Shown in pieces: positions 1 through 60,000 of a stretch of 60,000 bases of DNA. Position numbers and translations under genes: made by a program. Numbering within the stretch: the stretch's first letter is position 1; each line of letters begins with the position of its first letter. This DNA is from Bolinopsis microptera (lineage: Eukaryota > Ctenophora > Tentaculata > Lobata > Bolinopsidae): assembly GCF_026151205.1 (NCBI RefSeq), contig NC_087077.1, positions 10,843,983 through 10,903,982 on the forward strand, written 5' to 3'. The notes beneath the pieces are model-generated. The model was given only the letters and a program-made list of their open reading frames with translations, did not search any database and was not told the DNA's origin.

Positions 1-668
1 TTTAGCTCCGGACAGTCTATGCAACGTCTATGCAACGTCCGTGCAACAACAAAAGAACCGTCTATGCAACGTCTATGCAACGTCCCTGCACAATGAACAC
101 TCTATGCCACTCTGCACAATGAACACTCTATGCACACTCCCTGCACGGTCAGTCTATGCAACGTCTATGCAACGTCTATGCAACGTCCCTGCGCAGTACC
201 ATATGAACACCGGCTACTAGCCGGCTAGTAGCCACTTTTGTAATAACAGCTCCTCAACTTCACATTAACAACCGGCTACTAACCGGCACTTGAAAAGTGG
301 TCACTAGCCGGCTACTAACCGGCTACTAGCCGGCTAGTGACCACAAAGTGGCTACTAACCGGCTACTAAGCGGTCACTAGCCGGCTATTAGCCGAGCTCT
401 AAAGCAGACCTATTAGTAGCCGGTTCTAAACCGGCTACTAGCCGGCACTTGAAAAGCGGTCACTAGCCGGCTACTAACCGGCTACTAACCGGCTAGTTAC
501 CACCAAGTGGCTACTAACCGGCTACTAACCGGTCACTAGCCGGCTCTAAAGCAGACCTATTAGTAGCCGGTTCTAAACCGGCTACTAGCCGGCACTTGAA
601 AAGCGGTCACTCGCCGGCTACTAACCGGCTACTAACCGGCTAGTAACCACCAAGTGGCTACTAACCGT
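1..668. repeat. Partial Merlin-type transposon end, cut by the window edge
   Basis: This stretch repeats 1271-1917 almost base for base. It begins with the same terminal sequence (TTTAGCTCCGGACAGTC), then the GTCTATGCAAC direct repeats, then arrays of ACCGGCTACTA and GCCGGCTAGTA units in both orientations. One extra block of about 25 bases lies near 105-130. The match stops at about 668, where RT coding sequence begins without the other terminus. It is therefore a second, internally truncated copy of the Merlin left end. The rest of this copy lies off the left edge or was lost. Confidence 0.75.
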
Positions 669-1259
669 ACTCCTTTTTATAATCTACATAAACGATCTTC
701 CTCAAATATCAGAAATAGCTAATTTCATCATGTACGCAGATGATGCAAACATTTTCCTAACAGGAGAAAATATAAACGAGGTTTATGATAAGCTCAAAAT
801 TCTTAGCGATGTCTTAGTTAAATGGGTAGATAACAACGGATTAGCTCTAAATCTTAAAAAACGAATTATATGATCTTTTCTCGACAAAGAAACCTCATTT
901 ATCGCGATGTAGTAATTTCTGGTGTCACAATCGAAAGAAAAACAGAAGCCCGTTTCTTAGGTGTTATAATAGATAACAAACTGAACTGGTCGCAACATAT
1001 TTCTGCCATGAAAATGAAAATGGCCAGATACATTGGAGTCATGTACAAACTTAAAAAATATTTGCCTCTGGAAGCACGTTTACAAATATATCACAGCTTT
1101 GTGCAGTCTCACCTTAATTACTGCTCCCTCGTCTGGGGTTTTGCTGCCAAATCCCATATAGAAACACTATTTGTTAAACAGAAAATGGGTCTTAGAGCAA
1201 TACTACCAGGTTTTGTTAATTACTGGTACAAAGATGGTACACCACCAGCAAGTACCAAG
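669..1259 (+). pseudogene. LINE reverse transcriptase relic, first part
   Basis: The plus strand encodes the C-terminal half of a non-LTR retrotransposon RT. It opens at LLFIIYIND and continues through the catalytic YADD box (MYADDANIF) and the downstream FLGVIID motif. A one-base frameshift near 860 separates the YADD part from the open frame that starts about 870. The sequence lacks everything upstream of the YADD region because it abuts a Merlin-type repeat at 668. The reading frame is interrupted at 1259 by the Merlin element and resumes at 7938. The RT differs from the CR1-like family at 34-60 kb (YADDAN versus FADDTN). It is a dead copy. Confidence 0.8.
1252..1259. repeat. 8-bp target-site duplication of the Merlin element
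   Basis: GTACCAAG here is repeated at 7930-7937, immediately outside the two inverted ends (GGGAAGTTGGTCG on the left, CGACCAAGTTGCC on the right). Removing 1260-7937 joins the codons for ...ASTK directly to SGFYVHK in the same frame, which confirms the boundaries. An 8-bp duplication is typical of Merlin and hAT; the encoded transposase decides for Merlin. Confidence 0.9.
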
Positions 1260-1546
1260 GGGAAGTTGGTCGTTTAGCTCCGGACAGTCTATGCAACGTC
1301 TATGCAACGTTCGTGCAACAACAAAAGAACCGTCTATGCAACGTCTATGCAACGTCCCTGCACAATGAACACTCTATGCACACTCCCTGCACGGTCAGTC
1401 TATGCAACGTCTATGCAACGTCTATGCAACGTCCCTGCGCAGTACCATATGAACACCGGCTACTAGCCGGCTAGTAGCCACTTTTGTAATAACAGCTCCT
1501 CAACTTCACATTAACAACCGGCTACTAACCGGCACTTGAAAAGTGG
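1260..1546 (+). repeat. Merlin left terminal inverted repeat
   Basis: It reads GGGAAGTTGGTCGTTTAGCT at the tip, followed by several GTCTATGCAAC direct repeats, a CCCTGCACAATGAACACTC segment and the first CCGGCTACTA units. The reverse complement of 4223-4459 joined to 7880-7929 matches it with only a few mismatches. Confidence 0.85.
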
Positions 1547-2105
1547 TCACTAGCCGGCTACTAACCGGCTACTAGCCGGCTAGTGACCACAAAGTGGCTA
1601 CTAACCGGCTACTAAGCGGTCACTAGCCGGCTATTAGCCGAGCTCTAAAGCAGACCTATTAGTAGCCGGTTCTAAACCGGCTACTAGCCGGCACTTGAAA
1701 AGCGGTCACTAGCCGGCTACTAACCGGCTACTAACCGGCTAGTTACCACCAAGTGGCTACTAACCGGCTACTAACCGGTCACTAGCCGGCTCTAAAGCAG
1801 ACCTATTAGTAGCCGGTTCTAAACCGGCTACTAGCCGGCACTTGAAAAGCGGTCACTCGCCGGCTACTAACCGGCTACTAACCGGCTAGTAACCACCAAG
1901 TGGCTACTAACCGGTCACTAGCCGGCTCTAAAGCGGACCTTCTAGTTCCAAACCGGCTACTAGCCGACACTTGAAAAGCGGTCACTAGCCGGCTGGTGGG
2001 TACTAGCTGGTTAGTAGACGGCTACTAACCAGCTAGTACCCACCAAGTGGCTACTAACCGGCTACTAACCGGCTACTAACCGGCTAGTACTAACCTGCTC
2101 TAGGC
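1547..2105. repeat. Subterminal CCGGCTACTA repeat array
   Basis: This array contains dozens of near-copies of CCGGCTACTA and its complement TAGTAGCCGG, spaced by short linkers such as AAGTGGTCACTAG and TCTAAAGCAGACC. Many adjacent copies form palindromes (GCCGGCTAGT). It occurs only on the left side of the element and also in the partial copy at 1-668. Confidence 0.8.
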
Positions 2106-2139
2106 GACTCTAAATCAGACCGGCTATAATTCATTATTG

Positions 2140-2265
2140 CCAAATAAACAAATTATTTGAAACAAATTATTTGAAACTTGTTATTTGAAACTTGTTATTT
2201 GAAACAAATTATTGAAATGAATTATTTCAAATAACGTGTTTCAAATAACGTAAGTTCCAAAATCG
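2140..2265. repeat. AT-rich tandem repeat near the transposase 3' end
   Basis: A 13-14 base unit, CAAATTATTTGAAA with variant ACTTGTTATTTGAAA, is repeated about five times and then appears inverted as TTTCAAATAACG. It lies just downstream of the minus-strand transposase gene and could fold into a hairpin at the transcript end. No function is demonstrated. Confidence 0.6.
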
Positions 2266-2314
2266 ATTACAACATTTTTATGAAAAATAAAAAAATACTG
2301 AAAACTGATTACAT

Positions 2315-3631
2315 TCAATTTCTTCGTGGTGGAGGAGCAGTGTAATTGTTTTTGGGCGCTAGGACGACGCCTTGGGTACAAAGGGTCCTAAGAGTGGCAA
2401 GATTACGGTTGCAGATCTCGTTTGCGAAGGTGTAAACACTAGGAAGTCTGACGTCTCGTAGTTGCAGCAGTGCGTGTTGGACACCTGGTAGGTCAACTTT
2501 TGCTGCTTCAGCGATACATCGCTTTCTTGAGAAGTGACTCCGAGAAATGTGTATCTGCTCCAGAGCGGCAGACTTTGAGAGACCAGAGTTGACTAGCTGC
2601 ACAACGGCGTCGTATTCCGCTATAACCCTGTCTAAAGAAAATATCCGCCTCGTTCTGCGACCAGTAGGCAGAGCAGCAGCATTGGGAGCAGGTTGCTGAT
2701 CAGTAGCAGGTTGGTGTCCAGGAGCAGCTTGCTGAGCAGGAGGTTGAGGAGAATTGGGAGCAGGTTGTTGATCAGTAACAGGTTGCTGTGCAGGAGCAGG
2801 TTGAGGAGCTGGAGGTTGAGGAGCTGGAGGTTGAGGAGCTGGAGGTTGAGGAGCTGGAGGTTGAGGAGCTGGAGGTTGAGGAGCTGGAGGTTGAGGAGCT
2901 GGAGGTTGAGGAGCTGGAGGTTGAGGAGCTGGAGGTTGAGGAGCTGGAGGTTGAGGAGTTGGAGTGGGAGGAGCTGGAGGTTGAGGAGCTGGAGGTTGAG
3001 GAGCTGGAGGTTGAGGAGCTGAAGCGGGAGGAGCTGGAGCGAGAGGGGCTGGAGCGGGATGCGGTTGAGGAGCTGGAGGTTGAGGAGCTGGAGTGGGAGG
3101 AGGAGGGGGTGGGGTAGGTCTTGAAGTAGAAGAGGTTCTAAGTCGGTGATTGGTGGTGGGGATAGGTCTGTTTGGTCGAATTGTGGGTGTAGAGTGCAGG
3201 GAGCACATACCTTCACAGGTATTTGTATGCACGCCCGTTGCAGGGTCGATGAATCCACGTCGATGATTCACGGTGAGGTGGATATATCCATGGCGATTCA
3301 GGTGTGTGTAGCCTTTCCAGCGGTCTGATAGGATTGTAGTACCAGGGTTGATGTAACGCTTTATCAGAGAGAGGAGGGTGTGATGGTTCCTTCTGTTATC
3401 AGGGCACTCCACCAAGAAACATTCTCCAGTAGTTCGACTGACACCTCCAAGCACCCACTTTCCAACAACACGTCTGCCAGAGTTATATTTCCGTTTCCCG
3501 AACTTGCTTTCGTCGACCTCGACGATGTGACCATCACCTCCTATTTTTCCTCCCGCCCCATTCTGGATCAGGTCTTCTGTCATACACTGACGTAGGGTTT
3601 TGAAGTGTGATCTGACATGTTTAGGGGGCAT
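2315..3631 (-). CDS. Merlin (IS1595/ISXO2-like) transposase with proline-rich tail
   Basis: The N-terminal 145 residues are a DDE transposase core of the ISXO2/Merlin type. The first acidic motif is VEVDESKFGKRKY, the second is ILSDRWKGY, and the third region reads NHRRGFIDP then HTNTCEG. After this glutamate the usual C-terminal helix is replaced by about 140 residues of PPAPQ repeats encoded by a 15-bp minisatellite. A 110-residue tail follows, containing a possible helix-turn-helix (SLDRVIAEYDAVVQLV to SRSHFSRKR). Reading frame stays open upstream to a TAG at 3761-3763 and there encodes VRHGS and LHLLWLFCNRS, typical of the Merlin N-terminal region. A start codon further up (3798) lies in another frame, so the 5' part is frameshifted or spliced. 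The gene is probably the source transposase, perhaps no longer active. Confidence 0.82.
   Translation of the reverse strand: MPPKHVRSHFKTLRQCMTEDLIQNGAGGKIGGDGHIVEVDESKFGKRKYNSGRRVVGKWVLGGVSRTTGECFLVECPDNRRNHHTLLSLIKRYINPGTTILSDRWKGYTHLNRHGYIHLTVNHRRGFIDPATGVHTNTCEGMCSLHSTPTIRPNRPIPTTNHRLRTSSTSRPTPPPPPPTPAPQPPAPQPHPAPAPLAPAPPASAPQPPAPQPPAPQPPAPPTPTPQPPAPQPPAPQPPAPQPPAPQPPAPQPPAPQPPAPQPPAPQPPAPQPPAPQPAPAQQPVTDQQPAPNSPQPPAQQAAPGHQPATDQQPAPNAAALPTGRRTRRIFSLDRVIAEYDAVVQLVNSGLSKSAALEQIHISRSHFSRKRCIAEAAKVDLPGVQHALLQLRDVRLPSVYTFANEICNRNLATLRTLCTQGVVLAPKNNYTAPPPRRN
2800..3100. repeat. 15-bp coding minisatellite (PPAPQ repeats)
   Basis: GGAGGTTGAGGAGCT is repeated about 18 times with little variation and a few diverged copies at the right end (GGAGCGGGAT). 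Because the period is 15 bases, it reads as a pentapeptide repeat PPAPQ in the transposase frame. It stays open in several other frames on both strands, so long apparent ORFs there are artefacts. Confidence 0.9.
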
Positions 3632-3886
3632 TGAGACGATTCGAGCAGCATCACAGGCGGTCGAGCGGTTGCAGAATAACCACAGAAGATGGAGGAAGTT
3701 GGAGAGTGAGATCTTTCGCTTGTGCAGGATACTTCCATGTCTGACGTAAGGACTCCATCTCTACGGAGGTCTTCGTATGACTTGAACGTTTGAGCCATTG
3801 CGAGAATAGACAATTAAACAATTGGACGATTGGAAACTGGAAAATTAGAAAATTTATAGTTGCCTGTAAGGAGATCTCATTGCATC

Positions 3887-4062
3887 GATTGAGATAACGA
3901 GCATGTGAAGGTGACAAATGATCATGAGTGACGCGAGCCGATTCAGTCATCGATTGAGATAACGAGCATGTGAAGGTGACAAATGATCATGAGTGACGCG
4001 AGCCGATCAAGTCATCGATTGAGATAACGAGCATGTGAACGTAACAGGCGAATGACGCGGAT
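3887..4062. repeat. 65-bp tandem repeat upstream of transposase
   Basis: The unit beginning CGATTGAGATAACGAGCATG and ending GACGCGAGCCGAT occurs twice in full, and a third time in part with changes. It lies between the transposase coding region and the TATA box at 4081, in the space where promoters for both strands would be expected. It may be a regulatory repeat; this is inference only. Confidence 0.75.
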
Positions 4063-4080
4063 CACGTGACACGTCAAGAC

Positions 4081-4088
4081 TATATAAG
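4081..4088 (+). promoter_or_regulatory. Candidate TATA box (TATATAAG)
   Basis: TATATAAG lies 59 bases before the ATG of the short plus-strand ORF at 4147. The spacing suits an RNA polymerase II core promoter with a leader of about 30 bases. It is a motif match only. Confidence 0.4.
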
Positions 4089-4146
4089 GAGTACTAACCA
4101 TCTACTTACTTTACAATTCACCATTTACTCCTAAACGACTACTATC

Positions 4147-4263
4147 ATGGTACGAACAAGAAACCAGACCCATCCTTCCTCAGACCTCCATTGCCTCCAC
4201 TGTGGCAACCCTGGTCATCTCTCCACTTTTCAAGTGCCGGTTAGTAGCCGGTTGGTAATGTGA
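4147..4263 (+). CDS. Short ORF with a truncated CCHC zinc knuckle
   Basis: This 38-codon plus-strand ORF follows a TATA box and begins MVRTRNQTHPSSDLHC. It contains CLHCGNPGHLST, the first three ligands of a CCHC zinc knuckle (C-x2-C-x4-H); the fourth cysteine is missing. From position 4223 the sequence is the Merlin right terminal repeat, so the last codons are read out of transposon terminus. It looks like the beginning of a gene, promoter and first codons, captured or truncated by the transposon end. It could also be a chance ORF. Confidence 0.4.
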   Translation: MVRTRNQTHPSSDLHCLHCGNPGHLSTFQVPVSSRLVM

Positions 4264-4459
4264 AGTTGAGGAGCTGTTATTACAAAAGTGGCTACTAGCC
4301 GGCTAGTAGCCGGTGTTCATATGGTACTGTGCAGGGACGTTGCATAGACGTTGCATAGACGTTGCATAGACTGACCGTGCAGGGAGTGTGCATAGAGTGT
4401 TCATTGTGCAGGGACGTTGCATAGACGTTGCATAGACGGTTCTTTTGTTGTTGCATGGA
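4223..4459 (-). repeat. Merlin right terminal inverted repeat, inner part
   Basis: This is the reverse complement of 1260-1546, from CCACTTTTCAAGTGCCGGTT to the hAT target duplication TGCATGGA. The outer 50 bases resume at 7880 after the nested hAT element. Confidence 0.85.
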
Positions 4460-4979
4460 CAGTGGCGTAACGTAAGGCCCCGCAGACCCCGCTATGCGGG
4501 GGGGCGCCGTGAGAGGGGGGCGCCAAAATTCTGCCGCCCCTCCTCATAATTTGGCGCCCCCTAGAAATATGGCGCCCCTGGTAATAAAATACTTGGTATA
4601 TAAGGTACAAAAGTTGTTAAATATCGTGCTACTGTTTTAAGATTTGTAAAATTCTAAAATTAAATATAGTGCAAAGCAAGCAGCCAGCGCGCGCTAAAAA
4701 CACGTGGTAAGTGATAACGATATTGCAATTGTTATACAAACGTGGTATACAAAATTCGCGCGTGAGAATGTTTTGATTTTGTGGCAATTTTAGATATCTA
4801 AGTTTACTTTTAACTTAGATCCCAATTTCATCGGCAGTCACTTATTGTAGTTTTAATGATCCTATACAAATAAAACACCAACATCTAACAGGTAGCAATA
4901 ACAGATAAAAAACTGGAAATAAAAAACAATTTACATTTTTCGATACTACATAATATTTATATTAGCGTACAGTTCATAT

Positions 4980-5360
4980 TCCAAGCAACTCTCTTAGGTT
5001 TGGAAAGAGCATCAAATTTGGCCAGCTCTTTCTTGTCAAGTTGTCTTGCTGTTAAGTTCTCGATTGAGATGATGGCTAAAATGTAAACTGCTTAATCTAT
5101 CGTTTAGTTACCCATTGTGCTTCGGAGTTTTTTAAATAGCTTCAGTTTGCTAAAGGATTTTTCAGCACTGGCTGTACAGTTATTCAGATTGGCACCAAAA
5201 TCAACTTGAAGGCTGACAAGCTACGTAGCGAAATATTCACAGACAAATAAGATTTAATTCTTCAGTCAGGTCGTGCTTGTGGAGCTGGCTCAGTTGTTTT
5301 GCAGCTTTCGTCAGCGTACAATTGACTCCACATTTTGCATAGTATGTACTATGTACATGA
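4980..5360 (-). pseudogene. hAT transposase C-terminal (dimerisation) remnant
   Basis: Reading the minus strand in broken frames gives CTLTKAAKQLSQLHKHDL, then VDFGANLNNCTASAEKSF and SKLKLFKKLRSTMGN. After a stop comes IISIENLTARQLDKK. The block A-S-A-E-K-S-F-S-K-L-K ... L-R-S-T-M is the hallmark of the hAT C-terminal dimerisation domain. Stops and frameshifts interrupt it, so it cannot be made as one protein. The usual DDE core and BED finger were not recognised elsewhere in the element. Confidence 0.75.
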
Positions 5361-6001
5361 AATCTTCCAACGGTAACGAAACCTGATTTGGGAAATTTGA
5401 TGTTAATTTACAAATAAATCTGTAAACCACTTCCTTCTACAAATTTCACCACATGGCATAATACCTAACATAACTCCACAGATGCCACAATATTAAAGCT
5501 ATTTACATGATTCAAAATAAACCTCAATACTTACTTCAATGTTTTCAGTCACATCCCAACTCTGCATATACAGTGAGCAACCACACTCCACACATATTGG
5601 CATTCGGCATGTAGTTCATATAAACACATGCTATATCCTGGAATTTCATTAATGTAAAGGTTTGTTCATTAATACATTTTTAACGTACGGAAACAATTCC
5701 TACAAAAAAAGGTCACTCTTTGTAGTTACTAGTTGTGACACCATAGTACAACAGCCATTTCAAATCATTACTACTTCTGGCAGCAAAACAAAGTCGGCTA
5801 CAACTGCAAGTTCTAACAAATAACAATAATCATTCGAACAACTACCAATAAATAGAAAAGTATACATTTAAATGTTTAACATCATCATCTGGTAACAACC
5901 ATACTACCATAAAAACTCGCTAACAGCATTAGATAATGGACAATCAGTACAGTGAGTACAGCTCACACACGCACTTTTCAATTGTATAATATATAAGATC
6001 A

Positions 6002-6140
6002 CCATTCCCCCGTATGTTGCCATGGTAACTGTCCCAACGGAGCGTCAAGGATATGATCGGTTATAAATCGGTTATTAAGTGTTTCTAAGGTGTGTCCCTT
6101 ACATTAGTTTACTGTTACACTCAGTGTGTAAATTGTAATA
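6002..6140 (+). repeat. Internal direct repeat of the hAT element, unit 1
   Basis: A segment of about 130 bp starting CCCCCGTATGTTGCCATGG and ending near CACTCAGTGTGTAA is repeated at 6486-6613 with a few changes. It is duplicated again in the second hAT copy at about 12237-12375 and 12721-12848. No coding potential was recognised. Confidence 0.8.
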
Positions 6141-6485
6141 TTTGTTTCCTCGACGATTTGCTTAATAACACGAAACCATTTGTGTAAAGATTACATTTGA
6201 TCATACCAACTATTTAAGCTCCATTTATCCGTTGAACATGGATGTTAAAACGAAGAGGTCAGTCGATATATTACATCTGTGGAGTCTGAACACCTACCCA
6301 GTTACCATGGTGATAATTCCAGAGATATCACGTGATTTGCTAACCAAGTAATGCTATAATTGAATGCGTATAAAGTGCACTGATCTATCTCATTGCCTTG
6401 AAATGACGTGGCATACTTGTAATCTAGCGGCAGTAATGTTTTACTGATCAAGCTTGTCAGTAGAATTCTTTAACCATTCCCCGAA

Positions 6486-6613
6486 TCCCCCGTATGTTGC
6501 CATGGTAACTGTCCCAACGGAGCGTCAAGGATATGATCGGTTAAAAATCGGTTATTAAGTGTTTCTAAGGTGTGTCCCATACATTAGTTTACTGTTACAC
6601 TCAGTGTGTAATA
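6486..6613 (+). repeat. Internal direct repeat of the hAT element, unit 2
   Basis: This is the second copy of the 130-bp unit described at 6002, separated from it by about 350 bp. It differs at a few positions (for example CCCATACATT against CCCTTACATT). Confidence 0.8.
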
Positions 6614-7879
6614 TTTGTTTCCTCGACGATTTTCTTAATAAAACGAGTAACGTTCTATTATATCTTATTAGCTACATTATGTTTCTGACAAACTTACCTT
6701 CAATGCAGAACGAAATTAACTAACAACCAACATTACATAATTTCTCAGTGTTTCTCAACACTGAAGCGCAAACAGTTTAAGAGTACTACCAAGTTTAAGA
6801 GTAATACCAATCATGATCAGTACCTATAATATTCAGTATTATTCTATCGATGTACTCATCTACAGAAGTACAGACTACACACATCTAGAAGACACCAACC
6901 AACACTCCTCATTGTCATTATCAATAACAATAACATATGAATAATATTAACCTGCGACAATGGACAAGTAAGAAACGGCATCGTTGCATAAACTTCGACT
7001 AAAATGAGTCCTACAAAATTGACTTATCTCCACTGAATCAGTTCCTCGTAATAAAGACTGAGCTAAAAGTAGAAACTGCTAAAACAACTCAGTAGTAAAT
7101 ATTGATTGTACACCGCCCAGACTCCCAATGCAGTTCTTCATATTCGACCAGCTGTGAGGATATTTATAATAACATACATTCGCATAATGTTCGCGTAAAC
7201 TAAGTACGGCATATTTGATATTTTACCCCATTGATGATTACAATTTACATGAACAACCGGTAACCTTAATATAATATAAATTTTTGTAACATATACAGCA
7301 GCTTAAAACAGTTCTCCTTGTTAGACTAACAATATGAAACACACAATTCACAAAATTGTTTCATTGTTTATCACAAATTAACAGTAACACCACTAATCAG
7401 ACAAATGACAAATCACCTAGCGGCTGTTTCGAATGTAATGTCTAATGTCAAACGACAATGAATTATGAAACGCGAACAAGATTCTGACATTGTGTAACCG
7501 ACTTATCATTAGTGTCCCGTACATGATACATTTATTATTACCATAACGCGTCGTCCCTCTGCATAGTCCAATCACAACCGTTAACAGGTATCACGAGATA
7601 ATATTTTATCCAACGCGAAAACAATCATGCGCAAATTACTGGCGATTTAATTACAAAATCGCGCGGCTTACATGTAAAATTATTTGCGCGCGGCTTCTCA
7701 CTTTCCAAATTTAAATTTTATTGGCTCACATTTATATTCCGTTTTAAAATTTAAAAATTGTGATGGCAACGGCCCTCGGACAAATCTAGCGAGCGAAGCG
7801 AGCGCGCTCCAGAAAGGGGGGCGCTTTTTGAGTTGAGCGGGGGGGCGCCAAAAAGTAACGTTACGCCACTGTGCATGGA

Positions 7880-7929
7880 CGTTGCATAGACGTTGCATAG
7901 ACTGTCCGGAGCTAAACGACCAAGTTGCC
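7880..7929 (-). repeat. Merlin right terminal inverted repeat, outer part
   Basis: It holds CGTTGCATAGAC repeats and the tip GGAGCTAAACGACCAA, matching the left tip in inverted orientation. The 8-bp duplication GTACCAAG follows at 7930-7937. Confidence 0.88.
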
Positions 7930-7937
7930 GTACCAAG

Positions 7938-8397
7938 TCTGGTTTCTATGTACACAAAATATTGACAGTTCAAAGTATCATCGTGAAGAACGCATTAGTT
8001 TTTATACATAAGCTAAAAAACTTCCCAAGTCTAGTGCCTCCCTCTATAAAGAAAACAATACCTAACAGTGCACCAATATTTAACGTCGCCGATCCGGATT
8101 CGAGTCGTACAACTTTATGGTCAGATGAATACGGTAAACACCCTTACAATAATTCAGTATTCTACAAAGGTCCACTATTAGCAATAAACAGATATAGTGT
8201 CGCAGCAACTTCCTTGCCAAGTCTATTCAACCTTAACATGCGCATCTACAAAAGGTGCATAAAAAACATGCTCATTGATCAACAAAACGAGGGCATTGCA
8301 GACGAATGGCCTAACTTTATGTTATACAATATAACGGGACTAAGGAAATCAGAGCGCAACATCAACCGTAATGCTAATAATAACTCTGTCCCATAAG
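7938..8397 (+). pseudogene. LINE reverse transcriptase relic, C-terminal part
   Basis: The frame that was open at 1259 resumes here as SGFYVHKILTVQSIIVKN and runs without a stop to TAA at 8395-8397. It encodes the post-RT C-terminal region of a LINE ORF2 (...VKNALVFIHKLKNF...). The true reading of the pre-insertion gene passes straight from 1259 to 7938. Codons 5' of 7938 belong to the Merlin tip and should not be counted. Confidence 0.78.
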
Positions 8398-9494
8398 CAA
8401 GCCATCACAGAATCAATTTCACTGCATACCATCTCAGTTACTCTGCCATCAATTCGCCAGCAAAAACGGCATGACGCTATGCGACTGATAACAGTCGTTA
8501 AATTTTTAAAACTTTGGAATAGCTAGCTAGCAGTAGCTATGCGCCTGTTTCCACTCTAACAACTCTAAAAGCATATTAATATGATAATTTCAACTAAAGG
8601 CAACTTTATATGTGCTCAGCTATGTTTTGTTTCGACAAGCTCTATTATATACATTTTAATCGTTTTAATGAGATCTAATCTTGTATGAGTTTTGAGTTTG
8701 AATTGATAACACTTATTATATATATTATTTTTTGAGTAAACATTGGCTGGTACTTCGGGCCGGTCCCCAACAAAAAAAAACCCCTTTTAACTACCTCACT
8801 TCCAAAACTTCAAAATAATGTGCAATTTAATACAATTACAAGTCGAAAAAAATGGTACTAGCTATTTAACAAATATGATATTTAGAACTATTAGCTCGAT
8901 CAAGCGCTCCAAAGTTTAGAAAGCCAACTAAACAATACGGTAACCACAACTGTTAATATGCTTTTCAGTTCTATCAGGCATCTGCATGGCATTGGCCATG
9001 GGCATGATCAACTGCCAAAAATTGGCTAGAGCAAAAGGAGTAGTACCACTACCAGCAGTAGCGAAGTAAAAAATGATATGAGTGCCCAGCGCCTAACCTT
9101 GGCGAATTACCAAAGGACTGCTACTGCTTGTGCCGATCTGCAGATCTGGTATACTTTAACGATTAGTTAAAACTTTTATTAATTGATCCAGCACTGTATT
9201 GTTCACAAGTCACTTCATGTCATAGTTGATAAGCACTTATGATCCACCACACAAGCACTTTTGTTCACTCCACCTTGTTTTCTTCATGCTTCAGCTCCAC
9301 ATTCGACAACTGAGTCACAACAACATCTCTTATAATCACGTGCGCATCACATCACCATGGGCCACAGCCAATCATATCATCTCAACCGTCAGTCACATGT
9401 CACTCGTCACGTGATAAGATCATTTTAAACTATCTGTGAGTATTTATCTGTGACAGGTAGTGCAACATAGTAATAGATCTCTTTTGTGCACTCA
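8398..9494. other. LINE 3' flank and unannotated intergenic DNA
   Basis: 8398 to about 8780 is probably the 3' untranslated region of the RT relic, ending in an AT-rich stretch and AACAAAAAAAAACCCC. From about 8800 to 9494 no ORF with recognisable homology, RNA gene or repeat was seen. Confidence 0.4.
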
Positions 9495-9668
9495 TGGTTA
9501 TTGGTTACGAGGCAAACCTTCCGGTAGTTTTTCTTTAATAATTTTGAAGGTGTAATTTTTCTATCTTGGTAGTGTATTAACTTTTAGTGTTGAGTGTGTT
9601 TACGCCATATTTTAAACTCGGTGATATCAGATGTTTCCAGTCTATAACTTTGTCTTCAGTATTCATAC
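9495..9668 (-). repeat. Dispersed repeat, copy 1 (partial)
   Basis: The segment from GGTTACGAGGCAAACCTT to CTTCAGTATTCATAC matches the reverse complement of about 20585-20745 with roughly one mismatch per 8-10 bases. It is an old interspersed repeat of unknown class. Confidence 0.65.
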
Positions 9669-9683
9669 AATTTAATACTAATT

Positions 9684-10199
9684 ATTTTACCAAAACCCAT
9701 AATCATGGGTAGAGTGGACCGCTGCCAGTGTCTCTCTTTCCCAAACAAAAGGAAATGATATTAATTTGATTGACCGTTCTCAAATGCAAAATGATACCGA
9801 GAATGAAATCGGTCGCTCGCTTTTCCCATTCATTCACGGCTTACGAATTGTATAAATAAGTTTCGAATGATTACATCAATCAGATGCTGTAAAAATCTCT
9901 TTGGGTTGCGTTCGGGTCGATACCTAGTATTTCGGGGTAAGGGACAAGGGTGGTAGTTATTACTTATTGAACAAGCTGGAGTTTATTGAATCTTCATTGC
10001 CGAGTACAGCTGCCTTTGGGTAGTTCTTCTTAATCTATTACAATTGTAAATGAATGGGAAAAGCGAGCGACCGATTTCATTCTCGGTATCATTTTGCATT
10101 TGAGAACGGTCAATCAAATTAATATCATTTCCTTTTGTTTGGGAAAGAGAGACACTGGCAGCGGTCCACTCTACCCATGATTATGGGTTTTGGTAAAAT
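9684..10199. mobile_element. 516-bp palindromic (foldback) element
   Basis: About 155 bases at 9684-9838 are repeated in inverted orientation at 10046-10199 with almost no mismatch (ATTTTACCAAAACCCATAAT against ATTATGGGTTTTGGTAAAAT). A unique centre of about 207 bp lies between them. Flanks do not show a clear target duplication. The structure is that of a foldback or MITE-type element with very long terminal inverted repeats. It has no coding capacity. Confidence 0.8.
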
Positions 10200-10694
10200 A
10201 TCATCTCTTTTTGATTATAATGTCAGGGTACTTTATAAAGTCGAAATATAAACTGATATCTTCATTAATAAGGAGGAAGTTTCAACGATTTCGAAATTTT
10301 TCCTTTAAAAACATATCCTTGTGTTTAGGGAAGCATATCGGTCGATCACTGACTGAATATGCCACTTAATACTTATTCAAGTTGGCATTAAATTCATATA
10401 TAATGACATTAAACTGTCGTGGCAAAGCAGAATTTGTTGGAAATCACGAATGAGCAAAATTCTCACCTTTCGCACGTGCAAACTTTGAGCGGACGTTGCG
10501 TGCGCATCCAATATTGAATCGCCGTAAATTTTTGCTTGTAATTGTTTTATATATAGCTTGATAAGCATGCAAAGTTTCAAAGTATTTCAAGAAGAACTGT
10601 AATCACAACGGCACTCTAAAGTTTACAGAAAATGACGAAAACAGCAATTTTCAGTGATTTTAGCAATTTTCTTTCAATTTGGGCGTGTCCCCAC
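10200..10694. other. Unannotated intergenic DNA
   Basis: Apart from the 8-bp hAT duplication GTCCCCAC at 10687-10694, no recognisable coding sequence or repeat was found here. Confidence 0.4.
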
Positions 10695-13600
10695 CAGTGG
10701 CGTAACGTAAGGCCCCGCAGACCCCGCTATGCGGGGGGGCGCCGTGAGAGGGGGGCGCCAAAATTCTGCCGCCCCTCCTCATAATTTGGCGCCCCCTAGA
10801 AATATGGCGCCCCTGGTAATAAAATACTTGGTATATAAGGTACAAAAGTTGTTAAATATCGTGCTACTGTTTTAAGATTTGTAAAATTCTAAAATTAAAT
10901 ATAGTGCAAAGCAAGCAGCCAGCGCGCGCTAAAAACACGTGGTAAGTGATAACGATATTGCAATTGTTATACAAACGTGGTATACAAAATTCGCGCGTGA
11001 GAATGTTTTGATTTTGTGGCAATTTTAGATATCTAAGTTTACTTTTAACTTAGATCCCAATTTCATCGGCAGTCACTTATTGTAGTTTTAATGATCCTAT
11101 ACAAATAAAACACCAACATCTAACAGGTAGCAATAACAGATAAAAAACTGGAAATAAAAAACAATTTACATTTTTCGATACTACATAATATTTATATTAG
11201 CGTACAGTTCATATTCCAAGCAACTCTCTTAGGTTTGGAAAGAGCATCAAATTTGGCCAGCTCTTTCTTGTCAAGTTGTCTTGCTGTTAAGTTCTCGATT
11301 GAGATGATGGCTAAAATGTAAACTGCTTAATCTATCGTTTAGTTACCCATTGTGCTTCGGAGTTTTTTAAATAGCTTCAGTTTGCTAAAGGATTTTTCAG
11401 CACTGGCTGTACAGTTATTCAGATTGGCACCAAAATCAACTTGAAGGCTGACAAGCTACGTAGCGAAATATTCACAGACAAATAAGATTTAATTCTTCAG
11501 TCAGGTCGTGCTTGTGGAGCTGGCTCAGTTGTTTTGCAGCTTTCGTCAGCGTACAATTGACTCCACATTTTGCATAGTATGTACTATGTACATGAAATCT
11601 TCCAACGGTAACGAAACCTGATTTGGGAAATTTGATGTTAATTTACAAATAAATCTGTAAACCACTTCCTTCTACAAATTTCACCACATGGCATAATACC
11701 TAACATAACTCCACAGATGCCACAATATTAAAGCTATTTACATGATTCAAAATAAACCTCAATACTTACTTCAATGTTTTCAGTCACATCCCAACTCTGC
11801 ATATACAGTGAGCAACCACACTCCACACATATTGGCATTCGGCATGTAGTTCATATAAACACATGCTATATCCTGGAATTTCATTAATGTAAAGGTTTGT
11901 TCATTAATACATTTTTAACGTACGGAAACAATTCCTACAAAAAAAGGTCACTCTTTGTAGTTACTAGTTGTGACACCATAGTACAACAGCCATTTCAAAT
12001 CATTACTACTTCTGGCAGCAAAACAAAGTCGGCTACAACTGCAAGTTCTAACAAATAACAATAATCATTCGAACAACTACCAATAAATAGAAAAGTATAC
12101 ATTTAAATGTTTAACATCATCATCTGGTAACAACCATACTACCATAAAAACTCGCTAACAGCATTAGATAATGGACAATCAGTACAGTGAGTACAGCTCA
12201 CACACGCACTTTTCAATTGTATAATATATAAGATCACCATTCCCCCGTATGTTGCCATGGTAACTGTCCCAACGGAGCGTCAAGGATATGATCGGTTATA
12301 AATCGGTTATTAAGTGTTTCTAAGGTGTGTCCCTTACATTAGTTTACTGTTACACTCAGTGTGTAAATTGTAATATTTGTTTCCTCGACGATTTGCTTAA
12401 TAACACGAAACCATTTGTGTAAAGATTACATTTGATCATACCAACTATTTAAGCTCCATTTATCCGTTGAACATGGATGTTAAAACGAAGAGGTCAGTCG
12501 ATATATTACATCTGTGGAGTCTGAACACCTACCCAGTTACCATGGTGATAATTCCAGAGATATCACGTGATTTGCTAACCAAGTAATGCTATAATTGAAT
12601 GCGTATAAAGTGCACTGATCTATCTCATTGCCTTGAAATGACGTGGCATACTTGTAATCTAGCGGCAGTAATGTTTTACTGATCAAGCTTGTCAGTAGAA
12701 TTCTTTAACCATTCCCCGAATCCCCCGTATGTTGCCATGGTAACTGTCCCAACGGAGCGTCAAGGATATGATCGGTTAAAAATCGGTTATTAAGTGTTTC
12801 TAAGGTGTGTCCCATACATTAGTTTACTGTTACACTCAGTGTGTAATATTTGTTTCCTCGACGATTTTCTTAATAAAACGAGTAACGTTCTATTATATCT
12901 TATTAGCTACATTATGTTTCTGACAAACTTACCTTCAATGCAGAACGAAATTAACTAACAACCAACATTACATAATTTCTCAGTGTTTCTCAACACTGAA
13001 GCGCAAACAGTTTAAGAGTACTACCAAGTTTAAGAGTAATACCAATCATGATCAGTACCTATAATATTCAGTATTATTCTATCGATGTACTCATCTACAG
13101 AAGTACAGACTACACACATCTAGAAGACACCAACCAACACTCCTCATTGTCATTATCAATAACAATAACATATGAATAATATTAACCTGCGACAATGGAC
13201 AAGTAAGAAACGGCATCGTTGCATAAACTTCGACTAAAATGAGTCCTACAAAATTGACTTATCTCCACTGAATCAGTTCCTCGTAATAAAGACTGAGCTA
13301 AAAGTAGAAACTGCTAAAACAACTCAGTAGTAAATATTGATTGTACACCGCCCAGACTCCCAATGCAGTTCTTCATATTCGACCAGCTGTGAGGATATTT
13401 ATAATAACATACATTCGCATAATGTTCGCGTAAACTAAGTACGGCATATTTGATATTTTACCCCATTGATGATTACAATTTACATGAACAACCGGTAACC
13501 TTAATATAATATAAATTTTTGTAACATATACAGCAGCTTAAAACAGTTCTCCTTGTTAGACTAACAATATGAAACACACAATTCACAAAATTGTTTCATT

Positions 13601-14106
13601 GTTTATCACAAATTAACAGTAACACCACTAATCAGACAAATGACAAATCACCTAGCGGCTGTTTCGAATGTAATGTCTAATGTCAAACGACAATGAATTA
13701 TGAAACGCGAACAAGATTCTGACATTGTGTAACCGACTTATCATTAGTGTCCCGTACATGATACATTTATTATTACCATAACGCGTCGTCCCTCTGCATA
13801 GTCCAATCACAACCGTTAACAGGTATCACGAGATAATATTTTATCCAACGCGAAAACAATCATGCGCAAATTACTGGCGATTTAATTACAAAATCGCGCG
13901 GCTTACATGTAAAATTATTTGCGCGCGGCTTCTCACTTTCCAAATTTAAATTTTATTGGCTCACATTTATATTCCGTTTTAAAATTTAAAAATTGTGATG
14001 GCAACGGCCCTCGGACAAATCTAGCGAGCGAAGCGAGCGCGCTCCAGAAAGGGGGGCGCTTTTTGAGTTGAGCGGGGGGGCGCCAAAAAGTAACGTTACG
14101 CCACTG
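10695..14106. mobile_element. hAT transposon copy 2
   Basis: Same 3412-bp length, the same CAGTGGCGTAACG inverted tips and the same interior as 4460-7871 (constant offset of 6235). It has a different 8-bp target duplication, GTCCCCAC (10687-10694 and 14107-14114). The different duplications show two real insertions rather than a segmental or assembly duplication. The minus-strand hAT dimerisation remnant lies at about 11215-11595 here. Confidence 0.92.
11215..11595 (-). pseudogene. hAT dimerisation-domain remnant, copy 2
   Basis: Identical to the remnant at 4980-5360, including the ASAEKSFSKLK block and the stop after LRSTMGN. Sharing the same lesions means that both copies descend from an already defective element. 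Confidence 0.75.
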
Positions 14107-14114
14107 GTCCCCAC

Positions 14115-15160
14115 GTGTGCAACTTTTCGATTTTCAACTTTAAAACTAGCCTAATGCACAATTTATACCTATAAGAAGCAGAAATGAGCTCCACAACCCA
14201 AGGCATGGCCCAACACCAGAGAATACTAAATCGCAAAATTGACGTTTTTATAAAATAATTCTTCAAAAAAGCACAAACTTCAATAACGAATATCTTTATG
14301 AAGGAGCAAGCTAGAAAAACTTTCCGGTAGATTTTCAGAATGCTTGAACAATTATCTAAGGTAAAAATTTCCTCAGATTTTGAATAAAACTACATCTTAA
14401 TGGTTTAAAATTAATTTTAAAAGTTATTACTTTGTCAAAAATCAAGTTTTAAAAACGGTTAACTTGATGACGTCATCAAGGGGTGTTTATGACGTCAAAT
14501 AATTTTTTTATACAATGTAAACTAAAGTGTAAACAATTATTTGCAAGACCTGTGGTCGGAAATGGCTGTATCTTTTATAGGTACAAATCTACAGACACCT
14601 GAATGTAGCCTATAATTGACTGGCAAAGCGTCTATCCCTGAATATATGTATATGTATATGTATGTATGTATGTATCACGACAATCTGTCGTAAAACAGGG
14701 GTTCTAGAAAACCCATTTCCCGATGCTCCTGAAACTTGAAACTTTTTTTGCAATCGATTTGGTCAACGTCTAGACGTCCTAAAAAATTTCAGATCTCTAA
14801 CTCAATTTTAACATGGTTTTTAAGGCACCTGAATATGGCGATTTTGGGTTTTTTACCGAATTTCGTATAACAGTGCTGGCGAGTATTTTATGCAAATTTC
14901 TTAAAAATCTCAACATAACTATTTTTATTCCTGTCATCTTTGACATCAAATTAGAATGTTTTGAACTAAAAATAAATCTGCCGAACGACTTCCGATGAGT
15001 CTTAATGCCTGAAAAACTCCTGCCGGAGGCCGGAGTGCACGCTTCGCGTGCCCGAAAGAGGCTTGTAACGTGTACCAAAGGGGGTATAATAGTAAAGGGG
15101 GTATAATAGTAAATGGGGTACATAGTATACCCACAATAAATGCAACGGTCGTGCTTGCCA
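14115..15160. other. Repeat-rich intergenic DNA with TATG microsatellite
   Basis: A (TATGTA)n/(TATG)n microsatellite lies at about 14642-14676. A short tandem duplication GGGGGTATAATAGTAAA lies at about 15079-15115. The intervening sequence has no ORF with recognisable homology. Confidence 0.55.
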
Positions 15161-15164
15161 GCAC

Positions 15165-15395
15165 TGTGATTTGATGTTTAGTAGCTGTTTGTTTTTATCA
15201 AGTCTAGCGCGGAGTTACTCCGAACTTCCTCAAAACTCATCACTTTAGTCATAGTGATAAGTCTTCAAGTTTCAATACTTCCGCAGTGAAATATACATCT
15301 CAAGTCTGGCGAGGAGTTACTCATCACCTTGTAGTTGTCCTGAAGTTTCAATTCTTTCATGAAGCAGTGAAATACAAATATCAAAGCTGAAATGT
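15165..15395 (-). repeat. Dispersed repeat, copy 2 (partial)
   Basis: TTTGATGTTTAGTAGCTGTT and the following CGCGGAGTTACTCCGAACTT match the reverse complement of 20440-20575. The GAGTTACTC motif recurs once more at about 15315 in a second, diverged subunit. Confidence 0.6.
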
Positions 15396-15610
15396 TGTAT
15401 ACGATAAAGATCTAAAATCAATAAAATCAAGTCACAACCCAACGTCTATTGTAAATTCTTCATTATTAATTGCCACATTTAATTTTTGTTAACTAATGCC
15501 CAACGAGCATCCAAATAAAATAGTCCTATATAAATAGTCCTATACCAATTAATATACCAACTATACCTAATACAATATTTACTTACTTACTTGTACTTGA
15601 TTAGGTCTCC

Positions 15611-16720
15611 TCAATCATTCGAGTGGCCTGCACCAATGAACTCCCGTATGTGACGTATCATCTCCCTCCAAAGTTTGCGGTCACTAGCCATCTCGCTCGC
15701 TCCTTCTAGGTCTATGTCAGTGTTTCCTGTAAACGCTGCAGCATCTTCCAGCAAACATTTCCTCCAGTTCTTTCTTGGACGGCCCCTAAATCTTCTCCCA
15801 TTAAGCAGGTACTTAGGAAGCCTAGTGTCTGGCATTCTGGTGACATGGCCAAACCAACGCAGGCGGTTTGCTCCTATGTACGTCCCTACTGGATTTATCT
15901 TTGCACGCTCCAGCAGTGTTTCTAACCCGATCGAGCCATTTTATCCTAAGTATTCTCCTCAAGCAACGCTGATGGAACACCTCAAAGCGATGTATAGCTG
16001 CTTTTTGGTTGTGTTCCAAACCTCACTACCATATAACAATATTGTCATAACCGCTGCCTTATAAATCCTGATCTTTGTATAAGACTGGATGTTGCGGTTT
16101 TTCCATATAATACTCAGTTTATTGAAGGCTCCGGAAGCTTTCTGAATCCTAGCTGACAGCTCACGGTCGATAGTACCGTCGCTGGAAATAATTGTACCTA
16201 AGTACGTAAAGTCACTAACTTGCTGCACTGGCGTGTCTTCAACAGTGATGTTCACTGTGGCTTCTTTCGTGTATGGCCGTTGAGAGGTTGCTTTACCAAT
16301 GACCATAGCCTCAGTCTTTTTACCATTGATTCTAAGACCTCCCTGGGCACCATACATACACAAAAGGTCAGTTGTTTCTTGAAGACCTTCCTCGCTGTTA
16401 TCCAGTACAGCCATGTCATCTGCATAATCTGTATCTAACACAGTGATATCATCAACAAGCGGACTGATAGATCTTTGAAGAACCGCTCCGTGGGACACCA
16501 CTTTGTTGCTTTCTGTTCTCTCAGCAGCCACATTGAGGCAGACATTAAAAAGTGGGGGACCCTGAATGTCTCCTTGGCCACTGCCTGAACTTACTTCAAA
16601 CCATTCTGATAGTTCACCATTGTGTCTAACAGCACTAACAGTTCCATTAAAGAATACCTGTATTATTCGAATGTATTTACTTGGCAGGCCATAATGACTG
16701 AAAGCTTTCCAAATATACAA
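15611..16720 (-). pseudogene. RTE/jockey-like reverse transcriptase relic
   Basis: The minus strand from 16720 encodes RT blocks in order: SGSGQGDIQGPPLFN, TDYADDMAVL (catalytic YADD), then DFTYLGTIISSDG and ILLYGSEVW. The C-terminal part resumes in other frames as RCLRRILRIKW (near 15960) and MPDTRLPKYLLNG to RGRPRKNWRKC (15611-15835). At least two frameshifts separate these parts. The fragment starts abruptly at about 16720, inside the RT domain, so it is a 5'-truncated dead LINE insertion. The YLGSxISSDG and GRPRKxW signatures point to an RTE or related clade, distinct from the CR1-like family to the right. Confidence 0.82.
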
Positions 16721-16831
16721 TATTTAACAACTAATATTTACGTTTTATTACTATTACAGGATGTTCTGGTGATAACATTGGGATTGTGGATTCTACACCT
16801 TGTGTCTGTGATTTATACATACCAACTATAA

Positions 16832-17557
16832 TTCAACAACTATTGTATTTGGTTTGATCGTGATATAAACCAAATAGCGACGAAGTTGATTGAGCCCATT
16901 ATGGTTGACTCAGGAGTGGAAAACTGGCTGGAGGGGTATTTATTTAATCAGATGAAACAAGAACCCGGAGAAGGACTTAGTTTATTCATGTCCAGAATCC
17001 AGGCAGAAGCAAACTTGTGTGATTTTGGTACTATTTATGATCAAATGGTCAAGGATTGTTTTCTTTGCGGACTAAAGGATCCAAAGATTCAATCACATTT
17101 GTTAAGTCTAACTGGCATGGACACAGCAGCTAAGGTTTTGGCATCTGCTATGGAAAAGGAAAATGCTCAATCAGTAAACACAGACATGTCGGGAGAATCT
17201 GCACACTTAGTTAGCAAAAATAATTCCAGCGGAAGTCCAGAGAAATCGAAATTTTTGCAGGAACAAAACAAAAAATCCAACGGCAACAGGGAAAATATTG
17301 ACAATTATGAGGAGACGGAGACATCAGCCGTTGATTCGGAACACAATTGCACGTTGAATGTGGATGTTGTACCCAAAAGTGACGAGGATCTGATGGAATA
17401 TTTTCGTGCTCGCCCCAATCTGTCCTATTTTAACAACTCATCGAAGTTAGATTCTGTTTGTGTAAGCCGTCCTGCCAAAATTTCTCACAATCACCGGGAG
17501 AGCTCTGTTACTGCTGTTTCTGTTAAAATCTCTCGCAAGGAAAGTTATTTATGGTAA
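16832..17557 (+). pseudogene. LTR-retrotransposon gag fragment
   Basis: An open frame, without a clear start codon before the ATG at 16901, encodes a helical domain like Ty3/gypsy gag. It has FNQMKQEPGEGLSLFMSRI, then EANLCDFG, DQMVKDCFLCGLKD and HLLSL...AAKVLASAMEKE. This order (R/Q-rich helix, CDFG, M-x-x-D-x-x-x-x-G, LL) is typical of the retrotransposon gag family. The remainder is an acidic, serine-rich tail without a zinc knuckle. No protease, RT or integrase follows, and no LTRs were seen. It is a solitary fragment or, less likely, a domesticated gag gene. Confidence 0.6.
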
Positions 17558-18290
17558 ATTGTGGTGAATTGAGGACTTTACAGTGGAACAACCATTTTTA
17601 CTTCACTGATAACAAACCATTGTGAATGATACCAATTATTAACGTACTAAAAACGACATTTGACATGACAGTGACACAACAGCGTCCAATGGTTGGATGT
17701 ATGGGCAATGGGTTTCATATTTGTAGATGTTTCAAAAAATATATAAAATCTAGAATTTGATCCACTGTTAGCTTGTTAGAAAAGCATGCACCCACCGGCC
17801 ACCACTATAAAGTATAACTAACCATTTTCGTTTTTTATATAGATCTTACTGCTTATCCATTCCTCCAGATCAACGTTTCAAACATTTGGACATAAAATCC
17901 TTCGATGTTTATTATTTAACCACCAACTCATACGCAATAGAAATACATTCATTTTACCTATTAATACAAGGCAAATCCAATGTTGTTACAATGAACAGTA
18001 GCTCCTCATCAAACTACGTGTCTCCTTCTACCTGCTCATTATTCTACCGCGGTATTATTTGAGGATCTTCTCTTTTAAAGTTGAACCTTCTTTGAGAATC
18101 GTCTTGTGTCGGCCTTCCTAAATGTCACTCTACTTAATAAAACGACGATATTTCTAATTTGTTGAAGACCCTTAAAATACTAATTAGGATCATCACATAC
18201 AGCATACTAAGCATACTAAGCCCCTTTAAGTTTGATATTTATTTTATTTACTTCGCTTCACGCTTGTTGATCCATAGTTGCTGAGTTGAT
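17558..18290. other. Intergenic DNA upstream of the transporter gene
   Basis: AT-rich sequence with no recognised coding region. It should contain the promoter of the transporter gene starting at 18291, but no convincing core element stands out. Confidence 0.4.
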
Positions 18291-20411
18291 ATGCCTTTTG
18301 TTAAACTTCACACGAGGGCTGCACCTAAACCTAAGGTCGTTAAAAAAAGCTCTAGAGTTGTAAAATCGAGGCCGAGGGTCAATCAATCGTCAGGCTATGG
18401 ACGGTAAATATTACAGTATAACTACGGACCACCTAAATTTCGGGCTTTTAGTTTTATTATTGGCAATAATAAAATTAAATTGGCAAAATAGAAGATTTGT
18501 TACTATACATTCGACAATCGACATAAATACATTCGACGTGATAGGGATCAGTGTTTACTTATTTAGAGTTTTCATATTTCCTTGTGTTTTACAAAACATT
18601 TCCTTGTATTTCGCATTACATCAATCTCTTACCTTTCAGCCCGACCGAATTCTTGACACAGTTGACCAAGAAAGAAGACCAGGAACTAGCTCTTCAGGAG
18701 GTTCTGCATTACCTCACCCAGGGTCTAGCTTATCTTCTGCTTATCCTGATTATCTGCAGCTTTGGGTTCGTCACCGGGTTAGAGGTGAGTTTTCAAACAA
18801 AACTATGTGCTTTCAAACAGATTTAGATACTGGGAACTTTCCGGATTTTTTAAAGATTTTTACAAGGTTATTTAATATCATTAGATTTACAATTCAGTGA
18901 CCGAGGTTTTAACCAAATGACTTTTTGAGCTCACCCCTCTAAATTCCTCTCCCACAGTACCTATCGTATCCTCTCCTGATGAGAAAGTTGACCTGTACAG
19001 AAGAATGGGGAACCATATACCAAAGTGTTTTACCGTCAGCCAATTTACTGGCAAACATGATCGGATCTATCGTTGGTGGCATTGCTATTGATAAGATTGG
19101 AAGGAGACCAGTATTTATTGTTTCTGCGCTACTTGCCATTGTCGCAGGTTGGTTTGAATTTGTTTGTCGTTGTATAAACTTTAAAGTAAATTCAGCTGTT
19201 GTTGCAATATGCTGTGAGTTTGTATAAGCCACACAAATGTGGACACTATGTTCCCGGCCGTAGAATATATGAAAACTTTCCAATTAGATTTTTATTGAAA
19301 AACAACTTCCATTTATGCAGAGTTGGTGAGCATGATCTCGATGGATACGACCCTGTTCAGAGTGGCACGCGGTCTCTCCTCCCTGATAATGGGTGTCCTG
19401 TACATCACCACCCTGCTCTACACGATAGAGACATGTCCAGCTGAACACAGACTCTACCCCTATTTCTTCCACTGTCTTGCTCAAAACGCTGCCACCACCA
19501 TTGTCCCCCTCATCATAAGTAATTCTCCGGTTGATGGGACTACTAACATTTGGCCTGCTGTCTCCAACAGTGTGGTGGTTCTGTTGGCTCTGGGAGTCAT
19601 CGTGGGGATCCTCTACCCAGAGCCCTCCCAGAGCAACAAGATCCGAGCCAACACCGGTTCAAAGTTCCAAAACAGGTTCAGTGTCATAAAACTGGAGAAT
19701 GATGACGAGATTCACGCGGAGCCTGAATTCGCAATGTACACTGACATGTTTTATAAGGGCGGCAAGGTTGTGGGGTGTCTTCTCATACTCCTATTTTTTA
19801 TCGGAGGTTTAACTTCCACATCATTGTATCTCTCATTTCCCATCATCTATAACTCAAACGGGGTGTGCACTGCGAATGAACAATATCCAAAGCCGTGCAT
19901 GGAGGAGACTGCGAGTTATGCGACTCACGTGACGAGTATCGACGAGCTGGTAACAGTATTTGGGTGTTCCATCTTAGGATCAGTGCTAGCGTACATAGCA
20001 GTACAGAGATACGGGAGGAAGAACAGTTACCGGGCCCCCGCAGCTTTTAGAGTGGTCGTTATTGTCAGTATGGTGTTATGTGGCAGTCACCGTCTCATGC
20101 TATCCCAGGTTGGTCTCCTCGTCCTGTTCACCAACACCATGGACTTCACGCTAGATCTGTACTGCTTAGAGCTGTTTGCTGCTAGAAGCAGAGCCACTTC
20201 CTTTGGGTTACTCAGGGGACTCAAGTTCTTTGGAACTGCCATTGCGTTCTTCATCAATCCTTTTGTTTTATCTTATGTGCCTCCAGACCTTTTGTGGTCA
20301 ATATATACTGTGGTAGGAGCTATTTTATTCGGGTGCTCGTTAGGCCTTAGGCAACAAACTTATGTTATGGCAAGTAATATTGAAGAATCTACAATAGACG
20401 TTGGATTGTGA
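18291..20411 (+). CDS. Major facilitator superfamily transporter (sugar/SLC22-like)
   Basis: Four exons join in frame: 18291-18403, 18640-18784, 18958-19147 and 19321-20411. All introns are GT-AG, giving about 512 residues, a normal MFS length. A basic N-terminus (MPFVKLHTRAAPKPKVVKK) precedes the first membrane helix (LAYLLLILIICSFGFV). After helix 2 comes the MFS signature GGIAIDKIGRRP (G-x3-D-x2-G-R-R). A pseudo-symmetric copy, AYIAVQRYGRK, occurs in the second half, and ETCPAEHR resembles the PESPR-like motif after helix 6. It is expected in the plasma or an internal membrane, moving a small organic solute. SLC2 and SLC22/SV2-like are both possible, and the substrate cannot be told. An upstream non-coding exon is possible. 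Confidence 0.78.
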
Positions 20412-20439
20412 GTTGGTTTTGTATTTTATCGTATAAAAC

Positions 20440-20820
20440 ATTTCAGCATTAGATATTTGTATTTCACTGTGGAAGTATTGAAACTTTAGGACAAAGTGAT
20501 GAGTTTTGAGAACTTTCGGAGTAACTCCGCGCCAGGCTAAATAAAAACAAACAGCTACTAAACATCAAATAATTACATGGTATGAATTCTGAAGACAATG
20601 ATACAAGCTGGAAACATCTGATATCATGAGTTTTAAGTTATGGCGTAAAGACACAAAATACACTTACAAGGTTGAAAAACTCCACCTTCAAAATTACTAA
20701 AGAGAAACTGCCGAAAGGTTTGCCTCGTAACCCTGAGAATTATTAACACTTTAACAGTACACAACTTATCACAAATAACATATAGATAAGAGTCGTAGCG
20801 TGCTGACCAGCAACACACTG
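20440..20820 (+). repeat. Dispersed repeat, reference copy
   Basis: The sequence from ATTTGTATTTCACTGTGGAA to about GTTTGCCTCGTAACCCTGAG matches two separate places in reverse orientation: its first half at 15165-15395 and its second half at 9495-9668. It begins about 30 bp after the transporter stop codon, so it may form part of that 3' untranslated region. No coding capacity or termini were identified. Confidence 0.6.
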
Positions 20821-21075
20821 CTCCATTATGATAATATCTTGTCCAACTATGATACAGTCACGAAAAACGGACCTCTAAATTTCAAGCCTTTAGCGTAATA
20901 TTAATTCTATTGCAATATCATTATCAAGCTATTAGCGGCCAGCTTTTTGCGGCCGCACTATAGCAGTTCCAAACGTTCTTGTCTTTTAGCTGTCATATGA
21001 CCCAATAAAAGCACACAATCTCAACAGGACTGCCCCTCATTTCCCTCTCTTCCTCAATGAAGCAGTTGTTTCTCA

Positions 21076-24000
21076 TCACGTGACTGATACTCTGTTATCT
21101 TTAGCCCACTTCTTCATTATTCTGATAATGTATTCGACTTGTGCGTTCCCTGTGTTTCGTAGGATCGCTAGGATTTCCCGCAGAGTCTCTCTGAAAAGGA
21201 TGATGTTGAAGTTTTGAATTCAAATTATTTCTAACATTTGAATTTTCAACAAAGATTTAAAATTTAATGATATTTAGTTGACAGCTTTTTTCCATCAGCT
21301 GATTTTGTCGACTTTATAAAACAACGTGATGATTAGTAGTCAGGAATTTTTTGTTCAAAAAAGATTTTTCTACAGTTCGGAAGGCAGGTGTAAATTTCCC
21401 GTTTGTCATATCATGCAGTGTTCCTGATATTGCCATGGCAAAGTATCCTCTGCAAAATCACGCACCGCATCTCAGAATTTTAGCACTATATAAAATTGCG
21501 TCAAACGAACATTTACATTTACGTTGATATGACGTGTTTTAAGTGAACTCACCTAGGCTCATGACCGGCTATTATCTGCTGGAATAGCCCAATACAAGCT
21601 CCTCTCTTTCCCTCCCAGTATTCAGGGTTAGGGTCCAATCTCTCTAACACGTCAAACGCTTTAGCTGAGTAGTAAAACTGTCCCATCTGAAATTAATTTG
21701 CTGGTGAGGGAGCAGTAGGACAGTGTTATATTTTTCAAGCTTAATGTTAAGGCAAATATTAAGTGTTAAGGCATATATTAACTAGCAAGAGGCCACGGTT
21801 GAAAAAATGTTGGAAGGGTTGCCACCCTACGATGATGGATCATAAAAATGCCAATTAGTTAATTAGTGATTTGATTAGTAACCGATTAGTCAATTAGTGA
21901 CTTGAACGTACCTTATAACAATCATTAGCAATGAGCTGGAGCAAACTGAAACTCTCACTGCTGGTCTCCTGTTTGAGGTACAGTTCCCAGGCGAGTCTGG
22001 GTTTCCTGTTCATTATGTAGCACCTGGCTAACCAGCCCAGGTAAATGTAATCTGCTTTCACCTTCTCAGACTGGATCATGAGGAATATCTGTGGAGGAAG
22101 AGAGGTTAGGAGTGGGGAGATGTTTAAAGTATACCGCTCACGAGCTCAAGAAGATATGAGATATGAATCCAAACAATAGAGATTTAAAGACACATTATTT
22201 GTAATATCAGAGAATAAATAATCTTGAAGTTACCTCCTCGGCCTCCTTGTAGCTACCGGTAGCTGCCTTGGCCTGGCCAAAGTTATAGTTAAACTGATCC
22301 TCATTGTAGAAGTAGCTCTTTATAGAGTTGAGGTAGATTAACACGTCGTCGAATTGTTTGAGAAGGAAGAAACAGCTAGCCATACATTGTCTGCCGGGGA
22401 TGGTGTCACATTCACTCGCACTTCCGCCTACTAACTGGGGTGTGGTTTTGTGGCTGATTAATCCTTGGCAAAAGTTAAGTGCTTTACCCCTCCTCATAAG
22501 TGAGCCAGGATAGCTTGTTTTCATTTTTAGATGTCACAAATGTTTGATCTTTGGGACCAAATGCAGCTCAAGTCTAGACTTAAATTTTAGTATCAATAAA
22601 TTTTCATGGTTCCTGTCTGATCTACTCACCTGGAAATACTGTTGAGCGATCTTGATGTGATCGTTGAGACCTTGTTCTTGTCCCAGAGCAGCATTCACAA
22701 CTCCCTTCAGTATGTATTCCTGATAAATGGTCGAGATCTTAGTGGGGAAGCTATGATCCGCTCATTATTGCTTGGTATCATGAGATGTACCATGAGTCGT
22801 ACACTTTCTGTATTAATAACACCGATTATACTTGAAAGGTCACCTGAGGAGTGGTGGGAGAAACGTCCTTGAAATGATTGTAAGCCTCCTGAATATCATC
22901 CTGTCTCAGATAGTAAATAACGAGGTTCAGCCTAGCTTCAGGTATGACGTCTATCAGGGGTGGTAGGACTTGCAGTGCTGACTCCCCAGCTCTAAACACT
23001 ACCTGGGATAAGACAAGGGTAGGTAAGCAGTTTTATAATAGTTATACGTGTAATAAAATGTGGAGTGGGAAAGGAATATTTAACTGAATAGTCTGATGAC
23101 TGATACATTCAATGTATCTCATTTTACCCCATCAAACCGCTGCAGAGCCTTCGTATCCAGTAAGTTTAGCTTATATTACATCATCATCCCAACAGATTGA
23201 GAATCATTTTTATTGCCAACTTTGTTAGGAAGATACAATTGTTGAAAATTAGCTGAGTTAAAACTTACGAGGTTGTGTTTGATAAGGTCAGAAGCGAATT
23301 TGAAGCTGGGTGAACACACATCTGCTAAATTCTTCAGTTCAGCCTCCGCTGCTTTACCATTGTATAATCGGAAATGATTGCATGCTTTTAGGTTTATGGC
23401 CACTGTTGAGTCGGGAAAATGTTGAAGATACACAGCAAGAACTTCCTGAGTGATGGTTGTTTTATTTTAGATTAACGGTCAGCTAAATACTTAAAATGAA
23501 ATCGACGGATGAAAAAACCAACAAAGGTTTCACATTTTTGAATAAAAGTCACGATTTAAGGAATGTTTATTGTACCTGGGAGACATCATAATAGTCTAGT
23601 TTGTAGTAACATAGTGCTACGTACACGTTTAATGCCAGGAACTCCCTGTAAGAGAACGTAAGTAAGTTTTAATCACGGCTACATAACAATTCTTTTAGAA
23701 AAATAATCATTCCTTATTTGCTTCAAATTTTGGAACGTTAATTCTTATTGATAGTCTAAAATAAGGCTGATAAAGTGCTCATAAGGACAGGTAATATGGA
23801 AAATCATTAAGTTTGAGATATCCGGCAACATAGATATTGCCTTATAAAGGTTCTAATGTGATGACTTTTATTTTGGCCCCTAAAGAATGTGATGCTGACA
23901 ATAAAATCAGAAATGCTCAAAATATTTTTTAAAGTTAGTGCTTCAAAGTCAATGTCACGCGGGCCACCACACTCACTTTTTGCTACCCCCATTTGAGCTA

Positions 24001-25745
24001 CAAAGATGACAAAAGTGAAATATAACTTCAAATTTGTCTTTAAACTGAGAACAATATATCACTGTTTCCAGAAAATTTTACGATTCTATGCTTGAAGTTC
24101 AATCAGTTGGAAAACAGCGGTCGATCCAAGTATTATATGTGACATTTACACTGAGTAACCATGGAAACTGTTACACTCTTAGCGCACAGCGTCAGAACGC
24201 TATTTACAAAACGCATCGCGCGCTACGCAAAACAATATTTTAAAGCGTTCCAATTTGCCAATTTATTTCTATTTACCATCAATGGTTTTAATTGAGGTTT
24301 CTTACCTGTTTTCCAGTAACACTCGTTTATATATGTCGATAGCTTCTTGGTAGTGACTTCTCAGATAATGTATTGACGCCAAACTCAACTGAAATGAATT
24401 GAAATTGAGATAGCTTGTTTTGAAATTGTCTGAAATTCAACAACAAAAGAATTTTAGAATATAGAACACGATCACGAACTTCTAATTATTGACTTCCGTT
24501 ATCTAACCTGGTCTTCAACAATATCTTGAAGGTTCTTGTGGAAGCTCATCAGCTTCTTTTCGTCGTTAAACTTGTGCGATAAGTGAAACATCAGCCTGTT
24601 CTGTAACTTACTTTTATTACCTGAAAAAAGAGCGGCTTTTAAACTGTGTCACAGCTAACAAAATTGATACCTGAAACTGGATCTAAACTGTATAAGAGTT
24701 TAACCCATAACTTAATCCGTAACTTTAATAGTCCTGGCGCCTGGTGGCATCTCCTTTGAGATTAAAGCGCCAAAGATTAAATATAATATTTCCTGTCAAT
24801 ACAAACAGCGTGATAACAAAAGAGTATTAATAACATATTTTTATGATTTTATTTTTTAAATTTTATTTTTACTCTTGAGAAACAGAAGACATATGCTTTT
24901 AAGATTTTAAGAACTCTTAAAATCTTAAAATCTTAAAATTTGAAAATCTGAAAATCTTAAAATCTGAAAATCTGAAAATCTTAAAATCTTAAAATCTTAA
25001 AATCTTAAAATCTAAAGCCAAAATCAAAAGCCAAAATCAAAACGGACAGAAAACATACAAGAAAATAATAAACAACCAGTTTGAACCGAAGATTACCCCA
25101 TCCGAAGTAGCAAACATCTCGTTTACATACCTTTTGCACAAGCCTCCTCGGACTCCTTGTACATTCCCAGAAAAAACATAACACATCCTAGGTAGTTCCA
25201 GTTTTCAGGAGGGGCTCCTTTCATCTCCGTTATTTCTGTGTACTCCTGGACAAGAATTGTGGTTTATTAAGTATTATCTTTAGTCATAATTAAGTAAAAC
25301 AGCGGAGGTTCAGATAGGTTAACTTAAATATAGGTCCCTTAGGTGTATATCTAACATCACTCAAACCTTGAGGCATCTCTTGTAATCTCCCAGATGAAAA
25401 TAACAGTAAGAAATCCACATCGCAGTTTGAATATCATTCTTCTTGTTAGCTCTCTCGAATTCCAGCAGAGTGACTGCTCCAGTGTAGTCTCTTGCTGCAA
25501 CAAAATCTTCTAGTTTTGGGAGTTTCTTCTTTTTCTTCTCCTTTTCCTCGACCGTCGCCGGACCAGTAGCAGGCTTAGCTCTGGATAACAGCTGAAACAA
25601 ATCAATAAGTATTAATTGCTTTAGATATATGCTTGTTAGTGATACTTTGGCACGAGGCCCTGGTGCGGATTGATGGTCATCCTAAACTATTTGATTGGAT
25701 AAATATAGCTACAATCAGCATTGTACTTCCTCGAAAACTTACCAT
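21076..25745 (-). CDS. IFT56: Intraflagellar transport protein 56 (TTC26/DYF-13)
   Basis: An IFT-B complex subunit that loads motility cargo into cilia. Thirteen exons (high to low): 25743-25745, 25367-25591, 25131-25245, 24508-24620, 24306-24388, 23576-23645, 23269-23445, 22844-23002, 22630-22719, 22234-22434, 21912-22088, 21553-21686, 21076-21190. The phases are consistent and the total is 553 residues, close to the vertebrate length of about 554. The protein is a chain of TPR-like helical repeats. Family-specific blocks include [49 protein letters not shown] and [20 protein letters not shown]. It ends [12 protein letters not shown]. Exon 1 contributes only the ATG, directly before a GTAAGT donor. 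No frame damage was seen; it looks functional. Confidence 0.95.
24895..25045. repeat. AAAATCTT tandem repeat in an IFT56 intron
   Basis: About a dozen copies of the 8-9 base unit AAAATCTTA/AAAATCTGA, with an inverted copy at the left edge (TTTTAAGATTTTAAGAAC), lie in the intron between exons 3 and 4. Two AAAGCCAAAATC units follow. Confidence 0.8.
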
Positions 25746-25869
25746 CTTTATCAATCAAGAACTGTCGGTGTACTTATCTCGATTGCTATCCTATAGATTG
25801 TGGTAAGATTAGTGTACATTTTCAGAAAATGAAAGTTTTGAAATAAGCATATTCATCAGAACGATGATA

Positions 25870-26205
25870 AATCACTCTACACTTGAACTGGTCACTGGAC
25901 TATCACGTGACTAAGCTAAACATGTTCTCAAGATGGCTCTGACGGATAATTCTAACCCTAACCCTCTCCTCTGACCCTAACTTTAACCCTAACCTAATCC
26001 CTGACTCAAGAATTTGCTAAAACCCTAACCCTTAAACGAGAAATCTATATATAGCCACATCACGTGATCAAAACAGTTTTTCGATTACTCGTCAGGGAAG
26101 CGTTTTAAACTTATGCCATGAAGATTGAAGGGTGATTCGGAATCAGCGTTTAAAAGTACATCGTTGGTTTCAATTGACGGGGGCCAGTTCCAGTGTAGAG
26201 TGATT
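25870..26205. mobile_element. 336-bp MITE with TA target duplication
   Basis: The termini are inverted: AATCACTCTACACTTGAACT at left and AGTGTAGAGTGATT at right, each flanked by TA. The interior has degenerate CCCTAA tracts and no coding capacity. The left end recurs at 33972. TA duplication and size suggest a Tc1/mariner-type MITE. It lies in the 5' flank of IFT56. Confidence 0.7.
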
Positions 26206-26535
26206 TAGCACGCTCGTGAAAACAGACAATTAATTTTCCTCAATAGTACAGAGCAGTTCAGCTAGTTAGAATTAAAATACTCTCTATTGTGTTAAAACAA
26301 TGAAATCTGACAAATTATATATTTGAAATGAGAATCCCCAAAAAGTTTCGAATCGTCACTGTGCCCAAATGTTAATGCAAAATATTGAAATAGCATAATT
26401 ATCACTCATAAAAGCTTGATTGCCACTCTTTACGTTGTAATTATGGGCCGAATAATCCTCTCATTTAAATCAAAAGAGCAACATTTTTAGTAAAACAGAT
26501 TCTAGAAGACACTTCTTCTCTGCTTTCCACTAAGA

Positions 26536-27060
26536 TCAAGTCTGGTAAGAAAGAGTCAAGTCTCCAACTCTATGTGTTATAACCTCATCCTCAGACTCGC
26601 TGGAAGATTCACTGTCCTCATCAGACCCATCAGATCCGTCCTCATCAGAATCATCACTACTATCACTGTCACTTTCAAACTTATTGGGAGGATTAAGTTT
26701 CTGTTCCTCTAGCTGCTCAATCCTCTCACAGACCACTCCGTACATCTCTTTACACACCTTATGATCCGGCTCTACTCTCAGCACCAACTGACACAAGTCC
26801 CGCGCCTTCTCGTATTGTTTGGTCATGAGACATGCCACTAGTTCGCCCTGCACTTCTATACTCGCTCTGCCATTTTCTAACACCACAAACTCCTCTCGTG
26901 GTATGTCTGTGTTGAATTTTCCGATGTCATTCTCGTCAATGTCTGATAGAAATTTGGTGGGGGAGGAGTAGGCTAGAGGCTCTTCTTCTGAAGGTAGTAC
27001 TTCGAGTAGTGAGGGCTTTTTCGGATTGACCTTTTGATGGGCATGCTGTGGTTGGGACAA
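26536..27060 (-). CDS. Glutamate-rich protein 2-like (ERICH2-like), 3' exon
   Basis: The open frame encodes a conserved helical core, VQGELVACLMTKQYEKARDL followed by CQLVLRVEPDHKVCKEMYGV. It resembles the single-TPR-like domain of animal ERICH2 proteins (the pattern is G-E-x-x-x-A-x-x-x-x-x-Y-E-x-A-x-x-L-C-x-x-I-L-x-x-E-P). A coiled segment follows, then a very acidic serine/aspartate tail (SDSDSSDDSDEDGSDGSDE) before the final GDLTLSYQT. No ATG in this frame precedes the core, and an AG acceptor lies at about 27083 or 27045. A short upstream exon must therefore supply the start; it was not located. The function is poorly known, and the family tends to be expressed in ciliated or sperm cells. 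Confidence 0.55.
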   Translation of the reverse strand: MSQPQHAHQKVNPKKPSLLEVLPSEEEPLAYSSPTKFLSDIDENDIGKFNTDIPREEFVVLENGRASIEVQGELVACLMTKQYEKARDLCQLVLRVEPDHKVCKEMYGVVCERIEQLEEQKLNPPNKFESDSDSSDDSDEDGSDGSDEDSESSSESEDEVITHRVGDLTLSYQT

Positions 27061-27767
27061 TTGGTTATTGAAGTATCTAATGATGATAGGTTTATAATGT
27101 GAGTATTAATTGTTCAAGTATCAGTGGACATTGGTATTTAAATCATCATGGAAATAAAGTTAAAGTCAATAATTCAATAAACACACTTATCCATAATTAT
27201 CAAAATCAACATCAATTGTACTTGTAGTAGTAGAATAAAATAATATATATTGTGTAATGTGTTGTCATAATAAAATATAAAGTGCAACTATCAAACTGCG
27301 TAGAACTAACTTATAATTATTTGTGTATAACTTTAAACAGTTAATGAATTAGCTCATAGCTAAATAATTTTAAAACCTTTAAAGAAAATCATCAACTAAT
27401 ATTCCATGATAAGTATGTTTGATAACAATCGACATGAGAATCAGACACAATTACAGATATAACAATAATATCATAATAACATTCCTCAATTCACGATGTA
27501 ACAATTTTGAAATTAAAATATATAATAAGTAATTATTATAAACTATAAAGCTAAACATACAAGTTAAAAATCAAACAACTAATTGTAAAATATCAAATAA
27601 TAGTAGCCAAACCACGTTTCTTTGACAATAATTTAAAAACTATGAATAAATAAAGAGTATTCACTATTCATGCAATTTTTGTACGAATTCAAAATGTCAA
27701 AAATCATAGATAAATGTAGTTTGTAATAAATAAAAGTAGTTTGCTATATTAATAAAAAAGCAATATT
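27061..27767. other. AT-rich intergenic DNA
   Basis: Very AT-rich sequence without a recognisable gene. It probably holds the 3' untranslated region of the thioredoxin-domain gene (minus strand, stop at 27768) and the unlocated first exon of the ERICH2-like gene. Confidence 0.4.
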
Positions 27768-29898
27768 TTATATTCCATTGCAAGGCTCCATATTCTCACT
27801 AACAAGATAATCTTCGATAAACTTCACAATATGTTCCTCTGTGAGCTCCTCGCCAACAACCCTCAGAAATGCAGCTTTCTTATGATCACTCAGCTGAAAT
27901 ATCAGAACTCTTGGGTACTTAAACATCCAGCTATCCTCTGAGAACAAGGTCTCTGATGTGGGAGACATCCCATGAACCCATGTTGAGTATCTGTCAACAT
28001 CAACAAAACTGGTGGCTACATTTTTGTAATACCTTATGCTCACCTGCTGTAGTGTCTCCATGAACTTAGACTTGGAGATGATGTGATCATGTTCAACTAG
28101 AGCCACCAGGATGGGTAAGTTTCCAAATAATGGCTGATAGCTGGCCGGAGAATGGAACACTATAGGGGAGAGCTCAGTAAGAGGTATGCGACTGTGTTCC
28201 ATGATAAATGCTTGCAGTAGTTGGACACAGTCTGCAGGGTTGTCAGAACAGTCAGGGTTGTTGTAATGATGTTGACCGTGGTATTGGTGCAGGAGTTGGG
28301 TTCTGGTGAATGTTGTGTCTAGTGGCACACTGTCTTCATAGATCATGGCAGTTACACCATCTCTTCGTTTCAACTCAACTGAATTTACGTAAATGGCCTC
28401 GTTTTCATTTTCTTGTAGAATAAAACACTCAGAAAATGGAAGCTCCTTGCACATTGCTACCATACAGTCAATCAGCAGACCATCAGAACTTGTTTTGGAA
28501 GTGTTTATTGTGATATGGACATTGCATCCTTCATGAAAATCATGAGGTTGTCCAAAGTGAACACCCATGTCATTAACATCCTCATACCACCCAATCAAGC
28601 TTGATGCCTGATAAGCTCCATGATATATCACAACAGACAACTCATTCTTACTTTTTGGGCAAGCTGGAACATTAGGCTGATAAGGTATCTTGTAGGCAAG
28701 GAATGTAGGAAATCCAGTAACCTTTTGTTTAGAGCACACAACATGTTGTTTGTCACAGTTTACATGGTAAAATTTAGAGCGACTTGTCCTCATCTTCTCT
28801 CTTAATTGCTTCAACTCAGGTAGAGCATTTCTACAGCTACCACAATCATCAGGATGCAATGTGTAGATGACAAACACCTGAAAAAATGTATTGTCACATG
28901 ATGCAGTTTTGGATCGTCAATAATCACATTATACAAGTTTCGAATTACAAACACTTTTATCCAATGCCAAAGGTTCTTATCAAATATCTTGTGTCATAAA
29001 ACTAGTAGCACATATAAATGACTGAAATACTACAATTAAACAATTAACTTACAATCTCAGAGGCTGATAGGCTGTTGCTTTCACCATTAAGGACTCTCAA
29101 TACTTCTGTGGGTGCCTCTGCAATACCAGTATCTCCAAGATAAGCTATTTTCATCGGTTTATGAGGTAATATTTCTTTTTTCCAATAATCATAACTGTAC
29201 AATAGCTCATCTCTAGCCAGATTTACAGAGCAATCATTGTCAAAGCATTGGGCTATATTTTTATTGTCATTTTCAGGCTGAGTTTCATCAGCAATTCCAA
29301 CTTGTTGTTTAAACTTCCATAAGTTAGGATGAGGAGCAGTCATGACAACAGATGATGTCATATTGTGAGTTTTTATTTCAATCCAGGGAATAGGTCTAGG
29401 GTTAGCAACTAAGACAGACGGATCCTTCATAACATCAACAAAATAACATTTGAATCGATGTTCAGTCCCAAGAACTCCACATAAGTTTGCAACAGCTTTT
29501 ACATAGCTATGACTTTGAAAAAGTGTTCCATAAACACGGAGATACCCATTTTCAGAGTCAAATGTATCCAGATCTGAAACAAAGTTTGCTTGCAGTAATG
29601 AAACTGCATTTTGCAAGGTTTCTTTTAATATTTCTCCAATTCCCTGTAATACAAAATTGTTGTACTCAAGAGAAACTAAGCACCTTGGTAACTTGCTGTA
29701 TACTGGATCTGACCCTAAAGATGACCTGTACTCAATTTCACCAAAGGACATCAGGGATGATCTGAGAGCTGAGTCATGTTGCAAGAGTCCATTACATTCT
29801 ATTGACACAGGCTGAAAACTTGATTTATACTGGACAAGATCTGCAGAGGATAGAGCCAGGAGGAAGCAAAGGTATGCAGCTAATCTCCATAATGTCAT
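27768..29898 (-). CDS. Secreted or ER thioredoxin-domain protein (TXNDC16/PDI-like)
   Basis: Two exons, 29053-29898 and 27768-28877, join at a GT-AG intron in phase 0 to give about 651 residues. The start at 29898 begins MTLWRLAAYLCFLLALSSAD, a clear signal peptide; an ATG at 29943 is in frame but would put 15 extra residues before it. The second exon opens with a thioredoxin fold: IVFVIYTLHPDDCGSCRNAL carries the CxxC active site (CGSC). HVNCDKQHVVCSKQKVTGFP then carries the cis-proline of the fold. Flanking parts look like further redox-inactive thioredoxin-like domains, with sparse cysteines. No KDEL-type tail is present (it ends EPCNGI). The architecture resembles TXNDC16/ERp90, but another PDI-related protein is possible. 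Confidence 0.7.
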
Positions 29899-31294
29899 AC
29901 CTGAGGCAACTGAATAGTGAATATATAAATAACAAGTCTCCATAAGCAATGGTTGAGACGCAACCGCGCCTCAAAATGGAGGCGCAGAGACATGTCCATG
30001 CCAAGGTCGTAGAGACATGAGACCTTGACTAACGTTAACTTTTTCATCACATTTATATTACACTCCATTGCTTTCAGGGCCCTATCTAGACATTTAAAGG
30101 TCAAAAACGACAATTCTACCTGTATAAGGGCCTATAAAAATAAGGGCGTGGCCCGTGGGAACCGAATCCGATGGAGATGAGCCACGAAATTTTTCAAAGC
30201 AGTTTATTAGCCAATGCATCTACTAATAAGCTTTGGTAGGGAGCGATTGGAGCAACTTTGGGTTTTTTGAACCGACCTAGTGTATACTGCTTTTGTTGTT
30301 TGATTGTTGCTGTAGCTGTAGCTTCTTTGTCACCTCGAAGTGCATCGTTTTCATGCCTCCATGAGTACTTCTATAACAATTGTAAGATTCATCACATCAT
30401 TACTTTGGGGTGACTGCAGCTACCAACCAACAACTAACTACAACTAACTGCTCGCGTGTCTTTTTCTCCCAACTATTCTTTGTAACTAAACTCATTCACT
30501 GAATTTTAATTGATCAAATTTTTTAATTTTTAATACACTGAGTCTCAGTGTATACGGTGTTCATGAGGCCCCAATTTAAGGGGTCCAAGTAATTGCAGTT
30601 TACCGTGTAGGAGAGTAGGAGATCAGACAAAGCACCAGCATGGAACCTTGCAACCTGTTAAACCAGAACATTTATCATAGATTTAGTGTATTTAGTGTGG
30701 TGGTAGAATTCAGCTGTCTCCGCTCTCTGTAAAACAGACTTTTGTTTTACAGAGGTAACCACACTGTATACAGTGTGGAAATCTCAGCGGAGGCCCTCAT
30801 TTTGTTCCCCGTAATAATCTATCAATATCATGATCGGCCACTCATGACAGCGAAAGTTTGTTTGATTTATATTTCAGATTCGATCTGACAAATGTGCGAT
30901 ATCGTTATATATTAAGAACTTTCTAATGACTAATTTCTAATTATAAAGTTACATAAAAAGTATCGGCTAAAGTTGTTTACAATGATTATTAGAGAATTAC
31001 AACGGATAAATAAAACCGACGTTATCGCGTGAGGTCTACTTTGTGGTATTCAGTTGACCAAACAACAGTGGAACAAATCCAATTATCTTCGCCCTTTAGC
31101 TTTGTTTGCTCAATTGTTCGCATATTCCTTTAATTTTACACACTCCGTTTCGAATAGTTTCTCAGTTCATCTTCTGCCCTGGACCCCGAAATTGATTTTA
31201 TTTCGGCTTGTTGTATTTTTAGATAGATTTGATTCAAATGAGATACTTCTTAATTCTTTAAAATTCACTCAAGCTCATACAGGAATCTGTTTTA
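29899..31294. other. Intergenic region between divergent genes
   Basis: This separates the divergently transcribed thioredoxin-domain and glycosyltransferase genes and should contain both promoters. Several strong hairpins lie at 30530-30800 (see the separate entry). No ORF with homology was recognised. Confidence 0.45.
30718..30792. repeat. 75-bp cloverleaf-like inverted-repeat cluster
   Basis: A 7-bp outer stem (CTCCGCT at 30718-30724, AGCGGAG at 30786-30792) encloses two hairpins: CTCTGTAAAAC/GTTTTACAGAG (30725-30754) and the perfect palindrome CCACACTGTATACAGTGTGG (30759-30778). The DNA, or an RNA from it, could form a three-way junction. There is no T-loop or anticodon arm, so it is not a tRNA. 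Confidence 0.6.
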
Positions 31295-32932
31295 ATGTTG
31301 AGACCATCTAGATTCTCCTCGTCACAACTGCTAGTCTGTGTGTTCTTGGCTATGGTATCTCTGCTCATGCTCGTTACTAACTTTGCTATGAAACGTGGAA
31401 TTACAGAAGGAACTACGCTCACAAGCCATATACAAATTGTAAAAAGGGTGAATAATTCTCTTGGAGCAACAAAAAAAGCAAGCCCTTTAAACGAAGGTGC
31501 CAAAACCCATAAAGGTGATTATGTGCTCCATAATCAAAGACTAAGATTATGGTATGGAGGTAGGTGTATCGATTCTAAAGACGGAAAACAGCTGAGTGTA
31601 CAGTTCTGTGATCCAAATATAGAGCAGGCTTTCAGTTTAACGACAGATAACCGTCTGATCTACGAGAAGACTGGAGGATGTGTGAGCTACGAAACAAAAG
31701 AAACAGCTGTATTTTTGAATCTTGTTGATTGCTCGCATGTCACAGGATCGTTCTTTACACAGGACGAAAATGGACAGTTTTACCTACAGCACGTTGTGGA
31801 AAATAAAGAGCTGTGTATCACACCAATATCCAAGATAAATTCCAATGTAACAAAAATTCCTTGTCTGTATGATCCTATTGGACTGACCGTTTGTGATAAG
31901 GAAGCCTCAAGAATATTGCCGATGGAGGAACAATTTTTCCAAAACGACAGAAAATTGATGAAGGGAGCTGTTATAGCTCAAAATAGCTCATGTGACTTCA
32001 GAGCTTGTGGGCTTAACAAGAGGGAACCTGTAAACCTTCTCCCACTTCACCAGATGAGCAGATGCACAAAACTTTGGGAATGTGTTACAGTTGCAGTAAA
32101 AACAGCAAGAAGGCCACACCTAGTAGTTCGTCTGGCTCAATCAGTGAGAGACAGTTTGGGGTTCGACATTCGGATTGTTGCATACGACGATGGACCTAAT
32201 GATTATTCTGAAGAAATTCTTCAACAAATGGCAGAGTATCCTTTATTGCGTTACATAGTGAGCAGCGACGAAGATCTTGGTATTTCACAAGGAAGAAATC
32301 TTGCTATTTTGCAGGTCAAAACAAAATATTTTTTCCTTGCAGATGACGATATCAAGTTCAATAGAGACACAAAACTCGATAAATTAGTCGCAATACTGGA
32401 CACCACTGACGCCACAGTTGCTTCAGCCACGTACAGTGGGAGTACCCACTTTACTGGGTACTTCCAATTTGGGTATTTTAACTCTAAGTCAAAACCAAAA
32501 CTTGGCTTTTACCATCAAGCTTGCACTTTTGTCAATCAAACAATTCCGGACCACCCAGATTGTGTGAGATGTGAAATAAGTTCCAACGTATTTTTGGCTC
32601 GAACGAAGGAGGTATTGGATATAGGGGGCTGGGATCCTGAGCTCATGACAAGAGAACACAAGGATATATTTATTAGACTCAAAGCAGCCGGAATGAAAGT
32701 TGTACTGTGTCCTGATGTGAAAGTGACACATGCACGTCCAGGGAAAAAAGCAGTAAAAGGAGTAGGATATAGTGAAAAGAGAAGGCGTGGTAGTGCAAGG
32801 TCGAGCTTGCTCGAAGCTAACAGATGGAACATTCACGGCATATTCGAGAAATTTGCAAAGGGCACGTTAAGCCTAAGCAGCACTTCCGGAGAGATAGAAT
32901 TTAAGGAAGTTAAAGCACGAGAATTTTGTTAG
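31295..32932 (+). CDS. Type II membrane glycosyltransferase, B4GALNT-like, with ricin-B domain
   Basis: A single intronless frame of 545 residues. Residues 11-30 (QLLVCVFLAMVSLLMLV) form a signal anchor, so the enzyme should sit in the Golgi with its C-terminus in the lumen. Residues about 75-205 look like a ricin-B (beta-trefoil) lectin domain: YGGRCIDSKDGKQLSVQFC then GGCVSYETKE, and later NKELCITP. Residues about 265-500 form a GT-A fold close to beta-1,4-N-acetylgalactosaminyltransferases (GT12/GT2). ISQGRNLAI precedes the metal-binding DDD in YFFLADDDIKF (near residue 350). Further on are SSNVFLARTKEVLDIGGWDP and REHKDIFIRLK. It probably transfers a hexosamine to a glycan; acceptor and donor are unknown. 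The order, lectin N-terminal to the transferase, is the reverse of the GALNT family. Confidence 0.78.
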   Translation: MLRPSRFSSSQLLVCVFLAMVSLLMLVTNFAMKRGITEGTTLTSHIQIVKRVNNSLGATKKASPLNEGAKTHKGDYVLHNQRLRLWYGGRCIDSKDGKQLSVQFCDPNIEQAFSLTTDNRLIYEKTGGCVSYETKETAVFLNLVDCSHVTGSFFTQDENGQFYLQHVVENKELCITPISKINSNVTKIPCLYDPIGLTVCDKEASRILPMEEQFFQNDRKLMKGAVIAQNSSCDFRACGLNKREPVNLLPLHQMSRCTKLWECVTVAVKTARRPHLVVRLAQSVRDSLGFDIRIVAYDDGPNDYSEEILQQMAEYPLLRYIVSSDEDLGISQGRNLAILQVKTKYFFLADDDIKFNRDTKLDKLVAILDTTDATVASATYSGSTHFTGYFQFGYFNSKSKPKLGFYHQACTFVNQTIPDHPDCVRCEISSNVFLARTKEVLDIGGWDPELMTREHKDIFIRLKAAGMKVVLCPDVKVTHARPGKKAVKGVGYSEKRRRGSARSSLLEANRWNIHGIFEKFAKGTLSLSSTSGEIEFKEVKAREFC

Positions 32933-33969
32933 GTGCTGGTTTTGAGGAACTAATTGGAATAATTGTCAAATTAAAAGATTGAATTGCTACTTTATTCTTT
33001 TATTATTATATACTAGAAAGCCTGTGGTCACAGGGAGGAAGCTAATAGTATTTTTTGTTAGTAAGTTTAAATCACGCCAAAAAATATCCTAAACAACCGA
33101 AGATACAGTCAATTAAAATGTTGCTCATACTAAACACAGCGTAATATCAACAAACCCGATCAAAATGTCACTCCCAAATCTTTGCAAGTTCATATTTTTC
33201 GTCTGATTTGCACGTGGGCGGTCATACAGACAGACAGACATTCTACATACAGAAATAGTTCTTTGAATTACAGTATTGATACTACAATCAAATAGTTGAG
33301 TGATACTTCAGAAACAAAATCAGATACAGAATTTTCAATAGAAATGGAGATATTCTGAATAATCCAACCTAATTTTTGTAAATTGATAGCTGTTTTACTA
33401 AAACAGTGTGTTAGTACGGCCTTCATTTGAGAAATTTGTGCACCAAATGCTCAATCCCAGTTTTGAACTCTCATTATGGTGGTAAGAATTAGCATACAAT
33501 GTTCCCCATCTTGGTATGAAACGTCAAGCTGAGCCGTGAAAGAAGGGCTGTGTGCATTTCAAAGAAATCCACAATTAGAGAGGGTTCCTTAGTATAGTAT
33601 AGAGCTTGAATTTATAGCCAAAAACCCAAACATGACCTGAATGCAAAAATTGGCAATAACAACATTGCAGCCTTAATAATAAATAAAGAGAATTTATCAA
33701 TTAACACAACGCGCAAGACCATATAGCTACACCGAAACTATCAAAAAGAACAACAAAAACCAAGCTCAAGTGCACAATTCTAGAGAAGCGCTATGTTATT
33801 TTCAGCAATGTAAAATTGTAGCAAACTCCAAATTCTCAACGGACACACTTGACACTTAAAAATATAATTCAGTTCAACTCAATGAATAATAATGAAAATA
33901 TGGAGTAGAAATCAAATTACCATTTAAAAATTAGTATGAAACCGATGTTCTTGGCTTCATTAAGCGTAC
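32933..33969. other. Intergenic DNA
   Basis: This holds the 3' flank of the glycosyltransferase gene. No ORF with homology, repeat or RNA gene was recognised. Confidence 0.4.
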
Positions 33970-33971
33970 TA

Positions 33972-34200
33972 AATCACTCTACACTCGATCGCGATCTTCT
34001 AAATTTTTCTGAAAGGGCCCCTGACAGTTGAAACCTACATGGATCGCTGTACGTATTTTCGGACGCTGATTCCTAATTAAAAAAATAAAAATGCTCCCCT
34101 GGTAAGATATTGGCGAAAAAACTGTCTCGATCACGTGATATGACCATATATTTAAGGAAGTTAGTTCCAATTCTCGTCAGGGTTAGGGTTTCAGACATAA
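33972..34200. repeat. Partial MITE related to 25870-26205
   Basis: It begins TA-AATCACTCTACACTCGATCG, matching the MITE terminus at 25870, and ends near CTCGTCAGGGTTAGGG, which resembles its interior. The opposite terminus is missing, probably lost where the LINE begins. Confidence 0.5.
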
Positions 34201-34954
34201 ACCTTGTGTTTCGGTGTTCACTTAAACGGTACTTGGCGGCTGAACTGTGGTGTCTGACGTTTGCAGCTAGATCGGACTCTGATATTAATACTTTCAACAC
34301 TACTATATAACAAATAATTTGAGGATGTACCATGAATGCACAATGACCATGAATCTCTAAACTCGTTGGCAGTGGGGTAGCCTGTGTGGAACCTGCAGGG
34401 GTGGTGGAACAGAAGACTTGCTGATGGCCCTGCTTGAGAGTTGAGTACTTGTTGTGCTGTTGTTATGTAAACACACTTCACTCATCCTCACAGTCATCAC
34501 AGTCACCACACCTGGAGGGCTCACAGCATAGTGTATTCATGGTGCTCCCTCCGGCCATCATTAAAATAGTAGTGTTGAAAGTATGCAAATTGTATCTACT
34601 ATCTTATCTGTCTTATTGAAATATACCCAGATTTGATATTGACTAATTAACACTCTTTCAGCTTTGATATTTGGGCTTCCCAGCCCTCACCTTCCACAAC
34701 ATCCTCCATACCATCCCTCACATCATCAACCCTATCATCTCACTCTCATATCAATCCTGTCTATGTTGGTCTGTCAGTGTGCCAGTCTATAGATTCTTAT
34801 TATGATTATTTCTATATAGCTATGATATTTCACATCCTTCACGTTGCTCATTATTATACTCTATACTACTCTTCTCTCTCCCAGGTCCTGAGGCCTGTCT
34901 GACGGGACACCACCCCGAACGGTCCACCGGCTGCCCCCGCCTCTTCTCATAATC

Positions 34955-37040
34955 ATGGTACACGATAGATCTCTACGGAATGCTCGTCCTCACAAGGCTC
35001 CACCCAACGATCCGAATAACAGCCTCTATGACTCACCTCAATCTAGAGTTTCCCTCTTCAAGGAGCAACTGAAGAGTAACACCGAATCTCCTACTGTCAT
35101 ACCAGAAAGCCCCATTGATGTTACTGGAGACAAATTCTTTGATGCAGAGTGCCTTGTCCCCAAAACCCCATCAAACCAGGGTACTCCTAGTGCAAGTGCC
35201 AAGAGCACACCTTCTCAAAACAAGAGAACTCCTACCCAAAACAAAAAGAAGTGTCCATGCAAGAAGAGTGACAAAAACTCAACCTACATCACCTGCAACA
35301 AGTGTCAACAGCAATGGCATAATAGGTGCAGTAATCTACTCGGCCTTTCACCATCAGATATTAAGAAAATGGAACTGTGGGAGTGCCCAAGCTGTTATGT
35401 CTGTCCCGCACTTAGTAAGGTACCTTCATCCCTCTACGCTGACATCCGTTCAACTAAGGAGGTTGTCACCGCATTATGTCTTAGTGAACGCTCTTCAAAC
35501 CAGGGGTTGGTTAATGATGATGTCACAGAGAAACTGAACATGCTACAGCAAGAGATAAAAGGCCTCCGTGAGTCTGCCTTCCAGAGAGTTGACCAGCCAC
35601 ACCCAGAGAGCACGACCCTGTTGACAGCTGAAGCTGTCACTAGCATCCAAAACAGCCTATTACACCTGACTGAACAAGTCACATCCATGAAGTCGTCGCT
35701 TGGCAACAGAAGCAGCAGCAGCCCTCGGCCTCCACCAAACAGGATGCCACAGCCTAACCATGGTCCTGGTCCCACATCCCCTCCCCTACCTAATACTGTC
35801 TCTCCACACACAAAGAAACATGTGACACCGTGCAAGCCCTATGGAATGTATGACCCTCTAGCCCTTACACCAGAACTTAAGGAGGAAGTCCAAGCGTTCA
35901 TCAGTGGTAATACTCCAGTGGTAATATATATATAACTGTAGCGAATTTACTAGTGTTGGTGAGAACTCTCGTGAAGTAATGTACTTTGGTGACTTCTCGT
36001 ATAGGTACACTGGCACTGAGCACCCAGCAAGAGAAATGCCGCACGTGCTGAAGAAGCTTATTGACACAATTGTTCCTAAAATACCTTCTCCAGTGAATGA
36101 TAGGAATATCAAGATTAACTCGTGTCTCATTAGTAAGTATAGCTCTGGTACTAACCACATTCCAATGCACAGAGATGATGAGCCTGTGATTGATCCCGAA
36201 TCTCACATCCTTACGATCTCACTAGGAGCTGCCCGTACCATGTCCTTCTGCAATAATGATGACAGCCAATCAGAAGATCTCCCCCTTCAGGACAACAGCT
36301 TGTTAGTCACAACGAGATATGCGCAGGACTTTTGGAAACACGGGATCCTCCCAGACGAGAATGTCTCCACAGAGAGAGTGAGCCTGACCTTTAGACACAT
36401 TTCTCCTCACTTCATCAATTCGACCATCATTCTGGGTGATTCAAACACCTCCAGGATGACATTTGGTGACTCAGTAGGTACCTTTGGTCGTTGGGTCCCT
36501 GGGAAGCGTGTTTTGGTAGGTCACATGGAGGCTCTCCCTGATGCAATTGAGATTGGCCCTTACCGTAATATTGTCATCCATACTGGAATCAACAGTATTA
36601 ACTCCCGGTCTCATCCACGATCAGAAGCCTACCTCCTCCATGTCCTCGAATCCAAGTGCAGAGACATTACTGAAACCTACCCCAAATCCAAAATCCACTT
36701 GTCAATGTTACTTCCAACTAGACTAAACTCTCTAAATAGAAAAGTTGAAAGCTTTAATCGGGGCATCCTCGATGTGTCTTATCAGCAAAGAAACATTTTT
36801 ATTATTGATAACTCTATTTTTGGTCGCCAGCTCTCTGATGAGTATGGCAGATGGGATATTGCTGCAAATGGCCCTCTTACCTCAGATATTGTCCACCTTG
36901 GTAAAAGTGGTATCCGTAAATTTGCTGCGAATATTAAGGAATCTGTAGCTGGCAGAAGGAGTAGCCAGTCTAGAGCACGTTTTAACACCAGTCAGGGGAA
37001 CTTCGGCGGAGCGGTAGAGGGTGGTAGGCGCCCACCATAA
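34955..37040 (+). pseudogene. LINE copy A ORF1: PHD finger, AlkB-like dioxygenase, SGNH esterase (one frameshift)
   Basis: Part one (34955-35935) has a serine/threonine/proline-rich start, then a PHD finger: CPCKKSDKNSTYITCNKCQQ, HNRC and CPSC. A coiled segment and a proline-rich linker follow. Part two reads in the next frame from about 35923. It starts the AlkB domain (EFTSVGENSREVMYFGDFSY) and contains the whole 2-oxoglutarate/Fe(II) core: HRD (36168-36176), H in FWKHGI (36339-36341) and RVSLTFR (36375-36395). SLGAARTMSF lies between. The C-terminal third is an SGNH hydrolase with IILGDSN, HTGIN and DIVHLGKSG. The frame break falls in a (TA)n run, consistent with a lost TA pair. It was probably one protein of about 695 residues. 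Confidence 0.88.
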
Positions 37041-37042
37041 TT

Positions 37043-40000
37043 ATGATGATCAAACAACCACAAATTACTAAGAATGTTTGCAAGGGATGCAATAAATTTA
37101 TCTCAACACACCACAAAATTTTAAACTGTAGCTCCTGTGGAACAGTTACTCACTCTAAATGTGCCAAAAATCTCTTCCAATACAGCCACACCAATGATAG
37201 CTGGCAATGCTACATCTGCATCGCCAGCTTACCACAACGGTACTGCCCATTTGCTTCTGCACTTATACGTGACAAACATGACCCAGTCCACCTTGATGAA
37301 ATTGAAGATGTTTCTGAAATCAATGAAATCCATAAAAGCTGTAAAAATTATGATCATAAAAGCTTTAAGAACCTCATAAAGCTGTATCATAGAAATGGGC
37401 AGAACCTTACTGGTATTTTTAACAATATTGATGGAAATGCTGCAAATTTTGATACATTTGTCACAGAAATCTCACAGTACAGTCATCCACTCTCGTTTAT
37501 TGGCTTGGCTGAGACAAATATTGATGCAAACCTCAAAGACTTGTATAGGATACCCGGTTATCTCTCTGAATACACCAATAAATTACGTGACAAATCTAAA
37601 GGTAGTGGAGTGGGAATTTACATCAATGAGTCACTTACTTACACCCGTATTGACAAACTATGTATGTGTACCCCTAACCTTGAATCTGTGTTTGTCTCCA
37701 TAACAAATGTTGGCAGGCCCCAAACAGTTGGCGTCCTATACAGACCACCTGGTGGATCTGACAAAGATGCCCTACACGAATTTGAGAGCCTTCTTAATCA
37801 GGTTCCTGATAGGAACGTTATCCTGCTTGGAGATTTCAACTTTAATCTATTTAATAAAGGCTCTGCCAGCTTTGAAAACATTTTATATGGAAATAACTTC
37901 ATCCCGCTTATATCACTGGCAACGCACCATAAACCAGGCTGTGTCCCATCGCTTATTGACAATATTCTGACAAACTCCACTGACAATATTGTGTCAGCTG
38001 GACTACTGGATACCAGGGTTTCGCATCACTCTCCAATTTTCTGTATTCTCGAATGTAGCATGCCTGAAGAACCAGAACTTGACCCTTGTAAACCAAAATA
38101 CGACTACTGTGAATCTAATATGACCAAGTTCTTAGAAGATATTCAAACAAATTTTTGTGGGCAGGTGTGCTACAACGTAGAAAACTTTGAAATTTTTGCA
38201 AATAAGATAAAACTTTTGATCGAAGAAAACTTTTTAATTGAATCTGAATCGTTCAAAAAGTCAAAAAGAAATATGATTGCAAACCCTTGGATCACACCAG
38301 GGATCATTGCATCAGTGAAAAAGAAAGAATATCTTTACAAGCAGTGGAAGAGTACAATTAAGGAACCCAACCCTCTTGGAGACTCTGATCTATACTTAAC
38401 CTATAGTAAATTCCGTCGACAGTTAAAATACATTATCAGATCTGCCAAGAAATTGTACTATTGCAGAAAATTCTCAAAAGTCTCAGGTAATATGAAGCAA
38501 ACATGGGCACTGATCAATGAACTGAGGGGAAAAACAAAAACTGGAATAAAGGCCTCGTTCAAAATAGATGGTAGTTTAGTAAAAGACAAGCGTGTCATAT
38601 CGAATGGCTTTAACATGTTCTTCTCTTCCATTGCAGGTAAACTTAATGCGAAGCTCTGCTCCTCCAAACCAATAAGTCGTGACACAGCTTGCCAGAGGCC
38701 CCTTAATTATAAGAACTACTTTAACAAAAGAGTTACCAACAGTATGTTCTTAAACCCCTGTGATACTGAGGAAATCGAAAAAATTGTTAAAACCTTCCAG
38801 GGTGACAAGGCTAGTGACATATCAATAGCTGTTCTTAAGAAATGTTGCACTACAATCTCTAAGCACCTAGCTGGTTTCCTAAACTCATTCATGAAGCTGG
38901 GTCTATTTCCAAATATTCTCAAAATAGGTAAGGTCACCCCCGTATTTAAGAAAGGAGACCCACAGCTGTTTGATAACTACAGGCCTATATCCATTCTACC
39001 TATCTTTGGTAAGATATTTGAAAAAGTAATTTACTGCCGACTATATAGCTTCTTTACTTCACATATGGTCATATACGATAAACAGTTTGGATTCAGATCC
39101 AACCACTCAACGGCACATGCCATCAATTACTCCATTGACCACATTCTTAAAAACCTAGAAAGTAAGAATCATGTAATTGGCATATTCATTGACTTAAGCA
39201 AAGCGTTTGACACAATCGACCACAGAAAATTACTTGTCAAACTTGAACACTATGGCATAAGAGGGCCCTGTCTTGACCTAATTGAAAGCTATTTGTGTAA
39301 CCGACAGCAGTATGTTGATTTCCAAAATACACACTCTGATCACTGCAAAATTGAATATGGGGTACCACAGGGATCAGTTCTAGGCCCTCTCCTCTTCTTA
39401 CTCTACATTAATGACATTACCAACTCTAGCAAACTTGGACACTTCATACTGTTTGCAGATGACACGAACATATTTGTTGCTGGAAAAACTGAACAAGAAG
39501 CCTATTTGAATGCTAATAAAGTACTTGAATCTGTAAATGACTATATGGAATCTAACTTGCTGCACATTAACCAAAGCAAATCGGTCTACATGTTATTCAG
39601 ACCTGGCCGGTACTCGTCCTGTGCACGTGCTCGTGAATATGGCTCTGAGAACTCACTCACGTTATCAGGCAACACGCTTACACGAGTAGATAAAGTGAGA
39701 TTCCTTGGTGTTATCATAGACCATGAACTATCCTGGGAACCCCAACTAGATAACATAAAAAGTAAACTAACTACAAGTATAGCTATAATTAAACGTATTA
39801 TGAAGTTTATTCCAGAAACAGAGTACCATAAGCTGTATGACTCCTTATTCAAGTCTCATATGAGCTACTGTATCAGTAGCTGGGGTGGTGTCACACCTTA
39901 TAGACTATCTAAACTGTTCTCCATCCAAAAAAGATGTGTACGCCTTCTATTTGGAAGCAAACCAAGCTTTGACCGGGCAGAGTATTATGAAACATGTGCA

Positions 40001-40489
40001 CGTGCAAGACCATACAGTGAACACATCGCAAAAAGGAGCTTTGCTTTGGAAAACACTAAGCCAATATTCAATACCGAGAAAATCATGTCAATCCACAACC
40101 TGTACACCCAACATATATCCACTGAACTGTTTAAAATCTTGAAACTGCATCAACCTATCTCTCTGACAAGTTTATTCGAAACAAGTTCCAGAGCATGTAG
40201 CCAAACTATGCGGGTCCCCCGACACAAACTTGAAATTTCTAAACACAATTTTGTCTTCAAAGGTACGACTATATGGAACAGTTTGGTTGATAAAATGTTC
40301 GACAAATGCACTCCTAATGAAAACAATGTCATGGTCCCTGGCTCTAGTAAATTTTCCGACTTTTCCTCCCCCATCTCAATTATCAAGAGCCGTATCAAAA
40401 AGCTCTTACTTGAAACCCAGCAATTGACAACACCTGGGCGTGAAATTGAGTGGCTCCCCCTAAATAGCTGGGGCATTGAACCAGCTTAG
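37043..40489 (+). CDS. LINE copy A ORF2: PHD finger, endonuclease, reverse transcriptase (intact)
   Basis: An uninterrupted 1148-residue frame starting ATGATG two bases after the ORF1 stop. Residues about 11-58 form a C4HC3 zinc finger (CKGCNK, CSSC, HSKC and CYIC). An APE-type endonuclease follows: FNNIDGN, GLAETNID, GVLYRPP, LLGDFNFN (near 262), SLIDNILT and the catalytic SHHSP. The RT has the blocks NYRPISILPIFGKIFEK, FGFRSNHST, FIDLSKAFDTIDH, GVPQGSVLGPLLFLLYIND and FADDTNIF (near 803). The C-terminal part ends in the KSRIKKLLLE region. All catalytic motifs are present. It would make the cDNA and nick the target for the element. CR1/L2 clade is inferred from the motifs and the ORF1 domains. 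Confidence 0.93.
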   Translation: MMIKQPQITKNVCKGCNKFISTHHKILNCSSCGTVTHSKCAKNLFQYSHTNDSWQCYICIASLPQRYCPFASALIRDKHDPVHLDEIEDVSEINEIHKSCKNYDHKSFKNLIKLYHRNGQNLTGIFNNIDGNAANFDTFVTEISQYSHPLSFIGLAETNIDANLKDLYRIPGYLSEYTNKLRDKSKGSGVGIYINESLTYTRIDKLCMCTPNLESVFVSITNVGRPQTVGVLYRPPGGSDKDALHEFESLLNQVPDRNVILLGDFNFNLFNKGSASFENILYGNNFIPLISLATHHKPGCVPSLIDNILTNSTDNIVSAGLLDTRVSHHSPIFCILECSMPEEPELDPCKPKYDYCESNMTKFLEDIQTNFCGQVCYNVENFEIFANKIKLLIEENFLIESESFKKSKRNMIANPWITPGIIASVKKKEYLYKQWKSTIKEPNPLGDSDLYLTYSKFRRQLKYIIRSAKKLYYCRKFSKVSGNMKQTWALINELRGKTKTGIKASFKIDGSLVKDKRVISNGFNMFFSSIAGKLNAKLCSSKPISRDTACQRPLNYKNYFNKRVTNSMFLNPCDTEEIEKIVKTFQGDKASDISIAVLKKCCTTISKHLAGFLNSFMKLGLFPNILKIGKVTPVFKKGDPQLFDNYRPISILPIFGKIFEKVIYCRLYSFFTSHMVIYDKQFGFRSNHSTAHAINYSIDHILKNLESKNHVIGIFIDLSKAFDTIDHRKLLVKLEHYGIRGPCLDLIESYLCNRQQYVDFQNTHSDHCKIEYGVPQGSVLGPLLFLLYINDITNSSKLGHFILFADDTNIFVAGKTEQEAYLNANKVLESVNDYMESNLLHINQSKSVYMLFRPGRYSSCARAREYGSENSLTLSGNTLTRVDKVRFLGVIIDHELSWEPQLDNIKSKLTTSIAIIKRIMKFIPETEYHKLYDSLFKSHMSYCISSWGGVTPYRLSKLFSIQKRCVRLLFGSKPSFDRAEYYETCARARPYSEHIAKRSFALENTKPIFNTEKIMSIHNLYTQHISTELFKILKLHQPISLTSLFETSSRACSQTMRVPRHKLEISKHNFVFKGTTIWNSLVDKMFDKCTPNENNVMVPGSSKFSDFSSPISIIKSRIKKLLLETQQLTTPGREIEWLPLNSWGIEPA

Positions 40490-41057
40490 TCAATCAGCAT
40501 CCCATCCCTTGCATACAACTAATTACAAAAGCGCTAATTATACCTGTTTCAAAAGCATCCTGTCTGGAAGTTCCCTGACTGCCGTGTGAATCTTTGGATC
40601 TATTTTTGGATCTATTTTTATATTGATATGATTTTTATATACCTATATATTCCTCGCATAATTTCCATGTCCACCTGAACAAACCTGGCACCATCAAATC
40701 TTACTCTAGAAACCCCAGAACTCATCAAGCCTAGTCTGAATGCAAAACTAGTTGACCAGCTACGTACAGTTTCCTGGACAACTGGAACCTTTTGGGCCAT
40801 GCACAAGCCAATAGCATGTATGGTCCTGCAGTGGGGTCTCCTTGTCCTTGGATCTGTGTTTTGATCCGTCTTTTCTTAAAATTTTCCATTTGTGTCACTT
40901 AGAATCACCTTTTAAAATGTTAATCGACACCACTGGTCCTAGTTAAATTTAGCCATGGCACAACTACTCGAACGTAACAGTTAAATAGGTGTGACATACT
41001 ATTATTCTTATAATTATATCATATGAATTGATTGCACTGCTAATAAATAAAATACTT

Positions 41058-41093
41058 TGTTTTACTAAAATACTTTGTTTTACTATTGTAATT
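41058..41093 (+). repeat. LINE copy A 3' terminal doublet
   Basis: AAATACTTTGTTTTACTA occurs twice in tandem as the last recognisable part of the element. Comparable doublets of different sequence mark other copies (45613, 48757, 48970). Confidence 0.75.
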
Positions 41094-42189
41094 AGCAAAT
41101 TTGTATAGTGTATAATTGTTTAGTGTTTATGATACTCTGCAACCTGGTAGCGCGGCTGACACAAAAACAAAATGTTGGCCTGGCTTGTGCATAACCAAGT
41201 AAATAACACGCACTCCGATAAAAGCCGTCTGGAGAAACCCCGCAAAATGTTCATTGTAGTCAACAGGCACAAAGAAGCACTACTAGCAATTGTGTCCTTT
41301 ACCCTCCTACATAATTTGAACATTTTTGTGGCTAACTCATTGAACAACATCTGAATTAAAATGTGTCTTGTATTAAAAGATTCAGTAAGTTATTTTTTCG
41401 TGTACGCTGTACACTGTAGTTATGAGTTAGTAAATGCAAACCAAACTTTTTCGATCAGCCGCGCGCTGAACCAGTTGTTTTACTAAATCGTCCTTTGATA
41501 ATGTGAGACAATTTCGAAAACTTAACTAAAGTACTAGCAAAACTGCGCGTTTTGCCTAGATACACACTTTTTTTAGAGATTTTACTAGCATATCCTCTAA
41601 AATCACCTAATTAGTTCAATTTTAGGGAGGGGCACCAAAAGAATAAAACAAATATTCAGAATAAAACAAATATTATATTCAAATCTCTTTATTCAACAAT
41701 ATTAAATCATTATAGAACCTAATTTGTGGCTTGATCGTTATGTTAGGGCTATTCTGTTAGCTGATGCTGACAGGCACCACATGGGGCGGAGACTTAGGAC
41801 CATTACGCTGGAGGCTTACAATGACCCTTTTTGAACCCCATGGCAGTGCTAGTTTTATTATGGTACAAATTGTAAATCGAAGTTATGAAAACGATCAAGT
41901 CACTCCTGTTTTACACTATCAACAGCTACTTAAAACAACCTAGATTGTACAACTCACTTTGAAGATAAAACTGTTAAGTGATGAGTGATTGAGCTCATTA
42001 AACATTTTAGTAGCGGAGACATGCGGATCAGCTTCTTGAGGTTCTAATAGCTCATTCAGACAAGAAGTTTTACTTTTTCAAATTTAGTCGTTCAAGCTGC
42101 CTGAGTTCAGAAAGTTTGCCAAAGGGGCCCAGGTATTCTTGTCACCTTTACCCTGAGACGAGAGAATGACTTTTTTTACCTTTGATTTG
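41094..42189. other. Intergenic DNA with an inverted LINE-tail doublet
   Basis: At 41641-41676 AGAATAAAACAAATATTC is duplicated, in the opposite orientation to the copy A tail. It may mark the 3' end of a short minus-strand LINE insertion in 41677-42189, but no coding sequence confirms that. The rest is unannotated. Confidence 0.4.
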
Positions 42190-42595
42190 AATATTTGTGT
42201 GTCCGCTGCTGCCAACCAAACTCGTTGAGCTAAATCGTAAAGTTGCACATTATAATGAATTAATTTTTAAGGAGCTGCTCCATTCCAACTTTGGTGTGAC
42301 TTTGGTACCTGGTTTTGACATGTTCTGTGATGAGGCTGGGCTCCTAAGCCAGCAATTCTCTAGGAACATTGGACGAAACCAGAGACCGGACTATTTACAC
42401 CTCAATTGGAGTGGTACAGCAAAACTGGGGGTTCTTATACGTAATACAATACTTTTAAGGATGAATGGAGGGACTGATAGAAGGAAGAAGAGATCGGATA
42501 AAGTTGACAATCGCTTATACTCCCAGACGATGGGTGGTTCCTCTCCTGCTCCTGCTGCGACTCAACATGGGGAAGGTTACGTACCGTACCCATGA
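42190..42595 (+). pseudogene. LINE copy B ORF1, C-terminal end of SGNH esterase
   Basis: The frame reads IFVCPLLPTKLVELNRKV then DYLHLNWSGTAKL, the catalytic D-x-x-H block of the SGNH esterase. It is clearly homologous to copy C (VFVCKLLPTKDLELNVKV; DTLHLNKLG). The element starts abruptly at about 42190 inside this domain, so copy B is 5'-truncated and has lost the PHD and AlkB parts. The ORF1 stop TGA overlaps the ORF2 start (ATGA at 42592-42595). Confidence 0.82.
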
Positions 42596-45500
42596 ATAAA
42601 TTGACCAAAGAGGTATGCCCTGTCTGTACAAAATTCATTTCCATTGGCCAATTCATTGCTGAATGTTGTAGGTGTGACTGTGCTATGCACCATAAATGCT
42701 ATACTAAATCCAGTACAAACAAAATATATGAAGATTTTTACTGCCCTAACTGTGTACACTTAGCAAGTACTCGTTACAATCCGTTTATATATGAAGATAC
42801 TGACTCTGAAAATAATAGTACTGACATTGATGAAACACTTGTAAACATCAACCGATTACTCAATAACTGTAACCCATATAGTGTTAAAGAATTTAATAAA
42901 ACATTTTGCAACCAAATGAACGAGTACTCATCATTATTATTTCAAAATATCGATGGTAATAAATCTAACTTTGATACTCTGGCAATAGAACTACAGAGAT
43001 ATATGAAATTTTCGATCATTGCTTTAGCAGAAACAAATGAAGGCCCCGAATTAAGTGACCTTTACCAACTGACTGGATACAATAGTTTCTACCAAAACAC
43101 TTTGCAAGATAAAAGAAAAGGCACTGGAGTCGCTCTTTATGTATGTGATACCCTCAGTGCTACAGTAAATGGCAATTTGTCCCATATATCTGAAAACCTA
43201 GAAACTCTATTTGTTACGATAAGCAGCAAGAATACTCCGGTCACTGTTGGTGTAGTGTATCGCCCTCCAAGTGGTGATGTAAATGTTGCATTATTAGAAC
43301 TCTCAGCAATTCTCGATAATTTGCCGAAATGCAGTTACCTGGCAGGTGATTTCAACATTGATCTACATAATAAGGATAATGCGATTGTAAAACGTTATGA
43401 GGAAGTCCTGTTCAGTAGAGGATTTTTTCCCCTAATATCTCTGCCAACTCATGAGAAGCCAGGTTGTAAAGTATCGTGTATTGACAATATTATAACTAAC
43501 GATGTAGAGAGTATAATAGCCTCAGGCACACTTACTGATCGTATATCCCACCACTCACCAGTCATTCAAATATTTGAAAAGAGTATGGGATCCACCAAGA
43601 GTAACCTAAAATATTAACAATATTACGACTACTGTAAGTCTAATGTTACCTCTTTTGTAAAGGACTTGGAACATGAATTAGAGAATAAAGTAATTGACAA
43701 CTTCACGGTATTTCATGATGTTTTCAAAAGTAGTATCGATAAAACGTGTAAGTTGGCAACCCCTAAGTCTTCCAAAAGAACTACACAAAATAACCCATGG
43801 ATCACACCTGGGCTTATAGCCAAAATCAAGCATCAGCACCAACTCTATGACAATTGGGCTAAAGTTAGAAAGAAAAAATGTAAACTCGGTGAAACTGATT
43901 ATAAAGGTGGAACATGTCAATGCTTGAAATGTTGTGAAAAACGTTCTAGATACAAAACTTATAAGGATTATAGAAGGATGGTTAAAAAATATCGCAAAGA
44001 TGTTCAAACTAAGTATTTCATGGGAAAATTTGCAGACACAAACGGTAATAGTAAGAAGACATGGGAACTGATTAATCAAATACGGGGCAAACAGAAACGG
44101 CAAATAAAACCACTGTTTACTATAAACAATGAGAAGATAACCAATCGTAGAGTAATAGCCAATGAATTTAATAAGTATTTTGTTTCTCTAGCGTCTAATT
44201 TAAACGGGGCATATAATGAAATTGGAGAACTAACTATTAACAATCTTCCTAGTTTTTATGACTACCTGCCTAGAGCAAACACGTCCAGTATTTTCATTAA
44301 TGACTGTACAGCTGACGAGGTTAGAATGATTATATCTGAACTGAAGAATGGGAAGTCATCCGACATCCCAATACATGTAGTTAAAGAATCGTCTAAAGTT
44401 ATCTGTCCTATACTATCTTTATTATACAGTGAATGCATGAGGAATGGAGTATTCCCAGATGATTTAAAGACTGGGAGAATCAGTCCGATCTATAAGAAGG
44501 ATAATGAGGAATTGCTGGAAAACTATAGGCCAGTATCAACTTTAGCTGTTTTTGGTAAGATATTTGAAAAAATTATTTACAACAGACTGTATAGCTTCTT
44601 TCAGTCCCAGAAAATGATTTACGAGAACCAGTACGGATTTAGAAAAAATCACTCCACAAGCCATGCCCTCAACTCCTCAGTGAATTACTATACATAGAAT
44701 CCTGTCTTAGCAAAAAACTGCATGTACTTGGAATATTTATTGATCTATCTAAAGCGTTTGACACGATCTCACATGAAAAACTACTTAATAAACTAGACAA
44801 CTATGGAATACGTGGAAACGCCAATAGACTCATCGCTAGTTATCTCTCTAATAGATATCAATATGTCTCTGTACTGGGCGAAGAGTCTGACAAGCTGCCT
44901 GTTCTCTTTGGAGTTCCCCAAGGCTCTTGTCTCGGACCCTTGCTATTTATAATATATGTTAACGACTTATTTAGAACAACTGATCTGGGCAAGTTCATAC
45001 TATTTGCAGATGACACAAACATATTCGTAGTAGATGAATGTAGAAAAAAACTGTATGAAAGAGCAAACGAAATTCTCCGTTTGTTACACCAGTACATGAA
45101 ATGCAATCTATTACATATAAATATAAAGAAATGCTGCTACATTCACTTCAATCCGTCACGTACAGCTACTGATAATTAGGCAGATAACGAATCAGAATAT
45201 ATACTAACTCTAAATAATACGGTAATAAAGCAAGTTAAAGAGACCAAGTTTTTAGGTGTTATTATTGACGAAAAGCTAAAATGGGATGTTCAAATAAGAG
45301 CCCTCAACTCGAAACTTAGGTGTGAGATCGGAAGACTCAGTAGAATACGACACGTTATCCCGAAAAAACACCATAAAGAATTGTACCACACGTTATTTGA
45401 GTCACACCTAAGATTTGGAATATCGGTATGGGGTGGGTCGAGTAACAATATGCTTCAACCTATCTTCATCACTCAGAAAAAATGTATCAGAATACTATTT

Positions 45501-45629
45501 GGTGACCTTGAAGCATATCTAGATAAATTTAGAACATGTGCCAGAACACGTTGTATAGATGAACAAATCCTAGGAAGGGAATTCTTTGAAAAAGAGCATA
45601 CAAAGCCGTTAATAAAACAAATATTTTAA
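42592..45629 (+). pseudogene. LINE copy B ORF2, first part (stops and a frameshift)
   Basis: It starts MNKLTKEVCPVCTKFI with the same C4HC3 finger (CPVC, CCRC, HHKC and CPNC). The endonuclease keeps GLAETN-like ALAETNEG, GVVYRPP, LAGDFNID and RISHHSP. A TAA interrupts the frame at 43615-43617. RT blocks NYRPVSTLAVFGKIFEK and GFRKNHSTSH follow. A frameshift lies at about 44690; then come FIDLSKAFDTI, GVPQGSCLGPLLFIIYVND and FADDTNIF, with a TAG at 45177-45179. At 45629 the sequence is cut by the minus-strand copy D; the C-terminus resumes at about 47212. The tyrosine- and cysteine-rich insert near 43905-43950 (CQCLKCCEK) is not in copy A. Confidence 0.88.
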
Positions 45630-45646
45630 TAAAACAAATATTTATT
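45613..45646 (-). repeat. LINE copy D 3' terminal doublet
   Basis: AATAAAACAAATATTTT is repeated twice in tandem at the junction between copy B and the 3' end of copy D. On the minus strand it reads AAATATTTGTTTTATT, a variant of the copy A tail unit. The left unit is also coding in copy B, so one unit may be target sequence. Confidence 0.7.
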
Positions 45647-47213
45647 TTTACGGCACAATCAAACAATATCAATAATAAATAAATCAGGGGAGGTTTGAAG
45701 AGGTTTCAAGTGCCGAAGGCCACTGCTTATCTTTAGGATTTGAGAGTGACCTGTGCTTGAAACCCCCTCAACCATCCACTACGTCAATATAAAACTTATT
45801 ATACAAATATAGAAAAATATAATTATCTAAGCTAAAATTGCTTATTGGTCTAGTTTGGTGACATAGGAGAGCCCAGTTGAGTTTTAGTTTAGGTTTATGT
45901 TTTAAATCATAGTTTGAAAGGTTAGCCATGTTTCATGGCAGAGAGAGATATCATGTGTGCAGAGCCGTACCGGATGTAGAATTTGAGATATAATATAGAT
46001 TAGTTACCATATATTAGGGTCACGCCGGTCACCTCGATTTTGGAGGGATAGCAAGTGCTTTTTAAGGTTAGATTTAATAATACCTGACGAAGCTGATAAG
46101 TCTGAATTTTTGGAAGAACCCGGGATTATTATCCCATCTTCATTAGCATCACATATTTCGAATACATAGGGGATGAGATCATTCCAAATTTTCGTAGAGG
46201 TGTACAAAAAGTTCTGTTGGGAGATATCTAATCTCAGTAATGGGACAATCAGACGAAGTTTTTCATTTCTAGGACAGAACTTGAAAAGATCTTTAATCGA
46301 CTGGGGGACATCAAATTTAAGAATTTTGAATAGTTCCATAAATGTATGGTACATGTGCAGATTCTCCAGGTTGATAATTTTCTGCTCAGTGAATAGCGGT
46401 TTAGTGTGTTCAAGACAGTAGTTCTTTTTAGCCATATGTTCGTTATAAGTTCTTGAACGTGCACAGGTTAAGTAGTATTCTTTATGATCAAAATTGGGAA
46501 TGTTACCAAATAGCAGTCGTATACATCGTTTTTGAATAGCAAAGATTTTATTCAGCTTATGTTTAGGGATCCCACCCCAGCAACTTATACAATAGCTAAG
46601 ATGTGACATAAAAAGAGCATTGTATAGTTTCAAATATTCAGATTTGGGAATGAATTTGCAAATTCTCTTAATCGATACAATACTGGAGTTCAGCTTTAAA
46701 GATAAATGATTAAGATGTGGTTCCCAACATAGCTGTTCGTCTATTATCACCCCAAGAAATTTTGTACATTGAACTTTTTCTAGCTTTTTGCCATCTATTG
46801 AAATCGTTAGATTCCTGTTAAAGGGCCGTGTTCTAGCACAGGTCTGTGTTGCTCTTGACAAACCTGGCTGAAAATGCATAAAACAACTTTTCCCTGCATT
46901 TATATGTAACTTGTTAGACTCCATATAGTTACTGACCTGTTTCATTACATGATTAGCTTTTTCAAAAGCTTCCTGTGCTGAACGACCTATCACAAAAATA
47001 TTTGTATCATCAGCAAACAGGACGAATTCAGCCAAACTTGAGGAGCTCACAATATCATTTATATAAATCAGAAATAGTAGAGGTCCTAACACTGACCCCT
47101 GGGGTACACCGTACTCAACTGAACACTTGTCCGATTTTTCAGTTTGAAAAGAAGTTACTTGGCTACGGTTTGTTAGATAGCTAGCAAGAGTTTTTAGTGC
47201 AACAAGAACGGCC
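45630..47213 (-). mobile_element. LINE copy D, 5'-truncated, inserted in copy B
   Basis: The insertion covers the RT and C-terminal coding sequence plus a 3' untranslated region of about 370 bp (45647-46003). Its 5' end breaks off inside the RT at about 47213. Copy B sequence continues on both sides (KPLIKQIF before, VHNLYKYTCLLELFKI after). No clean target duplication flanks it, so a few bases of copy B may have been deleted. Confidence 0.82.
46004..47213 (-). pseudogene. LINE copy D ORF2, C-terminal RT half
   Basis: An undamaged frame of about 400 codons reads YGVPQGSVLGPLLFLIYIND, then FADDTNIFVIG (catalytic box) and CTKFLGVIIDEQLCWEPHL. After that come YCISCWGGIPKHKLNKIF and a C-terminus homologous to copy A. 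It begins at about ALKTLASYLTNRSQ because the insertion is 5'-truncated; the residues before that are read from flanking DNA. It lacks endonuclease and the first RT blocks, so it cannot act alone. Confidence 0.86.
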
Positions 47214-47551
47214 TTCTTACCGTCCACAACCTGTACAAATACACATGTCTATTAGAACTGTTCAAAATTGTCAGATTAGAATCTCCAATCTCACTCCTAT
47301 CTTTACTCCACAGATCACCATCACAAAGACGTTCAGACCAGTTCATCACCCTGAACCCATCCTCCTCTTTCATTTATCAATCAACAAAAATGTGGAACGA
47401 CTGTCGAAAAATTGACAGTTTGATAAGCTTTACTAAGTCAACGAACTTAGTTAAAGTAACACTGAAAAGTGAGCTACTCAAGATACAGTCCAGGTACGAA
47501 GAATTAGAATGGACAGAATTAAACTTTGATAAGAATGAGCTTGTATTTTAA
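47212..47551 (+). pseudogene. LINE copy B ORF2, C-terminal part
   Basis: Plus-strand frame VHNLYKYTCLLELFKIVRL to SFIYQSTKMWNDCRKI and stop TAA at 47549-47551. It aligns with copy A (IHNLYTQHISTELFKILKL; GTTIWNSLVDK) exactly where copy B breaks off at 45629. The two parts are thus one gene split by copy D. Confidence 0.78.
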
Positions 47552-48756
47552 AACAGAGTCCTTTGACTTTATTATTTTGAAATTGAAGAATCGTCTGGCC
47601 ATAACTCATTTCGTTCACATTACAGATTCACATTCACTTTCATTTTCACTATCACGCACAGTACAGGGTCATACCTCAATACCAAATTATTATAGGGCAC
47701 AAGAACAAATTTGTTTACAATTATCAAAATTTGTTGAGCCCAGCAGCTTACTTCCTATCCTCTCTTCCCCCGTCGTCTGGAGCGTGTGATTTTTGTTGAT
47801 ATCCGAGCTCTTGTTTTTATCTTTTGGTTAACTTTCTGTGATTGGACTCGGTATTTTCGTCCCCGCCGAGTGGGACGATGCTTGCTCGCCAGTTAAGCTA
47901 TACTTTAGATGACACTAATTTCTACAAACCACAAAATATTAAATATAAAATGTGTCCAGTATGGCCCAAATGCATAATTTGATAATTTCTCGACGCTGTC
48001 GTCGGGGTGAGAGTTATCTGAACCAACTGCATGCCCCTACGATTGCGTCACCACTGGTGAGCAAGCATTTGTTTGTTGTTTAGTTGTGTTGGAAGGGAAC
48101 ATTACTTGATTAATTCATCCATTAGGATTTTAATAACGATGAGCTAAGATATACCATTCATCTTAGACTATTGGATCAATCTTATTATATGATTAGATTT
48201 TATAAACGAACCTGGCATACAAAAGATTGTAATGCGGAGGTTGGCTGGCTCTTCTACAATAAATACGACACTCCAACTTACAGAATGCTTGCTAGAGATA
48301 AAACAAAATATTATCAGACTATACAAGCAGCATGAGTAACTGGTGGATAAGCCTTCGGTAAAAACGGATCCGGAAAAGTCAATGCGGCACTTGGGTCCTT
48401 GGTATTGTCGTCGGTATATTGTCCATTATTTACGTTCTGCTTTCATAGTTCAAACAATAGTGAGCTCTAAATATACAGCTTTAAACCGATTAAGTATGAA
48501 TGAATGAAATACCTGACAATCCGCACTCCTATAATTCAAAAGCATGAGTAACTCGTAGTGATGTACAATTTCTAGAAAGTTTAAATTAAATTTGGCGCTC
48601 ACAGGTCCTCGTGATCATGTGATCGCCGCATAATGTTCTGTAAATGCGCAGGGCACCTTCAAGCTTAAATTATTCACCATACTGAGGCAGTCAACCAACG
48701 CGCGGCTTTATTTTTATGATATGATATGTTTTGATTGTTATTAATAAATACCAAAA
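47552..48756. other. LINE copy B 3' flank and intergenic DNA
   Basis: The first several hundred bases are probably copy B 3' untranslated sequence. No further coding region or repeat was recognised. Confidence 0.4.
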
Positions 48757-49002
48757 TTTAAATTTGTTTTACTAAAATTTGTTTTACTAAAACACCATGA
48801 GTGATTTCAAGGTCGTTCAGTGCCAACATCTGACGGAATGAATTCCAAAGGCAACTAGATTTGTAAACGAAACTGTTTGAGGGCATGGTTGTTATAAGAA
48901 GAGTTTCTTTGCCGGGTCTTTTAGACAAACAGAAAAGTTCAAATAGTGCAATTGGTGTTAGATATTTAAAGTGAAACAAATTTTTTAGTGAAACAAATTT
49001 AA
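48757..49002 (-). mobile_element. Short LINE fragment bounded by inverted doublets
   Basis: The minus strand encodes a C-terminal ORF2 scrap (LTPIALFELFCLSKRPG, then SFVYKSSCLWNSFRQ). It is bounded on the left by AAATTTGTTTTACTA x2 (about 48762-48793) and on the right by the inverse motif GTGAAACAAATTTTTTA x2 (about 48970-49002). The result is a 245-bp unit with inverted two-unit ends. Confidence 0.6.
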
Positions 49003-49810
49003 AATTTTATCCTTTATTTTACAATCATAATATAATAATATTTATGAGCCTCCTTTTGAACGTTTTAAAGGTGAGGGGGCGCCAACAGGGGGGCCCTTTT
49101 CGGCGGATGGGCGCCAACAGGCCACTGCAGTCGAGTGTAACTTGATAAATTTGAGAACCAAAGTACTATTAATACAATACACAGGAAGCTGACTTAAAAG
49201 ATACTTGAACTCCAAACAATTTTAAATTGCAGTAATCAAATCTAATTGCAGCGGCACACACTTACTATTACTATCATGATTGTGCTATAGACAGAAAATC
49301 TCTCAAATCGATTTTGGGCGCTTTTAACCATTTGTTGTAATGTTTTTAGATACTAAATAATATCTAAATTTATAACAATTTTTATCGGAACGAATTAATT
49401 GATATCTAATAATTTATTCGGTAGATTTATCTGATATTGATATTAATTATATTGATATTGTTATTATTGAACGAAGCTAACTCTAAACATAGTTAATATT
49501 ACTTCTTTTAACAAAGGGACTTGGAGTATAAACGACCAAGTTTGCATAAATTTCTATCAGACCAAGAACTCAGGAGGCGAAGGTGGGTGCGTAAACTTTT
49601 GGTCTGCACTCTCCGATTTGCTCTAACCAGAGCCCTCTCGCTTGCAGTAGCGCGCGACCGCCGGAAACAAGCGCGTCACGCAGTACGCATAGGCACATGG
49701 CTATGTGAACTCTCCGATCCTGTCATGTATCACCCTGGATTCTTCTCGACGTATCTTTGTAAAAGTTATATACCTTCTCAATCTTTTGCTATACTTACTA
49801 CTCCACGTCC
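49003..49810. other. Intergenic DNA, partly GC-rich
   Basis: A short GGGCGCCAACAGG motif pair lies at 49077-49125 and resembles the subterminal GGCGCC motifs of the hAT elements. A GC-rich open frame at 49521-49880 (contains DQELRRRRWVRKLL) has no firm homology; an arginine/tryptophan-rich motif of this kind occurs in PIF/Harbinger nucleases, but that is weak. Otherwise nothing was recognised. Confidence 0.3.
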
Positions 49811-49814
49811 CCTT

Positions 49815-49895
49815 TACTGGGCCGCACTCAGCCTGTCATTCCACCTAATCTCTATTATGTTTATGAACATGATAGCCTGAGGTCCCCAGGTAAAG
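49815..49895 (+). repeat. TTAC...GTAA mini-palindrome element, copy 1
   Basis: About 78 bp, TACTGGGCCGCACTCAGCCT through ATAGCCTGAGGTCCCCAGGT. The ends are imperfect inverted repeats. Close relatives lie at 51226-51302 and, inverted, at 51710-51790; split halves lie at 50094-50147 and 51144-51183. Confidence 0.7.
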
Positions 49896-50093
49896 TCCCC
49901 TGAGATATCTGATCTAAAGTTCTGCTAATTATATATATATATATATATAAAATATATTTTTTCTGCTTTAATTGATACTAAATAAAAATGTTGTTTTCTT
50001 GAAATTGTTGTTTTCTTGTAGAGCAATTAATCATTAACCTAAAATTATTATAAATCTAAATTTTGATTAAAAAACATATAAATATACGTTAAG

Positions 50094-51183
50094 TTACGGG
50101 GCGGCGCTCAGCCTGTCATTCCGCCGAATCTTTATTCGGGCTAATATAAGTGAATTACGACTTCCGTCGCCCTGAAAAAGTGCGAATTCTTTGATACATG
50201 TTAAGAGAAAGAACAAAAACGATGCAACAGGCAAAAGCAAACCAGGCGACGGAAAATAAAAAATTAGAGGCTTCGTAACAACAATCTAACCAGAATTCTC
50301 AAAAGATGAGTTAGTAGTCACCAAGGAAACAGGCAACGTCTGCGGAGTAAATCTAATTATTGCATCTAAAGTGCGCGGCTTAGTGTTACAAAAATTAAGC
50401 AGTTTGGAACAAAATTACAAGTTTTCAGTTTACAGAAATGTTGAAACATTTCAATTTTTGTTTGCATGAAGGTTCTAATGACTTATTAAAGTCGTTTAGA
50501 TGATAAAAATACTTCAAAGATACCAAGTAAACTCACAAATATTGCAACTTGGTTAAAAAACAATGCATTTAACTGTTTTGGTGTCGCGCGCGCGCCATCT
50601 CAGTCAATTACTTCCATATTTGGTCAAATAGGATAATAGGGACGCAAAATATGCGTCCCTCGAAAAAGGCCGATTCCCTTCATGGTATGCCCCTTTTTCC
50701 GCCTTCGGCGGCGCGCGCTTCGCGCGCGAAAAGTGGCATGCAACGTATGTCAACGAATTCTCATTGGATGTTAGAGCGCACGTGACTCGCATTCACGTGA
50801 TCGTTCAGAACAAATAACAGCCGCGCAAAAGATTACGTGCACACCAACTACCAATAAGAAAAAAGTGACGTATGCGCTACAAAATCCGCGCGCTGAGTTA
50901 AATTGTAAAATCTGATCATTTGATTGTAAAATCTCATAAACGCGGCTTGTATCACGTGGTATGGTGACCCCGGCCCCACGGTCGCTTCACTATAGTAGAG
51001 TTTCACTATAGTAGAGTTTCACTATAGTAGAGTTTCGACGATACAGGGGGAGCCGCGCACTCGTGCGCGGCGGGTCATACAAGGTATGACAAAACGCGGC
51101 AACGCGCCTATTTGCGCGTTTTAGAGGGTTCAAATACGCCAGACTATGTTTATGAACATAATAGCCTGGGGATCCCCAGGTAA
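50094..51183. mobile_element. Candidate 1.1-kb parent of the mini-palindromes
   Basis: The left half of the mini-palindrome (TTACGGGGCGGCGCTCAGCC to CATTCCGCCGAAT) begins at 50094, and the right half (AACATAATAGCCTGGGGATC then CCCAGGTAA) ends at 51183. Between them lie about 1 kb with several GC-rich hairpins (CCGCCTTCGGCGG at about 50698; GCCGCGCACTCGTGCGCGGC at about 51051) and a 16-bp triplicate. No transposase gene was recognised, so it is non-autonomous or a mini-palindrome split by another insertion. Confidence 0.45.
50992..51036 (+). repeat. 16-bp tandem triplicate
   Basis: TTCACTATAGTAGAGT occurs three times in direct succession within the GC-rich region. Confidence 0.85.
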
Positions 51184-51225
51184 ACGTAAAGTAAATTGAA
51201 ATTTATGACATCACATCTGCATTAC

Positions 51226-51302
51226 ACTTACTGGGCCGCACTCAGCCTGTCATTCCGCCGCGAATGTTTACGAACATAATAGCCTGAGGTCCCCAGGTAA
51301 CA
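51226..51302 (+). repeat. TTAC...GTAA mini-palindrome element, copy 2
   Basis: TTACTGGGCCGCACTCAGCC to ATAGCCTGAGGTCCCCAGGT, nearly the same as the copy at 49815. It has a few changes in the centre. Confidence 0.7.
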
Positions 51303-51709
51303 TAACATATGTTTACGAATTGATTTATGATGCCAATCCTTCCCAGCTCGGCGAGGCACATGACAGCCCATGATATGTGCATCTCGCCGATCTATGGAGT
51401 GGTTTCGAGAAGAATTACTTCATGATGCACGGTGCGGCCCAGTAGTGCATCGCGCTATACTATTTAATAAAACACTAAAATTTATAAAACGCTTCTTTCA
51501 CTTTGCCACATAATGATTGGAATGTTTATAACAAATTTGATAGATAAAATTAAAACAAAAACATTGTTAATTTAATTGACGATGTCAATTCATGGCAGCT
51601 CGGTGCGGCACAGTAGCGCATTTCGCTACAAATTTTTAATTTAACTAATTAAATGGACTAGCCTGGCAATCGCGACTTCGTACTACTTGCCTCGTAAAAA
51701 TGCAGGGCA

Positions 51710-51790
51710 CGGCTTACCTGGGGATCACAGGCTATTATATGTATGTTTATAATCATATTAATGACAGGCTGAGCGCCGCCCAGTAAGCAG
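51710..51790 (-). repeat. TTAC...GTAA mini-palindrome element, copy 3 (inverted)
   Basis: CTTACCTGGGGATCACAGGC to AGGCTGAGCGCCGCCCAGTA is a diverged copy in opposite orientation. It lies about 20 bp before the start of LINE copy C. Confidence 0.65.
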
Positions 51791-54289
51791 TATAAGGCGC
51801 GGTCAGTTTTAATACTTTCAGCGCTGCTATATAACAAATAATTTGAGGTATGTGTAATGTTAAACGATAATGTCAAACGATAACTGAAACTGTTAAACGA
51901 TAACTGACGTTAAGTGACACGGCACAGACCCGAGAAGTCCTGCTTCTCCTTCCACTCTACACAAATCTATAAAGGGAGTCAGACCCAAAAGTCTGAACAT
52001 TTCCGGTTGGTGATTAAGTTTTTTTAGAAGATACAAACTCCTTTTTTCCTTCTGTGAATGTCTGGTAATAGTAGTATACCAAGAAGCCAGAGTGGGAGAG
52101 GAGGTTCCATGGATACACTCAGTCCTCACCCCAACAAGAGGAATAAAGCTAAGTCAGAAAGCGATACTAGCTCGCCCTTAATTAAGGTGAGCAGAGTAGC
52201 TGAAAGTGCTGCCAAGACGAAACACTGGGACCTTGATAAGTGCCCGTGTAACAGCTCGTCTGGCGGCAAAGTCTATCTGATCGACTGTTCGCGTTGTAAG
52301 CAGCAGTGGCATGTTGATTGTCTTAGTATGCGGGGGATCTCAAGGCAGGCCATCAACGCTATGGTTGACTACCTATGTCCCTTTTGCTACGTTGCCCCAG
52401 TAAGCACTGCCAGGAACAAGAGATCAGATACATGCTTCTCCTGCAGAAACACAGCAGTCTTACGACAGGCTAACAGTGAATTTGAAGCCTCAGCTGCTGC
52501 AGAGAATCTTAATAACATAGGCCTAATCTCAGCATCGCTTGCCTCGGTAGACAGTGAGAAACTCTGCGAGCAAATAGCCAGTCTCAACAGCAACATGGAA
52601 CGTCTTCAGACTTTTGATCTCCACCTGCAACATCTCCTGATTAAAGAAGACGGGTTGAAGTCCCATCAGGCTCAAATGAAAAAGTTAGAAGCAGCACTGT
52701 CCTCATCATCCAGCTCTGCCACAGACCCTCTAGCCAACAGCATCGATCAGCTGAACCAGCAACTTGCACAGCTTCAGTCGCATCAAACTGCAGCATCTGA
52801 AACACCTGCTTGCACTGCCACTCATGAGCTACTTGAGAGAGTCTCACAAGAACTGAGTGAGCATTCCACCCAACTTAACAACTTAAGCAGTCAAATACAG
52901 GATTCTAAAGCATCTCCTCAATCTAAAGCACCACCTGTAGCCCAGTACCCCTCTCCTCCAGTGCAGGCTCCTCTCCTCTCCTCTCCCCTACAACCTGAAC
53001 AACCTACCCCTCACTTACCACATGATCAGGTGCCAGTAACTGAAACCAGGCCAGATTTCATTCTGACTACTGAATCTGAGAAAATTATTGCCTTTCTTCA
53101 GTCATGTTCTTTCAAACAAGAGAACGGTCACTCCGTCACTTCATTTGGCACCCCCTACCACTACATGGGTTCTAAATCTTCAGAAAATGTGCCACCAATT
53201 CCTGAGGAACTCAAACCATTATTTGATGAAATGAACAAAGTACAAACTGAACTTTTTAACAAGAGCTACCCGGATCAGCCCCACCTGACGGCCCCGGTTA
53301 TCAATTCATGTCTCATCAACAAGTATGATGGCTCTGATAGTCACCTGCCTAACCATTCAGACCGTGAAGTGACCATCCATCCAGAATCATCAATACTTAC
53401 TTTCACCCCAGCGAACGCCGCGGGCTTCATGCGCCGCTAAAACGTTTAAATTTCATTTTTATAATTCTCCCAAGACTCCTGTTAAGACAAATTGCGAATG
53501 TTTAGCTTTAAAACTACTCTGTTCTTAAAACAATTGTTTTAATCATCGAATACTGAAGAGTTCAATTCAATCCAAGGTAAATTGTTCAAATTATGAGTGA
53601 TCATGAATGAAAAATAAATAATTTACACGTAAAATTTGCCTCAAAATTTGTCTTGAAAAATAACCATAACTCTGGCTATGATTTGAATTTTGAAAATTTA
53701 AAATGCTAGTGCCGCGCACAAAAATCTTCCGCGCATTTAAAACGTGTCGATAATGCGCCCAAACCAATGTCGCGTTGGATAATAGTATCCAAGCTGGTTG
53801 AATTCACAATTTTCATTTCTTGTTCCAGTTTGTAGCTTAGCTTTGTGTGGCAGCCATATTGGTTTTATGCGTGCGCATATATTGCGCGCTATCTATATAT
53901 CTTACCGTTAAATGTACGTTTACAGATTTAATCGAGATCTCTGCGAGGCTTTCATAATTATGTATGATATAGCTTGATATGCTGTTACTTCAAATTGCTG
54001 TAATTTCTATTTATATTGACTGAAGTAGAGTACAAAATAAAATTATTTGCTCTCTAATTTTAAGGATGTCGACCTGCAACTGAAATTGAGTGATATTCGA
54101 CTATTTCAATTTAGATTCGCTAGTCAACAAAATGATTGCTCACTCCGAAATAACGACTTTCAAGGAATGGTATGTACCCTACTATTTACAACAAGGCTCC
54201 CAGCATTATAGTAAAACATAGACAATAGACAATATTTTAATATAAACTATAATTAATTTTTTACCGGGAACATTCAGCAGTTAACTTTG

Positions 54290-56946
54290 TCGTATTTTAA
54301 AACAAGTAACTCGGGCCCAGTTCGTAGAGAAGATGGATTTGCTGTATTTTAAAACAAGTAACTCGGGCCCAGTTCGTAGAGAAGATGGATTTGCTGTATT
54401 TTAAAACAAGTAACTCGGGCCCAGTTCGTAGAGAAGATGGATTTGCTGTATTTTAAAACAAGTAACTCGGGCCCAGTTCGTAGAGAAGATGGATTTGCTG
54501 TATTTTAAAACAAGTAACTCTGGCCCAGTTCGTAGAGAAGATGGATTTGCTGTATTTTAAAACAAGTAACTCGGGCCCAGTTCGTAGAGAAGATGGATTT
54601 GCTGTATTTTAAAACAAGTAACTCGGGCCCAGTTCGTAGAGAAGATGGATTTGCTGTATTTTAAAACAAGTAACTCGGGCCCAGTTCGTAGAGGAGATGG
54701 ATTTGCTGTATTTTAAAACAAGTAACTCGGGCCCAGTTCGTAGAGGAGATGGATTTGCTGTATTTTAAAACAAGTAACTCGGGCCCAGTTCGTAGAGAAG
54801 ATGGATTTGCTGTATTTTAAAACAAGTAACTCGGGCCCAGTTCGTAGAGAAGATGGATTTGCTGTATTTTAAAACAAGTAACTCGGGCCCAGTTCGTAGA
54901 GAAGATGGATTTGCTGTATTTTAAAACAAGTAACTCGGGCCCAGTTCGTAGAGAAGATGGATTTGCTGTATTTTAAAACAAGTAACTCGGGCCCAGTTCG
55001 TAGAGAAGATGGATTTGCTGTATTTTAAAACAAGTAACTCGGGCCCAGTTCGTAGAGAAGATGGATTTGCTGTATTTTAAAACAAGTAACTCGGGCCCAG
55101 TTCGTAGAGAAGATGGATTTGCTGTATTTTAAAACAAGTAACTCGGGCCCAGTTCGTAGAGAAGATGGATTTGCTGTATTTTAAAACAAGTAACTCGGGC
55201 CCAGTTCGTAGAGGAGATGGATTTGCTGTATTTTAAAACAAGTAACTCGGGCCCAGTTCGTAGAGAAGATGGATTTGCTGTATTTTAAAACAAGTAACAC
55301 GGGCCCAGTTCGTAGAGAAGATGGATTTGCTGTATTTTAAAACAAGTAACTCGGGCCCAGTTCGTAGAGAAGATGGATTTGCTGTATTTTAAAACAAGTA
55401 ACACGGGCCCAGTTCGTAGAGAAGATGGATTTGCTGTATTTTAAAACAAGTAACTCGGGCCCAGTTCGTAGAGAAGATGGATTTGCTGTATTTTAAAACA
55501 AGTAACTCGGGCCCAGTTCGTAGAGAAGATGGATTTGCTGTATTTTAAAACAAGTAACTCGGGCCCAGTTCGTAGAGAAGATGGATTTGCTGTATTTTAA
55601 AACAAGTAACTCGGGCCCAGTTCGTAGAGAAGATGGATTTGCTGTATTTTAAAACAAGTAACTCGGGCCCAGTTCGTAGAGAAGATGGATTTGCTGTATT
55701 TTAAAACAAGTAACTCGGGCCCAGTTCGTAGAGAAGATGGATTTGCTGTATTTTAAAACAAGTAACTCGGGCCCAGTTCGTAGAGGAGATGGATTTGCTG
55801 TATTTTAAAACAAGTAACTCGGGCCCAGTTCGTAGAGGAGATGGATTTGCTGTATTTTAAAACAAGTAACTCGGGCCCAGTTCGTAGAGAAGATGGATTT
55901 GCTGTATTTTAAAACAAGTAACTCGGGCCCAGTTCGTAGAGAAGATGGATTTGCTGTATTTTAAAACAAGTAACTCGGGCCCAGTTCGTAGAGAAGATGG
56001 ATTTGCTGTATCTTAAAACAAGTAACTCGGGCCCAGTTCGTAGAGAAGATGGATTTGCTGTATTTTAAAACAAGTAACTCGGGCCCAGTTCGTAGAGAAG
56101 ATGGATTTGCTGTATTTTAAAACAAGTAACTCGGGCCCAGTTCGTAGAGAAGATGGATTTGCTGTATTTTAAAACAAGTAACTCGGGCCCAGTTCGTAGA
56201 GGAGATGGATTTGCTGTATTTTAAAACAAGTAACTCGGGCCCAGTTCGTAGAGGAGATGGATTTGCTGTATTTTAAAACAAGTTACTCGGGCCCAGTTCG
56301 TAGAGAAGATGGATTTGCTGTATTTTAAAACAAGTAACTCGGGCACAGTTCGTAGAGAAGATGGATTTGCTGTATTTTAAAACAAGTAACTCGGGCCCAG
56401 TTCGTAGAGAAGATGGATTTGCTGTATTTTAAAACAAGTAACTCGGGCCCAGTTCGTAGAGAAGATGGATTTGCTGTATTTTAAAACAAGTAACTCGGGC
56501 CCAGTTCGTAGAGAAGATGGATTTGCTGTATTTTAAAACAAGTAACTCGGGCCCAGTTCGTAGAGAAGATGGATTTGCTGTATTTTAAAACAAGTAACTC
56601 GGGCCCAGTTCGTAGAGAAGATGGATTTGCTGTATTTTAAAACAAGTAACTCGGGCCCAGTTCGTAGAGAAGATGGATTTGCTGTATTTTAAAACAAGTA
56701 ACTCGGGCCCAGTTCGTAGAGAAGATGGATTTGCTGTATTTTAAAACAAGTAACTCGGGCCCAGTTCGTAGAGAAGATGGATTTGCTGTATTTTAAAACA
56801 AGTAACTCGGGCCCAGTTCGTAGAGAAGATGGATTTGCTGTATTTTAAAACAAGTAACTCGGGCCCAGTTCGTAGAGAAGATGGATTTGCTGTATTTTAA
56901 AACAAGTAACTCGGGCCCAGTTCGTAGAGAAGATAGATTTGCTGTA
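54290..56946. repeat. 52-bp satellite array, about 51 copies
   Basis: The unit starts CTGTATTTTAAAACAAGTAA, continues with CTCGGGCCCAGTTCGTAGAG and ends AAGATGGATTTG. Copies are almost identical. The commonest variant (GAGGAGATGG for GAGAAGATGG) appears near 54692, 54744, 55212, 55784, 55836, 56200 and 56252. Its paired occurrence suggests local block duplications. The period is not a multiple of three and no long ORF results. Confidence 0.95.
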
Positions 56947-58181
56947 GTTGTCAGTTTACGGACAAATAAAGTCGAAAAGCATTAATCAGAATATGGTTTA
57001 GGCTGTCCCAAAATTTCGGATTCTTTTTCTGGAGTTTGAAATTGGCGGGAATTTTTAAACTCTCGTTGTGGTACCAAACCAATATTTTCAGCGCAGAGTT
57101 TTAGCGCGCGCCAAGAGCACACACGTATTTTTGCATTGTAGCCGCGCGTTATTTGCACGTGCACTTCTACAGATTAAAATTAGGAGAGGGCCCTTACTGC
57201 TTACATTACTAAGTTGTTATGTAGTAATATTGTGAATTTGTCCGAAACTGGAAACAAATCTTGTAAAATTTTACGAATAGAAGTTATAATATTACTTGAA
57301 GTTGACTGTAAAAATTTACTGAGTTTCACTTCCATATTTCAGGATCCGACCGCTGATATTAAAATTGAAGAGTTGGATTTCATTGGAACATGGAATTACT
57401 GTAATGGAAAATAAAACAGGTCTTGCTGAGGATGAAGAAATGTTATGTGGGGAGAAAATGGGCTACTGGAAGTGGACCTTCTTAAACAAAGACGACTTTC
57501 ACAAAATGTTTAAAAGATCACGGTCGCGGCATCGAACCTTGGACGCTTCCCCTGCCACTGTCAGACACTCTAGAATAGTACTAGTAGTGTGCGCTACTCG
57601 AGCTGTTGATATATGAGTTCTTCGGTGTTATTTATATAATTGTAATATGTAATGACTGACAGTGCGAGATATCTTTTTTTGTTTCTATTTGATGTGTTTA
57701 GTGTTTGTGTTGCATTCTAATATAAACCGCGTATTAGTTTCGTGTCAATTTTAAATTTTATAAGTTTATCTTTAAACTGTATTTATTAGCAGTAATAGTT
57801 ACATTTTGGTATTTACCTATATTTATTATTGTAATACTGTTGTATAATGCTGTTTCTTCCTCATTGTAGCTTACATATAGGATAGCATACTTTGCTATGA
57901 TCTTTAATCACAGTTGACAATACTTGATTAGAGTTAATGATTGTACGCGTTTGAAATCTTGATTTGATATCATTATAACCTTTACTAATGTTCAGATGAA
58001 TGAATTTGATGTTTTATTTTTCCTCTGCACTATTGAAAATCCTTTAAGGGATAGAATCGGCACTGTCAAATATCTTTAAAAGGTTCGTAAACGGAATTAC
58101 AGTCGATCTCCTGACAAATTTATGCCGAAAATTTGTTTTAACACGCGCAGCAATATGAAGCCCGCGGCATTCGCCGGGGTG
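56947..58181. other. Right arm of the inserted transposon
   Basis: Unique, mostly AT-rich sequence from the satellite to the right terminus. An acceptor-like CCATATTTCAG lies at 57333-57343, before a short open frame (57344-57616), but no homology was recognised. Confidence 0.4.
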
Positions 58182-59053
58182 ACTTTGTCTCTCGGCCAGA
58201 TCTGCAAAATCAAGTTCACTGAATGTGACTCTAGAACTGAATCCTCTCTTGAATGTCATGATCGCTCCCTGTACATAATGAGCCGTAGATCACAAGAAGT
58301 TTACAGTCATATGATTGAGCGTGGCTCAATATCAGATGGTATTAGGTACTCGCTGACCTTTCGTGCTGTTAGCTGGACAAATAAAAATTGCACAAGCTTA
58401 CATGGTGATTCAAACACAGGCTTCTTGCGTTTTGGGTCTGACAAGAGGGGTACCTTTGGCGAACTCATGCCAGGTCAAAAGTTCTGGGCTCCCAGAATTG
58501 AAGATATCAACCCTGTGTCCTGCATGGGTTACGCCAATGTGGTGCTCCACTGTGGGATCAATGACGTGAGACAGCCGGATATTAGTTGTGAGAATGATGT
58601 TGCTGATTGTTATAATAAACTCAAGCTGAAAATTAAACAAATTAAGAATCTTAGCCCCAGCACTAGAGCTGTTTTTGTTTGTAAACTGCTGCCTACTAAG
58701 GACTTAGAGCTGAATGTAAAAGTTAATGTATTTAATAGACTTATTCATTTCGACCTGCTCCCTACATGTAAGGATGTCGTATGTGTTAACGGTTTCGAAC
58801 AGTTTGCCAGCAACTATGGTCTTGCGGACGAACTGTCGAAACAATTCGACAGACATGGTCGACTTGATACACTTCATCTTAACAAGTTAGGGGCAAGAGT
58901 CCTTGCTGGACTCATTAAACAATCTGTATTTATTAGGTTAAATGGCGGAGAAGACAGAAGAAAACACATCGGCAAAGTCAATGGACGGCTATACAGCAAC
59001 GTGGCTAGTGGCCCGCCTGCACTGCAGCGGAGGGGACGGAACGGTTAACAGGT

Positions 59054-60000
59054 ATGGTTAATCGTGTTCAAAAGGAAATTTGTAGTCACTGTCTGAAGAA
59101 TATTGGATTAGGGCTTCCCCACTTTGAATGTTTTAACTGCAATAGTATTCTCCATGCCAAATGTTTTAATCCTTCCAAAGCGCAAGTTATCAATGACAAC
59201 TTTTACTGCAACGAGTGTAAACATTCCATATCTAAAAAATATAATCCTTTTAAAGTAATGACCGATCCTGAAGTTAATGACTGTGACCCATGTATCCAAA
59301 AGATGTCCGATGCTTTGGAAAACTGTAGATCCTATACAATTAAGGACTTTAACACACATATCAAACCGTGTTTTGCAAGCAACCTGCCCACGATTTTCCA
59401 GAACATAGATGGTAATAAAACAAATTTTGATGCCTTTAGCATGGAACTAAACCGATTAGCCGAAAAATTTAAAATTATTGGACTTGCTGAAACCAATATT
59501 GGAATAGAGGAAAGCACTGTCTACCATCTAGAGGGGTACAATTGTTTCTATCAGGACAAACATATCAACAAAGCAAAGGGAAGTGGAGTAGCATTGTACT
59601 TAAAGGACGAACTTAACGGAGTTGTAAACGAAGAATTATCATGGGTAACCAAAAATCTTGAAACCCTATTTATTACTATTCAACATGATGAACCTGTACA
59701 TGTAGGAGTACTGTACCGTCCTCCTAGTGGGGACTCCTCAGAGGCACTAAATGAACTTAGAAAACAGTAAACTTGTTCAAGACTTTGAAAACCTTATTCT
59801 AGGTCTAGGTTTATCACCACTTATTTCTACTTCCACGCATCATAAACCAGGATGTAACGAATCATGCATTGACAACATACTCACCAACAACATAGAGAAC
59901 TCTATCTGCTCTGGAACAATTAGTACCTGCATCAGTCACCACCATGCTGTATTTAACATATTCAACTCACCCCTAGTCAGTACTGAGGTTCATGAACAAA
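59054..60000 (+). pseudogene. LINE copy C ORF2, N-terminal part with internal deletion
   Basis: It starts MVNRVQKEICSHCLKNIG five bases after the ORF1 stop. The zinc finger is complete (CSHC, CFNC, HAKC and CNEC). Endonuclease blocks FQNIDGNKTNFD, GLAETNIG and GVLYRPPSGD follow. At about 59768 the frame meets TAA. In the next frame the protein continues NSKLVQDFENLILGLGL and CIDNILTNN, but the segment that should hold the catalytic GDFN motif (about 30 residues) is missing. This copy is therefore endonuclease-defective. It runs off the window just after the SHHH block. Confidence 0.87.

Follow-up and report, generated by a model that had tools for sequence, protein, structure and literature searches.

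An AlkB-type dioxygenase domain in LINE ORF1s and a Helitron of a ctenophore genome

Introduction

No part of LINEs is less well understood than their ORF1 proteins, and a second conserved enzyme domain in one of them would yield an assayable prediction about what these elements do to nucleic acid. Such a domain is suggested by a 60 kb stretch of the genome of the ctenophore Bolinopsis microptera (GC 0.389; hereafter the window), where an initial annotation had read an AlkB-type dioxygenase between the PHD-like finger and the SGNH esterase of a LINE ORF1. Is this domain real, do related elements retain it under selection, and what might it do for them?

Results and Discussion

The AlkB-type domain and the element that carries it

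The AlkB model of Pfam (PF13532, 2OG-FeII_Oxy_2), whose cut-off is 31.2 bits, matches 35934-37037 with 75.8 bits (E 6.7e-21). The domain lies between finger and esterase, as first read. Since both this model and human ALKBH2 (E 4.4e-10) match the second ORF1 frame of copy A (Table 1), the original observation is real: an AlkB domain is present in this ORF1. Its limits were taken from the predicted model of P0001 (residues 288-473), an intact ORF1 of 683 aa that is 91% identical to copy A over the region searched. They place it where the first reading had it (35900..36410) but move the start upstream, to a span of about 35825-36407.

The codons of the motif residues start at 36138 (Y), 36168 (H), 36174 (D), 36180 (E), 36339 (H), 36375 (R) and 36393 (R). 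The iron ligands are the H at 36168, the D at 36174 and the H at 36339, with the Glu two residues beyond the Asp; these single-residue roles are assigned by analogy with AlkB structures. The Asn of the AlkB N-x-Y motif contacts 2OG. At this position copy A has a Ser (36132), whereas the Asn is present in copy C and in other C-type and Helitron copies. Thus, the proposal that every iron and 2OG ligand is kept holds for H, D, H, Y, R and R but not for this Asn in copy A, and the motif first given as N-x4-Y-x2-G in fact reads N-x6-Y-x2-G. An AlphaFold model of an intact relative, which is without metal or cofactor, has a predicted AlkB-type double-stranded beta-helix; the lack of this fold, named beforehand as grounds for rejecting the domain, is not what the prediction returned. 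The closest structures are ALKBH2/3, with FTO and E. coli AlkB lower and ALKBH5 lower still, and by score ALKBH2/3 are the nearest AlkB types in sequence as well as in fold.

Copy A (34955-40489) consists of this ORF1, whose first frame matches the ORF1 profile at E 1e-43, and an adjoining ORF2 in which a PHD/C1-like finger (under the Pfam cut-offs) is followed by an endonuclease and a reverse transcriptase, the combination that defines a LINE. The SGNH fold, its sequence blocks and the long helices of the predicted model are those of a type IV (esterase) ORF1, and from the ORF1 plan we label the element a LINE of apparent CR1/L2-like type. Inside the AlkB domain the ORF1 shifts frame at an AT run (about 35921-35933). 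Open, near-identical ORF1s of the same family exist at four other places (L031, L047, L048 and L049), so the frameshift is private damage of this copy.

Table 1. Features of the LINE copies in the window, by window position, and of a Helitron on contig C10
Feature	Position	Strand	Basis and remarks
Copy A ORF1, frame 1	34955..35935	+	PHD-like Zn finger, coiled coil, linker, AlkB start; frameshift at end
PHD-like Zn finger, copy A ORF1	about 35252-35395	+	Pfam PHD E 0.0022, under its cut-off
AlkB-type 2OG/Fe(II) dioxygenase domain, copy A	35825..36407	+	PF13532, predicted-structure limits, ligands; frameshift inside
Copy A ORF1, frame 2	35934..37040	+	Remaining AlkB and SGNH esterase; ORF1 profile E 2.3e-195
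SGNH/GDSL hydrolase domain, copy A	36408..36974	+	Catalytic Ser codon 36441; later N, D, H blocks kept
Copy A ORF2, 1148 aa, intact frame	37043..40489	+	RVT_1 E 6.9e-39, Exo_endo_phos E 2.2e-7
Candidate 3' tail, copy A	41049..41084	+	18-bp unit twice head-to-tail (AAAATACTTTGTTTTACT); read from sequence
Copy B, ORF1 esterase end and broken ORF2	42191..45614	+	AlkB part missing
Copy C ORF1, first part	52058..53404	+	PHD-like finger, coil, AlkB first half with HSD ligands
Copy C AlkB second half and SGNH	58179..59048	+	SLGQ, distal H, RYSLTFR; ORF1 profiles
Copy C ORF2 start	59054..60000	+	Frame broken after 59770; continues past window end
AlkB Helitron (Rep and PIF1 helicase)	C10:16874800-16884000		L060 3-2999, L062, L061 2-4000

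Within the window, AlkB is seen in two of the three ORF1 remnants (copies A and C). In copy C it is interrupted by a DNA transposon of ~4.78 kb (53402-58183), its type unplaced, which is bounded by terminal inverted repeats (CACCCCRGCGAAYGCCGCGGGCTTCAT) and may have duplicated 5 bp of its target (ACTTT); the second half of this AlkB alone matches PF13532 under the cut-off (E 0.0098, 16.6 bits). Beside copy B, an ORF2 fragment on the minus strand (46040-47197) is probably a recent insertion: its RT and that of L033, from what we call the 44% family, show 100% identity across 152 columns. The window also holds, on the minus strand, an IS1595/ISXO2-like transposase domain (2315-3631; E 3.7e-12) continuing in one frame into a long QPPAP-repeat tail, and an RT fragment (15959-16720) that belongs to a distant type of LINE and is not near the AlkB LINEs; on the plus strand, 31295-32932 codes in a single frame for a protein of glycosyltransferase family 2 that also shows a weak match to ricin-type lectins.

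Genomic copies and selection

A search of the 264,652,675-base assembly (232 contigs) with the AlkB-SGNH piece yielded at least 112 matching places, copy A included (897 candidates, 111 scored), a figure that differs from a copy count in that split elements can count twice and copy C of the window is absent. The matches fall into identity bands of about 94-100%, 43-53% and 30-37%. All of the 20 genomic stretches that were fetched, picked for long frames, have an ORF1 of 577-865 aa with in-frame AlkB and the GDSN esterase motif. The ORF1-ORF2 junction is a 4-nt overlap or a 2-5 nt gap in 18/20, and an ORF2 frame of 1108-1259 aa occurs in 16, counting L043, a chimera with L059-type sequence nested in frame inside the ORF2 of an L042-type element. 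The H, D, E, H, R and R residues are intact in every one of these elements and the Tyr in 18/20, position Y72 being F in L042 and L043.

The dN/dS ratios come from 15 usable pairs out of 190, the other 175 lying outside the dS range used, and amount to three comparisons with no element in common (within the 44% family, L042-L043 and L038/L039-L044). The family of copy A itself has too little divergence for such a measure. The ratios range over 0.10-0.16 for AlkB, 0.05-0.12 for SGNH and 0.15-0.52 for the N-terminal part, the last with four L037 pairs excluded because the frame of L037 starts upstream in another reading. The AlkB values, well below 1, show purifying selection on the domain.

Protein relatives and the conservation of the ligands

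With the AlkB and esterase region of copy A ORF1 as query, a protein search gave 136 matches, and precomputed PF13532 annotation is present in 119 of the 120 listed relatives, four of which come from Mnemiopsis leidyi; the exception (P0099) is a gene model missing its N-terminal half. Searching with a profile built from seven distant rows yielded 25 matches, all with PF13532 (the 7995 candidates with the most shared words were scored). Because the queries contained AlkB, these relatives cannot show the share of LINE ORF1s that do without it; a search with AlkB only gave 3 matches among 6 candidates, there being too few shared words. Among the distant matches, P0140, a 511-aa protein with AlkB and SGNH encoded on a contig of 1.9 kb, hints at a greater age or wider spread of the pair. 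Distances in the AlkB and SGNH domains correlate (r 0.868; 133 of 141 rows), and so the two have moved as one unit. A PHD-like Cys/His pattern occurs in 58/66 relatives of at least 640 aa.

Over 140 proteins, the first H is kept in 135, D in 139, Glu in 136, the distal H in 136, each of the two Arg in 136 and Y in 138. The H, D, H and R positions thus do not vary freely; free variation across the family had been set down beforehand as speaking against the domain. The N-x-Y Asn position is T in 75, S in 32 (T/S in 107) and N in 25. In one clade (P0112, P0113 and P0115) H, H, R and E are changed together with the frame still open, and by its residues this is a natural pseudo-enzyme lineage; its members keep the SGNH Ser motif. 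Outside this clade, the exceptions come down to four single changes affecting the two Arg and to gaps where a row is truncated. In 26 rows sharing at most 60% identity (mean 47%), the six ligands have a mean conservation of 0.974 against 0.599 over columns (permutation p 1.4e-4), with the N-x-Y Asn, which is outside the six, at 0.462. These ligands rank with the best-conserved columns, as the suggestion of selection on catalytic residues had led one to expect.

Origin of the domain

The host has an ALKBH2 gene (L051) and two ALKBH3-like genes (L052 and L053). In trees that contained these two subfamilies only, the mobile AlkBs nest in neither the ALKBH2 nor the ALKBH3 group, and one branch splits them from the host genes and human ALKBH2/3 (95/85 with 31 mobile rows; 100/97 with 30, L059 left out). 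Given this separation, the trees show no sign that these genes were captured within the ctenophore line, and capture from host ALKBH2/3 after their split from the human genes is unsupported. The pattern fits an old AlkB capture, perhaps with a second one for L059, whose AlkB is nearest the host side on a long branch. Both the AlkB and the RT of L059 stand apart, and this element may represent a second capture.

The Helitron AlkB described below sits on a long branch and is placed among the LINE rows with weak support (86/56); P0140, for which no core was obtained, is absent from this tree. The RT tree has a weak base, with outgroup pieces on very long branches, and L043 was left out of its reading because the nested L059-type insert mimicked an L059 RT. 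A scan of IMG/VR viral contigs found no relative.

AlkB in other mobile elements of the genome

The genome has at least 151 PF13532 matches, a number that takes in host genes (of 587 candidates, 150 were scored). Outside the families described above, the ORF1 of four elements (L055, L056, L057 and L059) matches PF13532 above the cut-off and a GDSL-type domain under it, and an EN-RT ORF2 follows; L058 shares this ORF1 plan and has a split ORF2. The ORF1s of L055-L059 gave no PHD match at E 0.01.

AlkB is found in a rolling-circle DNA element as well. On C10, a Helitron frame of 3388 aa, open in one frame across three separately read pieces, combines AlkB with Helitron_like_N (4.1e-23) and a PIF1 helicase (3.1e-22). 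Its AlkB retains H-K-D-D-E, the distal H, R-x5-R and N-x-Y. Helitron and AlkB matches lie in equal-length frames at five places (3388, 3321, 3366, 2459 and 3226 aa), and at four further places the two kinds of match are no more than about 5 kb apart. Other long Helitron frames, 28-48% identical to the Helitron piece (e.g., C10:5710577, C6:8448547, C2:4702040 and C4:4806475), have no AlkB among the matches listed, which speaks against a general Helitron trait.

What the domain might do

Chance resemblance or an assembly artefact is practically excluded, and we reject it: PF13532 is found in nearly all of the listed relatives, even if a query with AlkB favours such rows, AlkB motifs stand in frame in every fetched element, and dN/dS is well below 1. 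Most likely, the AlkB domain is an active nucleic-acid dealkylase acting in cis, with the activity, the substrate and the cis action all being what we infer. In a more specific form, which we hold with moderate confidence from sequence and model, it would be an ALKBH2/3-like dealkylase on the LINE's own RNP, removing N-methyl groups from element RNA, cDNA or target DNA. The ORF1p joins a PHD-like finger, a coiled coil for self-association, the ALKBH2/3-like dioxygenase and the SGNH esterase, and would keep the dioxygenase on the element's own RNP. There it could oxidise N-methyl groups off element RNA, cDNA or insertion-site DNA, and this demethylation would strip away lesions or marks that stop copying or that host defence recognises. 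The likeness to ALKBH2/3 suggests substrates of the N1-methyladenine/N3-methylcytosine class; lesions of this class stop polymerases. The dealkylase reading draws on the domain itself, its predicted fold, ligand conservation, purifying selection, the ORF1-ORF2 linkage and the intact copies; the variation at the N-x-Y Asn, the F at Y72 in 2/20 elements and the ligand-free clade of P0112, P0113 and P0115 speak against it. That clade, its frame kept, would also be expected if AlkB were retained mainly as a nucleic-acid-binding module in place of the RRM that ORF1p lacks, and esterase-type ORF1ps are described, in the available text of one study, as having no defined RNA-binding domain (PMC3905857); we regard this as improbable, since binding alone needs no such conservation as is seen at the ligands. 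Less probable still is a demethylase or hydroxylase of proteins, e.g., of histone tails, targeted by the PHD-like finger: the Cys/His pattern of this finger is widespread among the longer relatives, but it has no counterpart at E 0.01 in the ORF1s of L055-L059, and sequence and fold are nearest ALKBH2/3.

The Helitron bears on the dealkylase reading itself. Its AlkB argues against a benefit confined to reverse transcription, and means that shielding the template of that step can be at most part of the explanation; the weight moves from clearing the RNA template towards clearing DNA, or any transcript of the element. RNA and DNA elements have their mRNA and their DNA in common rather than an RT template, and this, together with the occurrence of AlkB in a single genome both across several LINE families and in a Helitron, would suit an enzyme that erases a silencing mark placed by the host (m6A, 6mA or m1A) on element RNA or DNA, serving evasion and not repair or copying. 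The authors of the orchid Gypsy study suggest likewise for m6A in the part of their paper available (PMC9289625). We nonetheless deem evasion of this kind rather unlikely, for the closest structures, ALKBH2/3, are repair-type, and FTO, E. coli AlkB and ALKBH5 rank below them. Returning to the dealkylase reading, the elements may clear methyl groups from their own nucleic acid. It is a possibility that we raise tentatively that AlkB dioxygenases are a shared tool of selfish DNA here, in several LINE families and one Helitron family and under selection where measurable, pointing to methylation or alkylation pressure in the host and to a new class of anti-silencing enzymes of animal transposons. 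Their presence in RNA-copying and rolling-circle DNA elements makes the existence of a host methyl mark, or of alkylation stress acting on transposons, in early-branching animals testable; 5mC and hm5C are reported from ctenophore DNA, according to the available part of one paper (PMC8141815).

Comparison with known systems

In the open-access literature, the orchid Gypsy element, in the text available (PMC9289625), is the only recognised transposon AlkB that a search for AlkB in LINEs, ORF1 or ctenophores found, and the available portion of a 2014 survey of Jockey-superfamily ORF1s has no mention of a dioxygenase, an oxygenase or 2OG (PMC4120745). This agrees with the initial view that AlkB is not a recognised part of LINE ORF1, no record having been found in that literature. 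AlkB in LINEs is real, under selection and probably so far unreported, and, with capture of AlkB by selfish elements already known, it is the LINE ORF1 version that is probably new.

The host orthologues L051-L053 and human ALKBH2 and ALKBH3 share the fold and the ligands of the mobile AlkBs but are cellular genes, and the mobile AlkBs nest in neither of their groups. The closest relatives in ORF1 plan are the CR1/L2 type IV ORF1ps such as ZfL2-1, which, in the sections available, have a coiled coil and an SGNH esterase before an EN-RT ORF2 (PMC3905857, PMC4120745); the ZfL2-1 esterase was not among the 50 structural matches listed, which is uninformative on kinship. In 2013, such esterase ORF1ps were called unique among ORF1ps for their enzymatic function, as far as the accessible text goes (PMC3905857). 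The corresponding portion of the 2014 survey places esterase-type ORF1 in two vertebrate groups only (PMC4120745), to which a 2017 paper, in its available part, adds RTEX (PMC5408684). Unlike these, the ORF1 described here has a second enzyme domain fused in, and the host is a non-vertebrate.

As for the capture of nucleic-acid-modifying enzymes, retrotransposons of dinoflagellates and charophytes have likewise captured DNMT, in the account available (PMC5890265), but a DNMT adds a mark whereas an AlkB-type enzyme removes one. The AlkBs of plant RNA viruses also serve selfish elements, and there are fold matches in a viral library; however, they sit in virus polyproteins rather than a LINE ORF1, and the likeness is one of fold. 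The nearest parallel for capture by a retrotransposon is the Ty3/Gypsy element of the orchid Phalaenopsis, whose AlkB-type domain demethylates m6A in vitro according to the text available (PMC9289625). There, the carrier is an LTR element of a plant host with an additional ORF, described in the same text as recent, whereas here an ALKBH2/3-like domain is fused to the esterase of a LINE ORF1 in many families.
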